Below, one piece after another: positions 1-64,000 of a DNA stretch of 64,000 nucleotides (the stretch's first letter is position 1; each line of letters opens with the position of its first letter). The stretch comes from Nitrospirota bacterium (GTDB lineage: Bacteria; Nitrospirota; Thermodesulfovibrionia; Thermodesulfovibrionales; SM23-35): positions 1 to 64,000 of the forward strand of contig JACUUX010000007.1 of the NCBI GenBank assembly GCA_014859105.1, in the 5' to 3' direction. Position numbers and translations under genes: made by a program. The notes beneath the pieces were generated by a model, which saw only the letters and a program-made list of their open reading frames with translations, was not told the origin of the DNA and made no database searches.

Positions 1-38
1 CAGATAATCTCTCATTCTTCAATGAATGGGGGGTAAGC

Positions 39-1193
39 ATGAAAAATATACGAGCAGAGGGAAAGTGTCCTGTATGCGGGAGATTTAGAGTACCTAAATG
101 CCCTCATGGGGTCTTTGCAAGGCAGTTTTTTGTTGACATGAAGTATCAGGGTATAAGGATTTTAAAGGGTACAGACCTTGATGGTAGAACTCTAAAAACC
201 CTTGACGATGCAATAGCTCTAAGACAGAGGCTTATAACTGAGATTCAAAATAAAACCTTTAATCTTGCTAAGTGGACATCAAAGACAAAACCTGATTTCC
301 TTTTTCAGAATCTATGCGAAAAGTGGTATCAGGAAAAGCTTAGAGAAGTCCAACAAAAGAAATTAAAACCATCTTACGTTGTAAAAATAAGGCAATATAT
401 TACTCACTATTACCATTATTTCAATAATCTCGATATACGAAGTATTTTTAATGTAAAGGATTTTGCTTTGTATTTGCCGGACAAATTGTCTCTCAAATAC
501 CAGAAGAACATTATAGATGCTCTTTCAAACTTTTTTCGCTGGTGCAAAAATAACAGGTATATATCTGAAATGCCTGTATTTCCTAAGATCAGCGTTCCGG
601 AACATCAAATCAAGGTATTGTCTATAGAAACAAGACTAAAGATACTGGAAAATATTCCCGAAGAGCACAAGCCCATATTTACCTTTCTTTTTTATCAAGG
701 TGCCAGGCCATCGGAAGTTAGATCACTGAAGTGGGACTGTATCGAAGGAGATACAGTAATATATAAACGTACATTTAGCAATGAAATATTAATAGAAACA
801 ACTAAAGAAAGTAACATCCGCTACAATTGGATATTCCCAGAAGTAATGAAAGTCTTGCCAAAAAGAACCTTCCCTTTAGACTTTATTTTCAGACACGGCA
901 AAAAAATTAAAAGACATTATTCAAAAACGTTCCTCAATGACCTTTTTAAAAATGCATTAAGAGCCTATAATGAAGAAAATGGTCACAATTTGAATATCTG
1001 TCTTTATGAGGCAACAAAGCATAGTTTTGGTACTTCATGGCGTAACGAAGGGATGCCTCTTGAAGCGATCAAGGAATGGTTTGGGCATAAGTCAACTAAA
1101 ACGACAGAGAGATATGCTAAGAGTGACGTGATTGAACTTTGGAAAATAAAGAGTGTCGGTAAAGTGTCGGTAAAGGGGCAAAATAACCCTTGA
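39..1193 (+). CDS. Tyrosine recombinase/integrase of element A (rest of element lies left of window)
   Basis: C-terminal catalytic motifs (GARPSEVRSLKW ... TKHSFGTSWRNEG ... GHKSTKTTERYA); homologous to 17087-18349 including an N-terminal CPVC zinc-ribbon-like segment; ends next to a tRNA 3' fragment. Confidence 0.93.
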   Translation: MKNIRAEGKCPVCGRFRVPKCPHGVFARQFFVDMKYQGIRILKGTDLDGRTLKTLDDAIALRQRLITEIQNKTFNLAKWTSKTKPDFLFQNLCEKWYQEKLREVQQKKLKPSYVVKIRQYITHYYHYFNNLDIRSIFNVKDFALYLPDKLSLKYQKNIIDALSNFFRWCKNNRYISEMPVFPKISVPEHQIKVLSIETRLKILENIPEEHKPIFTFLFYQGARPSEVRSLKWDCIEGDTVIYKRTFSNEILIETTKESNIRYNWIFPEVMKVLPKRTFPLDFIFRHGKKIKRHYSKTFLNDLFKNALRAYNEENGHNLNICLYEATKHSFGTSWRNEGMPLEAIKEWFGHKSTKTTERYAKSDVIELWKIKSVGKVSVKGQNNP

Positions 1194-1211
1194 CTATAGC
1201 CACTTGGCAGG

Positions 1212-1263
1212 GGTTCGAATCCCCTACCGTCCACCATTTTTTCATTTATTTATCAATAAGTTA
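1212..1263 (+). repeat. Direct repeat / att core, left copy, including tRNA 3' end (T-arm + acceptor + CCA)
   Basis: ggttcgaatcccctaccgtccaccattttttcatttatttatcaataagtta; 51/52 identical to 18379-18430. Confidence 0.9.
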
Positions 1264-1287
1264 TGTTAAGGAATTTTACATAATAAG

Positions 1288-1307
1288 TGTCCCCAGACCG
1301 TCCCCAG
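1288..1307 (+). promoter_or_regulatory. Candidate integrase arm-type site, left end of element B
   Basis: tgtccccagaccgtccccag: two gtccccag copies 11 bp apart; identical 20-mer at 18301-18320. Confidence 0.55.
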
Positions 1308-1309
1308 AA

Positions 1310-1495
1310 CTACTTAAGCTTTCCTCTTTGTTCCAAGTAACGTAGGATTAAAGTCTCAATCAACTCATTCCGGCTGTCGAAGTCTTTATCCTTCCTTACC
1401 GTCTCATCAAGGAGATTCAGGAGATCAGGATTAATCCTCATCGTAATAAGCTTAGACTTATTTTTAAACATCTTTCTTAATTGCTCTACTTTCAT
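1310..1495 (-). CDS. Ribbon-helix-helix (CopG-like) DNA-binding protein
   Basis: 61 aa, LITMRINPDLLNLLDETVRKDKDFDSRNELIETLILRYL; divergent from the recombinase. Confidence 0.7.
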   Translation of the reverse strand: MKVEQLRKMFKNKSKLITMRINPDLLNLLDETVRKDKDFDSRNELIETLILRYLEQRGKLK

Positions 1496-1542
1496 AAAAT
1501 AACTTTCCAGTTTGTATATGCAATAAGTATATCAAAAAAGTC

Positions 1543-1570
1543 TTGACAAGTAAATTATTTTAGTATATCT
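1543..1570 (+). promoter_or_regulatory. Candidate sigma70-type promoter for serine recombinase
   Basis: TTGACA at 1543-1548 followed by TATATCT-like -10 around 1564-1570. Confidence 0.5.
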
Positions 1571-1575
1571 TTAAT

Positions 1576-1608
1576 GTATATACAATTGAAAATTTTAATT
1601 GTATATAC
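1576..1608. promoter_or_regulatory. Perfect 12-bp inverted repeat operator/site
   Basis: gtatatacaatt-N9-aattgtatatac just downstream of the candidate promoter. Confidence 0.6.
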
Positions 1609-1635
1609 TAATGAGAATGAAAAAGGAGAAAGGAA

Positions 1636-2262
1636 ATGGAAAAGGAAAGACCCGTCATAAGAGCTGCATTGTACGCCCGCTGTTCTACCTCAGACAAAGG
1701 CCAGGATCCGGAGCTTCAGCTTGCGCCCCTTCGGGAATACTGCCAAAGGAGAGACCTTGCAATTTCAGGGGAATATATCGACAACGGTATCTCCGGTACT
1801 AAGGACCGCCGACCTGAACTTGATAGGCTTCTCGATGCAGCCAGAAAGAGGCAGGTTGACCTTATCCTGGTCTGGAAGCTGGATCGTTTCGGAAGGAGCC
1901 TGAAGCAACTCGTAACTGCCCTTGATGAGCTTTCAAATCTTGGAATAGGGTTTATATCTTATCAAGACAATATAGACCTTACTACACCACAGGGGAGGCT
2001 AATGTTTCACATTATCGGGGCTATGGCAGAGTTTGAGAGGGAACTGATACGTGAAAGAGTGAAGGCCGGCATTGAGAATGCCCGAAGGAAAGGTAAAAGG
2101 CTGGGCAGAAAGGCACTCGCTCCGATAGTCAGTGACAAGGTTATCGCATTAAGGCAGGATGGGTTCTCTTACCGGGACATTGCGCGGAAGCTCGAAGTCT
2201 CTCTTGGAAGCGTTCATAAAACCCTGTCAAATGCGGTTCCTGAAAGTGTTGCATTTGTTTAG
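1636..2262 (+). CDS. Serine recombinase (resolvase/invertase family)
   Basis: ALYARCSTSDKGQ...LVWKLDRFGRSLKQL...GRLMFHIIGAMAEFERELIRERVKAG...HTH C-terminus. Confidence 0.95.
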   Translation: MEKERPVIRAALYARCSTSDKGQDPELQLAPLREYCQRRDLAISGEYIDNGISGTKDRRPELDRLLDAARKRQVDLILVWKLDRFGRSLKQLVTALDELSNLGIGFISYQDNIDLTTPQGRLMFHIIGAMAEFERELIRERVKAGIENARRKGKRLGRKALAPIVSDKVIALRQDGFSYRDIARKLEVSLGSVHKTLSNAVPESVAFV

Positions 2263-2325
2263 GTTTTGGGTAGCTGTTTGGGGCGTTCGAAAAACAAGTC
2301 TTTTGTGGACAGAAAGGAGATTAAG

Positions 2326-2730
2326 ATGAAAAAGGCAGAAATAAAGTATTACATAGTAGGAGAAAGAATCTCTCTGGATGATGGAATTATCGGAGTAAAG
2401 AAAGATTCTAAGGACTTTCTTGAGTTAATAGCTCAACGTCTCAGGCGCGAAGGCGAAGTCTCGATTATCCCGCTTGCAAAAACCAGACAAGAGCTCTTTA
2501 GCAGGATACATTCTAAAACATTCGAGATGGAGAATCTCGTTAAGGCTATTAGGGATTTGGCTACACTGCACGAGAAAGAAGAGGATCGGGAATATGATCC
2601 TTCGGTGTATGACAGTTTATGTACGATAATAAATAACCTCTCTGATGAAATTGCAACGCTGGCACACACAGCAGACACAAGTAAAGAAGAAGCCCGCTGC
2701 CTGAAACCATTAGATGAAAAATTATTATGA
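2326..2730 (+). CDS. Hypothetical protein
   Basis: ORF with internal ATG after AAGGAG; no recognised domain. Confidence 0.6.
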   Translation: MKKAEIKYYIVGERISLDDGIIGVKKDSKDFLELIAQRLRREGEVSIIPLAKTRQELFSRIHSKTFEMENLVKAIRDLATLHEKEEDREYDPSVYDSLCTIINNLSDEIATLAHTADTSKEEARCLKPLDEKLL

Positions 2731-2888
2731 TGCTGTGTTGCTTTAAGGAAGATAAAAACATCTTAGATCTCATAGAGCAGGTAATCGAGGAAGGCCGTAA
2801 TCTGAATGTAAGCAGCAGGCTTATTGCCGAGACCATCATTCAGAGGCTTCTGGAAATGACAAAGAAACAGAAAGGAGATAAAAGATAA
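2727..2888 (+). CDS. Small hypothetical protein (53 aa), translationally coupled (ATGATG overlap)
   Basis: MMLCCFKEDKNILDLIEQVIEEGRNLNVSSRLIAETIIQRLLEMTKKQKGDKR; absent from ORF track because it is short. Confidence 0.5.
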   Translation: MMLCCFKEDKNILDLIEQVIEEGRNLNVSSRLIAETIIQRLLEMTKKQKGDKR

Positions 2889-3096
2889 CGTTAAGGGATA
2901 TTAAAAGAGGTCGTTTATCCGTTGAACCCTAAAGCCCCTATTTCGCCTGAAACCGAAGAGACGATAGAACCCTTAGGCTTGCCTAAAATCGAACCGCCTG
3001 CGGTTGCTGAGAAGCCCACAGGGTATGTAAAGGAGTTACTCAGGGAAAGCCAAAGGTTTAGACTTTCTACAAAGGGTTATTGTATTCTTACAGAGC

Positions 3097-3294
3097 ATGC
3101 AAGACCCCTATGATAAAATTGTCTGGCGTGGCGTTATACAAATCTGTGCTGCAATGGGTATGAGTTGGCCGGCTGCTAAGAAAGAACTCAAAATGCTTCG
3201 GTGTTTGCGTTATATCAGCAATCGGCCTGTGGTTTACGTTGAAGCTTACAAAAAGGCTCTGGCAAAGTTTTACGGTGGGATTGACGACAACTGA
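3097..3294 (+). CDS. Small hypothetical protein
   Basis: 65 aa ORF in gene order; no recognised domain. Confidence 0.4.
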   Translation: MQDPYDKIVWRGVIQICAAMGMSWPAAKKELKMLRCLRYISNRPVVYVEAYKKALAKFYGGIDDN

Positions 3295-3371
3295 GATAAA
3301 GTAGAGCCTTGAGTGGGTACAATCCATAGGGCTTCCTACTGCGCCCAAGAAGATGTCACCCGAATAAGAAA

Positions 3372-3400
3372 TTGAACTAATAAACAATAATTGGTACAAT
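3372..3400 (+). promoter_or_regulatory. Candidate promoter of DUF6516/HTH module
   Basis: TTGAAC - 17 bp - TACAAT, 12 nt before ATG at 3412. Confidence 0.55.
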
Positions 3401-3411
3401 GAAACTACCAT

Positions 3412-3699
3412 ATGCAATCTCGATTGATTGTTCACGATAAGGTCAAGGAAGCCGATGGTAGTATTGTTGAGGTAAAGATCTGGAGCGTCCCGGTCTCTGA
3501 GGAGAAGAAACACGGTTTCAGATATTCACTGGCTTACATCAAGGCCGGAAAGTGCGTTGTATGTTACGACAATCATACAGGCAAAGGAGATCATCGGCAT
3601 TATATAGGCCGAGAGGAGCCTTACAGGTTTACGACTATCGACAAGCTCCTTGAGGACTTTTACAATGATATAAGGAGGCTTAAAGGCTATGAAGGTTAA
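3412..3699 (+). CDS. DUF6516-like protein (putative toxin)
   Basis: HDKVKEADGSIVEVKIWSVP...HGFRYSLAYIKAGKCVVCYDNHTGKGDHRHYIGREEPYRFTTIDKLLEDFYNDI; followed by overlapping HTH gene. Confidence 0.6.
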   Translation: MQSRLIVHDKVKEADGSIVEVKIWSVPVSEEKKHGFRYSLAYIKAGKCVVCYDNHTGKGDHRHYIGREEPYRFTTIDKLLEDFYNDIRRLKGYEG

Positions 3700-4069
3700 A
3701 AATGTAACCATAGGAATCAAGAGTGTCAAGGAAATGCTCGGCGAAGCAGGAGACGTGATGAAAAAGCTTGAACGGGGCGAAAAAGTACCTAAAAAAGGAC
3801 CCGGTATTTACTTTGATACCCTTGATACAATGAGAAAGGCAATAACAGAGGAGCGTATACGAATCATCAAAGTGATACGACAACGGCATCCAGCATCCAT
3901 CTATGAACTGGCAAAGATACTTGGCAGGAACATTAAGAATGTCTCAGACGATGTTCACTATCTTGCAGATCTCGGGTTAATTGAACTGCAGAAAGCTAAA
4001 ACAGACGGACGTGAGAAGAAGATACCCCGGGTGAATTATGAGAAGATCCGCCTTGAGATAGCGGTTTAG
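3689..4069 (+). CDS. Winged-HTH (HVO_A0114-like) regulator (putative antitoxin)
   Basis: ERIRIIKVIRQRHPASIYELAKILGRNIKNVSDDVHYLADLGLIEL; overlaps preceding ORF. Confidence 0.65.
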   Translation: MKVKNVTIGIKSVKEMLGEAGDVMKKLERGEKVPKKGPGIYFDTLDTMRKAITEERIRIIKVIRQRHPASIYELAKILGRNIKNVSDDVHYLADLGLIELQKAKTDGREKKIPRVNYEKIRLEIAV

Positions 4070-4142
4070 TTAAGACGGTAATCAGGGGATAGTCTTCCGG
4101 AGGCGAAAGCGGTTTTCTCCTGAGTTTAAGGAAGCATGGAGA

Positions 4143-5543
4143 ATGGAAAAAAAGAAGAAGAAGAAAAAGAGAAAGAGTATAAGTAAAAGTAAGGGAGTTA
4201 CCTATCCAGAATATCCTGGCGAGCCCAGACTTAAACCCACAAAGATGCTGTTATACGGGGAAAAGGAGTCTTCAGTAGATGGTTTTGCTATCACAGGCAA
4301 TTGGAATAAAACATCGATAAGGTTAACGATAGAAGCCTCACACGAAGATTGGAAAAAATTAAACGAGTACATTTCATTTAGACATTGTGAAATGTCACGA
4401 CGTCGTGAAGAACTTATCTCAAAATATATTACTTCTACTTCAAACGAAGATTTAAAGATAAACGCTATCGTAGCAGCCATTTCAGAACTTAATCCGGAGA
4501 CTAATTTCACCACAGAGGGCTTACCCAAAGTCGAAGCGATTGAGCAATATCTCGACTTACAGGTATCCATAAAAGAACGTGATCTTGCATGGCAGAGGTA
4601 CAAAGAACGACAGGAAGTTCATACGTCAACTGGTTTGAAGTCGGGAGTTGATGTTAATCATACTGTCGAATCCCCCGAAGAACGTTTGAGAAGGCTAAAA
4701 GGGGAGACTGGTATTACACAGATAGCTCCATCTGGACCCACGGTGATCAAGGAAGTGGAAACAAGGACAGTGAGTGCCTCCAGTCAGCTTATTTCTGAGT
4801 TTCTGGCTTCTTTTGTAATCCCTGCTGTTGAGAACTCCCCGGAGAGACTCTCAGACCCCAGACTATGGACAGGGAGATATGGCACTGATTTAAGGCCGCT
4901 TCGGGGACAACATGTCAATCAATGGTTCATTGATGATTTAAAAATAGCAGCAGCTCTCTTACATGCCCTTTTTAAATTTTTATTCCGTAAGGACAATCAA
5001 CAGTTTAAGGATTGTCAAGAACTTTTAAAATCGTTAACTATCCCTAAAAAATTCCCCCAAAATATTCGTCCGGCACTGGAAGGGAGTTCCCGAAAGCCTG
5101 ACTCCATAGCTTATACGGCTCGTTGTCTTCATTTGGTATTTGGTCAATATTTGAAACGTTGTAAAATTAGACCGTTTCCTTCTGATTTAAAGAGATTTGC
5201 AACTACCTACATATATGCTGGGAATGCCTCTTTGAAAAACCCAGATGTTAAAATTTTGGATTTAGTTGATAATTTTCTTTCTGGCTCTCAGAGTTATCAT
5301 GCACCACATATACCGAATAATTTCAATTTCCAGAAAAGATTGATTGATGCTGTGTGGCAATTATTTGTTCTTGACCTTATAGAGAACTTGGCTGAGGTTT
5401 ATTTGAACATTCATTCGCGTCAAGTAATACCGACGGATATACCTGAAGACTGGCCATTTGAAGAATATCCCTATCCTCTTCACTCCTCACATAAAGCCGT
5501 TTTATACAAAGCCATAGAAGCAGCCTTCCCGCCTCGTCAGTAA
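4143..5543 (+). CDS. Hypothetical protein with lysine-rich N-terminus and internal PEERLRRLKGE motif
   Basis: 466 aa ORF; shares HTxExPEERLRRLKGE with TerS-like protein at 16177. Confidence 0.7.
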   Translation: MEKKKKKKKRKSISKSKGVTYPEYPGEPRLKPTKMLLYGEKESSVDGFAITGNWNKTSIRLTIEASHEDWKKLNEYISFRHCEMSRRREELISKYITSTSNEDLKINAIVAAISELNPETNFTTEGLPKVEAIEQYLDLQVSIKERDLAWQRYKERQEVHTSTGLKSGVDVNHTVESPEERLRRLKGETGITQIAPSGPTVIKEVETRTVSASSQLISEFLASFVIPAVENSPERLSDPRLWTGRYGTDLRPLRGQHVNQWFIDDLKIAAALLHALFKFLFRKDNQQFKDCQELLKSLTIPKKFPQNIRPALEGSSRKPDSIAYTARCLHLVFGQYLKRCKIRPFPSDLKRFATTYIYAGNASLKNPDVKILDLVDNFLSGSQSYHAPHIPNNFNFQKRLIDAVWQLFVLDLIENLAEVYLNIHSRQVIPTDIPEDWPFEEYPYPLHSSHKAVLYKAIEAAFPPRQ

Positions 5544-5664
5544 TTCTTTACTTCAAAATTTACCAACCGACGTCTTTTTTTTTTGATGACGTCAGTGGTT
5601 TACACAAAATATTCTTTTATAGTTTCATATTTTTAAATTTATTTTTTCGAACATCGAGAAGGAG

Positions 5665-5931
5665 ATGCATATGCAAATTAAAAAGTTTCAGGATCCGTCT
5701 TTTCCAGCCGCATTCGATGCTCTCAAAAAAGATTACATAATAACTCCGCGGAATAACCCCGAGACGCAACTGGTCGAATTCGAAGTTCAGGGACAGAATA
5801 TCGACGAAGCGATTCAGGCAATTTACGAAAACAAGCCTGTCGGCGTCCTTGATTTCATCCGCGCGCTGAAAAGTTACAGGAGTGCGATTTTTGCATTGAA
5901 GAGGCAGAGAAATGGCGTCACCGCAAGTTGA
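5665..5931 (+). CDS. Small hypothetical phage-type protein
   Basis: 88 aa with AAGGAG upstream; overlaps replication gene. Confidence 0.55.
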   Translation: MHMQIKKFQDPSFPAAFDALKKDYIITPRNNPETQLVEFEVQGQNIDEAIQAIYENKPVGVLDFIRALKSYRSAIFALKRQRNGVTAS

Positions 5932-6676
5932 AAACGGCTATACAAAAATAGCAAACGAGATTCTTGAAGCACTTGCGAGAATACGAATACCGGGGGAGGC
6001 GGTGCAAGTACTTTTGATAATTATCAGGCTTACCTATGGCTTTCAAAAGAAGAAAGATAGCATCTCTCTTTCACAATTCTACTTAAAGACGGGAATCGCT
6101 AAATCTTCAATAATTCGGGCAATCAGGACATTAGAAAAGCTAAATCTCATTTACAAAAAAGTAAACGGAACAGTCACAGAGTATAGTATTAATAAGGATT
6201 TCGAGACTTGGAAGCCATTTACTAAAAAGTCAACGTTTACTTTTTCGTCAACAAACGTTTACAAAAAAGTAAAAAAACGTTTACTAAAAAGTAACCCACA
6301 AAAGAAAAAAGAAACTATTACAAAAGAAAACAGCGCCCCTGAGATTTTGAATCTTTCCAGTTTATTAGCTGATAAAATGCTTGCGAACAATCCTAAGCAT
6401 AGATCACTTAATGGGGAAAAAGAGTCAACAATTCAAAAGTGGGCTGATGCAATCGAGAAGCTCCACAGAATAGACAAGCAAACTGTCGAGGATATCAAAA
6501 CTGTAATTGAGTGGTCGCAAAAGGATCCTTTTTGGAAAGTGAATATCCTCTCAGGTGAAAAACTGCGAGAGAAGTGGGATGTGTTGTATCTGCAAGCTAA
6601 AGAAGCTAAAAAAAATCTAAGGGATTCTCACAGTGATCCGATCGACAAGCTCAAAAAAAAGATGGGGATAGCATGA
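5912..6676 (+). CDS. Phage replication protein O-like initiator
   Basis: N-terminus ENGYTKIANEILEALARIRIPGEAVQVLLIIIRLTYGFQKKKDSISLSQF matches phage O N-terminal domain pattern. Confidence 0.8.
   Translation: MASPQVENGYTKIANEILEALARIRIPGEAVQVLLIIIRLTYGFQKKKDSISLSQFYLKTGIAKSSIIRAIRTLEKLNLIYKKVNGTVTEYSINKDFETWKPFTKKSTFTFSSTNVYKKVKKRLLKSNPQKKKETITKENSAPEILNLSSLLADKMLANNPKHRSLNGEKESTIQKWADAIEKLHRIDKQTVEDIKTVIEWSQKDPFWKVNILSGEKLREKWDVLYLQAKEAKKNLRDSHSDPIDKLKKKMGIA
6218..6296. repeat. Iteron-like repeats within replication gene (candidate origin)
   Basis: Four RTTTACNaaaaaGT-like units with TTTAC at 6218, 6236, 6258, 6280; an additional unit at 6150. Confidence 0.5.
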
Positions 6677-6846
6677 TCACAGAGTTATTTGAAAATTACA
6701 CCTGCAAGACGTGCGGTAATCGCAATATTAAAAAGTTTGCAAGAATGAAATTATTGAATTTAAAAAATAGTGTCAGATATCGCTGCAAATGTCTTAAGTG
6801 CAATAACGAATTTATAAGAACTTATTCGAGAGGTGCGAAATTATAA
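6673..6846 (+). CDS. Small zinc-ribbon protein (57 aa)
   Basis: MITELFENYTCKTCGNRNIKKFARMKLLNLKNSVRYRCKCLKCNNEFIRTYSRGAKL; ATGA overlap with upstream gene. Confidence 0.6.
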   Translation: MITELFENYTCKTCGNRNIKKFARMKLLNLKNSVRYRCKCLKCNNEFIRTYSRGAKL

Positions 6847-8525
6847 CTGAATATCTCACTCAGCATAATATCTTTTACAAAGTCCAGGCAGGACAAGTTA
6901 CGATAAATTGTCCATTCTGTGGAGATAGCAAATATCACCTTTACATTGATCCTGAAAAGAAAGTCTTTTATTGTCATAAATGTAATGCAAAAGGCACCTG
7001 GTATCAGTTAGTGAAGCAGCTGCACCCTATTACCGGCATAGTTTCACCATTTGCACAGAATAACCCCGTCAGGCATCCAGCAGTTGACTATATCCAGCAA
7101 TGCCATAAACAGCTTATGGGACCTTCAGGTACCCAGGCGATCGAGTATCTCGACGCCCGGAAATTCACCATCGAGGCTATTCAGTATTTCCAGTTGGGGC
7201 TTGAAAGCAAAAACAATAAAGATTGGCTCGTTATCCCTTACCTCAAAGACGGAAAGCCTGTGAATGTTAAATATCGTTCATTGCCACCTGCGGAGAAAGA
7301 ATTCAGACGCTTAAAAGATGGGGAGACAATCCTGTTCAATCAAGACTGTCTTAAGGAGGCTAAAGACGAAGTCTTTATGGTCGAAGGCGAGATCGACTGT
7401 GTAGCTCTACATTCTCAGGGTTACAAAAACGTAGTTGCAACAACCATCGGAGCAGGTAGCTTTAAGCCTGAATGGATTGATTTACTCGACAAGTTTACTC
7501 GAATAAACGTTGTTTACGATTCTGACAATGCAGGACAGAAGGGAGCTAAAGAAGTTGCAAGACGCTTAGGATTCGAGAAATGCTTCAATGTCCTTTTGCC
7601 GGTGAAAGACGCAAACGATTTCTTCATCTCAGGCGCTGAAAAGGAAGATTTCGAGGAACTGGTCGGAAAGGCTGAGCAGTTTGACGTTGATAACATCATA
7701 GATTTCCAGAGAGCTATATTAAGTTTAAAAACATACTATCGAAATCGGAGAGATGATAGCGATTCTCTAAAACCACACTGGTCTTCAGTTGCAAGACTCA
7801 CAGGCCCCTTTGAAGCCGGAGACTTAATAACTGTCTCGGCAGTACCAAAGACCGGCAAAACAACCTGGTGCTTAAACATTGTTCATGATTTTGTGAAGAA
7901 AGATATCCCTTGTCTCTTTTACTGTCTTGAGATGCGGCCTGAGAGACTGGCTAAGAAGATTATCCAGATTGAGTTATCAGTTTCAGAAGAAGACCTGACA
8001 CCTGAGCTTATTGATGCTGGTTATTTAAGTTTACGCAATAAACCACTTTACTTCGGTTATAACTATCGCAAATGCAACCTTGATTTAGTAATAGAAACAA
8101 TTAGGCAAGGTATAAGACGTTATGGATTCAAGTTTATTGTGTTTGATAATCTTCACTACCTTGCACGCTCAATAACTAATCAGGTCCAAGAAGTATCAAT
8201 CATCTCGAAAACTTTCAAACTATTTGCTGAAGAAATGCAAATACCAATCATGTTAATAGCTCAGCCACGCAAGATCGCAGAAAATCAGATTATGGGAATG
8301 ATGGATTTAAGAGATAGCTCCAGCATTGGTGCTGACAGCGATTCAGTGATCATCCTTTATCGCAAAAAAATGAAAAGCGAAGATGGAACCGCTGAATCTT
8401 CTTATCAGCCTCTGACTCTTGTCAGAGTGGATGCTTCGAGATATAGAGCAGGGGGTGAGACCCTACTCCACTACAAGGGTGAAAAGTCAACATTCACCGA
8501 ATTAAATTCTAAAAAGGAGGATTAA
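6840..8525 (+). CDS. Primase-helicase (zinc finger + TOPRIM + DnaB/RecA-like), T7 gp4-type
   Basis: Reading frame extends upstream of the track start (7011) to include CPFCGDSKYHLYIDPEKKVFYCHKCNAKG; TOPRIM VEGEIDC...VYDSDNAGQKGA; Walker A SAVPKTGKTT. No ATG/GTG/TTG upstream of 7011 in this frame; ATT at 6840 after GAGAGGTG. Confidence 0.85.
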   Translation: MITEYLTQHNIFYKVQAGQVTINCPFCGDSKYHLYIDPEKKVFYCHKCNAKGTWYQLVKQLHPITGIVSPFAQNNPVRHPAVDYIQQCHKQLMGPSGTQAIEYLDARKFTIEAIQYFQLGLESKNNKDWLVIPYLKDGKPVNVKYRSLPPAEKEFRRLKDGETILFNQDCLKEAKDEVFMVEGEIDCVALHSQGYKNVVATTIGAGSFKPEWIDLLDKFTRINVVYDSDNAGQKGAKEVARRLGFEKCFNVLLPVKDANDFFISGAEKEDFEELVGKAEQFDVDNIIDFQRAILSLKTYYRNRRDDSDSLKPHWSSVARLTGPFEAGDLITVSAVPKTGKTTWCLNIVHDFVKKDIPCLFYCLEMRPERLAKKIIQIELSVSEEDLTPELIDAGYLSLRNKPLYFGYNYRKCNLDLVIETIRQGIRRYGFKFIVFDNLHYLARSITNQVQEVSIISKTFKLFAEEMQIPIMLIAQPRKIAENQIMGMMDLRDSSSIGADSDSVIILYRKKMKSEDGTAESSYQPLTLVRVDASRYRAGGETLLHYKGEKSTFTELNSKKED

Positions 8526-8529
8526 GTAA

Positions 8530-8778
8530 ATGATATGTCCAGCTTGTGGAAGTAATGAAGTAAGGCCCATTTACGGGGAAGCCGTAACAGGAACGCACGG
8601 AGTAAGACGGCAGTATCACTGTAAGGGGTGTGATTCCAAGTTTACAACGCTTGAGTTTTATGAGACCGGTGATAACGGAGCGGCGAGAATATTAACTCTT
8701 TTAGCCGGGATTAGGAAGCAGTATGACGCACTCGGTGAAATCATTAAAAGCATAGCATCGGGGCAGAAAACAGTCTAA
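8530..8778 (+). CDS. NrdR-N-like zinc-ribbon protein
   Basis: MICPACGSNEVRPIYGEAVTGTHGVRRQYHCKGCDSKFTTLE. Confidence 0.7.
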   Translation: MICPACGSNEVRPIYGEAVTGTHGVRRQYHCKGCDSKFTTLEFYETGDNGAARILTLLAGIRKQYDALGEIIKSIASGQKTV

Positions 8779-8793
8779 GGGAGGTAACACGTA

Positions 8794-9837
8794 ATGCCAA
8801 CAAATAAGAATACCAGACTTTACACAGACGAGGATCTCGATAAATTCAAATCGCCAGAAGCATCGGCAGCTGATAGTTATCAGAGTTTTAAAAATCTTCT
8901 CGGAGGGCAGGCTGGTAAGCTGGTCGGTATTGATCTAACTAAACCAAGGGCTACTACAGAGCCTACAGGTGCCTTGACAGCGGGTGCGGAAAGAACTCTT
9001 CCAGCAATACAGCGATCAGATGTTTCATCGTTGGCCAGAGAAGGACACACATTTACGAATAAAGATCTCTTGGATTTATATGGACCTTCACGGGAAGAAA
9101 CAGGGACATCTACCTTGCCCTCTCGTGCTGCGGAGAGCACTTTACCTGAACCACCTAAACCTTTCGAGTTTTCTCCTGGGACGAGAGGACTCCGCCAGGA
9201 TATCATGAAAATGCTGCAACGCCCCGGGATTTATAAAAAAGAGTTGGAAAAGAGCCTACCCGCGCTTCAGCAAATGGAAGCGTCCGAGATTTCGGGTTAT
9301 GGGATAAGTAGCCTTCCGGAGATTTATAAGACAAGGGCGACGATCGCAAACGCACTTGGATTAACAGAAGCAGAAGTTGAGAATGTTTTGTCGGAAACTG
9401 AAGAACGTAGGAAGAAATTAAAGACGCTCCCAGCCTCTTATGAAGAAGAACAGGCAGGGAAGGAACGTATCGAGATGTTGAAGCATCCCCCGAAGGATGT
9501 AACAGCCAGCATTCTCGATGCGGCCACTAAATTTGCAGGGCATTTCAAGGATCCCGTCACTGGTGAATTCGACCAGTCTGCATACGAGTCTGCACTTCCC
9601 GGATTAATCAATTCTCTGAGAAAGCATGGCCTGATAGAAACACCGGAAAAAAAGACAAAACGAAGCTCAGAGCCAGACATATTCTTACAGGAAGAGGCAG
9701 AAAGAGATGAAAAGCGGCGACAGCAGAGGTGGTCAGATCTCATACTTGAGCCTGGTCAGACAATTAGACGGAATCCGGGTGATAACAAGTTGTACATAGT
9801 TGATCTCTACGGAAACATTGTAAGGCCGTACGAGTAA
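8794..9837 (+). CDS. Hypothetical phage-type protein with disordered N-terminus
   Basis: 347 aa ORF directly upstream of the giant ORF; SD AGGGAGG. Confidence 0.7.
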   Translation: MPTNKNTRLYTDEDLDKFKSPEASAADSYQSFKNLLGGQAGKLVGIDLTKPRATTEPTGALTAGAERTLPAIQRSDVSSLAREGHTFTNKDLLDLYGPSREETGTSTLPSRAAESTLPEPPKPFEFSPGTRGLRQDIMKMLQRPGIYKKELEKSLPALQQMEASEISGYGISSLPEIYKTRATIANALGLTEAEVENVLSETEERRKKLKTLPASYEEEQAGKERIEMLKHPPKDVTASILDAATKFAGHFKDPVTGEFDQSAYESALPGLINSLRKHGLIETPEKKTKRSSEPDIFLQEEAERDEKRRQQRWSDLILEPGQTIRRNPGDNKLYIVDLYGNIVRPYE

Positions 9838-9860
9838 AGCGTTAATGAAAGGAAAGAAAT

Positions 9861-12800
9861 ATGAATAATCCGAATAACCCCCTGCAGTGGGAGGATGTCA
9901 CAGAGCAGATAAGACCGCGAAGAACACCTGATGTTTTAAAGGGGCCGGATGTTGCCAACGAGGCTTTAAAGCCTGAGACAACACCTTCAAATCCGCTGGA
10001 ATGGGAGGACTTTACCCCGCAGATCATGAAATCAAGAGCTCCTGTTGTGTCCCCTGGTCCCACAGGCCAAGTTTCTTCCAATGCTTTAAGCTGGCCGGAT
10101 GTTACTCAGGAGTTCCTTCCATCGAGATCACCTACTAAACAGCCAGAGCAGATATCCCCTGAATCCACATTACCTGTCAGGGAGACTCTCAAGAAAACAG
10201 GTGAGGCGGTTATGCGTCCCTTCAAAGCCCAGGCTGCAAAAGTTGGTGAGGCGTTTCACAGAGGCATGGCAGGGTTTACGAAAGGGTTAACGGATGTTGC
10301 CGATTATGTCGGCGAGAAGACTGGACTATATGAACTTGGTGAAAACGTAGGAATTCCGAGAAGCAGCGGGATTCTGCAGAAGGCCATTAAGACCTATTCC
10401 GAGAAATCTGAGCACTGGCACAAGCGATCTGAGGAGATCGGAACGAATGTCATTGATGAGTTGCTCGGCGAAGCAGTCGGCGGAGCCGTGCCAGGCGTTA
10501 CCGAGTTTGCATTAAACGTTCCTTATGCAGCCTTGAGAGGGGCAGCCGAGGCGGAAAAACAAGGAAGGAGTGAAATCACCGGTGCATTGACTGAAGGTGC
10601 AAAGCGTGCCCTTCTCGGTCAAATATTCCATGCCGGTAATCTTATGAAGCAACCCTACTCAACTCTTGCAACCGGTACGGCTTTCGGAGCTCAGGCAGCG
10701 TCTGAAGGTGCAGGTCCAGAGGAAATAGCAAAAAGCGCAGGTACTGGACTTCTTTACGGCCTTCTCCACAGAGGAGGAAAATTAGGCCCGCGGGATGTCA
10801 TTGAGGGCGTTAAAGAGACATTTCCCATGAGATATAGAGAGATCCTCGATAAAAAAGCTCATGAAGCAGCAACATCGCCGCTGAATATCCGGCCAGAGCC
10901 TACGGAAGCACAGAAAGAAGCCGGCAACTATAAGAAAGGTCATATCGCTATTCAGGGGCTTGATATCTCAATCGAGAATCCAAAAGGCTCAACACGTTCA
11001 GGTGTTACAGCCGAAGGCAGAAAATGGGAAACTGAGGTTAAATCCCATTACGGATATATCAGGGGAACGAAAGGCAAAGACAAGGATCACATTGATACCT
11101 TTATAGGTGAACATCCTGAAAGCAAAAACGTCTTTGTTGTAAACCAGATTGACCCAAAAACAGGCAAATTCGATGAGCATAAAGTGATGCTCGGATTCCA
11201 GACAGAGAATGATGCACGCATCGGATATCTCGAAAACTATGAGCCGGGATGGAAGGGGCTTGGAAGTATTACGCCAATGTCAGTAAAGGAATTTAAAGAC
11301 TGGAGCAGGGAGGGAGAGAGAAAGGCCGAACCGGTAAAAACAGAAGCCACAATTACGGAGCCCGAGATTACCCGACCACCGAAATACAGAGCAGAAGTCA
11401 CACCGACTGAGGGAGAAATCCCCCCTCACATAGAAAGGGCAGTTCAAGAACCAAGAAAAGTTCCTGTCGAGGTTGCCGTCCAGACTAAACAGCTTACGAA
11501 AGACACACTGAATGAAAGTTTTGCATCGGGAATTATAAATCCTGCACAGCCTATCAGGTTAACAACTGTTGATGAACTGAGAGACATCATAAAGCGTGGA
11601 GTCCTTCGGGAAGGCCGAGATTTTGAAGGAAGAGCCGGGATATCTGCTCAGCTCGCAGGTGGAAAAAAGCCCATCGTTGCCTATGGAGCAAATGACAGAA
11701 TAAGCGCTGCTATTATTTTTCCTGAAGGTGCTGTAGAAGGAAGGGGAATGCAGCCGAATGAAGTTAAGATCAATCCTGCAATTTCACCTGAACAACTCCG
11801 ATTCGTTATTGACGGATATAGAGAACTCCTTACCTTCGAGGATCTGAAACGGATTGTCGAAGGAAGAGAAAAGGTCACAGTACCGGAGTTTGCACCTGAA
11901 GAAGGATTCAGAAGACCTGTAGAACCGGAATTACCGGAAGGAGAACCCGTTAAAAGAAGCGACATCGTTAACTTCCTTCAGGAGAAGCTTGATGTTCCAA
12001 TAAGAACCGGAAGGTTTACAGGTCAAGGTAGAGGAGTCCTCGGAATCTTCAAACCAAAAGAAGAAGTAGTCAGAACCAAGTTTGCAAATGACATTGAGAC
12101 AATGGCCCATGAAGTCGGCCATGGTTTACAGAAATTCCTATTCCCGGAATCAGTAACCCGTAGAGGTTACACAGAAGAAATCTTCAGTGCTTTCAAAGAC
12201 GAGCTCGAACCGATTGCAACAAAACCGAGACCCGGACAGCCGAAGACAACTGAAGGCTTTGCAGAGTTCATTCGTCTTTATGTCACCAATGAGAAGAAAG
12301 CCAGAGAGAAGGCCCCTCGGTTCTTCGAGCATTTCGAAAATATTCTGAATGAGAAATCACCTGAAGCAAGGGATATCCTTCTTGAGGCACGGAGTAACTT
12401 TAATCGTTGGGTCAAGCAGCCCTCGCTTGCACGAGTCCTGGGGCAGATATCGACAGGTGAACAGAGAAAGCGTCCTACAACCTTTAATGACCTTTACACT
12501 GCAACTGTTGATGACCTGCATCCCCTGAAGAAGATGGTCCAGGAAATGGCACGGGGTGAGGAACTGCCGATGAGTAAGGACCCGTACAAATTAGCAAGGC
12601 TTTATCGTGGATGGTGGGGGAAGGCCGATGCATTTTTAGAATACAGACCCTTTGACTACAACACATACGCATGGAAAGGAAAGCCCCTCAGAGAGATTCT
12701 CCCCCCTCTTAAAGATAACCTTGATGAATTCAGGGCCTATGTTATCTCAAAACGATCCATTGAGCTTCATGAAAGAGGCAAAGAGACCGGCATTCTTAAA

Positions 12801-14972
12801 AGAGATGCTAAGAAAATAGTTTCTGACTATGAGCAGAAATTCGGTAAGGCATTCGATGATTTAAAGGAGTATCAGGATCTTACACTGAAATATCTCAGAG
12901 ATAGCAATGTTTTAAGCACGAGGGATTACCTGAAGATTAAACAGCTTAACAGAGACTATGTCCCCTTTTACAGGGTGATGGAGACCGAGAAGCGGGGCGG
13001 ATTAGGAAAAGGTTTTCAAGCATATCAGCCTATCAAGGGCATAAAAGGTTCTTGGAGAGACATTGTAGACCCATTGGAATCCGTCATCAAGAATACATAT
13101 CTTTTTATCAACGCCGCCGAAAGAAACGCAATAGGTAAAGCTCTGGTTGACCTTGCAGGTAGCAAACAGGGGCTTGGTAAGTATGTCGAGAAAATTCCTC
13201 TATCAAAGCAAAAGATCACGGTCAAAATTTCCGAGGTAATTGAAGATCCGTTCATGAAAGAACTTTTCAAGAATACCGGTCTTTCAGAACAGACAGCCTC
13301 TATTTTCAGACCTTCTGCATTTCAGCCGAAAGACAACGTTATCTCTGTCTGGAATAAAGGCAGGCGTGAGATCTATCGAGTTCACCCTGAGATTGCAAGG
13401 ACCATGCAGGCAGTCGATAAAGAGCAGATGAACACCATCGTCAAGATTATGAGCTATCCTGCACGGTGGTTAAGAGCAGGTGCAACGCTGGCTCCTGAGT
13501 TTAGTGTAAGAAACCCGATAAGGGACAATTTCACAGCCTTTACATACAGCAAATATGGCTTTAAACCCGGAGTGGATTTCATAAAGGGATTATTCAATGT
13601 TACTAATAAGTCTGATCTTTACTGGCAGTGGACGAAGGCAGGCGGTCAACATGCGATGCTCGTATCCATGGATCGTGAGTATCTACGGAAAAACCTTGAT
13701 GCTGTTATACGGGGAAAAGGACCCTTCAGTCCCGAAACCTACAAGAACATTATCAAGAACCCAATGGAAGCACTCAGGATACTTTCAGAGTTTGGAGAAA
13801 AAGGAACACGTGTAGGTGAGTTCTTAAGGGGCGTCAGAAAAGAGGGGTTAACAAAGGAAGGTTTACAGAAGGCAGCCTTTGCATCCAGAGAAGTAACACT
13901 TGATTTTGCAAGGATAGGAGCGAAGACTAAGGCCGTAAACTCCCTCATCGCTTTCTGGAATGCGAATGTCCAGGGCTTTGACAAGATGGTTAGGGCATTC
14001 AAAGAAAACCCTGTTACTTCTACATTCAGGGCAATGGCAGCAATAACCTTACCCTCGATAATCCTTACGGTTATAAATAGACGGGATGAACGCTGGAAGG
14101 AAATCCCTCAGTGGCAGAAAGACCTCTTCTGGATTATCATGACGGAGGATCATATCTGGAGAATCCCGAAGCCCTTTGAACTCGGAATTCTTTTTGGAAC
14201 AGTCCCTGAGAGAATTACTGAATACATCCTGGATAACGACCCACGAGCTTTTAACGGAATCCTGAAAGCTATCGGTCAAGGGGCTTCACCGGGAGTCATA
14301 CCTACGGTAGCAGTACCTCTTCTTGAGAACTGGGCAAATAAGAGCTTTTTCCTTGACAGGCCGATAGTGTCAAGAGGCAAGGAAAAACTTATGCCTGAGT
14401 ATCAATATCAACCTTACACAACAGAAATCGGAAAGAGACTCGGCAGGATGATTGGCAGGATACCGGGTATAGGTGAGACTGCAGCAGCTTCACCTGCAAA
14501 GATAGAGAACCTTATCAGGGGATGGAGCGGGGGTCTTGGAATGCACATACTCAAGGCAGCCGATACTGGACTTAAGAAAGCGGGCGTATTGCCAGAGGAA
14601 GTGAAACCCTCTCGTACACTTTCTGATATTCCCTTCATAAAAGCCTTTGCTGTGAGACATCCCTCAGCCGGTGCTGAAAGCATCCAGAGGTTTTATGACA
14701 ACTACGAGAAGGCTTCTCAAACTCTCTCAACCGCAAGGGAATTAATCAGAGAAGGCAAACGTGAAGAAGCCGGGGAACTGTTAAATCTCGGCAAGAAATA
14801 CAAGCTCGATCAACATTACAAATCTCTCAGTAATGCCCATCAGTTGATAGATAAAGTTTATGCGAATCCTGAACTCACTTCGGAGGAGAAAAGGAAACTG
14901 ATTGATGAAATATATCTGAGTATGATTCGGATCGCTCGACACGGAAATAAATTACTGGAGAGACATGAATAA
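9861..14972 (+). CDS. Giant polyvalent-type protein (InPase-like domain, zincin metallopeptidase, LPD38-like C-terminal region)
   Basis: 1703 aa; NYKKGHIAIQGLDISIENPKGS...KDHIDTFIGEHPESKNVFVVNQIDP; HEVGH + EGFAEFIRLYV; GATLAPEFSVRNPIRDNFTAFTYSKYGFKPG. Confidence 0.75.
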   Translation: MNNPNNPLQWEDVTEQIRPRRTPDVLKGPDVANEALKPETTPSNPLEWEDFTPQIMKSRAPVVSPGPTGQVSSNALSWPDVTQEFLPSRSPTKQPEQISPESTLPVRETLKKTGEAVMRPFKAQAAKVGEAFHRGMAGFTKGLTDVADYVGEKTGLYELGENVGIPRSSGILQKAIKTYSEKSEHWHKRSEEIGTNVIDELLGEAVGGAVPGVTEFALNVPYAALRGAAEAEKQGRSEITGALTEGAKRALLGQIFHAGNLMKQPYSTLATGTAFGAQAASEGAGPEEIAKSAGTGLLYGLLHRGGKLGPRDVIEGVKETFPMRYREILDKKAHEAATSPLNIRPEPTEAQKEAGNYKKGHIAIQGLDISIENPKGSTRSGVTAEGRKWETEVKSHYGYIRGTKGKDKDHIDTFIGEHPESKNVFVVNQIDPKTGKFDEHKVMLGFQTENDARIGYLENYEPGWKGLGSITPMSVKEFKDWSREGERKAEPVKTEATITEPEITRPPKYRAEVTPTEGEIPPHIERAVQEPRKVPVEVAVQTKQLTKDTLNESFASGIINPAQPIRLTTVDELRDIIKRGVLREGRDFEGRAGISAQLAGGKKPIVAYGANDRISAAIIFPEGAVEGRGMQPNEVKINPAISPEQLRFVIDGYRELLTFEDLKRIVEGREKVTVPEFAPEEGFRRPVEPELPEGEPVKRSDIVNFLQEKLDVPIRTGRFTGQGRGVLGIFKPKEEVVRTKFANDIETMAHEVGHGLQKFLFPESVTRRGYTEEIFSAFKDELEPIATKPRPGQPKTTEGFAEFIRLYVTNEKKAREKAPRFFEHFENILNEKSPEARDILLEARSNFNRWVKQPSLARVLGQISTGEQRKRPTTFNDLYTATVDDLHPLKKMVQEMARGEELPMSKDPYKLARLYRGWWGKADAFLEYRPFDYNTYAWKGKPLREILPPLKDNLDEFRAYVISKRSIELHERGKETGILKRDAKKIVSDYEQKFGKAFDDLKEYQDLTLKYLRDSNVLSTRDYLKIKQLNRDYVPFYRVMETEKRGGLGKGFQAYQPIKGIKGSWRDIVDPLESVIKNTYLFINAAERNAIGKALVDLAGSKQGLGKYVEKIPLSKQKITVKISEVIEDPFMKELFKNTGLSEQTASIFRPSAFQPKDNVISVWNKGRREIYRVHPEIARTMQAVDKEQMNTIVKIMSYPARWLRAGATLAPEFSVRNPIRDNFTAFTYSKYGFKPGVDFIKGLFNVTNKSDLYWQWTKAGGQHAMLVSMDREYLRKNLDAVIRGKGPFSPETYKNIIKNPMEALRILSEFGEKGTRVGEFLRGVRKEGLTKEGLQKAAFASREVTLDFARIGAKTKAVNSLIAFWNANVQGFDKMVRAFKENPVTSTFRAMAAITLPSIILTVINRRDERWKEIPQWQKDLFWIIMTEDHIWRIPKPFELGILFGTVPERITEYILDNDPRAFNGILKAIGQGASPGVIPTVAVPLLENWANKSFFLDRPIVSRGKEKLMPEYQYQPYTTEIGKRLGRMIGRIPGIGETAAASPAKIENLIRGWSGGLGMHILKAADTGLKKAGVLPEEVKPSRTLSDIPFIKAFAVRHPSAGAESIQRFYDNYEKASQTLSTARELIREGKREEAGELLNLGKKYKLDQHYKSLSNAHQLIDKVYANPELTSEEKRKLIDEIYLSMIRIARHGNKLLERHE

Positions 14973-15171
14973 AGACGGCGATCGTGAACTGCTCCTTGCA
15001 ATGATCGGAATCTATAGGGATATGATTGCCGAGCTCATTGATGAAAAGCACCGTCTCATCAAGGAAAACTACTCTTTACGGAACTGGCTTGAGGATTACT
15101 GGAGGGAGTTTGCACTCATTGAATATGAAATCAAAGAAGCATCGGGAAGTAAGCAGCAAATTAACGCATAG
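14965..15171 (+). CDS. Small coiled-coil-like hypothetical
   Basis: 68 aa, overlaps upstream stop. Confidence 0.5.
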   Translation: MNKDGDRELLLAMIGIYRDMIAELIDEKHRLIKENYSLRNWLEDYWREFALIEYEIKEASGSKQQINA

Positions 15172-15180
15172 GAGGAAAGA

Positions 15181-15312
15181 GTGACAGAAGTAGACAGAAG
15201 AACAATCTTAAAAATGCAGGCTCTTATACTGGAGCTTGAGAGAAGAATTGAAGCACTCGAAAAAGCCCTACCGCAAAGGGAGAGGCCATGCCAACTGATA
15301 TCCAGAAATTAA
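15181..15312 (+). CDS. Small coiled-coil hypothetical (43 aa, GTG start)
   Basis: MTEVDRRTILKMQALILELERRIEALEKALPQRERPCQLISRN after AGGAGGAAAGA. Confidence 0.5.
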   Translation: MTEVDRRTILKMQALILELERRIEALEKALPQRERPCQLISRN

Positions 15313-15330
15313 AGTCAGAGAGGAGGTTTT

Positions 15331-15777
15331 ATGAGGAAAACGGATGATAGCGTGATTTTGCAAATGCATGAGGAGGGGAAATCGTTAAGGGAAATAGCTG
15401 AAAAGTTTGGATGCTCCAAGACTGCTATATCGAAACGGCTCAAGAGGGTAAAGGGTAAACCACCTGTTGACCCTGAAAAGAAAGTCTCAACTGTGGCAGA
15501 AGACAATCAACAGAAACCTATTATTCAACAAGCTGTCTCAACCGGTAATTATCTCAGGAAAATCGGCACCCGAGAAATCTTTGCTTATTCAGACCGTCTT
15601 ATGCAGAGGGGAGACATGGTCCCGTATGTTGGAGATATCCCCGTACCATCGGATTTTGAAGTTTCACAGTTTGAAATCACTTTCTTGAAATTCATAAGTG
15701 GTAAAGGAATGGTTAATGCTGAAGACTTCAAGAAGTTTACGGCCTCGTCAACCTCCGGGAGGAAAAATGCGAACTAA
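15331..15777 (+). CDS. HTH protein (resolvase/terminase-type HTH)
   Basis: DDSVILQMHEEGKSLREIAEKFGCSKTAISKRLKRV; SD GAGGAGG. Confidence 0.65.
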   Translation: MRKTDDSVILQMHEEGKSLREIAEKFGCSKTAISKRLKRVKGKPPVDPEKKVSTVAEDNQQKPIIQQAVSTGNYLRKIGTREIFAYSDRLMQRGDMVPYVGDIPVPSDFEVSQFEITFLKFISGKGMVNAEDFKKFTASSTSGRKNAN

Positions 15778-16180
15778 AGAGCAGGAATTCATCAAGGGAC
15801 TCTCCGCCGGGCTATCGGTATCGGTGGCAATGAAGCAAGCGGGCTATAGTTCTCGAACTGATGCAAGGCGAATCATACTGATGAATCCCCGGATTTGTAG
15901 CACCGTTATAACCATGCTTCTTGAGGGAACGGATCAGCCAGATGAAACTGTTATTGAACTCTTTAAGGAGCGATTGATTGATATAGTGCAGGCAAAAATA
16001 ACCGACTTCGTTTCCTTTGGCCCGGAAGGTGTCAAAATTAGGAAGAACTTCCCCAAGGAGAAAGCTTTCTGCATTGCTGAGCTCCAGATGAAAGATTCGG
16101 AAACTGTTACGTACATTCGTCTGCATGATGGACTTAAAGCCACAGAGCTTCTCCTCAGATATGCGAGGCTAACGTTATGA
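15767..16180 (+). CDS. Terminase small subunit-like protein, paralog 1
   Basis: KEQEFIKGLSAGLSVSVAMKQAGYSSRTDARRIILMNPRICSTVI...AKITDFVSFGPEGVKIRKN...HDGLKATELLLRY; ATG at 15767 after GGGAGG. Confidence 0.65.
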   Translation: MRTKEQEFIKGLSAGLSVSVAMKQAGYSSRTDARRIILMNPRICSTVITMLLEGTDQPDETVIELFKERLIDIVQAKITDFVSFGPEGVKIRKNFPKEKAFCIAELQMKDSETVTYIRLHDGLKATELLLRYARLTL

Positions 16181-16710
16181 GTAAAAAAGCAAACGGGGAA
16201 CTTACTAATAAACAGAAAGTGTTCGTCATTGAATACTGTCGTGATTTTAACGGATTGCAGGCTGCGATAAAAGCAGGGTATTCCCGGAAAACTGCTCGTG
16301 TTATTGCGCAGGAAAACTTGCTTAAACCTGCCATTCAAGAAAAAATTGCAGCAATTCTTCAAAAGCGTGAAGAGGAAGCAGAACTACAGGTTAAAGATCT
16401 TCAACGATACTGGAAGAACATAATGTTTACCAAAGTAACGGATGTTATTAGCTTCAATGAATCGGGAGTGAGCTTCAATAAGAACTCTGATGAGATTGAC
16501 CCGGATGTTGCTCTATCTCTTGAATCTGTCGAAGTAATTGAAAGCTTTTCAGGAAACGACAAAAGTATTCTGCGCACGAAGGTGAAGATGAAAGATGCAC
16601 TCAAGGCCAGCGAGAATTATGGCCGCACGATTGGTGCCTTCAGGGACAAGATAGATCACACTTTTGAGACACCTGAGGAGCGACTCAGAAGGCTCAAGGG
16701 TGAGAAATGA
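16177..16710 (+). CDS. Terminase small subunit (Terminase_2-like), paralog 2
   Basis: LTNKQKVFVIEYCRDFNGLQAAIKAGYSRKTARVIAQENLLKPAIQEKI...KVTDVISFNESGVSFNKN...KDALKASENYGR. Confidence 0.8.
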   Translation: MSKKANGELTNKQKVFVIEYCRDFNGLQAAIKAGYSRKTARVIAQENLLKPAIQEKIAAILQKREEEAELQVKDLQRYWKNIMFTKVTDVISFNESGVSFNKNSDEIDPDVALSLESVEVIESFSGNDKSILRTKVKMKDALKASENYGRTIGAFRDKIDHTFETPEERLRRLKGEK

Positions 16711-16823
16711 GGCCATATCTTAGTATGTCTGCGTTTGAGATTGCGCAACGTAGGGCATCTGAGGAAGCCGTTTTTAGAAGTTTCAATAGATTTTTCACAA
16801 AAATGAGCGGTAGGGAGGAATGA
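16707..16823 (+). CDS. Small ORF (38 aa), coupled
   Basis: MRPYLSMSAFEIAQRRASEEAVFRSFNRFFTKMSGREE; ATGA overlaps at both ends. Confidence 0.45.
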   Translation: MRPYLSMSAFEIAQRRASEEAVFRSFNRFFTKMSGREE

Positions 16824-17056
16824 TGAAAATTTGGAAATGTCAAGCTTGTGGCCATAAACACGAAATAAAAACCGAGGAGGCGAAAGCCGAGTCGGTCTTT
16901 ATTAATTTGTTAGATGCAGCTATTGAACTTTTAATTGTTGCTAAAATGCGAGGGGATAATAAACTTCCAGCAAACCCAGCAAATGATATAAGGCTATGGA
17001 CAGTGAGAATGCAAAATGCATGGGATGATCTTGATTATATAATTGTCTTTTTTTAA
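16820..17056 (+). CDS. Small protein with N-terminal CxxC
   Basis: KIWKCQACGHKHEI; GGGAGG SD. Confidence 0.5.
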   Translation: MMKIWKCQACGHKHEIKTEEAKAESVFINLLDAAIELLIVAKMRGDNKLPANPANDIRLWTVRMQNAWDDLDYIIVFF

Positions 17057-17086
17057 ATGGCTTTTTAGAAGGAATTTGAGCGAGCC

Positions 17087-18349
17087 TTGCAAACGATAAA
17101 TCAGAAAGAATTGACAAACCCTGAAGATATTTGTTACCTTTTCGATCAGCTTTTGCTGGTAGGCAATCCTATGCATGGTACCATCCGTACGAAAGAACTT
17201 TGTCCTGTCTGTAATGTGCCATTTAATCACATTCCCAAGTTAGGATTTATATGTTCAAAGCATAAAACCATGCCTACGAGATTCTTTGTAGATATTTCCT
17301 ATAAAGGACAAAGGATAAAAATTTACTCCCATAAGTCAGGCAGAGTTCTTGACAGCTATCAGATTGCAGTAGAAACTTTAGAGCACATCCGGTATGAGAT
17401 ACGTAATCATCTCTTTGACCCTTCAAAGTATGTGAAAGCAGATCTAAAAAACTATCTCTTTGAAAATGCAATCATAAGGTGGTTGGAAATAAAAGATGCT
17501 GCAGGAATTGTTACAACTCATAAATATCGGCAATTCTCAAGGGACTTCTTTAGTTTCTTCAAAGGGAAAGATATCAGAGAAATCAGGACACTTCACATTC
17601 ATGAATTTTATCATCAGCTACCGGACCATCTCTCAAACAAAACAAAGAAAAACATTATGGCATGTCTTCATAGTTTCTTCACCTGGCTAAGACAGCTTGA
17701 GTACATTGAAAAGATGCCTTCTTTCCCTGTAATCTCTGAGGATCAGCCTGAGTGGAAATGGATCGATGTGGACATCCAGGCTAAGATTTTACTTGCGATC
17801 CCTGAGAAAGATAGATATCTATATCTCTTCCTTGCCTTGCATGGCTGCCGACCTTCAGAGGCCAGGGGATTAAAGGTCAGGGATATAGACTTCAAACAGA
17901 AATCGATCACCATTAAGAGGACTTTTAGCGGTAAAAGCGGAAACATTCTCACAGAACATACAAAGACCAAAAGACTACGTGTTATTCCTATTAATCCCGA
18001 AATGACAGAAACGTTAAAAGACATCTGCAAAGATAAACTACCAGAAGCCTTTGTCTTTGTTAATCCAAGGACCGGAAAGCCTTATGCGAAATCAACTTTT
18101 CAGGAGATATGGCAGGATGCCTGTAAAAAAGCAGGGATTCAGGTAAAACCTTATGAGGGGCTAAGACATAGTTTTGCATCTCAGAGGGTATCCAGAGGAG
18201 TTGATATTTATCTTATTTCAAAGGTTCTTGGACACGCCGACATAAGGACAACCCAGCGTTATGCACATACCAATCTGGAAGCATTGAAGCAGGTTATGAC
18301 TGTCCCCAGACCGTCCCCAGTCGAGAAATTGACTAAAAATAATCTTTAA
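17087..18349 (+). CDS. Tyrosine recombinase/integrase of element B (true start may be ATG 17171)
   Basis: ALHGCRPSEARGLKVRDID...GLRHSFASQRVSRG...LGHADIRTTQRYAH; track start is TTG. Confidence 0.94.
   Translation: MQTINQKELTNPEDICYLFDQLLLVGNPMHGTIRTKELCPVCNVPFNHIPKLGFICSKHKTMPTRFFVDISYKGQRIKIYSHKSGRVLDSYQIAVETLEHIRYEIRNHLFDPSKYVKADLKNYLFENAIIRWLEIKDAAGIVTTHKYRQFSRDFFSFFKGKDIREIRTLHIHEFYHQLPDHLSNKTKKNIMACLHSFFTWLRQLEYIEKMPSFPVISEDQPEWKWIDVDIQAKILLAIPEKDRYLYLFLALHGCRPSEARGLKVRDIDFKQKSITIKRTFSGKSGNILTEHTKTKRLRVIPINPEMTETLKDICKDKLPEAFVFVNPRTGKPYAKSTFQEIWQDACKKAGIQVKPYEGLRHSFASQRVSRGVDIYLISKVLGHADIRTTQRYAHTNLEALKQVMTVPRPSPVEKLTKNNL
18301..18320 (+). promoter_or_regulatory. Candidate integrase arm-type site, right end of element B
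   Basis: tgtccccagaccgtccccag, identical 20-mer to 1288-1307. Confidence 0.55.
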
Positions 18350-18378
18350 TTATCAATAAGTTATAAACTATCGGAAGT

Positions 18379-18430
18379 GGTTCGAATCCCCTACCGTCCA
18401 CCATTTTTCCATTTATTTATCAATAAGTTA
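18379..18430 (+). repeat. Direct repeat / att core, right copy, with tRNA 3' end
   Basis: 51/52 identical to 1212-1263; preceding bases do not continue a tRNA. Confidence 0.9.
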
Positions 18431-18596
18431 CGCTGACGATTCCCTCTAAAAGTATGGCGCCAATAGTGCACCAGAACGCATTTTTTAACACTAAAATCTT
18501 TAGGAGAGTTTTAGGAATATTACTTAACCTCGACAATCCGTTCGTAGACTTTTCTGTGCCTTTGGATAAGAATAGCCTGTCTTGTCCCTTAAAGAT

Positions 18597-19103
18597 TTAT
18601 GCATAGGCTTCTTCGGCAATTGTAGTTAGAATACTTGTTGTCTTAGGTACGTAACGAAAGATTATTTTTAACCCATAGCCATCATAACAGTAACAAGTAT
18701 CATTTGAAAAATCATGGTGAACATTTCCCATTCCATAGATTTCATTTATTAAAGGACGCAGTTTGAGTGAATTGAACTTAACAGCTTCTGATTTTGCAAA
18801 ACATCCTTGAAAAAATATTTGAGCACGAAAATTTACGAGTCTTCCTTCATAGAAGATGACATCGAGAATGCCCCATCTTTTATCTGATTCTTTAAATTGA
18901 AATACCTTTTTTTCAGAACCCTCGGGCAAGGATGTAACCACAGCCATGGTTCCAGTCTGAGGGATATCTGTTATATCCGTCAGACAATCCCTACCAAATC
19001 GGTCAAAAATATCTAATCGAGAATGAAGCTCTCTGAAATCCCTGAGAAATTCAGATACAAGAGTCAAATATGGAATTTTACAGGCAGGTTCGTATTGCCG
19101 CAT
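18597..19103 (-). CDS. Hypothetical protein
   Basis: 168 aa ORF. Confidence 0.6.
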   Translation of the reverse strand: MRQYEPACKIPYLTLVSEFLRDFRELHSRLDIFDRFGRDCLTDITDIPQTGTMAVVTSLPEGSEKKVFQFKESDKRWGILDVIFYEGRLVNFRAQIFFQGCFAKSEAVKFNSLKLRPLINEIYGMGNVHHDFSNDTCYCYDGYGLKIIFRYVPKTTSILTTIAEEAYA

Positions 19104-19164
19104 CTAATCTCCTTTTACTTATCTTGTATTATTCAATTTTTGGTTCTTTTTATGTCAAAGTCTT

Positions 19165-19659
19165 TTAAATATTATTCATATTAAAAGTGCGTTTTATATA
19201 CCCAGAATAATCCTTCAGTATCGGTTCATATTTGGTGTTTAATAAAGGCGATGATATCATAAAATCGGCTGTCGAACGATTACAGGCAGTTGGAATATTG
19301 TATAAAACCGCAATCCTCAGCAAAGCCTTTACGTCAACATCATGCGGTTGCGGCTCCATTGGGTCCCACAGGAAAATTACCAAGTCTATGTTTCCCTCTG
19401 CTATCATTGCACCTAACTGTTGGTCTCCTCCTAAAGGGCCTGATTTTAATAAAGTTATCTCATAATGAATAGTGTCTTCATTTTTCATCTTTGCTTGGAT
19501 AGTTTTTTTAATTAACTTTCCTGTAGTTCCTGTACAGATTAATTTATGTTTTATTAATAATTTATAGTTCCATTCAACCCATTCAACTAAATCTTTTTTG
19601 CGATTATCATGGGCTACTAACGCAATCATTTTGATTTCTTCCATATATACCTCTATCAA
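19165..19659 (-). CDS. mgsA: Methylglyoxal synthase
   Basis: IALVAHDNRKKDLVEWVEWN...TGTTGKLI...SGPLGGDQQLGAMIAEGNIDLVIFLWDPMEPQPHDVDVKALLRIA. Confidence 0.95.
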   Translation of the reverse strand: MIEVYMEEIKMIALVAHDNRKKDLVEWVEWNYKLLIKHKLICTGTTGKLIKKTIQAKMKNEDTIHYEITLLKSGPLGGDQQLGAMIAEGNIDLVIFLWDPMEPQPHDVDVKALLRIAVLYNIPTACNRSTADFMISSPLLNTKYEPILKDYSGYIKRTFNMNNI

Positions 19660-19851
19660 ATAGTAAAAAAGAATTGAGTTTGGATTTATTAAGTCTAATC
19701 CAGGATTTCAAGGACACAACGCTTTTTCAGAAGGCTTTTCATAAGATTTTCTTCGTTTTATTTCTCTAAAAAGATCTTCTTTTTGTATTTTATGCTTAAG
19801 GACTTTCATTGCTCCATCGACGTTATTTTCATTGACTTTAATCTCCGGAAA

Positions 19852-20169
19852 CTATCTCCTGCCTCTCCCTGCACCCATACTACCGCCGTAGCCGCTCCTT
19901 CTATCATCAAAGCCACGCCGCTTTTGTTGTGGTCTCGCCTCGGCTACAGTTAGTGATTTCCCCATAAAATCTTTACCATTAAGGGTTGCAATCGCTTTTT
20001 TTGCATCTTCTTCATTTACCATCTCAATAAAACCAAATCCTTTAGACCGGTTTGTGAATTGATCCTGTATTATTTTTAATGATTCAATCTCACCATATTC
20101 TGAAAACAGTTCCCTTAAATCTTCTTCAGTAGCATTGTATGGAATATTTCCAACATACATTTTTCTCAT
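19852..20169 (-). CDS. RRM RNA-binding protein with Arg/Gly-rich tail
   Basis: KMYVGNIPYNATEEDLRELFSEYGEIESLKII...KGFGFIEM. Confidence 0.93.
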   Translation of the reverse strand: MRKMYVGNIPYNATEEDLRELFSEYGEIESLKIIQDQFTNRSKGFGFIEMVNEEDAKKAIATLNGKDFMGKSLTVAEARPQQKRRGFDDRRSGYGGSMGAGRGRR

Positions 20170-20253
20170 TTTTAATCTCCTTTTTCGTTTGTAAAAACTA
20201 TGATCTTTTCAATGTCCTTGGATACTTTGATACAGCCTATCATTACTCTCAAA

Positions 20254-20292
20254 GGGCAAGGGGCCCACTCCGCTGGAGGAGGCCCCTTGCCC
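20254..20292. terminator. Strong hairpin downstream of cold-shock gene
   Basis: gggcaaggggcc-N15-ggccccttgccc perfect 12-bp stem. Confidence 0.6.
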
Positions 20293-20298
20293 AATTAA

Positions 20299-20499
20299 TT
20301 AGAGTTTAAGCACATTAATCGCTTTGGGACCTTTCGGGCCTTGTTCTGTATCAAAGCTGACATTGTCACCTTCGGCAAGGCTTTTAAAGCCACTGCCCTG
20401 AATAGACGTATGGTGTACAAAAAAATCGCTGTTGTCTTCAGCAGTAATGAAGCCAAAACCTTTGCTGTCGTTGAACCACTTAACAGTTCCTTGTTTCAT
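20299..20499 (-). CDS. csp: Cold-shock protein
   Basis: [34 protein letters not shown]. Confidence 0.96.
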
Positions 20500-20544
20500 T
20501 TTGTTTACCTCCTTATCCTTAAATTAAAATCTCAGAAGGACTCA

Positions 20545-20582
20545 ATAAAAAAGGCCACAAAGCTAAAAGTCTTTGTGACCTT
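20545..20582 (-). terminator. Rho-independent-type terminator/attenuator in cold-shock gene leader
   Basis: Minus-strand RNA AAGGUCACAAAG-ACUUUUAG-CUUUGUGGCCUU-UUUU upstream of 20499. Confidence 0.6.
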
Positions 20583-20704
20583 CTGTGAACGCAAAAACTT
20601 CTAAAATCTTGTTAGTACAGTAGCATGTCCTTGCAGGTTAGTCAAGGTAAATTTCAGAGGTTCGGGCCCGATATTTCCCGTAGCTAAAAGACAAAAAATA
20701 TTAT

Positions 20705-20812
20705 GCATCACCTCCTTTTTTCTTAAGGTTTTTAGTTCTAAAGCTTTGACCGGTTATTTTGACAACGGTACAATGATGGGCGATTCTGTCAATAATGCTA
20801 TTTGGTTATCCT
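20705..20812 (-). pseudogene. istB: Remnant of IS21-type istB
   Basis: Reverse-strand translation NSIIDRIAHHCTVVKITGQSFRTKNLKKKGGDA resembles an IstB C-terminus; no N-terminal ATPase part. Confidence 0.6.
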
Positions 20813-20964
20813 TATTGTCTCCTCAGATGCCTTTTCAACTTTTTTATGAAAGAACCAATATAATTAATAATTTTTACTGTAAGGGTGTATTACTCACCAT
20901 AACTGAGTTATAATCTATCAGTAATCAGTGAGATGAAACATTTTCCTTAAAAATAAGACTCAGG

Positions 20965-23124
20965 ATGAAAAGTAAGACAAAAAAAGAACTTATACATGAA
21001 TTAATGGAAATGAGACAGCGAATTGCGAAATTAGAAACATTATACATATCGCATGAGGAAATAGAGCAAAACTTAAAGAGGGAAAAAGCTGTTAATTCAG
21101 CCATTTCTGAACTGGCCAGCAAGCTTTTATCGCCGTCTTCAATTGAAGATATTTCTTCTCTTGTGCTGGAGAGTGTTAAGCATTTGACTGGCAGCAGGTT
21201 GGGATATGCCGGCTATATTGACCCGAAGACAGGTTATCTAATCTCTCCTACTTTGACCAGAGATATCTGGGAAGCTTGTGAGGTCAAGGATAAAAATATT
21301 ATATTTAAGGAGTTCCGTGGTCTTTGGGGTTGGGTATTAAGGAATCGAAAACCTCTTTTTACTAACACGCTACAGGATGACCCTCGATCTTCAGGAACTC
21401 CGTCAGGCCATTTGAGAATCCATCGTTTTCTCTCAGTCCCTGCATTAATCGGTGAAAATCTTGTAGGGCAGGTGGCTTTGGCCAACTCGGACCGAGATTA
21501 TAATGAGCGTGATCTTGAAATAGTTGAACGACTGGTATCACTTTTTGCAATTGCTATCCATCGCAAGCAATCAGAGGAAACATTGCACTTATTACGGAAG
21601 GCTGTTGAAACCATTCCTATTGGCCTTACCATCACTGATACAGAAGGAAAGATTGTATACTCAAATTCTGCGGATGCAAAGATTCACGGGTATGATGTGG
21701 AAGAATTAATGGGTAAAAATACGAGAATATTTGCCCCTCCTGAAAAGTGGAAACCTTCAAGCTTTGAAGAATTGCGAGGATTAAAAATCTGGGGGAGAGA
21801 AAGTCTGAATATAAAGAAAAAAGGTGAGGTTTTTCCTGTTTATTTAATATCAGTTCCTGTAACAGATGCTGATGGTAAACCTGCAGGTATTATCACAACC
21901 TGTGAGGATATCACCGATCGCAAGCTGGCAGAAGAAACACTTATTCAGCGTCAAAAAGCTTTACATTCAGTTTACAAAATGGCAACTACATTATGCAGAT
22001 CATTTAAAGAAATTTGTAACGAAGTAGCTTTAAGCTTATCGAAACTTCTCAAGGCTTCCCATGGTATTGTTTTGCGTCTCGAGGATAATAAAATAAAGGT
22101 TATTTCTGGCATTTCTGATGGAAAACTCGATGCCGAAGAAATAACCTGTCCAGAGAAATTCTGGGATGTTCCTGCATATAATAAAACAGAAGTGTTTCAA
22201 TTGAAAGGTTCCCTAAGAGATGTTTTTCAGGGTCATCCTTATACACAATATGACCTGAAAAGCCTGATAAGTATTCCGATCATAGATACATCTGGAGAAG
22301 CAGTTGGTGCACTGGTCATTATGGATCAAAAAGAGCGTGAATTTACAGAAGATGAGATTCACCTGATAAAAATCTTCGCCCGCTACATTGCTTTCGAGAT
22401 CGAGAGAGAAGCAATGGAAATCAAACTTCTTAATGCACAGAAAATGGAGGTTATCGGCAAGCTGGCCGGAGGAGTTGCACATGAGGTGCGGAACCCTTTA
22501 AACGCCATAATGGTCTTTATGGAAACACTTATCAGGGATCTTGAGAGTAACGCTAAATATAAGCCCTTAATTTTTCATATACGCTCCGAAGTTAATCGTC
22601 TATCTGATCTGATGAAGGATTTATTGAATTTAGGGAGACCTGTTGAGAAATCGGATTTGCGCAGTGAATTGCTGAATGCAATATGTTTAGCATCTGTAGA
22701 TTTATGGAAGCATTCAGAACCCGGTCGGTCATATACTGTGAAAGTGCTTCAGCCTCAGGACTATGATGATGTCTTTGTGATTGCTGACAGTCAGAGACTT
22801 CAACAAGTTTTCTATAACCTTCTTGATAACGCAGCCAGGCACAGCCCTGAAGGCAGTGAAATCCAGCTTGTAATCAAAAGACCTGAGGGAAACATATGCA
22901 GAGTACAGATTATAGACCGTGGCAAAGGGTTATCAGAAGCAATTCTGCCACGTGTTTTTGAACCTTTCTTTACAACAAGACGTGGTGGGACAGGATTGGG
23001 TTTGAGTATTGTAAAACATATTGTCGAGACCCATGGTGGTACTGTAGAAATATTTAATAATGAACCGCCCCCGGGATGTACATCGGAGGTCAGAGTACCC
23101 ATTTCTAACAAGCAAGAGTTATGA
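20965..23124 (+). CDS. GAF/PAS sensor histidine kinase
   Basis: H-box GGVAHEVRNPLNAIM; NLLDNAARHSPEG; GGTGLGLSIVKHIVETHGG. Confidence 0.94.
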   Translation: MKSKTKKELIHELMEMRQRIAKLETLYISHEEIEQNLKREKAVNSAISELASKLLSPSSIEDISSLVLESVKHLTGSRLGYAGYIDPKTGYLISPTLTRDIWEACEVKDKNIIFKEFRGLWGWVLRNRKPLFTNTLQDDPRSSGTPSGHLRIHRFLSVPALIGENLVGQVALANSDRDYNERDLEIVERLVSLFAIAIHRKQSEETLHLLRKAVETIPIGLTITDTEGKIVYSNSADAKIHGYDVEELMGKNTRIFAPPEKWKPSSFEELRGLKIWGRESLNIKKKGEVFPVYLISVPVTDADGKPAGIITTCEDITDRKLAEETLIQRQKALHSVYKMATTLCRSFKEICNEVALSLSKLLKASHGIVLRLEDNKIKVISGISDGKLDAEEITCPEKFWDVPAYNKTEVFQLKGSLRDVFQGHPYTQYDLKSLISIPIIDTSGEAVGALVIMDQKEREFTEDEIHLIKIFARYIAFEIEREAMEIKLLNAQKMEVIGKLAGGVAHEVRNPLNAIMVFMETLIRDLESNAKYKPLIFHIRSEVNRLSDLMKDLLNLGRPVEKSDLRSELLNAICLASVDLWKHSEPGRSYTVKVLQPQDYDDVFVIADSQRLQQVFYNLLDNAARHSPEGSEIQLVIKRPEGNICRVQIIDRGKGLSEAILPRVFEPFFTTRRGGTGLGLSIVKHIVETHGGTVEIFNNEPPPGCTSEVRVPISNKQEL

Positions 23125-24446
23125 AACCAAGCATTCTTTTAGTTGATGACGAATCTGCAATACTGTTTTTATTTTCTGATTATCTTTCAAAAGCAGGATA
23201 TGATGTTAAAAAATCACTTTGCCTGAAAGAAGCAAAAGAGGCTATAAAATCACAACAGTTTAATGCTGTTATACTTGACCTGATATTGCCTGACGGCAAT
23301 GGTATAGACTGGATTAAAGATTTACGAGAGGCATGTCCGGATATTGCCATTATCGTTATAACAGGTATTGGAGATGTGCCAATAGCGGTTGAAGCAATGC
23401 GCCGCGGTGCAGATAACTTTCTCACCAAGCCTGTAAACATGACAGACCTTGATATTTTTCTTCGAAAAAGCCTTGAATTGCAAAGACTGAGAAGAAAGGA
23501 TTTAACAAGCCAGCGGTTACAGAAACAAACTCAGTTTTACTTTGGTGAAAGTACTATTATGAAAGAGGTTAAGGAACTTGCTTTAATGGCTGCTAAACAT
23601 AACCTGCCTGTGCTAATTCAGGGTGAAACAGGTACAGGCAAGAACATGTTATCAAGATGGATTCATGAACACAGCTACCGCAGTTCAGCGCCCTTTGTGG
23701 AATTGAGCTGCTCCGGTCCGAGCGGTGACCTCCTTGCAAGTGAACTCTTCGGTCATGTAAAAGGTGCTTTTACATCTGCTATACAGGATAAAGAAGGACT
23801 CATTGAGGTTGCAAATGGAGGCACTCTTTTTCTTGACGAGATTGGTGATATGGATCCTTCTAATCAAGCGCAATTCCTGAAGGTTATTGAAGAGAAACAA
23901 TACAGAAGGCTTGGCGAGGTAAAGGTACGCTGGAGCGATTTTCGACTTATTTGTGCGACAAACAGGGATCTCAAGGAAGAAACAAAGCTTGGCAGATTTC
24001 GACAGGACCTTTATTTCCGCATTAACATCTTCCCCATAGTTATTTCGCCACTTCGTGACAGACTTGATGATGTGAGGGGCCTTGTGCAGCATATACTTAC
24101 AAATAGGGGATCGTATAACATTGAAATATCTCAGGAAGTGATAAATCTTCTCAAAAAATATCCCTGGCCTGGAAATGTGCGTGAATTGAAGAATATACTG
24201 GAGAGAGCAATTTTCCTTGCAGGCGGTGGAACTATAAGTGTTGAGCACTTTCGTGGCATAGAAGCTGCTGCTTCACCGGCAGAAACTTTACAGGTTGGAA
24301 TCAGAGATCTGGAACAACTTGAAGAAGAACATATTAGGGATGTAATCAAACGCATGGGTGGCAATAAAAGAAAAGCTGCAACTGCATTAGGAATTTCTAA
24401 GTCGGCACTTTACCGTAAATTAAAAAAGTTTCAGAACCCAATCTAA
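23121..24446 (+). CDS. NtrC-family sigma54-dependent response regulator
   Basis: Receiver + GETGTGKNMLSRWIHEHS...GAFTSA + Fis-like HTH; ATGA overlap with kinase. Confidence 0.95.
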   Translation: MKPSILLVDDESAILFLFSDYLSKAGYDVKKSLCLKEAKEAIKSQQFNAVILDLILPDGNGIDWIKDLREACPDIAIIVITGIGDVPIAVEAMRRGADNFLTKPVNMTDLDIFLRKSLELQRLRRKDLTSQRLQKQTQFYFGESTIMKEVKELALMAAKHNLPVLIQGETGTGKNMLSRWIHEHSYRSSAPFVELSCSGPSGDLLASELFGHVKGAFTSAIQDKEGLIEVANGGTLFLDEIGDMDPSNQAQFLKVIEEKQYRRLGEVKVRWSDFRLICATNRDLKEETKLGRFRQDLYFRINIFPIVISPLRDRLDDVRGLVQHILTNRGSYNIEISQEVINLLKKYPWPGNVRELKNILERAIFLAGGGTISVEHFRGIEAAASPAETLQVGIRDLEQLEEEHIRDVIKRMGGNKRKAATALGISKSALYRKLKKFQNPI

Positions 24447-24584
24447 TACCACATACACCTCAAGCATTCCCATAAATCTCAGCATCGGGACAGTATTTGC
24501 GAAAATGGGAATCTTTCTGTTGAGATTCATAACAGGAAGCTGGTCTAAATATAGTCTGTTCACAAAGTCAATATTTAACACCCT

Positions 24585-24659
24585 CCCCTCACCCCTCCCG
24601 TCAAGGGAGGGGCATATTTACTACCCTCTCCCCTGGCGGGAGAGGGCAAGGGTGAGGGG
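24585..24659. repeat. Intergenic nested palindromic (REP/BIME-like) repeat
   Basis: Outer cccctcaccc/gggtgagggg enclosing hairpins cccctccc-gtcaa-gggagggg and ccctctccc-ctggc-gggagaggg. Confidence 0.7.
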
Positions 24660-24740
24660 GTTTATTAGTTTATAAACAGACACTAAATAAAGCTTTTTTA
24701 TTATGGCATACCTTTTGCTCTCTGAAGATAAAACGATACG

Positions 24741-25106
24741 TTGAATTCAATGAAAATACTTATTGTAGACGATGAGCGAACATTTTTGCTGTGCTTAAAG
24801 GAGTTCCTTATGGAACCGGAATTGAATATTGATACAGCCGAAACCTTTGAAGAAGCAATGTTTTTAATAGGCAGAAATAATTACGACTATGTTATCTCAG
24901 ACATCAGGCTATCTGGTGTATTAGGTGAAGAAGGATTCGATATCCTGACACATATAAAAGAATATAAGCCGCGTACGAAAGTAATTATTATAACGAGTTA
25001 CGATAGCCCGGCAGTTATGCAAAAGGCTTATAGCCTCGGAGCAGACCTGTATTTCGAAAAGCCGGTATCCGCTAATGTCCTGCTGGAGGCATTGAAAAAT
25101 GTATAA
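24741..25106 (+). CDS. Single-domain response regulator
   Basis: ILIVDDERTFLLCLKEF...YDYVISDIRL...YFEKPVS. Confidence 0.9.
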   Translation: MNSMKILIVDDERTFLLCLKEFLMEPELNIDTAETFEEAMFLIGRNNYDYVISDIRLSGVLGEEGFDILTHIKEYKPRTKVIIITSYDSPAVMQKAYSLGADLYFEKPVSANVLLEALKNV

Positions 25107-26916
25107 ATATATCCTGCAGTCTATGGACAAAGAATCTGACATTTCAAGTTTTCAGCTTCCTTTTAGCATTTGGGCTAATAATTTAAAGAAACTCGGGGAT
25201 GAGCTTCAATTAACAATTAAAGAGACAGAGGAGGAATTTCTATCTATCGGATCGAGCCTGAAGGATTTTTATAACAGGACCGAAAATATTTCAAAAATGT
25301 CCTCACATATAGCTCATCTGTTGTCAGGTGAAGAGATCTCCGGTTCTATTAATAGATTAAGGCAATTAGTAATCCGGATGAACGATCACATGGAACATTC
25401 AAGGAGCGAGACCGAATGGAGGATAGAAAAGCTGAGATATCTCAAGAATTCAATCATCAATATCAATTACATGCTCGAAGACATCGGAATGAGCATTAAG
25501 AGTTTAAAGGTGCTGGGTATGACTACTCGTATTCATGGCAATAATGAGCGGAATTTTACTGGCCTGGCTACAGATGTAAAAAAACTTGCCGCAGATATGA
25601 CTTCGAAAACTTCGGCTATCCAGGACGGATTAAAATCTCTGAACAATAAAATCAGGGAAACACTATCAAAAGTACTTACTCTCAATGATATACAGCAAAA
25701 CAGGGCTAAAGAAATTCTCGATAATACGATGTACAGCATTTCATCCCTTACAGAGAAACATGCCCTGTCTACAACTCTTGCGGAAGATATCTCAAGGCTT
25801 TCAGAGGAGACCTCCATGAGCATAGCAGAAGTTGTTAAATTCTTACAGTTTCATGACATTGTCTATCAGCAAATCAATCAAATAAAGGATAGTTTTTACT
25901 CTCTGCACGAAAAGCTTGAAATTGCCAGATGCGAGGAAAATTCTGATAACACTGCACCCATGAAACTTATATCTGAAACAGGTTTATTTTGTGATTTTCA
26001 GGCAGACCAGTTTTGCCAGTATAGAGATAAGATGATATCAGCAGTAAATAGCATAATCGTAAATCTGCGTACTATAAATCGTAATGTAGTAGATATTTCT
26101 CAAGAAACAAGGGAACTTGCTGGTGATACCGGAGAAAAAGAACAATCGTTTCTCTCGGAAACAAAAAAGGGCCTATCCATTATCACATCTGCAATTGCGA
26201 CACTTGCTGAAAATGCTAACGTTAGCAATGAACTGTCTAAGGATACAAGCTCCATTGTACTTGATGAAATATCTTTATTTTTAGAAGACATAGTGTTGAT
26301 ACAGGATGAAATAGAGCTCATAGCCCTGAATGCTGCTGTCAAAGCCGCCAATATGGATAAAGGAGGAGAAATTCTGAATGTGATTTCAGAATCTATTCGT
26401 AAATTGACCATTGAAGTACGAAGTCAGACTGATTCAATTTCTCATGTCTTCAGGTCAATGACATCTGTTACCAAGGATCTGTCAGCCGGTATTGATTATG
26501 AGAAAGAAAGAGATGCACAGGTTTATGATATAGCAGCAGAGTTTGAGTTTTTAACAAATTCATTTAATCGTATCAATACAGACATAGCTTCACTTCTTAC
26601 AACGATTGATAAGGAAGGCAGAAAACTTTCTGAAGACATAGATTTGACAATTAAAGGAATATATATCAACGACATAGTTTCAAAGGTATGTCATACAGCG
26701 ATTGCAGAAATGAAAGAAATAGCTTTAGTTTCACATTCAATGGTAACCGCTAAGGATGGCATAGACAAAGAAAAAGTAACTCTGAGAATGATGAAAGATC
26801 AACTTCAGGGCATAGAAAGAAAATGTGTCTTAGGAAAAACCTATGCTGGTGCTTTCTCTGTAGAACAAGATAATGAGAGAGGAAGCCATTTTGGGGATAA
26901 TGTCGAGCTATTTTAG
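25099..26916 (+). CDS. Soluble, divergent methyl-accepting-chemotaxis-like coiled-coil protein
   Basis: IELIALNAAVKAANMDKGGEILNVISESIRKLTIEV resembles receptor hairpin tip; no obvious TM segments; lies in che cluster. Confidence 0.7.
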   Translation: MYKYILQSMDKESDISSFQLPFSIWANNLKKLGDELQLTIKETEEEFLSIGSSLKDFYNRTENISKMSSHIAHLLSGEEISGSINRLRQLVIRMNDHMEHSRSETEWRIEKLRYLKNSIININYMLEDIGMSIKSLKVLGMTTRIHGNNERNFTGLATDVKKLAADMTSKTSAIQDGLKSLNNKIRETLSKVLTLNDIQQNRAKEILDNTMYSISSLTEKHALSTTLAEDISRLSEETSMSIAEVVKFLQFHDIVYQQINQIKDSFYSLHEKLEIARCEENSDNTAPMKLISETGLFCDFQADQFCQYRDKMISAVNSIIVNLRTINRNVVDISQETRELAGDTGEKEQSFLSETKKGLSIITSAIATLAENANVSNELSKDTSSIVLDEISLFLEDIVLIQDEIELIALNAAVKAANMDKGGEILNVISESIRKLTIEVRSQTDSISHVFRSMTSVTKDLSAGIDYEKERDAQVYDIAAEFEFLTNSFNRINTDIASLLTTIDKEGRKLSEDIDLTIKGIYINDIVSKVCHTAIAEMKEIALVSHSMVTAKDGIDKEKVTLRMMKDQLQGIERKCVLGKTYAGAFSVEQDNERGSHFGDNVELF

Positions 26917-26945
26917 AGATTCATAGATCATTGTATGGAGAATAA

Positions 26946-27299
26946 ATGAATTTAAAGGTAGATGATTCAAAAAAAGAAGGGGTGCTAACGATAGGTGGGA
27001 CACTTACCATTCAACGGTCGACTGCATTGAAGGAAATTCTGTTAAAGGCACTGGGGCAGGTTGACTGCGTAAAAATACATTTCGATCAGGCGATAGAGGT
27101 CGATCTTGCTTTTTTACAGCTATTCTGTGCAGCACATAAAACTTCCCTAAGAAAAAATAAAAAGCTGCAAATTGAAGAAAATCAAATAGATGTATTGAAA
27201 AAAGCATTCAAAGACATAGGGTTTCCACAATTTATGAAATGCAAAAACTCAGATGACAGTAACCACTGTGTGTGGTCATCAGGAGGAAGTCATGAATAA
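26946..27299 (+). CDS. STAS-domain protein
   Basis: Small STAS-like fold pattern; overlaps CheY. Confidence 0.7.
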   Translation: MNLKVDDSKKEGVLTIGGTLTIQRSTALKEILLKALGQVDCVKIHFDQAIEVDLAFLQLFCAAHKTSLRKNKKLQIEENQIDVLKKAFKDIGFPQFMKCKNSDDSNHCVWSSGGSHE

Positions 27300-27657
27300 A
27301 AGGATTTTGACGGTCGACGATTCGGCAAGTATGAGACAGATGTTAAATTTCACATTAACATCGGCCGGATATGATGTGACTGAGGCGGTTGATGGCGTAG
27401 ATGCTCTTGAGAAGCTGAACGGGGAGCCAGTGAATATGCTCATTGCTGACATTAACATGCCAAACATGGATGGTATCGAATTAATACGGAAGGTCAGGGC
27501 TAACGCTGTCTATAAGTTTGTTCCCATTATCATTCTGACAACAGAGTCACAGAGTACTTTGAAAGGGGAAGGAAAGGCAGCAGGAGCCACAGGATGGATT
27601 GTGAAACCATTTACTCCTTCTCAGCTTATAGCAGTAGTAAAAAAGGTTTTAGGATGA
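27292..27657 (+). CDS. cheY: CheY response regulator
   Basis: RILTVDDSASMRQMLNFTLTSAGYDV...NMLIADINMPNMDGIELI...GWIVKPFTPSQL. Confidence 0.95.
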   Translation: MNKRILTVDDSASMRQMLNFTLTSAGYDVTEAVDGVDALEKLNGEPVNMLIADINMPNMDGIELIRKVRANAVYKFVPIIILTTESQSTLKGEGKAAGATGWIVKPFTPSQLIAVVKKVLG

Positions 27658-29816
27658 CCGAAGATCTTAATAAAGGAAGAGATATATTCAAAGAAGAAGC
27701 TTATGAGCTCCTTGCCAAGCTTGAAAATTGTCTACTTGAACTGGAAATGGTACCGGATGATAAAGAAATGATAGAACGCGCGTTCCGGGCCATGCATACA
27801 ATAAAAGGATCAAGTTCAATGTTCGGGTTTGACGCTATTGCAAATCTTACACATGAGGCCGAAACCGTATATGAAATGGTTCGCAAAGATAAGGTGAAGG
27901 TTACGAAGGAGCTCATTGATCTTACATTCCGGGTCATAGATCAGATTATGGCTGTCATCGGTAAACATGAATATGACGAATCAGCAGATGAGTCAAAGAT
28001 AAACGATATAATTTTTTCTTTTAAACAATTACTTTCAAAAGAAGGTTTGGAAGTCTCTCATCCATCTTCTCTCCGTTCCAGAAGTCCGCAAGAAAGAGAA
28101 CTTTCACGTTCTTCCCATTTTGCTGAACAAGATCTGGCTGAAGAGACAAAAAGTACCAAGAGAACCTACATGATATATTTCAGACCACATCATGATATTT
28201 TTCTCAAAGGCTTAAATCCCCTTCTTCTGCTCAGTGAACTCTGTCAGCTCGGCAGATGTACTATTATTACACACACGGATTTGATCCCCGATCTTGAAGA
28301 TATTGATCCAGAGGCATGTTATACATACTGGGATGTTTTTTTGACTACTGCTGAAGATATCAATGCTATCAGGGACATATTCATATTTGTTGAGGATAAC
28401 TGTGAGATTAAAATTAATGTCATTGACACAGGCAATAGCCTTGATAATGAAGAAGCCCACAAACACCTCTCAAATATAATTTTTGAAAAAGCAGAACTGA
28501 CCGAAAAAGATGTTGAAGGATTAATTACCGGTTGGCGAAATACAGGTAAGCACAATGAGGTAAAAAATAATAGTACAGGGGATTCCTTGCAGGATAAATT
28601 GCAACAAGGTGGAGGAATGGTCAGAGGTCATCAGATGGAGGTTTCAAGTATTCGAGTTGCGGCAAATAAACTGGATAAACTTGTGAATTTGGTCGGGGAA
28701 TTAGTGACTGTTCAAGCCCGCCTTAGTCAAGCTGTTATCACAAGGAATGACCCTGAAATGCTGCTGATTGCTGAAGAGATAGAACGGCTGACTGATGATC
28801 TGCGTGACAGTACGATGAATGTACGCCTGGTTCCCATAGGAACAATATTTAACCGTTTCAAGCGTCTCGTGAGAGACTTATCAAACGAGCTTGGTAAGGA
28901 GGTTGAATTTACAACTCGGGGAGGAGAAACGGAACTTGATAAGAATGTGATAGAAAAATTGAATGATCCATTAGTGCATATTATCCGTAACAGCATAGAT
29001 CATGGTATTGAGCCACCTGCAAACAGGGAAGCATCTGGCAAGTCAAGAAGGGGGATGGTTCATCTTTCATCTGAGTATTCTGGTGCCAATGTATTGATAA
29101 AGATAAGGGATGACGGAGCAGGAATAGACCTTAAGGAAATACGTAAGGATGCAATTGAAAAGGGTCTTATAAGAGAGGATACATCGCTTACAGAGAGGGA
29201 TATTCTTTCCATTATATTTTCACCGGGGTTCTCTACATCAGAAAAGGTTACGAAGGTATCAGGCCGTGGAGTTGGTCTTGACGTAGTCAAAAGATGCATA
29301 GATACCCTCAGGGGGACAGTAGATATAGACAGCAAGAAAGGGAGAGGTATGATTATTACTCTAAAGATACCTCTCACCCTTGCAATTATTGAGGGACTCC
29401 TTTTGAAGGTTGGTGATAACCAATACATCTTACCTCTTTCAGCTGTAGAAGAGTGTATAGAACTAACCCGTCAGGATGTTGCAGGTGCTCATGGCAGGCA
29501 CATAGTAAACGTCAGGGGAAGAATAATTCCATATATCAGACTGAGGGATTTTTTAAACATAGATGGAACCATGCCTGATATTGAGCAGATAGTGATCACA
29601 GAGGTCAATGGAAAAAAGGTTGGCCTTGCTGTTGATCATGTGATCGGAGAACACCAGACAGTCATAAAGTCTCTGGGCAGAATTTACAGGGATGTAGATG
29701 TGTTGTCAGGCGCTACCATATTAGGCAATGGTAAGGTAGCCATCATTCTGAATATTCCGAAAATTGTTGAGTACACAGAGAGTAAAGAAATGACCATGGT
29801 TAGTGGTAGCGCGTAG
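27654..29816 (+). CDS. cheA: CheA chemotaxis histidine kinase
   Basis: Hpt FRAMHTIKGSSSMFG; DPLVHIIRNSIDHGIE; GRGVGLDVVK; CheW-like C-terminus. Confidence 0.97.
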   Translation: MTEDLNKGRDIFKEEAYELLAKLENCLLELEMVPDDKEMIERAFRAMHTIKGSSSMFGFDAIANLTHEAETVYEMVRKDKVKVTKELIDLTFRVIDQIMAVIGKHEYDESADESKINDIIFSFKQLLSKEGLEVSHPSSLRSRSPQERELSRSSHFAEQDLAEETKSTKRTYMIYFRPHHDIFLKGLNPLLLLSELCQLGRCTIITHTDLIPDLEDIDPEACYTYWDVFLTTAEDINAIRDIFIFVEDNCEIKINVIDTGNSLDNEEAHKHLSNIIFEKAELTEKDVEGLITGWRNTGKHNEVKNNSTGDSLQDKLQQGGGMVRGHQMEVSSIRVAANKLDKLVNLVGELVTVQARLSQAVITRNDPEMLLIAEEIERLTDDLRDSTMNVRLVPIGTIFNRFKRLVRDLSNELGKEVEFTTRGGETELDKNVIEKLNDPLVHIIRNSIDHGIEPPANREASGKSRRGMVHLSSEYSGANVLIKIRDDGAGIDLKEIRKDAIEKGLIREDTSLTERDILSIIFSPGFSTSEKVTKVSGRGVGLDVVKRCIDTLRGTVDIDSKKGRGMIITLKIPLTLAIIEGLLLKVGDNQYILPLSAVEECIELTRQDVAGAHGRHIVNVRGRIIPYIRLRDFLNIDGTMPDIEQIVITEVNGKKVGLAVDHVIGEHQTVIKSLGRIYRDVDVLSGATILGNGKVAIILNIPKIVEYTESKEMTMVSGSA

Positions 29817-29999
29817 GAGTATGTAAATGAAATTACGAAACATGAAAAAAGGCTTTCTCCTGGGAAAGTCAGTTATAGAGAGGACTTTGGGAAGGAGGAT
29901 AGTCTGTTGATATTCCTGAATAATAGCAGGCTAATCAGAAAAAAATATGAACTTAAATCATATCTCTTGAAAGAGATTATGAAGTAAAGGAGGATAAAA

Positions 30000-32126
30000 A
30001 TGTCTCTCAAAATTTTTAAAAATCGCTCGATAAAGGCAAAACTCTCTCTGTTAAGTTTTATAGTGGTGTTCATTTCTTATGCTCTTTTGACGATTTTTAT
30101 CTCGACAACCACCACAAGCCACTTTAATGAAAACAGCATTAATCGCCTGGAGGCAGAAACAAGACTCGTCAAAGATATGATAACCATGTACGATGAGAGT
30201 GCAAAGACAGGAGCAGAAAAGGTGTTAGAGGTGTTTAAATCCCTCTTCGAAGAAGAAATCACCATTGACACTTCAAAGACGGTAACAGTCGGTGTTCATG
30301 AGACCCCTTTGATGAAATGTGGCGATACAGTATTAAACCTGAATTTTTCGAACGTAGACAAATTAACAAAAATGACCGTTAACTCAGTAGCCACAGTTTT
30401 TCTGAAAAAAGGCAATGATTTTATCAGGATAACGACTTCTTTAAAAAAAGAGGACGGAACAAGGGCGATTGGTACAGTACTGGATCATGAACATCCCGGT
30501 TACAAAAAGCTATTGAACGGTGAACCTTATATTGGAAAGGCGAGACTTTTTAGCAGAGACTATATGACGAAATACGAGCCTATTAAGGATAAAACCGGTA
30601 CTGTTATCGGGACTCTGTTCATAGGGTTTGACATAACTGATAATATGAAGACTTTATCCGATATGATCAAGTCAGTAAAGATTGGTGAGACAGGATACGT
30701 CTTTGTGTTGGATGCAAAGGAAGGCGAGGATAAAGGAACTCTCATAGTTGACCCTTCAGAAGAAGGTAAGAACATACTGGACGCAAGGGATTTAGAAGGC
30801 AAGGAGTTTATCAAGGAAATGATAGACAAAAAAGAAGGTGTCATAGTCTATCCATGGATCAATAAAGAACGCGGTGAAACAGAAGCAAGGTATAAAACTG
30901 TTGCACATAGCTATTACAAGGACTGGGAATGGCTTATCGGAGCAGGGGGCTATAATGATGAAATTCTGAAAGGAAGTGTTATTGTAAAAAGACTTCTCAT
31001 CATATCAGGTATTGTAGGGTCATTGGGTGTCAGTTTTCTCATATTCTTAGGCATCAACAAGATGCTGAACCCCTTGAATGTCGTCAACTCAAAGATAAAT
31101 GAAATATCGGGCGGTGATCTCAGGGTAAACATAGACTATAACAAAAATGATGAGGTAGGAAATCTTTCTCACCACATGAATACTATGGTAGAAAAGCTCC
31201 GTGATGTAAATTCGAGAGTAAAAAAAGCATTTGAGAACGTCTATTCAAGCAGCCACCAGCTGAGTGCAAGTGCAGAGGAATTGTCACAAGGGGCATCTGA
31301 ACAAGCATCTTCTGCAGAGGAGGTGTCATCATCTATTGAGCAGATGACAACCACGATTAAGAATAATGCTGATAATGCCCAGCAGACCGAAAAGATCGCG
31401 ATTCAGTCATCGGAAAGCGCAAGGGAAAGCGGTCAAATTGTGACAGAAACCGTGTCTGCCATGAAAGAGATTGCTGAAAAGATTTCGATAATAAAGGAGA
31501 TAGCACGTCAGACGAACCTCCTTGCCCTGAATGCAGCTATAGAGGCCGCACGGGCAGGAGAACATGGAAAAGGCTTTGCAGTTGTAGCTTCAGAGGTCAG
31601 GAAACTTGCTGAACGAAGCCAGGCTGCAGCTGCGGAAATCAATGAACTTTCCTCATCGAGTGTTAAAGTGGCTGAGAAGGCTGGTGAAATGATAACAAAG
31701 CTTGTACCGGATATTCAAAAGACCGCAGCACTTGTGCAGGAAATCAGTGCGGCCAGCATTGAGCAGAATGCAGGGGCATCACAGATGAGCAAGGCCATAC
31801 AACAGCTCGACAAGATTACACAGCACACAGCCTCTGCTGCAGAAGAAATGACTTCAATGGCTGAAGGACTTTCGAATCAGGCAGAACAGGTTATGGATAT
31901 ATTACGCTTTTTCACTATTGACGGCGACAAAGATATGAAAACGGAACACAGAAAGCCTGCTGTATTGAAAACTCTTAAAACTACTACGACCCAAATGGAT
32001 AAAGAGAAACCCGGGGTGACCTCGAAAGCTCCGGAAGTTACTGAAATGGGCGGAATTACACTGGACATGGGGGCAGAGAAAGGTGATAAGCTGGATACAG
32101 AGTTTGAGAAGTTTTTAGTCAAGTAA
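30000..32126 (+). CDS. Methyl-accepting chemotaxis protein (Cache sensor, HAMP)
   Basis: [44 protein letters not shown]; Cache-like periplasmic region. Confidence 0.96.
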
Positions 32127-32145
32127 AGCCATTAAGGATACAAGA

Positions 32146-32673
32146 TTGCAGGAGGAGAAAATGAATATAGAGACAATAACAGATACGAGGCAGTATCTTA
32201 CCTTTAAGCTCGATAAGGAGTTGTATGCTGTGTATGTTGCACATGTGAGGGAAATACAGGAAGCATCCGCTATTACCAAAGTGCCAAGAACCCCTGAGTT
32301 TATGCGCGGAGTAATTAACGTACGCGGTAGTGTGGTTCCGGTAATAGACATGAGGCTAAAGTTAGGGATGCAGGCAGCGAAAGACACTATAGATACCTGT
32401 ATTGTAATAATGGAAATAGGATTGGAAGATGAGGTTATTATAATTGGAGCAGTGGCTGATTCTGTTCAGGAGGTTTTCGAATTACCTCCTGAACGGATAG
32501 AACCCGCACCGAAAATAGGAACGTTATTGAATACAAAATTCATCAAGGGCATTGGAAAACATAATGAAAATTTCGTAATCATACTGGACATCGAAAAGAT
32601 CCTCACAGCCGATGAGATTGCAATTGTAAGGGAAGGGAGCGAAGGAGTTAACGAAGAAAATGTCTTACACTGA
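32146..32673 (+). CDS. cheW: CheW coupling protein
   Basis: YLTFKLDKELYAVYVAHVREIQE...MRGVINVRGSVVPVIDMRLKLGM. Confidence 0.95.
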   Translation: MQEEKMNIETITDTRQYLTFKLDKELYAVYVAHVREIQEASAITKVPRTPEFMRGVINVRGSVVPVIDMRLKLGMQAAKDTIDTCIVIMEIGLEDEVIIIGAVADSVQEVFELPPERIEPAPKIGTLLNTKFIKGIGKHNENFVIILDIEKILTADEIAIVREGSEGVNEENVLH

Positions 32674-32695
32674 GACAATATATTAGTTCAGGAAA

Positions 32696-33559
32696 ATGGA
32701 ACTTGCGAAATTGAAATCAATACATTTATCGGATAAGGATTTTAGCCGCTTACAATATTTAATCAAAAACCACTGCGGTATCAGGATGACTTCGAATAAA
32801 AAGACCATGATTCAGGCCAGGCTTCAGAAAAGGGGGCGTAATTTAGGAATAGACACCATTACTGAATATTGCGATTACCTGTTCAGCCATGAAGGTATGA
32901 AAAATGAATTAATTCACATGATCGATGCAATAACAACTAACAAAACAGATTTTTTCCGCGAATCTACTCATTTTGACATCTTAGTTAAGAATGTATTGCC
33001 TGATATAATTCAAGACAAAATATGGTCGGTTAATAAACCATTAAGAGTGTGGAGTGCAGGATGTTCGACGGGTGAGGAGCCCTATACCCTGGCCATGGTC
33101 TTGAGCGAATTTGCTGCAAATCAGAAAAATTTTCGATTTTCTATTCTTGCCACAGACATTTCAACGAAGGTACTCGATGAAGCGAAACTCGGCATTTACA
33201 ACATTGATAGGATAGACCCGGTCCCTTTTGAAATGAAAGTTAAATATCTCCTTCGAAGCAGGGATAGGAGAAAGGGGCTTGTCCGTATAATCCCGGAACT
33301 AAGGAAATATGTAAAGTTTCAAAGATTGAACCTTCTGGAAGAAGACTACACGATCAGTGAACGAATGGATATTGTTTTTTTGAGAAATGTTCTCATTTAC
33401 TTTGACAGATTGACTCATGAGAAGATATTGAATCGTCTTTCCCGGTATTTAAATTATGACGGCTATCTCTTTATTGGACATGCTGAAACACTCAATGGAC
33501 TTGATGTGCCTTTTATTCAGGTAATGCCAACTATTTATAAAAAAAGCAGTATAAAATAA
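32696..33559 (+). CDS. cheR: CheR methyltransferase
   Basis: TNKTDFFRE...VWSAGCSTGEEPYTLAMVL...VFLRNVLIYFD. Confidence 0.96.
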   Translation: MELAKLKSIHLSDKDFSRLQYLIKNHCGIRMTSNKKTMIQARLQKRGRNLGIDTITEYCDYLFSHEGMKNELIHMIDAITTNKTDFFRESTHFDILVKNVLPDIIQDKIWSVNKPLRVWSAGCSTGEEPYTLAMVLSEFAANQKNFRFSILATDISTKVLDEAKLGIYNIDRIDPVPFEMKVKYLLRSRDRRKGLVRIIPELRKYVKFQRLNLLEEDYTISERMDIVFLRNVLIYFDRLTHEKILNRLSRYLNYDGYLFIGHAETLNGLDVPFIQVMPTIYKKSSIK

Positions 33560-33625
33560 CTATGGCCGTCGTCTCTATGCAGTTTTACCACAAACCTGTG
33601 CAAACACGAAACATATAAGGATTAA

Positions 33626-34711
<1,086 letters not shown>

Positions 34712-34734
34712 AAATAGAAAGTTATGGAGGAACA

Positions 34735-35619
34735 ATGGAGAGACAAAATGACAGTGAACTGTTTGATAACCTGAAGAGTATCCATGAAAAAGACAGATCC
34801 CTGAGGGAACAATTGAAAGAGCTGATGAAGACCCTTGAGGACGTCAATACAAAGCTTAGAGAATCAGAATCACTAAAAACAAATTTCCTTTCAAATATAA
34901 GAAACGAGATAAACAACCCGCTAACTTCTATTATAGGTCTGACAAAGCAAATTATTCATGGATTGCATTTTGATGCTGGTTTTATTCAGAAAACTGCAGA
35001 AATGATTTACTCCGAGGCTTTTGACCTTGATTTTCAGCTGCGCAATATATTCGTTGCCGCAGAGCTTGAAGCAGGTGAATATATACCGAGCATTTCGTAT
35101 GTTGATGTTAAAGCACTTATTCAGAACACAATCAATTCTTTTAGGCACAAGGCGGATAAGAAAAGAATAAACATTTCCTATTCCTGCCAATCAATATATG
35201 AAACTGAAAAAGAGAATTTTTTCAAAATAGATTCTGAAAAACTCAAACTGATACTCTCGAATATTCTTTGTAATGCAATCGAGTTCAGTTCAGATGAAGG
35301 AAGGGTTGAGTTAAATGTGAAGAGAGATGGTAAGCATCTTGTTTTTTCTTTGAGAGATTACGGAATAGGATTTGACATGGAAGACCAGAATAAAATTTTT
35401 GAGAGGTTCAGACAACTTGATACAGGTATGAGGCGAAAACACGGAGGCCACGGACTTGGGTTGAGTATCATAAAGGATTTGATAGAAATACTTGGAGGGA
35501 CAATTTCAGTTGTAAGCTCGAAGGGGAAAGGGAGTGTATTTACTATCTCAATTCCTGAGGTAGAAACCCCGGAAACGATAGATGTTTTTTCAGATGATGG
35601 AAATGTATTTGTTTTTTAA
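34735..35619 (+). CDS. Histidine kinase
   Basis: SNIRNEINNPLTSIIGLTKQ (Asn in place of phosphoacceptor His)...NAIEFSSDEGRV...GGHGLGLSIIKDLIEILGG. Confidence 0.85.
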   Translation: MERQNDSELFDNLKSIHEKDRSLREQLKELMKTLEDVNTKLRESESLKTNFLSNIRNEINNPLTSIIGLTKQIIHGLHFDAGFIQKTAEMIYSEAFDLDFQLRNIFVAAELEAGEYIPSISYVDVKALIQNTINSFRHKADKKRINISYSCQSIYETEKENFFKIDSEKLKLILSNILCNAIEFSSDEGRVELNVKRDGKHLVFSLRDYGIGFDMEDQNKIFERFRQLDTGMRRKHGGHGLGLSIIKDLIEILGGTISVVSSKGKGSVFTISIPEVETPETIDVFSDDGNVFVF

Positions 35620-35658
35620 AAGATTATTTGCGAGGATGCCCGGCAAAAAGAGATATAA

Positions 35659-36144
35659 ATGGATCTTGCCCGGAGAATAAGAAAACACTATCTGAATCAA
35701 GGAACGATGTATTTGACCGAGGAAGAATGTATCATAACAACTATTCTCGGATCGTGTATTTCTGTATGCCTGTGGGATCCTTCTTCTAAAATTGGTGGCA
35801 TGAATCACTATTTGCTCCCTCTCTGGAATGGTAGTGGACTTCAAACGCCCCGGTATGGAAATATTGCTATTCCTAAGCTCATAAAAAAAATAACGGATCT
35901 TGGCTGTAAAAAAAGCAGCCTCAGGGCTAAGGTATTTGGTGGAGCTGATATGTTATTTAGTTCTAAGAACGGAGATATGAGTATCGGTACCCGCAATATC
36001 ATACTAGCAGAAGACATGCTGGAAGCAGAGAACATACCCGTAATAAGCAATGACGTCGGCGGGAATTGCGGGAGAAAAATAGAGTTCAATACAAAAACGG
36101 GCGTGGTCATGCTAAGGCGGTTTAAAACAAAAGTAGGCATCTAA
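35659..36144 (+). CDS. cheD: CheD deamidase
   Basis: TILGSCISVCLWDPSSKIGGMNHYLLP...KVFGGADM. Confidence 0.95.
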   Translation: MDLARRIRKHYLNQGTMYLTEEECIITTILGSCISVCLWDPSSKIGGMNHYLLPLWNGSGLQTPRYGNIAIPKLIKKITDLGCKKSSLRAKVFGGADMLFSSKNGDMSIGTRNIILAEDMLEAENIPVISNDVGGNCGRKIEFNTKTGVVMLRRFKTKVGI

Positions 36145-36262
36145 CTGCATTTTCCGGGTTAATATCCTGATAGTTATCATTATAGTTCGTCTGGAATCTT
36201 TTTGAAAAAAAAGGAACTCGCACAATGGCATATCCGATTTAATCGGCATATCTGATATAATA

Positions 36263-36721
36263 ATGAAAAGACAACGAAGGGATCTTCATTTCATGGAAAG
36301 GTTCGAGCAACACAGGACAATTTATATTACAAGCCAAGACATGATCAGGCTGGAGAATTTGATAGAAGCGGGAAGGGAAGGCAATCTCAAGGACAGAGAA
36401 CATCTGGAAGAGTTGGAAAAGGAGTTGCTCCGGGCTTCCATTGTAGATTCTAAAGGTATTCCACCTGACGTGATCACCATGAATTCACAAGTGTTACTGA
36501 AGGACATGGATAATCACGAAGAAATGACGTATACTCTGGTTTTTCCTGTTGACGCGGATATTAAACAGAATAAGATCTCTGTTCTTGCGCCGATAGGGAC
36601 GGCAATGCTCGGGTATAGAGTGGGTGATGTTATTGAATGGCCCGTCCCATCTGGTCTAAGGAGGCTGAAGGTGATCGCCATTGTCTATCAGCCCGAGGCC
36701 TCAGGCGATTATCATCTTTAA
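36263..36721 (+). CDS. GreA/GreB-family (Rnk-like) protein
   Basis: PDVITMNSQVLLKDMDNHEEMTYTLVFPVDAD...ISVLAPIGTAMLGYRVGDVIEW. Confidence 0.88.
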   Translation: MKRQRRDLHFMERFEQHRTIYITSQDMIRLENLIEAGREGNLKDREHLEELEKELLRASIVDSKGIPPDVITMNSQVLLKDMDNHEEMTYTLVFPVDADIKQNKISVLAPIGTAMLGYRVGDVIEWPVPSGLRRLKVIAIVYQPEASGDYHL

Positions 36722-36768
36722 GTGAAGAATAGACCTGTTTCAGCGTTTCACAAATAGTATTGTATTAT

Positions 36769-37221
36769 ATGAACATAATAATAATTATTGCTGACCTGGG
36801 ACATTTTAAAGCTTACAGGGTTTTAAAGGATCCCCTTAAACTGGAAAGCGACAAATTGGAATTGATAAGAGATTATGTTTCTATCGAGACACACTATAAA
36901 TCAAAAGATAAGTTCAGGGACAAACCCGGAATATATAAACTCGGGGGAGGAAAAGGTTGGGTGTCATCCGGGTTCGGTGAATCTCAGGCTGAACTGGAAA
37001 CTGAAAAGAAACTGATAAAACAAATAGCAGAAAGTATAGATGCAGTGGTAAGAGAAGAGGATTGCGAGAAGTGGTATTTTGCTGCTGGCGGACGCATAAA
37101 CGGCAAGATAATTGAAAGCCTGGATCCTGTTGTGATAGCCAAACTGGAGAAAAACATTAAGTCGAACTTGACAAAGCTCGCAAAGTCCAAAATCTTACTT
37201 CGCTTTTCTGACATAGAATAA
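36769..37221 (+). CDS. Host attachment protein family (PF10116-like)
   Basis: IIADLGHFKAYRV...ETEKKLIKQIAESIDAVV...WYFAAGGRINGKIIESLDP. Confidence 0.75.
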   Translation: MNIIIIIADLGHFKAYRVLKDPLKLESDKLELIRDYVSIETHYKSKDKFRDKPGIYKLGGGKGWVSSGFGESQAELETEKKLIKQIAESIDAVVREEDCEKWYFAAGGRINGKIIESLDPVVIAKLEKNIKSNLTKLAKSKILLRFSDIE

Positions 37222-37343
37222 GGACTTGTATCTTCAGTCCAGGGTCAATAAAACTCTCTAAAATAAGTTTGTGAATTGATGTTGAAGAGTTGAAATAAAT
37301 ATCTAACTCGATGTTCTAACCATCATATAACATGTCGTATTTC

Positions 37344-37670
37344 CTATTTATGCCGCCATCCACGATATTGTTTATGATCACGGTAATGTCTATGGTCACG
37401 ATAGTATCTATGATAAGGATAATCATGCTGATTCTTGTAGTACGAATAATGGAGCGAAAAAGAGAACGGGAAATACACGTAGGGAGACCAATAGTCATAG
37501 GGATAATATGAGTAATAAGGGTAATAATATGAATATGCTTGAGGATAGTAATAATCATAACTATCCAAGTACCGTCCCACGCTTTGTTTATTCCAATAGT
37601 CGTAGTAAGATGGCGGATAGCAACTGACAACCGTTGTTAGAAATAAAAACAACACCAATGTTCTTAACAT
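37344..37670 (-). CDS. Tyrosine-rich lipoprotein
   Basis: MLRTLVLFLFLTTVVSCYPPSYYDYW lipobox-like signal followed by Tyr/Pro/His-rich region. Confidence 0.65.
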   Translation of the reverse strand: MLRTLVLFLFLTTVVSCYPPSYYDYWNKQSVGRYLDSYDYYYPQAYSYYYPYYSYYPYDYWSPYVYFPFSFSLHYSYYKNQHDYPYHRYYRDHRHYRDHKQYRGWRHK

Positions 37671-38022
37671 CCTTTATTACTCCTCTTTTGACTTATCTTA
37701 TTTTATTATAGCAGTCTTCATGAAATCTGCTCGACATTTTTAAAACTTATGAAGTAGAGCAGTGGAATCTCACGTCCATGCTGGTATATATTTCGGTTAG
37801 AAAGTTTTAAGTAGGTTTTTTTGCAGATTCTCTATTACGAATCGCTTGGGCAGTGTTTAGAAGTGAATGTTTCTTTTGGTATTTAAGAGGCTCTCAAGTT
37901 TTCCACTTATCATCCCGGTAGACATGACGTTGAGCTATTAACCCTGCAATTTGTGTTACAATTCAGCATAACAATCTGATATTTTCGTAGATTAGCAGAA
38001 ACCGGATATCCACGCGTTGGTC

Positions 38023-38050
38023 GTATAACATTCCATTTTGGATGTTATAC
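38023..38050. promoter_or_regulatory. 9-bp perfect inverted repeat upstream of transporter
   Basis: gtataacat-N10-atgttatac. Confidence 0.4.
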
Positions 38051-38069
38051 AGATCACAGCGTCCACCTC

Positions 38070-39473
38070 TTGCTAACAAAGAGACTTCTTATGATTGATA
38101 ACTTTATCATTGTCATTTATTTAATCCTGATTCTGTATATAGGCTTCACCAGCCGTCGCTTAAGCGGCTTCAGGGAGTTCGCTGTATCTCATGGCCACTA
38201 CGGCTGGCTTGTGATTTGCTGCACATTGTCGGCATCATTTATTGGCGGAGGTTTTTCCACAGGTAATGCGGCAAAAGTATTTTCCAATGGCATTGTTTAT
38301 CCGCTTGCCCTGCTTGGATTCAGTCTGCAAATCATACTGGTGGCATTGTTTATAGCTCCGCGGATCAAGTCTTTCCCGGGCGCTGTATCGGTGGGAGATA
38401 TCATAGAGCCTGCATATGGGAAAAAAGCACGTGTCATCACAGGTTTTTTTGCGATGCTGATTTGTGCAGGGATTCTTGGAGCACAGATTGGGGCTCTGGG
38501 AGCAATCTTTAATGTTTTTTTCGGTATGTCACCGATAGTTGGTATTTTGGTTGGGTGCGGTATCATATTCTTTTATTCCACTGTCGGGGGTATGACTGCT
38601 GTGGTCAAGACAGATGTCTTGCAGTTTATTCTGCTGATAATAGGCATACCCTTATTATTTGTGTTAGGCGTAAATCTGTGCGGAGGGTGGTCGGCGTTTT
38701 TATCAGCAATACCGGATAGTCACTTGCAAATTATCGGTGAGCGGATGCCGCTGTTGTCGTTCGCATCATTGTTTCTGGTATTTATGTTTGGTGAAACTTT
38801 GGTTCCTCCCTATGTGCAGCGTCTTCTGCTTGGGCGTGATGCCAGAGCCACCAGCAAAGGTAATTTCTGGAGCGGTGTGATATCGGCTCCGTTTTTCTTG
38901 ATAAGCGGCGGTCTCGGTCTTATCGCCTTGCAATTGAATCCGGGTATCTCAAGTAATCTCGCCCTTCCAGGAGTTATCAAATGGGTATTGCCCATCGGAC
39001 TGAGCGGACTTGTTATTTCTGGTGTCATTTCTATTGTTATGTCCTCCGCTGATTCGTTTCTCAACGCCTCATCGGTGGCTTTAGTGCAAGATATTCTTAA
39101 ACCATTGCGTAATCAGCCTTTGACAGAACGACAAGCCTTAAACATCGCCCGTCTGACCAATTTAATCACCGGCAGTCTGGCGTTGCTCTTTGCGTTTATG
39201 ATTCCTAATGTTCTGGATATCCTGATTGCCGCCTACGATTACTGGGCGCCTACGGTATTGGTTCCTCTTGTTGCGGTATTGCTTGGAAAGAAGGTTGTAA
39301 AGGCTTCTTTTTATGCCGCCGTGGTTGCCGGAACAGTGACAACATTATTGTGGGATAAAATATTAAGCAGGCCTTTCGGGTTTCAAGGATTTCTGATGGG
39401 AATCCTGCTCAGCTTTATAGCATTTATGTTGGTAAATGCCTTAAAAATGACCGACGAAGCGCCTGGAGCATAG
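38070..39473 (+). CDS. Sodium:solute symporter family protein
   Basis: Multi-TM SSS pattern; FYSTVGGMTAVVKTDVLQF. Confidence 0.93.
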   Translation: MLTKRLLMIDNFIIVIYLILILYIGFTSRRLSGFREFAVSHGHYGWLVICCTLSASFIGGGFSTGNAAKVFSNGIVYPLALLGFSLQIILVALFIAPRIKSFPGAVSVGDIIEPAYGKKARVITGFFAMLICAGILGAQIGALGAIFNVFFGMSPIVGILVGCGIIFFYSTVGGMTAVVKTDVLQFILLIIGIPLLFVLGVNLCGGWSAFLSAIPDSHLQIIGERMPLLSFASLFLVFMFGETLVPPYVQRLLLGRDARATSKGNFWSGVISAPFFLISGGLGLIALQLNPGISSNLALPGVIKWVLPIGLSGLVISGVISIVMSSADSFLNASSVALVQDILKPLRNQPLTERQALNIARLTNLITGSLALLFAFMIPNVLDILIAAYDYWAPTVLVPLVAVLLGKKVVKASFYAAVVAGTVTTLLWDKILSRPFGFQGFLMGILLSFIAFMLVNALKMTDEAPGA

Positions 39474-39500
39474 GCTTTGACGAAGCTGTCTTTAAGGTCT

Positions 39501-40139
39501 TCATATCAAATCTGCATTTTTCGCCAGAGTTCTAAGCGCATCATCATACAAGGCCGTTCTGCGTTTTGCAATGTCTTCGCCGGGAAAAAGGGCATGGCCT
39601 GCCCTGACGTGCATCACTACAAGTCGCCACTCGGTACCATGAAGACCGACGGTGGTCCAGTGTGCATCCTTCTTGACCAGCTTCTCCGACCCCTCTTGCC
39701 TGAACTCATAGCTGCCGGCCCCGGTTTTTTCCTCGCCCGCCATAAGCCGCGGGAAATACTGGCGGTCCCGGAGGTTAAGGTCGGTCAAACCCTTTTCCAC
39801 TGTATAAAACGCGCCGTCGGGCCGCACAAACCACACGGCGGCGGCTTCTATGCCGCTCCTGCCGAATTCGGCCAGCACCCCTCTCATATTTTTCCATTCT
39901 CCGCTCCGAGCCTCTTCCGTGACCGATATGATCTTAAGGCCGCGCAGAACGTTTTCGACATGCCCCTCTCCAAGCGCCGCAAAGGAATTCAGGAGAAGAC
40001 GTAAATTAGCCATACTTATCTCGCCCTCGTCCTGAACAGGAGCCATTTCCCCCGACGCCATGGCAGATAGTGATAGCACTAATAAAGCCAATAAAATCAT
40101 TCTTGATGTTTTCATGGCACGCCCCTTTCTTCTACTCAT
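39501..40139 (-). CDS. Secreted Cache-like sensor/hypothetical protein
   Basis: Signal peptide; GIEAAAVWFVRPDGAFYTVEKGLTDLNLRDRQYFPRLMAGE. Confidence 0.6.
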   Translation of the reverse strand: MSRRKGRAMKTSRMILLALLVLSLSAMASGEMAPVQDEGEISMANLRLLLNSFAALGEGHVENVLRGLKIISVTEEARSGEWKNMRGVLAEFGRSGIEAAAVWFVRPDGAFYTVEKGLTDLNLRDRQYFPRLMAGEEKTGAGSYEFRQEGSEKLVKKDAHWTTVGLHGTEWRLVVMHVRAGHALFPGEDIAKRRTALYDDALRTLAKNADLI

Positions 40140-40216
40140 GATAATTTGACTATCATTCTGAAAATAAAGTCAAGCCCTGATATAATGATATAAATTTCAC
40201 TCAAGGAGTAAATCAA

Positions 40217-41959
40217 TTGAAGATAATTCTCATCTATCCTTACTGCCTCGACGAAAGGCTCCATGAGGAAGATGTACAGGTTGTTCCCATCGGTCTGTAT
40301 TACATTGGCGCACTTTTAAAGGAAAATAAATATGATGTGGATATATTGAACTGGCACGACATCAATAGGACACCCCAAAGGATCGAGGAGACACTTAAAG
40401 AAAAAAATCCTGATGTGATCGGATTTTCCATTGTGCATGCAAACCGGTGGGGTGGAATAGATATCGCCAGAACTGCGAAACGGATTCTTCCTGAAGTAAA
40501 AATTGTGTTTGGCGGAATCGGGACTACTTTTCTGTGGAAGCATCTTCTGACACATTTCAAGGAAATAGATTTCGCTGTCCTGGGTGAAGGGGAATATAGC
40601 TTTCTCAAACTCATACAGTGCATCGAGAAAGCAAATTACGATGGAATCAGCGGGATCCTGGGAATCGCTTTCCGGAAGGGGAAAGAGATTGTAAAAACAG
40701 GCAATGCGGAAGTGATTCAGGACCTCGACCGATTGCCTATGCCTTCAAAGTATTTCGAATTTCAACATCTTGTCTCTTCCCGAGGCTGCCCCGCCAAGTG
40801 CACCTTCTGCGGGTCACCCCGGTTCTGGGGACATAAGGTTAGATTTCACTACCCGCAATACTTTGTAGAGCAATTGGAGCAACTATACAGGAAGGGCATC
40901 ACCTTCTTCTATATCTCGGATGATACCTTCACCATGAAAAAAGACAGGGTAATACAGATATGTAGAAATATCATAGAAAAGGGCTTGAAAATAACCTGGT
41001 TTGCCATCTCACGTGTTAATTATGTGGATGAAGAGATGCTTTACTGGATGAAAAAGGCCGGCTGTAGTCAGATCAGCTATGGAGTGGAAAGCGGATCTGA
41101 GAAGATCAGGAACGTATTAAATAAAAAAATCAAAACTGAAGATATCAAAAGGGCTTTCGACCTGACCACAAGATACGGCATCCTTGCCCGCGCCTATTTC
41201 ATCTATGGTTCACCTGGAGAAAACTGGGAAACCATTCAGGAGACCATTGATTTAATCCATGAGATCAAGCCCCTGAGTGTGATATTTTATATACTGGATA
41301 TCTTTCCAGGTACCGCTTTATATGATGATTTTAAACGCAGGACAAAACTAAATGATGATGTCTGGTTAAAGAGAATAGAGGATATCATGTATTTTGAAAC
41401 AGACCCGCATATTTCCGGGGATATAATTCTAAAATTCGGCCAAAAGCTTAGATCTGAATATTACAGATACCTTCCAGATTTTGCAGATTCTATAAAGCTT
41501 GCGGATAAAAAAGACCTCTATGAAAGCCATGCCGATTTTCTATCAAGACTTGCTATGACATTCAGCCTGGGAGACTATGCATCAATTGAGGCTATACCAG
41601 ATAAAGAAAAAGTCGCTCAGAGACTCTACGAAAGATCATTATCATATTATCCGGACCATAGGGCTTATCTGGGGTTAGGTATTCTTATGCAGAAGCAGAA
41701 GAAATACGAGGAATCTATCCGGATACTCTCCGAGGGAATAAAACTATTTCCTGAAAGCGAATCATTAGCCATATGTCTGGGCATCAGTTGCATGAACCTT
41801 GGGAAATATGAAGAAGCGATGAAATGCTTTCTTAAGTTTCCGAATTCGACCGACGCACTTCGATACTCCGCCATTTGCTATCGCGCGCTGGGGGACTTCG
41901 AAAAAGAATCATCCATTCTTAAAAGACTTGGAAGCCAGTCAGAACTTAAAAAAGGTTAA
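40217..41959 (+). CDS. B12-binding radical SAM protein with C-terminal TPRs
   Basis: SSRGCPAKCTFCGSPRFWG; N-terminal B12-binding pattern; C-terminal TPR. Confidence 0.93.
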   Translation: MKIILIYPYCLDERLHEEDVQVVPIGLYYIGALLKENKYDVDILNWHDINRTPQRIEETLKEKNPDVIGFSIVHANRWGGIDIARTAKRILPEVKIVFGGIGTTFLWKHLLTHFKEIDFAVLGEGEYSFLKLIQCIEKANYDGISGILGIAFRKGKEIVKTGNAEVIQDLDRLPMPSKYFEFQHLVSSRGCPAKCTFCGSPRFWGHKVRFHYPQYFVEQLEQLYRKGITFFYISDDTFTMKKDRVIQICRNIIEKGLKITWFAISRVNYVDEEMLYWMKKAGCSQISYGVESGSEKIRNVLNKKIKTEDIKRAFDLTTRYGILARAYFIYGSPGENWETIQETIDLIHEIKPLSVIFYILDIFPGTALYDDFKRRTKLNDDVWLKRIEDIMYFETDPHISGDIILKFGQKLRSEYYRYLPDFADSIKLADKKDLYESHADFLSRLAMTFSLGDYASIEAIPDKEKVAQRLYERSLSYYPDHRAYLGLGILMQKQKKYEESIRILSEGIKLFPESESLAICLGISCMNLGKYEEAMKCFLKFPNSTDALRYSAICYRALGDFEKESSILKRLGSQSELKKG

Positions 41960-41964
41960 ATATT

Positions 41965-42552
41965 CTAATAGTGCTTCTTCAGTTCTATCAGAACCTGCTT
42001 GGCAACAGACTTGAGGGTTTCAAACACACCCTTGCCCGTAATTGCTACGGCTTCAAACCATTGGACCTCGAGATGATTGAGAAGCCTGTCCATCTCTTCG
42101 AGAGGCACGATATTAGAAAGGTCTCTTTTGTTATATTGTATTGTGAATGGAAGCCTTTCAAGCTCATAACCCTGTTCTGCGAGGTTTATCTTGAGGTCGT
42201 CGAAGCTCTCGATATTGGATTCCATCCTTTCAATCTGGCTATCAGCAACAAATACAACACCATCGACACCTTTAAGTATGAGTTTTCTGCTCGCTGCATA
42301 AAATACCTGTCCCGGGACTGTATAAAGATGAAATCTTATTCTGAACCCTTTTATGTCACCGAGTGCTAATGGAAGAAAGTCAAAAAAAAGCGTTCTCTCT
42401 GTTTCTGTTGCGAGGGATATGAGCTTTCCCTTTTGATTGGGATTTGTTCGTTTATAAATGTATTGAAGGTTTGTAGTCTTTCCACAAAGCCCTGGTCCGT
42501 AATAAACTATTTTACAATTTATCTCGCGTGAAGAGTAATTTATAAAGGACAC
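41965..42552 (-). CDS. mglA: MglA-like small GTPase
   Basis: KIVYYGPGLCGKTTNLQYIYKRT...TVPGQVFYAASRKLILKGVDGVVFVADS...YNKRDL. Confidence 0.95.
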   Translation of the reverse strand: MSFINYSSREINCKIVYYGPGLCGKTTNLQYIYKRTNPNQKGKLISLATETERTLFFDFLPLALGDIKGFRIRFHLYTVPGQVFYAASRKLILKGVDGVVFVADSQIERMESNIESFDDLKINLAEQGYELERLPFTIQYNKRDLSNIVPLEEMDRLLNHLEVQWFEAVAITGKGVFETLKSVAKQVLIELKKHY

Positions 42553-42563
42553 TTAAAGTGCAC

Positions 42564-43058
42564 CTACCTGAAGAGATTATCAATGTCTTCATCGGTGATC
42601 TCTGCGAAAATAGATTCCTCTAACTTTCCTTCGCCTCTTTCCTTTTCTACTTTCCGGGAGATATCGTCGAATATATTACTTAATGACTCGGTGGCCTTTT
42701 TTACGCGAAGGCGTACTAAACCAAGCGATGACCTGTGGTCGAAAATAACAACTAGGATAACCCGCTGTCCAATAAGTGATATATGAATATTGTCTTTTTC
42801 TCCTTCATGGAAGAGGATGGTGAATTCCCTTTCACCCAGAAGCCTTGCGATGCCTCCTGTTGCGGCTATATTACCTGCTGTAAGGGATGCAAGTGAAGTG
42901 GTATCTATATCCCGTGTTTCTCCAGCTGATGCTATGAGCTGACCATTTTTATCGACAAGGAAGACAACTTTGGCATTTGCCTGGCGACGTAGTTTCTGGA
43001 GTTCCTCTTCTATCTTCAGGAACTCCTCTTCATACATCACAAGGTCAGAACCAGTCAT
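42564..43058 (-). CDS. mglB: MglB-like roadblock/LC7 protein
   Basis: KVVFLVDKNGQLIASAGETRDIDTTSLASLTAGNIAATGGIARLLGE. Confidence 0.92.
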   Translation of the reverse strand: MTGSDLVMYEEEFLKIEEELQKLRRQANAKVVFLVDKNGQLIASAGETRDIDTTSLASLTAGNIAATGGIARLLGEREFTILFHEGEKDNIHISLIGQRVILVVIFDHRSSLGLVRLRVKKATESLSNIFDDISRKVEKERGEGKLEESIFAEITDEDIDNLFR

Positions 43059-43091
43059 GGTGTTAAAACTATCATATTTTAAAGCTTAATA

Positions 43092-44030
43092 TCAAGAGGC
43101 AAACAAAGCTTCCTCTTTTTGGAGCTTTTCCCATTCCCTGTCAATATCTTCCTGTGATTTCTTAATGATCCATTCATTCTCCGGTTTAAAGAGGTGTTTG
43201 AATCTTCCCTGTGGCCTGAGAAAATCTTCAACAGGCCTTTTCTGCTTTGGCCTGAAAGTGATCTTTGTAACCCCATTCTCTACTTCATAAAGAGGCCAGT
43301 GACAGGTTTCTACTGCAAGCCTGCTCAACATTATGGAATCATCGGTCCGGGACCTCCACCCCCTGTTACATGGTGATAGTATATTCATAAATTTCGGTCC
43401 TTTAATCTCTAATGCCTTTCTGACCTTCTTCATCAAATCCATCCAGTGGCTCGGAGATGCCTGCGCAACATAAGGGATATCGTGGGCTGCCATAATTCTC
43501 GTCAGGTTCTTTCTCTGTTCAGTTTTTCCCGGGACTGCACTTCCCGCAGGCCTGGTTGTCGTATCAGCACCGAAAGGGGTTGCACTTGAGCGTTGAATCC
43601 CGGTATTCATGTATGCGCCGTTGTCATAACAAATATAAAGCATGTCATGCCCTCGTTCCATTGCACCTGACAGACTCTGCAATCCTATATCATATGTTCC
43701 TCCGTCACCGCCGAATGCTATAAATTTGATCTCCCTGTCGATCTTCCCCTGCTTCTTTAAAGCCCTGTACATTGTCTCAACACCCGATATCGTGGCAGCA
43801 GCATTCTCAAAGGCACTATGTATCCATGGAATTTTCCATGCAGTATAATCGGATATACAGGTTGAAACCTCGAGACATCCTGTAGAGTTTGCAGCTATAA
43901 CAGGATAATCCGATGCCATGAGAACCATTTTTACAACAGTCGGTGCACCACATCCGGCGCACATCCTGTGACCTGCTGATATCAGTACATCTTTTTTAGA
44001 AAGTTCTCTCAGCTTCAGTATCTTTGCCAT
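43092..44030 (-). CDS. porB: Pyruvate:ferredoxin oxidoreductase beta subunit
   Basis: GHRMCAGCGAPTVVKMVL...FGGDGGTYDIGLQSLSGAMERGHDMLYICYDNGAYMNTGIQRSSATPFGA. Confidence 0.95.
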   Translation of the reverse strand: MAKILKLRELSKKDVLISAGHRMCAGCGAPTVVKMVLMASDYPVIAANSTGCLEVSTCISDYTAWKIPWIHSAFENAAATISGVETMYRALKKQGKIDREIKFIAFGGDGGTYDIGLQSLSGAMERGHDMLYICYDNGAYMNTGIQRSSATPFGADTTTRPAGSAVPGKTEQRKNLTRIMAAHDIPYVAQASPSHWMDLMKKVRKALEIKGPKFMNILSPCNRGWRSRTDDSIMLSRLAVETCHWPLYEVENGVTKITFRPKQKRPVEDFLRPQGRFKHLFKPENEWIIKKSQEDIDREWEKLQKEEALFAS

Positions 44031-44031
44031 T

Positions 44032-45213
44032 TTATTCCCTGACCCCTATGTATTCTTTGTAAGCTTTTACTTTTCCGGATCGTGTTATCTCGATAAGTTC
44101 ATTAAGAACATGTTCTGCATGCTCGGGCAGGTAATCCCTGCCGCCGAGTCCGTATATTTTATTGATCAGTAACGGTTTTTTATCATAAGGATAAAGGCTT
44201 GTCGATATATCAAGGAACATCTGTCCGAAAGAACCACCAAATGCATCAGATCTGTCAAGTACGCATATAGCCTTTAAATATTTAAGTGCTTCTCCCATTT
44301 CTACATAAGGAAAAGGCCTGTATAATCTGGGTTTTAAAAGGCCTGCTTTTATTCCCCTGTCTCTGAATTCGTCGATCACATCTTTTGTCGTCCCTGCAGC
44401 AGAATTCAAAATTACTATTCCAATATCTGCATCATCAAGCCTGTATGTTTCAAAAAGCCCATATTTTCTACCTGAGAGTTTTTTAAACTCATCTGCTACA
44501 TCCAGAACTATCTTTGATACTTTTGATGCAACTTCATCCTGTGCTTTTCTGTATTCCATATAATAGTCCGGGAGTATCAAAGGCCCGTAACTAAGAGGAT
44601 GTTCGATATCAAGGAGGGGATTCACCTGTCTGAATTCACCAACAAAGTTCTGAACCTCTCCATCCTCAAGATATTCAATCCTGCTGATAGAATGGCCTAT
44701 TATAAAACCGTCATAACATATCATTACAGGAAGCCTTATGTCCAGGTGTTCTGCAATCCGGAATGCCTGAATAGTATTATCATATGCCTCCTGTGCATTC
44801 TCGGACCAGATCTGTATCCAGCCTGAATCCCTTGCCCCCATTGCATCAGAGTGATCACAATGAATATTTAATGGGGCAGAGAGTGACCTGTTGACAACAG
44901 GCATCACTATCGGCAGTCTTAACCCCGATGCAATATATAATATCTCCCACATCAGGGCAAGCCCCTGAGATGAAGTTGCGGTTGCTACCCTGCCGCCGGC
45001 CGCAGATGCACCAACACAGGCACTCATTGCGCTGTGTTCACTCTCAACAAGAACGAGTTCTGTCTGAACCTGACCGTTAGATACAAAGCTTGAGAATCTC
45101 TGCATCAACTCTGTCTGAGGGGTTATGGGATATGCTGCACAGACATCGGGAGTTACCTGCCTCAAGGCATTGGCAACACCTTCGTTTCCTGTGGCAGCGA
45201 CAATCTTTGGCAT
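44032..45213 (-). CDS. porA: Pyruvate:ferredoxin oxidoreductase alpha subunit
   Basis: AAYPITPQTELMQ...ESEHSAMSACVGASAAGGRVATATSSQGLALM. Confidence 0.95.
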   Translation of the reverse strand: MPKIVAATGNEGVANALRQVTPDVCAAYPITPQTELMQRFSSFVSNGQVQTELVLVESEHSAMSACVGASAAGGRVATATSSQGLALMWEILYIASGLRLPIVMPVVNRSLSAPLNIHCDHSDAMGARDSGWIQIWSENAQEAYDNTIQAFRIAEHLDIRLPVMICYDGFIIGHSISRIEYLEDGEVQNFVGEFRQVNPLLDIEHPLSYGPLILPDYYMEYRKAQDEVASKVSKIVLDVADEFKKLSGRKYGLFETYRLDDADIGIVILNSAAGTTKDVIDEFRDRGIKAGLLKPRLYRPFPYVEMGEALKYLKAICVLDRSDAFGGSFGQMFLDISTSLYPYDKKPLLINKIYGLGGRDYLPEHAEHVLNELIEITRSGKVKAYKEYIGVRE

Positions 45214-45506
45214 TATTTCTCCTCCTCAACCATAATAATCGCCTTGATTCCTTTCTTTCCGGGGCATTCAAGAGCACATATCCCGCAGCCTTTACAAAAA
45301 TCATAGTCAAACTCTGCCCTCCTGCCATCCTTTACTTTTATTGCCATATCAGGACAGTACAGCCAGCATAACAGGCACTGTATGCAATGTTCCTTTTTCC
45401 AGACGGGTTTAAACGCCCTCCATGAGCCTGTCTTAAATTCTATAGCATTTCCAGCTTCAAGAATGACAGCACCAGGCGTGACCTCTTTCCATCCCTTCAG
45501 TTTCAT
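45213..45506 (-). CDS. porD: Pyruvate:ferredoxin oxidoreductase delta (ferredoxin) subunit
   Basis: Two 4Fe-4S motifs: CIQCLLCWLYCP and CKGCGICALECP. Confidence 0.95.
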   Translation of the reverse strand: MKLKGWKEVTPGAVILEAGNAIEFKTGSWRAFKPVWKKEHCIQCLLCWLYCPDMAIKVKDGRRAEFDYDFCKGCGICALECPGKKGIKAIIMVEEEK

Positions 45507-46078
45507 CCTTCCTTTACCTCCTCATAACCCCGCTTTGCTGCCTCGAGATTCCCATCTATTATCTCCTGGGAAAACTTTTTACCAAAACTCTTTTTGATAT
45601 CCTCGAGCAGATGTTCAAGACTAACAAGGTCGGTTACCCTGACTAATGCACCGAGTATTGGTAAATTTGGCACTGCCCTTTTGATACAATCCAAAGCTAT
45701 CCTGGTCGCATCAACAGTGTAAACCTTTTGTCCCGGCCCTGCTTTGATTTTTTCCCTTATTTCCTTGGCGTCACTTGAAGTATTAACAACAAATATTGCA
45801 TCCCCGGTAGCACCTTCAGACACATCAATACTGTCAAGCAGCGTGGAGTCAACCACACTGACAACTTTTGGCCGGAGCACAGGACAATGCATTCTTATTT
45901 CCTTCGAACTTATTCTATTATATGCTCTTAATGGCGCCCCTGCCCTTTCAGGGCCGTATTCGGGAAATGCCTGCACATATCTTCCCCCGCTCAAACAGGC
46001 ATCGGCAAGCACCTTTGCAGCTGTAACAGCTCCCTGTCCTCCCCTTCCATGCCACCTTATTTCAACAATTTCAGCCAT
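45503..46078 (-). CDS. porG: Pyruvate:ferredoxin oxidoreductase gamma subunit
   Basis: EIRWHGRGGQGAVTAAKVLADACLSGGRYVQAFPEYGPERAGAPL. Confidence 0.95.
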   Translation of the reverse strand: MAEIVEIRWHGRGGQGAVTAAKVLADACLSGGRYVQAFPEYGPERAGAPLRAYNRISSKEIRMHCPVLRPKVVSVVDSTLLDSIDVSEGATGDAIFVVNTSSDAKEIREKIKAGPGQKVYTVDATRIALDCIKRAVPNLPILGALVRVTDLVSLEHLLEDIKKSFGKKFSQEIIDGNLEAAKRGYEEVKEG

Positions 46079-46193
46079 TTTATCTCCTACAAAGGAATTT
46101 AGCTACTAATTATAATCAATTATTATTTTATTTTTCAAGTTTTCTCTCACTTTTAATTGACTAATTTGCCTCACTTTTTATAGTTTATAAAAT

Positions 46194-47042
46194 ATGATAC
46201 ATAGCATGACCGGATTTGGTAGTGCAATAAGTAATGACTTCATGGTAGAAATACGCTCTTTAAATCACAGATTTATCGATATTGCGATAAAAATGCCACC
46301 TTATATGAGCAAACTTGAAATAGACTTAAGAAATATTGTTAAAAAAAGATTCCACAGGGGAAAATTCGATGTATCCATCTCTTTTATCAACCATAAAGTG
46401 CCACAATTAAAAATAAACAAGGCACTGGCAAAGAATATTTATTCAGCATTGCTTGACTTACAGAAAGAACTCTCCATTCCCGGCGATATAACTATAGAGA
46501 CTCTGACAGTTTACAGAGAAATCCTGAACGAAGAAGAACCTCAATATAAAATAGAAGCTCTTTATGCCACTTTTAGTGAAGCCCTGTCAAATCTTGAAAT
46601 AATGAGAATTCGGGAAGGGCAACTGCTTGCAGATGATATACGGAAAAGGGTAGAGTATCTAATAGAAATAAATGACAAAATAAAATTGCTTGTGCCACAG
46701 GAAGTTGTAAGGTGGAGAGAAAAATTCACCGGCAGGTTGAGGTTGATAATCGAGTCAGGAATTGTTGATAATAATAGAATAACCCAGGAAGCAGCGATAA
46801 TGGCAGAAAAGCTCGATATATCTGAAGAAATCAGCAGAATAGAAAATCATTTGAAACAATTTATAGAAATTCTTGATAAAGATAACAGCATAGGAAAAAA
46901 ACTCGATTTTCTCCTGCAGGAGATGTTCAGGGAGGTTAATACATTAGCCTATAAGTCAGGTGATAATAACATTTCAAATTTAGTTGTTGAGATGAAAACA
47001 GAAATAGAAAAGATTAGAGAACAGGTTCAAAATATTCAATGA
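46194..47042 (+). CDS. yicC: YicC family endoribonuclease-like protein
   Basis: [11 protein letters not shown]...[12 protein letters not shown]...[20 protein letters not shown]. Confidence 0.96.
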
Positions 47043-47338
47043 AAGGAATAATTATGAAAAAAGGTGACCTTAGCCCTGTACTCGTTAATATTGGTTTTGG
47101 CAATGTTGTTGCTGCTTCAAAGGTTGTCGCAATTGTAACTCCGGGTTCTGCCCCCATGAAAAGACTTCGTGAAGAGGCAAAAAAAGCAGGCAGATTGATA
47201 GACGTTACTGAGGGTAGACGGACCCGCTCCATAATAGTGACAGACAGCAACCACATTATTCTCTCAGCAATACAGGCAGAAACAATCACACAGAGATTTT
47301 ATGAGGGACGGGAAACCTTTGCAAGCGAAGAAGGCTAA
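47039..47338 (+). CDS. remA: DUF370/RemA-like regulator
   Basis: [29 protein letters not shown]...[15 protein letters not shown]. Confidence 0.94.
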
Positions 47339-47945
47339 AGGCAATCTCTTCATAATATCTGCACCATCAGGAGCCGGCAAAACAACTTTATGTAAGAAAC
47401 TTGTCTGCACTCTGCCTGATCTAAAATTTTCGGTCTCTTATACAACGCGGCAACCACGCCCCGGAGAAATTAATAACAGAGACTATACGTTCATCAGTAG
47501 AGAAGCTTTCGCGTCGATGATAGAAAAAGAAGAGTTTATAGAATGGGCAGAGGTACATGAAGAACTCTATGGAACTTCGAGAAAGAGAGTTGAAGAACTT
47601 ATGGAGTCAGGGAGTGATGTTATTCTGGATATCGACACCCAGGGTGCAATGCAAATAAAAAATAAATTTAAAAAAGGTACCTACGTTTTTATACTGCCAC
47701 CCTCTCTGGATATATTGAGAAAAAGGCTCGAAAACAGGTTGACTGATCCTGAAGAGGAGATTGAAAAAAGGATTAAAAGGGCGATTTCTGAGATAAAAAC
47801 CTATACAGAATATGGTTATGTTATAATTAATGACATTCTGGAGGAAGCATTCAAAGAACTTGCATCGATTGTAATATCGCAGAGGACGATAACTGAATTA
47901 ATTAATCCACTCTGGATAGAAGATGAGTTTTTAAAAAGGAGGTGA
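47301..47945 (+). CDS. gmk: Guanylate kinase
   Basis: [19 protein letters not shown]...[13 protein letters not shown]...[11 protein letters not shown]. Confidence 0.97.
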
Positions 47946-47951
47946 GAAGAT

Positions 47952-48362
47952 ATGGATATTATTTCCTTACCTGTGGAATACGACCACAGTAAAATAGACG
48001 GGCGATTCAGGATAATTGCTATAGCATCTCAAAGGGCAAAGGAGCTTGCTGTAGGTGTACAACCGAAAGTGAAAACAAAATCAAAGAAGATAACCACTTT
48101 AGCCATTGAGGAAACTATAAATAATACTGTTGAATTCCTGACAGGTGAAGAAGCCAAAAAGGCAAAAGAAGAGGCGAAAAGATTTGATTACAGGAAACTT
48201 CTTGAGGAGAAGAAAAAGGAGATTAGCAGCGAAGATCTTACAGAGTTTGAAAAAGACCTGAAGGTGTATCTCCATGAAAGGGAGTCAAAGGACAAGAAAA
48301 CTCTGGAGGGGCTGTTCGTTGAAAAACAAGAGGAAGGTTCTGAAAAAGGTACTGAAGAATAA
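47952..48362 (+). CDS. rpoZ: RNA polymerase omega subunit
   Basis: RFRIIAIASQRAKELAVGVQPKV...TTLAIEETINNTVEF; downstream of gmk. Confidence 0.85.
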   Translation: MDIISLPVEYDHSKIDGRFRIIAIASQRAKELAVGVQPKVKTKSKKITTLAIEETINNTVEFLTGEEAKKAKEEAKRFDYRKLLEEKKKEISSEDLTEFEKDLKVYLHERESKDKKTLEGLFVEKQEEGSEKGTEE

Positions 48363-49521
48363 ATCTGTACTCCTCGGCGTTTCAGGCAGCGTAGCTTCTT
48401 ACAAGGCTGTTGATTTAATCAGAAGACTTAGAGAAGAAGGTTTATCGGTTACAGTTGTGATGACCGAGGCCGCCGGAAATTTCATAACCCGCCTGTCTCT
48501 CGAAGTTGCATCTCAAAACAGGGTTTGTACAGACCTCTTCAGTAACCCCATGGCACACATCACACTACCTGCAAATGCGGATATTTTTATTGTAGCACCG
48601 GCTACAGCAAATATAATTGGCAAGTTTGCAAATGGCATTGCTGACGACATCTTGAGCACATGTTTCCTCTCATTTAAAGGTAAGGTGGCTATTGCACCTG
48701 CGATGAGCTGGAGAATCTATGAAAATCCCTTTTTTCAGGATAATCTGAAGGCACTTTTATCACGGGGAGTAGTTCAGATAGGGCCTGATAAAGGTTCACT
48801 TGCCTGTGGTGAAGAGGGAATGGGGAAAATGGCTGATATAGCCACCATAGTCGAAAGAATAAAGTCAATGCTCACAAAAAAAGACCTTCAGGATGAAAAG
48901 GTCCTCGTAACTGCAGGCCCTACAAGAGAGTTCATAGATCCTGTCAGGTTCATATCTAACAGATCGTCAGGCAAGATGGGTTATTCTTTAGCTCAAGCTG
49001 CTTTCAGAAGGGGAGCAGAGGTAACACTGATAAGTGGCCATTCCACATTAGACAGGCCAGATGGTGTAAAATTCATCTCTGTTGAAACATCAAATGATAT
49101 GCTGGATGCCGTGAATAAAGAAATTGAATCGTCAACCGTATTCATAATGTCTGCTGCTGTTTCTGATTTTATGCCTTTGGAAATGTCTGAAGAAAAAATC
49201 GAAAAGTCAGGAGAACTTTTTCTAAGGCTGAAACAAACCCCTGATATCGTTTCAGAGGTCAGTAAAAAAAGAAAAAGGCCGTTTATTATCGGGTTCGCGG
49301 CAGAGACAGGGAAACACACGGAAAGAGCAAGAAGAAAATTGAAAGAAAAAAATATGGATATGATCGTATTTAATGATGTCACAGAGCCTGGTTCAGGATT
49401 TGATGCAGATACTAATAAAGTTATAATTATTGATGAGGAAAAAGAAACAGAGCTTCCTCTTTTGCCCAAGGATTCTGTCGCCGATGCAATTTTAGCCAGA
49501 ATGATTGAAATCAGAGCTTGA
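48319..49521 (+). CDS. coaBC: Bifunctional PPC decarboxylase/PPC synthase (start uncertain)
   Basis: VLLGVSGSVASYKAVDLIRRL...VTAGPTREFIDPVRFISNRSSGKMGY. Confidence 0.96.
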   Translation: MKNKRKVLKKVLKNKSVLLGVSGSVASYKAVDLIRRLREEGLSVTVVMTEAAGNFITRLSLEVASQNRVCTDLFSNPMAHITLPANADIFIVAPATANIIGKFANGIADDILSTCFLSFKGKVAIAPAMSWRIYENPFFQDNLKALLSRGVVQIGPDKGSLACGEEGMGKMADIATIVERIKSMLTKKDLQDEKVLVTAGPTREFIDPVRFISNRSSGKMGYSLAQAAFRRGAEVTLISGHSTLDRPDGVKFISVETSNDMLDAVNKEIESSTVFIMSAAVSDFMPLEMSEEKIEKSGELFLRLKQTPDIVSEVSKKRKRPFIIGFAAETGKHTERARRKLKEKNMDMIVFNDVTEPGSGFDADTNKVIIIDEEKETELPLLPKDSVADAILARMIEIRA

Positions 49522-49557
49522 CTTTTTTTTTATTTTTGTTAAAAATTGGGGCATATC

Positions 49558-50667
49558 ATGGCATTTGAAGATATCGAGAGACTAAAAGAAAAGATAACTA
49601 AAGATCCAAATTCCAAACTTTTCGTTCCGCTCGCCGAAGAATACAAGAAAGCGGGGATGTTTGATGAAGCCATCGATGTGCTTATCAAGGGGCTTGAAAG
49701 ACAGCCCGGATATTTAAGTGCACGCGTTTCCCTCGGCAAGATATATACCGAAAGGGGCATGCTAAATGAGGCAAAAGATGAATTTGAAAAGGTCACCAGT
49801 TCCATACCTGACAATCTTTACGCTCATAAAAAGCTTGCTGAGATCTACAGTGATCTTGGCGAAAAAGATAAGGCCGTAAACGAGTTTAAAGCTGTATTGA
49901 AACTCAATCCCATGGATGAATGGGCAACGGCAAGCCTTGCAGAAATGGAAGAAACGAAGATTCATACAGAGGAGCAAACAGTAGAAAAAACAGAAGAGGA
50001 TATTTTAGAAGAGGAAATCCCTGTAAAGGAAGGAATTGAGGAAGAAACAGAGGAATTAGCTGAGTTGCATCTCAGTGAAGAAAATATAGAGTTATTGGAG
50101 CCTGCCTCTGAAGAAGTTGAAGAATTAATAGAAGAACAAGAAAATATTTCCAACATAGTTATCGCTGATGAAGAATTAGAGTTTGAGGAAAGTTCCCCTG
50201 AACCAGATAAAGAAAAGGAGGCAGCGGAGACTTTATTCGATATTCCTGTTACTGAAGAAGATTTAAATTCTATGAAGGCTCCTGAAGAAGCAATAGAAGA
50301 AGTTCAAGAAACCTTATCAGAGGGGCATGCAGAAATAATAGAGGAAATATCAGAAGTAGAAGAAGAATTGTCATTCGAAGGTTTACAGGAAGAAACAGAA
50401 CTTGTTGCAGAAGAGGAGGCCATCCCACCATTGAATCTCAGCGATGCAGACCCACATATACTTCAGGGCAATTATACAGAGGCTATGAACGTATACAGAA
50501 AATTACTTTCCTTAGAACCTGAAAATAAACAGGTACTCCAGCGTGTTGAAGAATTGAAGGCCCTTCTAAAGCTTCTCGGGAAAGATAAGGAAGATCTCAT
50601 AGCAAGAATGGGAAATTTACTCGAAGGTATCAAGAGAAGGCGCGATGAGTTTTTTGGAAGTTCTTAA
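49558..50667 (+). CDS. Acidic TPR protein
   Basis: TPR repeats then Glu-rich region then terminal TPR. Confidence 0.85.
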   Translation: MAFEDIERLKEKITKDPNSKLFVPLAEEYKKAGMFDEAIDVLIKGLERQPGYLSARVSLGKIYTERGMLNEAKDEFEKVTSSIPDNLYAHKKLAEIYSDLGEKDKAVNEFKAVLKLNPMDEWATASLAEMEETKIHTEEQTVEKTEEDILEEEIPVKEGIEEETEELAELHLSEENIELLEPASEEVEELIEEQENISNIVIADEELEFEESSPEPDKEKEAAETLFDIPVTEEDLNSMKAPEEAIEEVQETLSEGHAEIIEEISEVEEELSFEGLQEETELVAEEEAIPPLNLSDADPHILQGNYTEAMNVYRKLLSLEPENKQVLQRVEELKALLKLLGKDKEDLIARMGNLLEGIKRRRDEFFGSS

Positions 50668-51001
50668 ACAAACTGTTGATAAGGTTGACGGCGCTGTCTC
50701 GGCAATGATCATTGGCACAGACGGAATTTCTGTTCAGGAATATGCACCTGAAAAAATCGTTGACCTTACAGGGCTCAGTGCCGAGGCGTCTGCCATGATC
50801 AAGGACATCAGCTCGGCTGCTGATAATCTCGGCCTTGGCGAGGCTAAAGAGTTCTCGATTATAGCAGACAGTTGCGGCATCATAATGAGAAAGATAAATT
50901 CTGATTATTATCTCGCCCTCGTGATAAAACCTGATGGTAATTATGGCAAAGGGCGGTTTGTCCTTAAGACCGTAATCCCTAAGATAGAAGGCGAATTCTA
51001 A
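50645..51001 (+). CDS. Roadblock/LC7 domain protein
   Basis: KVDGAVSAMIIGTDGISVQEYAPEK; overlaps TPR gene. Confidence 0.85.
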   Translation: MSFLEVLKQTVDKVDGAVSAMIIGTDGISVQEYAPEKIVDLTGLSAEASAMIKDISSAADNLGLGEAKEFSIIADSCGIIMRKINSDYYLALVIKPDGNYGKGRFVLKTVIPKIEGEF

Positions 51002-51005
51002 ATAA

Positions 51006-51443
51006 GTGAAATCAGATACTCCTAAGGTATTAGTTATCCACGGGCCAAATCTGAACCTTCTTGGTAAAAGGGAGACTGATATTTACGGATGCAGGTCACT
51101 TGATGAAATAAATAAAGATATTATTTCTCTCGCTTCAGAACTTGGGTTGAATGTCAGTACAAAACAGCTTAACGGAGAAGGGGATATAGTAGAGCTTATA
51201 CAGCAGGGCGATTATGAAGCTTTAATTATAAACCCTGCTGCTTATACTCATACAAGTATAGCAATAAGAGACGCCATTGCAGCTATCGGAAAACCTGCTG
51301 TCGAAGTCCATCTGTCAAACATTTACAGAAGGGAAGAATTCAGGAGAAAATCTTTTATTACAGAAGTTTCTGCCGGACAGATATGCGGCTTTGGTCCGGA
51401 CAGTTATCTCCTGGCTCTCAGAGCTATAAAAAGCATCCTATAA
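51006..51443 (+). CDS. aroQ: 3-dehydroquinate dehydratase type II
   Basis: VLVIHGPNLNLLGKRETDIYG...INPAAYTHTSIAIRDAI...EVHLSNIYRRE. Confidence 0.98.
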   Translation: MKSDTPKVLVIHGPNLNLLGKRETDIYGCRSLDEINKDIISLASELGLNVSTKQLNGEGDIVELIQQGDYEALIINPAAYTHTSIAIRDAIAAIGKPAVEVHLSNIYRREEFRRKSFITEVSAGQICGFGPDSYLLALRAIKSIL

Positions 51444-51473
51444 CGTTAATAAAAATCTAATGAATAAGTTTTA

Positions 51474-52568
51474 ATGACCGGACATATCAGGCCCCCGGGG
51501 AATATTTACTCCAGACGACTTTCCATTACAAAAGAATCATTCAGAAAAAGAGGAGTTGAAGGTTTTCTTGTAACTGATATACATAATGTCCGCTACCTCA
51601 GTGGTTTTTCTGGCTCATCGGGGTTTTTATTTATTACGAGAAAAGAAAACATTTTTGCAACTGATTTCAGATACAAAGAACAATCAGAAAAAGAGGTTGA
51701 AGGATGGGAGATTCTCATAGAAAAAGGTGACGGGGTAAAACTTATAAAGAGTCTTTGTCAAAAAAACGATATAAAAAAACTTGGCATCGAGTCTTCTGTT
51801 TCATATATTTTTTTTAATAAATTATGTAAGACAGGTTTGTATGTTCATCCTTTTGAGGGACTCATAGAGAAGTTCAGGGAAACAAAGGATGTCAGCGAAA
51901 TAACCGCTATAAAAGAGGCGATAAGGCGTGCGGAGAACGCTTTTATTGAAGTAAAGCCTTATATCAGAGCAGGAGCAAGAGAAATCTCGATAGCCCTGAG
52001 ACTCGAAGAAAAATTAAAAAAGAAAAGGTGCAGACATATTCCGTTTGATATAATTGTAGCTTCAGGCACAAATTCAGCCATGCCTCATGCAAAGCCAACA
52101 GAGAAAAAATTGTCACCGGGTGACCTTGTGATAATAGACTGGGGAGGAGAAGCTGACGGCTATTTTTCGGATATGACGAGAACTCTTCTCATGAAAGGAG
52201 ATAATCTTAATAAAAAGAAAGAAATCTATCAAATTGTACTTGAAGCCAACAAAAGTGCTATCTCAAAGATAAAACCGAAAACAAAATCTCCGGAAATAGA
52301 TTCTTATGCGAGAGAGGTTATAAATAAAGCAGGATACGGCAATTTCTTTGGCCATGGAACAGGTCACGGTGTTGGCCTCCAGGTACACGAAGCACCCCGC
52401 ATTACATGGAACAAGCGGGAAATAATAAGGGAAAATATGGTATTCACGATTGAGCCGGGTATCTATATACCCGGATTAGGAGGGGTAAGGATTGAGGATA
52501 TCGTGGCAGTCAGGCAAGAAAAATGTGAGGTTTTAACCTCACTGCCAAAAAATTTGGAAGTAATTTAA
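51474..52568 (+). CDS. Xaa-Pro peptidase (M24)
   Basis: VIIDWGGEADGYFSDMTRT...GHGTGHGVGLQVHEAP...FTIEPGIYIPGLGGVRIED. Confidence 0.96.
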   Translation: MTGHIRPPGNIYSRRLSITKESFRKRGVEGFLVTDIHNVRYLSGFSGSSGFLFITRKENIFATDFRYKEQSEKEVEGWEILIEKGDGVKLIKSLCQKNDIKKLGIESSVSYIFFNKLCKTGLYVHPFEGLIEKFRETKDVSEITAIKEAIRRAENAFIEVKPYIRAGAREISIALRLEEKLKKKRCRHIPFDIIVASGTNSAMPHAKPTEKKLSPGDLVIIDWGGEADGYFSDMTRTLLMKGDNLNKKKEIYQIVLEANKSAISKIKPKTKSPEIDSYAREVINKAGYGNFFGHGTGHGVGLQVHEAPRITWNKREIIRENMVFTIEPGIYIPGLGGVRIEDIVAVRQEKCEVLTSLPKNLEVI

Positions 52569-52657
52569 CAAATAATAATTCTCAAAATATATCGCCCTTA
52601 TTGACTAACTGCAATCAATTAATTACTAAGGAGTTCATAAGTAAGGTCACGTTGTAT

Positions 52658-52718
52658 GTCATTCCCGCTTGTCGGGAATCTTTCTTAAGAAGAAGGATTG
52701 CGGACAAGCCGCAATGAC
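52658..52718. repeat. Long imperfect palindromic repeat (REP/MITE-like)
   Basis: gtcattcccgcttgtcgggaatc...gattgcggacaagccgcaatgac; related half copy at 53974-54004. Confidence 0.75.
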
Positions 52719-52831
52719 AGAAATTATAAAAAGGATGTGGTTATACTTATGGTCTTATTAGTAACTCGAATAATTTGGAAAAAATTGTAGAAAATGCTTA
52801 AAATATTAAATCTTTTAACGGGGGCAGTAAT

Positions 52832-53395
52832 TTGATTTCAACAAGTGATTTTAGAAAAGGACTGAAGGTTGAATTTAAAGGAGAACCATGTGAAATAATT
52901 GATTTTCAACATGTGAAAATAGGAAGAGGCGGAGCTATTGTGAGAACAAAATTAAAGAACCTCAAAACAGGTGCCGTACTTGAGGAAACCTTCAGGGCAG
53001 GTGAAAAACTGGATTCTCCCGGCCTCGAAGAAAAGGCAATGCAATATTTATATGTTCAGGATGATATGTATTATTTTATGGATGTAGAGACTTTCGAACA
53101 GATACCCCTTGCTCCTTCACAACTCGGTGAAGTAATAAAATTTCTCAAAGAAAATATGACAGTAAATATCCTCTATCACAAAGATAAACCGATCATCATA
53201 GAGCTTCCAACATTTGTTGAATTAGCAGTTTCGAAAACAGATCCCGCAGGATTTAAGGGGGATACAGCATCCGGCGGCGGCAAACCCGCGACTCTCGAAA
53301 CAGGAGCTATTGTTAAAGTCCCTTTTCATATAAATGAGGGAGATATTATCAAGATTGATACGAGGACATCGGAATACATAGAAAGGGTAAAATAA
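52832..53395 (+). CDS. efp: Elongation factor P
   Basis: [45 protein letters not shown]. Confidence 0.98.
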
Positions 53396-53829
53396 TGGAA
53401 CTCGAGGAATTAAAAGAGCTCATCGAACTTCTCAAGGAAACAGATGTCACTGAACTGCAAATTGAAAAAGATGGCACAAAGGTAAAAATCAAGAGGGAGA
53501 AGATATTATCTTCCATAGAAATACCTGTTCATAAACCTTCTGTTATTCAGGAGAAGGCTTCAGTAGAAACCGAGGATGAAACTCAGAGGCTTGTAACAAT
53601 AACTTCTCCTATTGTCGGAACATTTTACAGGGCACCTTCACCGGAGGCAAATCCTTTTGTAGAAGTCGGAGCAACGGTAATCAAAGGCCAGGTTTTGTGC
53701 ATTGTAGAGGCAATGAAGCTGATGAATGAGATTGAAAGTGATGTTGACGGTATCATTGTAAAAATACTTGTTGAAAACGGACAGCCGGTTGAATACGGTG
53801 AACCGTTATTTCTTATTGAGCCTGTATAA
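53395..53829 (+). CDS. accB: Acetyl-CoA carboxylase biotin carboxyl carrier protein
   Basis: Biotinylation motif [15 protein letters not shown]. Confidence 0.98.
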
Positions 53830-53973
53830 AAAGCTGCTATTAGATTATAAAAATATTGAAAGATCAGACCAGGGGGCAATAAAAAATGCAGGACATGAAT
53901 ATTCCGCCTATCGACAGGCGTGTAAGTCCCCTGTATCAAGATGGGATTGAGGGGTGTGTGAGAATATCATCTC

Positions 53974-54004
53974 TGAAGAAGGATTCCCGACAAGCGGGAA
54001 TGAC
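53974..54004 (-). repeat. Half copy of the 52658 palindromic repeat, inverted
   Basis: gaagaaggattcccgacaagcgggaatgac. Confidence 0.7.
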
Positions 54005-54085
54005 AAATAAGATAGGCGGGGTTTTCTAACCCTGTAACCCTGCATTAATGATTTTCAGGAGGATGTTTGTTTTAAACATATCGGG

Positions 54086-55450
54086 ATGAAACTTTTCAAA
54101 AAGATTTTAATAGCCAACCGTGGCGAGATTGCGGTAAGGATCATCCGTGCCTGCAAAGAGCTCGGGATAAAAACTGTTGCAGTATATTCAGAGCCGGATA
54201 AAGAGTCTCTTCATGTCAGACTTGCGGACGAATCAGTCTGTATCGGCCCTGCCAGTGCAAGTCAGAGTTATCTGAATATACCTGCCATATTAAGTGCTGC
54301 TGAGATAACAGATTCTGATGCCATACATCCGGGCTACGGATTTCTCTCGGAGAACTATCATTTTGCCGAGGCGTGCATTACATCCGGTATAACATTCATC
54401 GGACCGACTCCTGAGAATATAAGACTCGGTGGAGACAAGGCTAAGGCGAGACAGACGATGAAAAGAAAAGGTGTTCCTGTAGTTTCTGGCAGTGACGGTC
54501 CTGTAGCAACAGAAGAAATCGCACTAAAGGTGTCAAAAAAGATAGGGTTTCCTATAGTACTGAAGGCATCTGCCGGAGGGGGAGGCCATGGAATGAAGAT
54601 TGTAAAAGAAGAAAAAGAACTCGAGCAGGCATTCTACCTGGCACAGAGAGAAGCATTAACTGCATTCGGCAATAGCGAAATTTATATAGAGGAATACATA
54701 CCTGAAATGAGACATATTGAAGTACAGATTATGTCTGACAATAAAGGAAATACTGTCCACCTCAATGAAAGGGATTGCTCAATACAGAGGAGACATCAAA
54801 AACTTATAGAGGAATCTCCTTCACCACTATCATCAACGGAAAAGTTCAAGAAAAGAATCGGGGAATTAGGTGTAAAGGCAGTACGTGCGATTAAATATAG
54901 AAATGTAGGGACGGTAGAATTCATAGTTGATACAAAAAGCAACATCTATTTCATAGAAATCAATACCCGCATCCAGGTAGAGCATCCCGTAACCGAGGCA
55001 GTTACAGGGATTGACATAATAAAGGAACAGATCAAACTTGCCGCTGGCTTGCCATTAGAATATAAACAGAGTCAGATAAGAGCGACAGGTCATGCCATTG
55101 AGTGCAGGATTAACGCTGAGGACCCGGAGAGGTTTATACCCTCTCCGGGAAAGATCACATTTCTCTCCCTCCCCGGAGGCCCGGGAGTCAGAGTTGACAC
55201 TGCAATTTACAGCGGGTACGTTATTCCATCCCATTATGACTCATTAATAGCTAAAATAATCGCACATGGCAGAGACCGGACAGAGGCGATTATGAAGATG
55301 AGGCGTGCACTTGATGAATTCATAATTGAGGGCATAAATACAACAATCCCATTCCATAAGAGAGTGCTGAATAATCCAGATTTTATCAGTGGAAATTTTG
55401 ACACCCATTTTATAGAGAAGATTAATACAAGCAGGCAGGAAATTAGCTGA
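54086..55450 (+). CDS. accC: Acetyl-CoA carboxylase biotin carboxylase
   Basis: [23 protein letters not shown]...[14 protein letters not shown]...[16 protein letters not shown]. Confidence 0.98.
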
Positions 55451-55455
55451 AAATT

Positions 55456-56097
55456 ATGTTCTTAAGCGGTTTGTGTTTTATTACCGATCGCAAGGCTTGT
55501 AATCTTTCATCTGAAGAAATGGTGCTCAGGGCGCTCAGAGCAGGTGTAAAATGGGTACAGTACAGGGAAAAAGAGAAATCCCGAAGGGAGATATACGAAG
55601 AATCAGTTAAAATTAAAAAGCTCACTGAAGAATTCAATGGTGTATTAATAGTTAACGATCACACCGATATTGCCTATGCAGTCGATGCAGAAGGGGTACA
55701 TCTCGGAGAGGATGACCTGCCGGTTAAGGAAGCCCGTAAGATATTGGGAAAAGATAAAATCATCGGCCTTTCAACTCATAGCCTTGAGCAGGCAAAAGAT
55801 GCTGAAAAAGAAGGAGCTGATTACATCGGTCTCGGACCTGTATTCCATACTTTGACAAAAGATGCCGGTTCACCGAGAGGGATTGATATACTTAAGGATG
55901 TAAAAAAACAAGTAAATATCCCGGTTGTTGCTATAGGAGGTATTAATTTTAGTAATATCAAATCAGTCCTTGAAACAGGAGTTGACGCAGTTGCAGTTGC
56001 TTCTGCGATATTGAATGGTGAAATAGAGAAAAACGTTAAGAATTTTTTGAAGATTATACGTTCCTATAATGAAATGACAGACAAATTATGGAAATAA
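55456..56097 (+). CDS. thiE: Thiamine phosphate synthase
   Basis: WVQYREKEKSRREIYEE...VNDHTDIAYAVDAEGVHLGEDDLP...IGLGPVFHTLTKD. Confidence 0.96.
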   Translation: MFLSGLCFITDRKACNLSSEEMVLRALRAGVKWVQYREKEKSRREIYEESVKIKKLTEEFNGVLIVNDHTDIAYAVDAEGVHLGEDDLPVKEARKILGKDKIIGLSTHSLEQAKDAEKEGADYIGLGPVFHTLTKDAGSPRGIDILKDVKKQVNIPVVAIGGINFSNIKSVLETGVDAVAVASAILNGEIEKNVKNFLKIIRSYNEMTDKLWK

Positions 56098-57041
56098 AAT
56101 TTCCATATGAAAAGATATTACTTCCAATCGATGGAAGCGAACATTCCAGGCGTGCGGTTAAGTTTGCAGGTTCTCTGGGAATATCGTCAGGAAGGCAGCT
56201 TTCGGGAATCACGCTGCTCAGGGTTATCACCGGACGCTATATGAAGAATTATTTGCCTTTTTTTGATTTCCGCGCAGAAATACTCAAACAGTCAGATACC
56301 TTCACTAATTACAAACAGAGACACATTGAAACGAATATACTGCCTTCATTGGACGAGTGCGAGCGGATTTTAAGGGATATAGGTTTCGAAGGACAGATCG
56401 ACAAAGTCATGTTGGAAGGTGACCCCTCTCAGGAAATAATACGGATAGCTGATGAAGAAAACTTCTCAACGATCATAATGGCAAGAAGAGGGATCTCAGA
56501 ATTTGCAGGGATAATCCTTGGAAGCGTAACAAATAAGGTTGTTCATTCTGCAATCGGGCAGACAGTTTATATTGTTGGCCAAAAAATTCCTGAAGGCAAA
56601 AGATGTCCTATCACAAAAGTTCTAATTCCTTTGGATGGCTCAAGTTACTCGATGAAGGGAGTAATACATGTCGCATCTCTCTTTCAAGAATTAAAGGATT
56701 TTATAGATAACATTACTTTATTGAAAGTTATTAACGTGGCAGTGTATCTGAAAAGGCTAAAAGAAGGAATTGACTCTGAAGAAGAGGCAGAGAAGATACT
56801 CAATGAAGCTAAAGAGATTCTCTTAAAGGTCAATATTCCGGAAAAGATAATTTCAACAAAAGTAAGGGTGGGCGATCCTTCTGAGGAAATTATTAGAGAG
56901 GCTGAAGAAAATGACTATAATCTTATTATCATAGGCCGTAAGGGACGCACTGCCCTGAAAGACCTCATCCTTGGAGGAGTAAGTACAACAGTTTTTCAGC
57001 GCTGCCAGGATACAACAATTACCCTTGTAAGCAGTGAATAA
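56088..57041 (+). CDS. Tandem universal stress protein
   Basis: Two USP domains (ILLPIDGSEHSRRAVKFA; VLIPLDGSSYSMKGVIHVA). Confidence 0.95.
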   Translation: MEIKFPYEKILLPIDGSEHSRRAVKFAGSLGISSGRQLSGITLLRVITGRYMKNYLPFFDFRAEILKQSDTFTNYKQRHIETNILPSLDECERILRDIGFEGQIDKVMLEGDPSQEIIRIADEENFSTIIMARRGISEFAGIILGSVTNKVVHSAIGQTVYIVGQKIPEGKRCPITKVLIPLDGSSYSMKGVIHVASLFQELKDFIDNITLLKVINVAVYLKRLKEGIDSEEEAEKILNEAKEILLKVNIPEKIISTKVRVGDPSEEIIREAEENDYNLIIIGRKGRTALKDLILGGVSTTVFQRCQDTTITLVSSE

Positions 57042-57127
57042 TTGACTTGAAGCAGCATTTCCGATGTAATTTGTTTCCTTCCTTTGATGTATGATATATT
57101 TTCAGAGCGTTACTCTTTGAGGACCAC

Positions 57128-58762
57128 ATGAAAGACCCTGTGCAGCGCGACTACTGGAAAACAAAGATAGGCCTTGTACTTGCCATGTCCGGGAATGCCA
57201 TTGGCCTCGGTAATTTTCTGCGTTTCCCGGGGAAGGCTGCAGCGAATGGAGGAGGGGCCTTCATGATTCCTTATTTTGTAGCCTTCATACTTATGGCAAT
57301 TCCTCTTATGTGGCTTGAATGGACTCAGGGGCGTTTTGGAGGCATGAGAGGACACGGGACTACTCCCGGCATGTTTCAGGCAATGTGGAAAAATCCGGTT
57401 GCAAAATATCTCGGCATATTAGGCATTTTCATTCCAACGATAATCGTAGTCTATTATACCTACATAGGAAGCTGGACACTCGGGTACGGCATCTACAGTC
57501 TTTTTGACCAGCTTCCAAAAGTAGACCACTCTCTTCTTCATGCGGGAATGAACAGCCAGGAGGTTTCCGAAGCAATACTCGGCCCTTTTGATGAGTTCAG
57601 GAGCAGCTATACAGGCAAAACAGCTGGAGAGTTCCTGCGGGTGCAGGTTTTTACCTATATCATATTTATTTCTGTCTTAATGCTGAGCATATGGCTCGTC
57701 GCAAGAGGCATATCCAGGGGAATAGAGATACTTGCAAAAATTGCGATGCCCATGCTTTTTTCAATAGCAGTACTTCTTGTGATACGTGTTTTCACGCTGA
57801 GCCATCCAATCTCGGGAGATTACGGACCGATGGACGGACTTGCTTTCCTGTGGGAACCAAAATGGTTCATCGAGCGTGACGGAAAAGAGGTCTTTGTATT
57901 GTTGGATCCGCGGACATGGCTGGAAGCCGCAGGACAGGTATTCTTTACCTTAAGCCTTGGAATGGGCGCGATACAGTGCTATGCATCGTATATGTATAAA
58001 AATGATGACGTTGTTGTCACAGGAATGGCTACGACTTCCGCAAATGGTTTCGCTGAGGTCGTTTTGGGAGGTTCTCTTGCTATCCCTGCTGCAGCAGCAT
58101 TTTTCGGTGTAACATCAGCACAGATAATCGCTTCACAGGGTTCTTTTTATCTCGGTTTTACTTCCATACCTGCTATATTTGGATTCTTACCAGCTGGAAA
58201 TTTTTTAGGATTCCTCTGGTTTCTTTTACTCTTTTTGGCTGCTATGACTTCTATTGTAGCTATGGCTCAGCCAATGATGGCTTTTCTTGAAGATGAAATC
58301 AGGCTTACCCGCAGGCAAGCAGCAATTGTTCTGGGTATTTTCTGGTTTCTGAGCAGTCATATCTGTATATACCTTCGCGGTGGATGGCAGGTTATGGATT
58401 TCTGGGCCGGGACTTTCGGCCCGCCTCTTTTAGCATTTGTAGAGGTTATATTAATGATGTGGATATTTGGCAGTAATAAAACATGGGAAGAGATGCACCG
58501 TGGCGCAGTGATGAGGGTACCAAGGTTTTTTTATTATGTTGCTAAATATATAACACCTGTCTTTCTGGGCACAATTCTCGTTACATGGGTCTACCAGAAT
58601 ATTACCCTGCCTTACTTTAAAGGTTCTCTTCCCCAAACAGGAATAGAGGGTGTTGAGATGGGATGGGCAATATGGTTTACGCGTATATTTTTAATATCGG
58701 TATTTACAGGTATGTGTTTCATCATTTTCATAGTTTGGGGAAAGAGAGAGGCTCAGGAATGA
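57128..58762 (+). CDS. Sodium-dependent neurotransmitter symporter (NSS) family transporter
   Basis: LAMSGNAIGLGNFLRFPGKAAANGGGAFMIPYF. Confidence 0.97.
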   Translation: MKDPVQRDYWKTKIGLVLAMSGNAIGLGNFLRFPGKAAANGGGAFMIPYFVAFILMAIPLMWLEWTQGRFGGMRGHGTTPGMFQAMWKNPVAKYLGILGIFIPTIIVVYYTYIGSWTLGYGIYSLFDQLPKVDHSLLHAGMNSQEVSEAILGPFDEFRSSYTGKTAGEFLRVQVFTYIIFISVLMLSIWLVARGISRGIEILAKIAMPMLFSIAVLLVIRVFTLSHPISGDYGPMDGLAFLWEPKWFIERDGKEVFVLLDPRTWLEAAGQVFFTLSLGMGAIQCYASYMYKNDDVVVTGMATTSANGFAEVVLGGSLAIPAAAAFFGVTSAQIIASQGSFYLGFTSIPAIFGFLPAGNFLGFLWFLLLFLAAMTSIVAMAQPMMAFLEDEIRLTRRQAAIVLGIFWFLSSHICIYLRGGWQVMDFWAGTFGPPLLAFVEVILMMWIFGSNKTWEEMHRGAVMRVPRFFYYVAKYITPVFLGTILVTWVYQNITLPYFKGSLPQTGIEGVEMGWAIWFTRIFLISVFTGMCFIIFIVWGKREAQE

Positions 58763-58914
58763 ACTGGCAAGGATGGGTTTTCATGTTAATAGTTTGGAGT
58801 TTTGCCAGTGGCCTTTTCTTCTATTCTTTCTACAGGGTTATTTTTGACGAAAAAGCACAGCGTCAGAAAACCTCTAAGAGAGACCGTAATTTAAAAAAAC
58901 TTAATAGGTTCTGA
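58759..58914 (+). CDS. Small single-TM protein, putative transporter small subunit (MetS-like)
   Basis: MNWQGWVFMLIVWSFASGLFFYSFYRVIFDEKAQ; ATGA overlap with NSS transporter. Confidence 0.6.
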   Translation: MNWQGWVFMLIVWSFASGLFFYSFYRVIFDEKAQRQKTSKRDRNLKKLNRF

Positions 58915-58945
58915 TGTCTTTTAGTGTTTTTTATGTGATAGGACT

Positions 58946-59461
58946 ATGGATATTTTAAAGGCAGTTAAAGAGAGAAGAAGCATTCGCGATTTTAAAAAAA
59001 AAGATATACCGGGGGAACTTATTGATAAGCTTATTGAAGCTCTGATATGGGCACCAAGTGCCGGGAATCTTCAGGCGCGCAAGTTTTATTTCATAAATGA
59101 TGAAACTACCAAAAAAAGGATTGCATCTGCTGCCCTGAATCAGAATTTTATCGCAGAAGCTCCGCTTGTAATAGTTGGCTGTACTGATAGCCGGATAGCA
59201 TATAAGTATGGAGAAAGAGGAGTCTTTTTGTATTCAATACAGGATGTTGCTGCCAGCATAATGGGGATGATGCTTGTTGCACATGAAAACGGACTCGGCT
59301 CTGTCTGGGTAGGTGCATTCCACGAGGATGAAGTTTTTAAAATTCTGAGGCTACCGAATTATTTAAGACCAGTAGCAATTATCCCTGTCGGGTATCCATC
59401 AAAAATTCCTGACCCTCCTCCGAGGGTATCAAAAAAAGAAGCACTGGAGGTTACAGAATGA
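58946..59461 (+). CDS. Nitroreductase family protein
   Basis: VKERRSIRDFKKKDIPGELIDKLIEALIWAPSAGNLQARKFYF. Confidence 0.95.
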   Translation: MDILKAVKERRSIRDFKKKDIPGELIDKLIEALIWAPSAGNLQARKFYFINDETTKKRIASAALNQNFIAEAPLVIVGCTDSRIAYKYGERGVFLYSIQDVAASIMGMMLVAHENGLGSVWVGAFHEDEVFKILRLPNYLRPVAIIPVGYPSKIPDPPPRVSKKEALEVTE

Positions 59462-60531
59462 AGATAGCTGTTAATACAGGAGGGGGCGATGCCCCTGGCC
59501 TTAATGCAGTTATACGGGGTATCGTACTTGCTGCCCACCGCAAGGGTTGGGAAGTTTACGGCATTAAGTATGGTTACAGGGGACTCATTGATACAAAGCA
59601 TATAGTCCGTCTTACACCTGAAACAGTCTGGGACATAACTAACATCGGGGGTACAATCCTCGGGTCTGCCATTAGAGGCAATCCCTTCAATTATATTGAA
59701 AAAAAATCCGACGGAACTTCTATAGAAACAGATATATCGGATTTTGTAGTTTCGAATTTTAAGGCCCTTGGTTTTGATGCCCTTATCGCAATCGGAGGCG
59801 ACGGCAGTCTCACTATTGCCAATAAATTTTTCAAGAAAGGCATTCCTGTTATCGGTATTCCTAAAACTATAGACAATGACATAAGCTCCACAGATGTTAC
59901 CTTCGGATTTGATACAGCAGTCAACACAGCGACTGAAGCCATAGATAAAATCCAGACTACCGCTAAATCTCATGACAGGGTTATGGTCGTCGAGGTTATG
60001 GGAAGATATGTTGGGTGGATATCGCTTTATTCTGGCATTTCCGGTTCAGCCGATGTAATCCTGATACCGGAGATACCTTTTGACCTTGAGAAGGTATGCA
60101 GGAAAATAAGACAATTGGCTCTAATCGGACAGGATTTCGCAATCGTTGTGGTTGCAGAAGGTGCAAGGCCCGTTGGCGGTGATGTAACATTTATTGAAAA
60201 GAGTCCGGGTGAACTAAGGCTTGGAGGCATCGGTAAAAAGGTAGCTGATGAAATCGAGGAAAGAACCGGCAAGGAGACGAGGGTTATCGTACTGGGTCAT
60301 CTGCAGAGGGGTGGTGCACCAACAACCTTTGACAGACTGCTCAGTCTGAGATTCGGCACAGCTGCGGTAAGATTTGCCGAAGCAGGGAAATTCGGCACAA
60401 TGGTTTCACTTGGTTCAACCGAAATTCACTCTGTGCCTATCGAAGATGCAATCGGTCAGATGAAATCAGTACCCGAAGATTCTGATATAATCCTGACAGC
60501 AAGGTCTCTCGGTATAAGCTTCGGGGATTAA
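59458..60531 (+). CDS. pfkA: 6-phosphofructokinase
   Basis: VNTGGGDAPGLNAVIRGIV...IGGDGSLTIANK...GIPKTIDNDISSTDVTFGFDTA. Confidence 0.96.
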   Translation: MKIAVNTGGGDAPGLNAVIRGIVLAAHRKGWEVYGIKYGYRGLIDTKHIVRLTPETVWDITNIGGTILGSAIRGNPFNYIEKKSDGTSIETDISDFVVSNFKALGFDALIAIGGDGSLTIANKFFKKGIPVIGIPKTIDNDISSTDVTFGFDTAVNTATEAIDKIQTTAKSHDRVMVVEVMGRYVGWISLYSGISGSADVILIPEIPFDLEKVCRKIRQLALIGQDFAIVVVAEGARPVGGDVTFIEKSPGELRLGGIGKKVADEIEERTGKETRVIVLGHLQRGGAPTTFDRLLSLRFGTAAVRFAEAGKFGTMVSLGSTEIHSVPIEDAIGQMKSVPEDSDIILTARSLGISFGD

Positions 60532-60543
60532 CCCAATTCACTA

Positions 60544-61476
60544 TTATTTAAAAAGTACTATAAGTTCTTGTATTTTTCGCATCATGTCGTCAGGCAAAGG
60601 GCTTGAAAATTCGAGATACTCACCTGTTGCCGGATGAGTAAACCCTAACAATGCGGCATGAAGCATCTGCCTTGGAAATATTAGATTTTTCTTTCCTTTT
60701 AACTCAACTTTCTTTCCGTATGTCTTATCACCCAGTACAGGATGTCCTATGGATGCAAAATGCACCCTTATCTGATGGGTTCGCCCGGTTTCGAGTCTTA
60801 CCTCAATAAGTGTAGCATCAACAAACCTCTTTAACACTTTCCATTTTGTAATTGCCTCTTTTCCTCTTTTTACACATGTTGACATTTTCTTCCTGTCTGA
60901 TACCGAACGTCCTATCATCGATGTTATTTCGCCTTCATCTTTCCCCGGATAACCGTAGATCAAAGCAATATATTTTCTGTTTATGTTTCTCTGTCTGAAT
61001 AGTTGAATCAGGTCGTAGTATGCTTTATCCTCAAGAGCTACAACCATAACTCCTGATGTATCTTTATCAAGCCTGTGCACAACTCCAGGCCTTAAGGGGG
61101 CTCCTGCTGTAGCGAGTTTCTTGCAATAATAAGTAAGGGCATTCATGAGCGTGCCCCTTGCATGACCGGCAGCAGGGTAAACAACCATTGACGGTGGTTT
61201 GTTCACAACAACCACATAATCATCCTTATATAAGATCTCTATCGGTATCGGCTCGGCTATAAGGCCTTCATTTTTTTTCTCAACTGTATTTACGCTAATT
61301 ACATCTTCTTTTCTTATCTTATAACTCTGGCTGACACATTTACCATTAACGAGCACATCACCCTTCTCTATAAGTTTCTTAATCTGTGAACGTGTAATGC
61401 CACTTTTTTTTGCGAGGAATGTATCGAGCCGCTCACCGGTTTCTGATGACCGAACAGTTATTTTTTTGAAAGACAT
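60544..61476 (-). CDS. rluD: RluD-like pseudouridine synthase
   Basis: S4 domain; PGVVHRLDKDTSGVMVVA; ETGRTHQIRVHFASIGHPVLGDKTYG. Confidence 0.96.
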   Translation of the reverse strand: MSFKKITVRSSETGERLDTFLAKKSGITRSQIKKLIEKGDVLVNGKCVSQSYKIRKEDVISVNTVEKKNEGLIAEPIPIEILYKDDYVVVVNKPPSMVVYPAAGHARGTLMNALTYYCKKLATAGAPLRPGVVHRLDKDTSGVMVVALEDKAYYDLIQLFRQRNINRKYIALIYGYPGKDEGEITSMIGRSVSDRKKMSTCVKRGKEAITKWKVLKRFVDATLIEVRLETGRTHQIRVHFASIGHPVLGDKTYGKKVELKGKKNLIFPRQMLHAALLGFTHPATGEYLEFSSPLPDDMMRKIQELIVLFK

Positions 61477-61497
61477 GGGAAAGCTTACCTGACAGGT

Positions 61498-64000
61498 TCA
61501 CATCTTGTCCAATGCCTGCTTCAAATCTGCTATAAGGTCGTCTTCATCTTCAAGTCCCAGCGCTATGCGCACAAGGTTGTCTACCATACCGATTGAATGG
61601 CGGTAATCCTCAGGGTAGTCAAAGAACGACATTGTTGCCATCTGCGTCACCAGGCTCTCGCTGCCGCCAAGGCTAGGCGTAATAAGGAACAACTCCAGAG
61701 AATCAATGAATTTGCGTGTCTCCTTGTCACCGCCTTTGAGCAGAAATGTGATTACGCTGCCAAAGCCTCTCATCTGCTCAACCGCAATTCTGTGATCCGG
61801 GTGCGATTCCAGACCCGGATACCATATCTTCTCGATCTTGGGGTGCGACTCAAGCATTTTGGCAATTTTCAGACCGGCACAATTATGGTGAGCCATTCTC
61901 AACGCAAAGGTTTTCAGCCCGCGTTCGAGAAGGAAACAGGTGAATGGTCCGGGCGTGGCACCTATCATCCGCTGCACGCGGTTTAGTTCGTTCAGCAGCT
62001 CGTGTTTGCCAAGGGTAACACCAGCCAGCAGGTCATTGTGGCCCCCTAGATACTTGGTGGCAGAATGGATAACGATATCCACACCCATTTCAAGCGGCTT
62101 AATGTTATAAGGTGTAGCCAATGTTGCGTCTATAATGGCAATCACGCGATGCTTTTTGGCAACCTTTACTACTGCAGGGATGTCCAGTATTCGAAGGTAG
62201 GGATTGGTAGGAGATTCGGTAAAGATGATGTTAGTGTTGGGTTGTATCGCTTTTGCTATTGCGTCGGCAGTAGGGTCTACCAGCGAGACTTGCACCCCGA
62301 ACTGGGCCAGCAGGTTTGTTGCAAAGTCGCGTGTCTGGCGGTAGCAGTCTTTAGTAAAGATAATGTGGCCGTTACGGCGCATGTATGCGAGCAATGTCAA
62401 AATCACCGCGCTCATGCCGGTTGAGAACAGCATTGCTCGCTCGGCTCCCTCGATTGCCGCCAGCTTGCGTTCGCATTCCTGCTGGGTCGGGTTGCCGTAT
62501 CGGCCATACTCGTGTTCGCGCATGACACGGCCTTCACTCTTTGCCTTCATGAACTCCAGCAAATCCGCGGTGGAGTCGAAATAGTAATTAGATGTCTGGA
62601 CTATCGGCGTGGAGACTGCATAATGGGCCTTGGGAGTGCGGCTCGTACCATGGATTGCGAGGGTAGCCGGATTCCAGTTCCTTGTGCTTGATGACTTTTT
62701 AGCCACCGGTTTTCTCCTCTTCTGCAAAGCTTGCTGAAGGACTTCCTTGACTGCGTCCACCCGGGGCGGCAGCTCTATGGGTTTATTAGCGAAGTGACAA
62801 GGAAAGTCCAGAGTCCCCTTATGATAGCAGACCTTGAAATCAGTAAACTTCAGGCCATGTGCCGTGGAGATGACCACAACACGCTCAGACTTGTCGATCT
62901 TGCCATCTTTAAGCAGTTTGATCAGCACCGCAAGCGCAACCCCGGTGTGGGGGCAGTTTAACATTCCTGTGATGTCACCTAAGGCCGCAGCGTCAGCCAG
63001 TTCCTGCTCAGTGGCCTGTTCGACGATGCCGTTGAACTGCTTTAGTGTGCGGATGGCCTTTTCGATGCTGACAGGGTTGCCGATCTGGATGGCACTCGCT
63101 AATGTCTTCCGGGCCTGAATCGGCTCAAAGGTCTCGAAGTTTTTTAGATATGAGAGATAAAGTGAGTTGGCTCTCTCGGCCTGCGCAACAACGATGCGTG
63201 GCAGCTTTGTAATAAGTCCGAGTTCTTGCATCATAAGCAGTCCGCTGCCCAGTGCAGAGACATTCCCCAAATTACCGCCAGGGATGATGATCACATCAGG
63301 CGCCTCCCAATCGAATTGCTGGACGATCTCGATGCCCACAGTTTTCTGTCCCTCGATGCGCAAAGAGTTCATTGAATTGGCAAGGTAGATTGTTTCGTCC
63401 TTGGTTATTTCCTGAACAACACTCATGCAGCCGTCGAAGTCGGTATCCAGCGACAATACCAGTGCACTGTTGGAGATAGGCTGGATGAGCTGCGCGATGG
63501 AGATTTTGTCCTTCGGCAGCAACACGACAGACTGGATACCTGCAGCAGCACAGTAAACCGCCAGCGCAGCCGATGTATCGCCAGTGGATGCGCAGGCAAC
63601 CGCCTTGATTGGCACTCCCTGGCTTATCATCTGTTTGACCTGAGAAACGAGCACCGTCATGCCGAGGTCCTTAAATGAGCCGCTGTGGGAGTTACCGCAG
63701 AGTTTGATCCAGAGATTATCCAAGCCAAGCATCCCGCCAAACCGCTCGGCCCAGAAAAGGTTGGTGCCTCCCTCATAAAGCGAGACGATGTTGTCATTGT
63801 CAATCTGCGGCAGGACCCATTCCTTCTTACCCCACACACCTGATCCATAAGGCCACTCGGTAGACTTGTAGCGGTCATCAAACAGCTTCATCCACGCCCT
63901 GGCATCACGCTTTGCGAGGGCATTGATGTCGTGCTTCACCTCAAGCAACGAACCGCATTCTTTACAGCGGTAGATGATCGAGTCGAGCGGATAGCTCGCT
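61498..64000 (-). CDS. Threonine synthase / cystathionine gamma-synthase-type fusion (5' end beyond window)
   Basis: [16 protein letters not shown] (threonine synthase PLP site) followed by [34 protein letters not shown] and [16 protein letters not shown] (Cys/Met metabolism PLP site); frame stays open to the edge with [12 protein letters not shown]. Confidence 0.92.

Follow-up and report, generated by a model that had tools for sequence, protein, structure and literature searches.

Phage satellites hijack packaging, capsid size and tails, and anti-phage genes are their usual cargo. The takeover known from PICI, P4, PICMI and AH14b concerns TerS, scaffold or capsid functions, and in the virion of AH14b, a 16.8-kb satellite, no protein of its own was detected (PMC4936722). 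Ejection proteins are known from short-tailed phages (T7 gp14-16, P22 gp7/16/20; PMC8954989, PMC10883804), while phage-type polyvalent proteins were described on phages and conjugative elements (Iyer et al., 2017; PMC5512222), in a report from which the word "satellite" is absent. Each of the three (polyvalent protein, ejection protein, satellite) is known by itself; in the openly licensed literature that we searched, we found neither their combination nor an earlier report of an ejection-type protein on a satellite.

The element described here is similar to PICI, P4, PICMI and AH14b in size, integrase, own replication, integration at a tRNA/att site, the presence of TerS and the lack of capsid and tail genes. 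Unlike any satellite found in that literature, it carries an ejection-type protein, a polyvalent protein (PV) on an element without a capsid. It lies in the window, by which we mean the whole 64,000-nt stretch of Nitrospirota DNA that was analysed, and comprises 17,167 bp (17.17 kb; 1212-18431) between 53-bp direct repeats. Contig C91 of this genome carries an intact tRNA-Ala(CGC), and the first 25 nt of the repeat are identical to its 3′ end. The repeats enclose exactly the genes from the integrase through the ribbon-helix-helix (RHH) gene, coding density is 89% and none of the genes is broken. The features are as follows:

1212-1264, no strand: left attachment site, 25-nt tRNA-Ala(CGC) 3′ end and about 28 nt downstream
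1310-1495, minus: 61-aa RHH regulator look-alike, read from sequence
1636-2262, plus: serine resolvase/invertase (PF00239, 5.7e-49; 31% identity to the resolvase of the G543 element described below, blastp E 8e-20)
3412-4069, plus: toxin-antitoxin-like pair, TumE toxin and HTH partner (PF20126, 2.2e-16; PF25212, 1.7e-24)
4143-5543, plus: orf4143, 466-aa protein, residues 115-188 similar to the C-terminal part of TerSb (phrog_2498, 2.3e-8; blastp vs. TerSb, E 5.5e-6)
5912-6676, plus: replication initiator of phage RepO/DnaD type (PF04492, 7.9e-21; phrog_277, 2.8e-34)
7011-8525, plus: primase-helicase, Toprim and DnaB-type (PF03796, 4e-30; phrog_239, 4.6e-76)
8530-8778, plus: NrdR-like zinc-ribbon protein (PF22811, 5.6e-9)
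8794-9837, plus: orf8794, 347-aa orphan directly 5′ of PV, by position only in the internal-virion-protein slot of phages and related elements
9861-14972, plus: PV, 1703-aa phage-type polyvalent protein
14965-15171, plus: 68-aa ORF overlapping the end of PV, zero matches in the family scan
15331-15777, plus: HTH protein directly 5′ of the TerS genes (PF13936, 4.8e-7)
15698-16180, plus: TerSa, divergent small terminase subunit (PF03592, 2.8e-5; genome scan 26.2 bits)
16177-16710, plus: TerSb, small terminase subunit (PF03592, 8e-31)
17087-18349, plus: tyrosine integrase of the element (PF00589, 3.4e-30; phrog_1, 1.6e-55)
18379-18431, no strand: right attachment site, direct repeat of the left site

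Outside the element, an integrase at 39-1193 represents a second, tandem element at the same tRNA-Ala site, which runs off the contig (the contig begins at window base 1). Searches of IMG/VR with the primase-helicase, TerSb, orf8794 and orf4143, and of 395 genomes of the phylum with the primase-helicase, detected no relatives of these proteins and no close relative of the element as a whole.

A first-pass annotation, made from the sequence, had proposed a 1703-aa polyvalent-type protein that fills about 30% of a compact element and combines an InPase-like region with a zincin, and our results bear this out. The ORF opens with ATG at 9861, ends with a stop at 14972, contains no internal stops and takes up 5112 of the 17,167 bp (29.8%). 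Its GC content of 46% is above that of the remainder of the element (41%) and of the host part (40.5%), which fits acquisition of PV from elsewhere. The protein is composed of:

residues about 3-90: three short N-terminal repeats
residues 349-482: InPase domain
residues about 520-668: domain without a family name, common to phage contig L071
residues about 680-860: zincin
residues 870-1703 (modelled as 860-1703): helical core, including LPD38 at 1409-1593

Pfam scans detected the InPase domain (PF18823, E 4.9e-60) over model positions 1-134 of 135 and LPD38 (PF18857, E 4.9e-49) over the full model (1-189 of 189). The pyrophosphatase motif DxDxxD, here DKDHID (residues 407-412), is present in 7 of 7 InPase rows. 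The zincin obtained no Pfam call; its HEVGH (750-754) and the downstream EGFAEF (798-803) are conserved in phage and satellite homologues. The earlier claim of a C-terminal RNPIRD region like LPD38 was right as to the presence of LPD38 and wrong as to the motif: RNPIRD (1217-1222) is conserved and lies outside LPD38, about 190 residues upstream of the match. AlphaFold domain parsing, which the annotation had suggested, predicted both the InPase and the zincin fold. The model of residues 340-880 (pLDDT about 90 over both domains) resembles solved type I pyrophosphatases (4z70, E 7e-5, probability 1.0), and its HEVGH part resembles, more weakly, the known zincin 4xm6 (E 0.016, probability 0.92). 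The core model (860-1703) showed a large helical fold (pLDDT 79, pTM 0.78) with counterparts among predicted phage proteins (best E 5e-45) and zero matches in the PDB at E<1, solved ejection proteins included. Structures of ejection proteins have been solved for only a few. One polypeptide thus unites three disparate effector domains (InPase, zincin and LPD38) with intact catalytic motifs (DxDxxD, HEVGH, EGFAEF), and the domains, the zincin and the large multidomain layout are those of the proteins of Iyer et al. (2017). The product of the 1703-aa ORF is a phage-type polyvalent protein.

The N-terminus of PV (window 9861-10130, residues 3-90) consists of the repeats NPLQWEDVTEQIRPRR, NPLEWEDFTPQIMKSR and NALSWPDVTQEFLPSR. 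The PVs of our set (69 loci) begin with a short motif that is specific to the lineage, is present in two or three copies and reads GFSDxEIxxY in many phages, and a significant self-repeat was present in residues 1-110 at 30 of 69 loci vs. 3-4 of 69 in other blocks, in counts that are not corrected for kinship. Possibly, these repeats act as a virion-loading signal.

Relatives of PV were detected in 629 phage records (tblastn). As seen in five complete phages (L008, L065, L068, L096, L131), PV forms the end of the block of tail-tube and internal-protein genes, and in L008, L065 and L068 the genes for tail tube A and tail tube B are followed by one for a protein of roughly 500 aa, then by PV and spike/fibre. 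The homologues hold a place like that of gp16 in short-tailed phages, behind the tail-tube genes (A/B) and the gene of a second internal protein, and by position we regard them as ejection-module proteins of a T7-like tail/ejection module. Given this internal position and the enzyme domains that they carry, they are not purely structural tail proteins. In contrast to the T7 and P22 ejection proteins, the PV core is without a match to solved structures, and the loading of PV into a virion is a prediction. Orf8794 of the window had no family match in Pfam, PHROG and NCBIfam scans and no homology to internal virion proteins detectable by blastp or hhalign; NCBIfam has no models for PV, TerS or the partner. 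In the PV tree, the window protein joins those of phages L008/L065 (99/99). Among side results, PF03237 TerL proved a poor test of PV-bearing contigs, most of which use another TerL type; G357 and G876, considered as satellites, were rejected, their contexts being those of an ordinary prophage/phage; and four further sets (G781/L133, G568, G1087, L128) were left out of the counts as PV contigs too short or unclear for classing.

The first-pass annotation saw no delivery machinery in the element. On this point it failed, as two TerS homologues are encoded at 15698-16180 (2.8e-5) and 16177-16710 (8e-31). TerSa is 28% identical (E 6e-9), and TerSb 38% identical over 151 aa (E 5e-22), to the TerS of a PV-bearing prophage. 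Results of family scans of the named ORFs and of tblastn with prophage proteins revealed no TerL, portal, capsid, tail or lysis genes in the element; no relaxase or T4SS was matched among the scanned window ORFs, and no AlpA-type match was obtained in the window. The element hence combines attachment sites and its own integrase with a replication module (RepO, primase-helicase) and two PF03592 genes without TerL, as PICI-like satellites do. We read it as a phage satellite, given that the scans detected none of the genes for TerL, portal, capsid, tail or relaxase. A search of the host genome for TerL of the Terminase_6N family, the one covered, gave no match, and thus no resident helper is known for this host. 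The stretch of orf4143 that resembles the C-terminus of TerSb makes three TerS-related proteins in one element, and from its sequence orf4143 may be a packaging inhibitor or adaptor. A 33-nt DNA repeat (4244-4276 and 13698-13730) had suggested orf4143 as a second PV, a candidate that we rejected as the two proteins are unrelated.

Parallel elements were found in Desulfovibrio-type genomes. A scan across GTDB genomes identified L098, a contig of Pseudodesulfovibrio that holds a partial element (truncated integrase, HTH, primase, a 574-aa protein, PV of 1595 aa, then tRNA-Thr) and no morphogenesis genes, and a search of 349 genomes of the same class gave three exactly bounded, tRNA-integrated elements of 14.8, 15.0 and 15.9 kb. 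These are G543 (14,774 bp, 51-bp att, tRNA-Arg), G534 (15,013 bp, 49-bp att, tRNA-Arg) and G591 (15.9 kb, tRNA-Leu), which have in common an integrase, an initiator, a 214-aa recombinase, a partner of 547-570 aa, PV of 1377-1400 aa and a serine resolvase. The sample is small, with four bounded elements and one partial, from mostly draft genomes. PV is paired with a homologous ejection-module partner in all four Desulfovibrio-type elements; in the window orf8794 takes this place, yet is not homologous. None of the Desulfovibrio-type elements has a recognisable TerS, hence packaging is not uniform across the elements. The G591 genome also holds a complete prophage (L142, L131) with TerS, TerL, portal, scaffold, tail tube A/B, partner, PV and fibre, so that here a PV homologue accompanies TerL and portal genes, a setting in which the annotation had suggested searching. 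The TerS of this prophage is the one that TerSa and TerSb of the window resemble. The PV of this prophage matched 5 of 5 elements, while its TerL, portal, scaffold, tail-tube and fibre proteins matched 0 of 5. The satellite partner is homologous to that of the prophage (E 1e-31 for G534).

Purifying selection acts on PV and its partner in these relatives: when the elements of G543 and G591 were compared, dN/dS was 0.067 for PV and 0.079 for the partner (dS 0.41-0.43); the values apply to the relatives, the window element having no close relative found. The same two elements have 7.7 kb in common at 88% DNA identity, with unrelated integrases and different tRNA sites, which indicates that the core is mobile and changes its integration module. 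In G534, PV is a mosaic, a recombinant with the PV of the G591 prophage: the two show 84% DNA identity over residues 331-1387 (3.2 kb), and the first 200 residues are closer to the satellite type. In the tree, the satellite label requires at least four phage/satellite changes. Together with the mosaic, this indicates that satellites and phages exchange the PV gene.

Like PICI and other satellites, relatives of the window element carry defence cargo. Two of them hold anti-phage genes, a SIR2-type gene (L129:13644-15209; PADLOC PDC-S25, 2e-150) in one, and in the other an HD dGTPase-like gene with a small DarG/PDC-M19A-like partner (L132:5800-7685). A Sporomusaceae contig (L097:15329-17183) likewise has this HD gene and a small partner of the same kind next to PV. 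At four loci (L130:12076-12432, L129:11694-12050, L132:9190-9546, L131:14383-14883), PV lies beside the gene of a small protein that probably has a signal peptide and copies the N-terminal motif region of PV (57% over 37 aa, E 4e-10 vs. the prophage PV); such a protein might serve superinfection exclusion as a decoy in the periplasm. The L130 proteins had zero matches in IMG/VR. A lone fragment of the PV zincin region among chromosomal genes of a deltaproteobacterium (L100:9881-10552) is probably a remnant. In a genome of the window host's order (G260), a partner fragment and a 2522-aa PV lie directly 3′ of host genes at a contig end (L153:14782-18000 and L154), with no tail genes in view; this may be another such element.

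At a probability of about two in three, we favour the explanation that the element is a satellite in a tRNA-Ala(CGC) array that uses helper particles and supplies a PV ejected with satellite DNA. Helper dependence, TerS function, virion loading, ejection and the enzyme activities are what we infer. The element would excise with its own integrase and be replicated by the RepO and primase-helicase that it encodes, its TerS proteins would steer the helper-phage terminase onto satellite DNA, and capsids and tails would come from the helper. PV, as an internal ejection-module protein, would be loaded into helper particles and enter the next cell ahead of or with the satellite DNA. There, the zincin may mature PV and the C-terminal core may assist DNA entry; the InPase may remove pyrophosphate or act on nucleotide-like signals by hydrolysis. 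Protease processing and pyrophosphate/nucleotide hydrolysis were proposed as post-assembly steps by Iyer et al. (PMC5512222). Virions of P22 incorporate foreign ejection proteins, and P22 gp16 and gp20 must match each other (PMC10883804), with which a satellite supplying a matched PV-partner pair would fit; the window partner is positional only.

PV might instead be turned as a weapon on the helper or on rivals, or be produced in the host as a defence effector; it would then not be loaded for delivery and would poison or block ejection complexes. Interference with helpers is frequent among satellites, defence genes are present in two related elements, and an exported protein mimicking the PV N-terminus adjoins PV. 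We still consider this unlikely, as the catalytic residues and the full-length architecture are conserved and PV is kept with its ejection-module partner in other elements, suggesting assembly over sabotage. Descent from a decaying T7-like temperate prophage that lost TerL through tail tube and kept PV and TerS would account for two kinds of phage genes, and a contig end and a tandem integrase do adjoin the element. Yet, every named ORF is open, att and integrase are intact at 89% coding density, and the order PV-TerS-int is not derivable by one deletion from TerS-TerL-...-IVP-PV. The same genes are, moreover, absent from the three exactly bounded 14.8-15.9 kb elements, whose PVs show dN/dS of 0.07, so that decay appears rather improbable.

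The first-pass annotation had left a choice between a virion and a conjugation route. Polyvalent proteins occur on conjugative elements too (PMC5512222), and an integrative mobilisable element could send PV through a type IV secretion system; this we regard as highly implausible, given TerS genes in the element, no relaxase or T4SS match among the scanned ORFs, and InPase and LPD38 domains reported only from phage-type polyvalent proteins (PMC5512222). The phage-only domains and the ejection-module homologues make a virion the likely route.

Coming back to the satellite that supplies its own PV, the existence of similar, separately assembled elements in other bacteria suggests that injection proteins are supplied by some satellites themselves. 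Tentatively, these may form a satellite class, assembled several times from phage parts, that takes over delivery as well as packaging by loading helper particles with ejection proteins of its own, perhaps evading superinfection exclusion aimed at those of the resident helper and bringing early effectors. P22 escapes SieA exclusion through changed ejection proteins (PMC10883804), which would link satellites with superinfection exclusion. The elements also offer compact natural systems for testing giant polyvalent proteins, as deletion of PV from them leaves capsid and tail genes unaffected. If carried, an injected multi-enzyme protein would give a capsid-less parasite control over the first minutes of infection.
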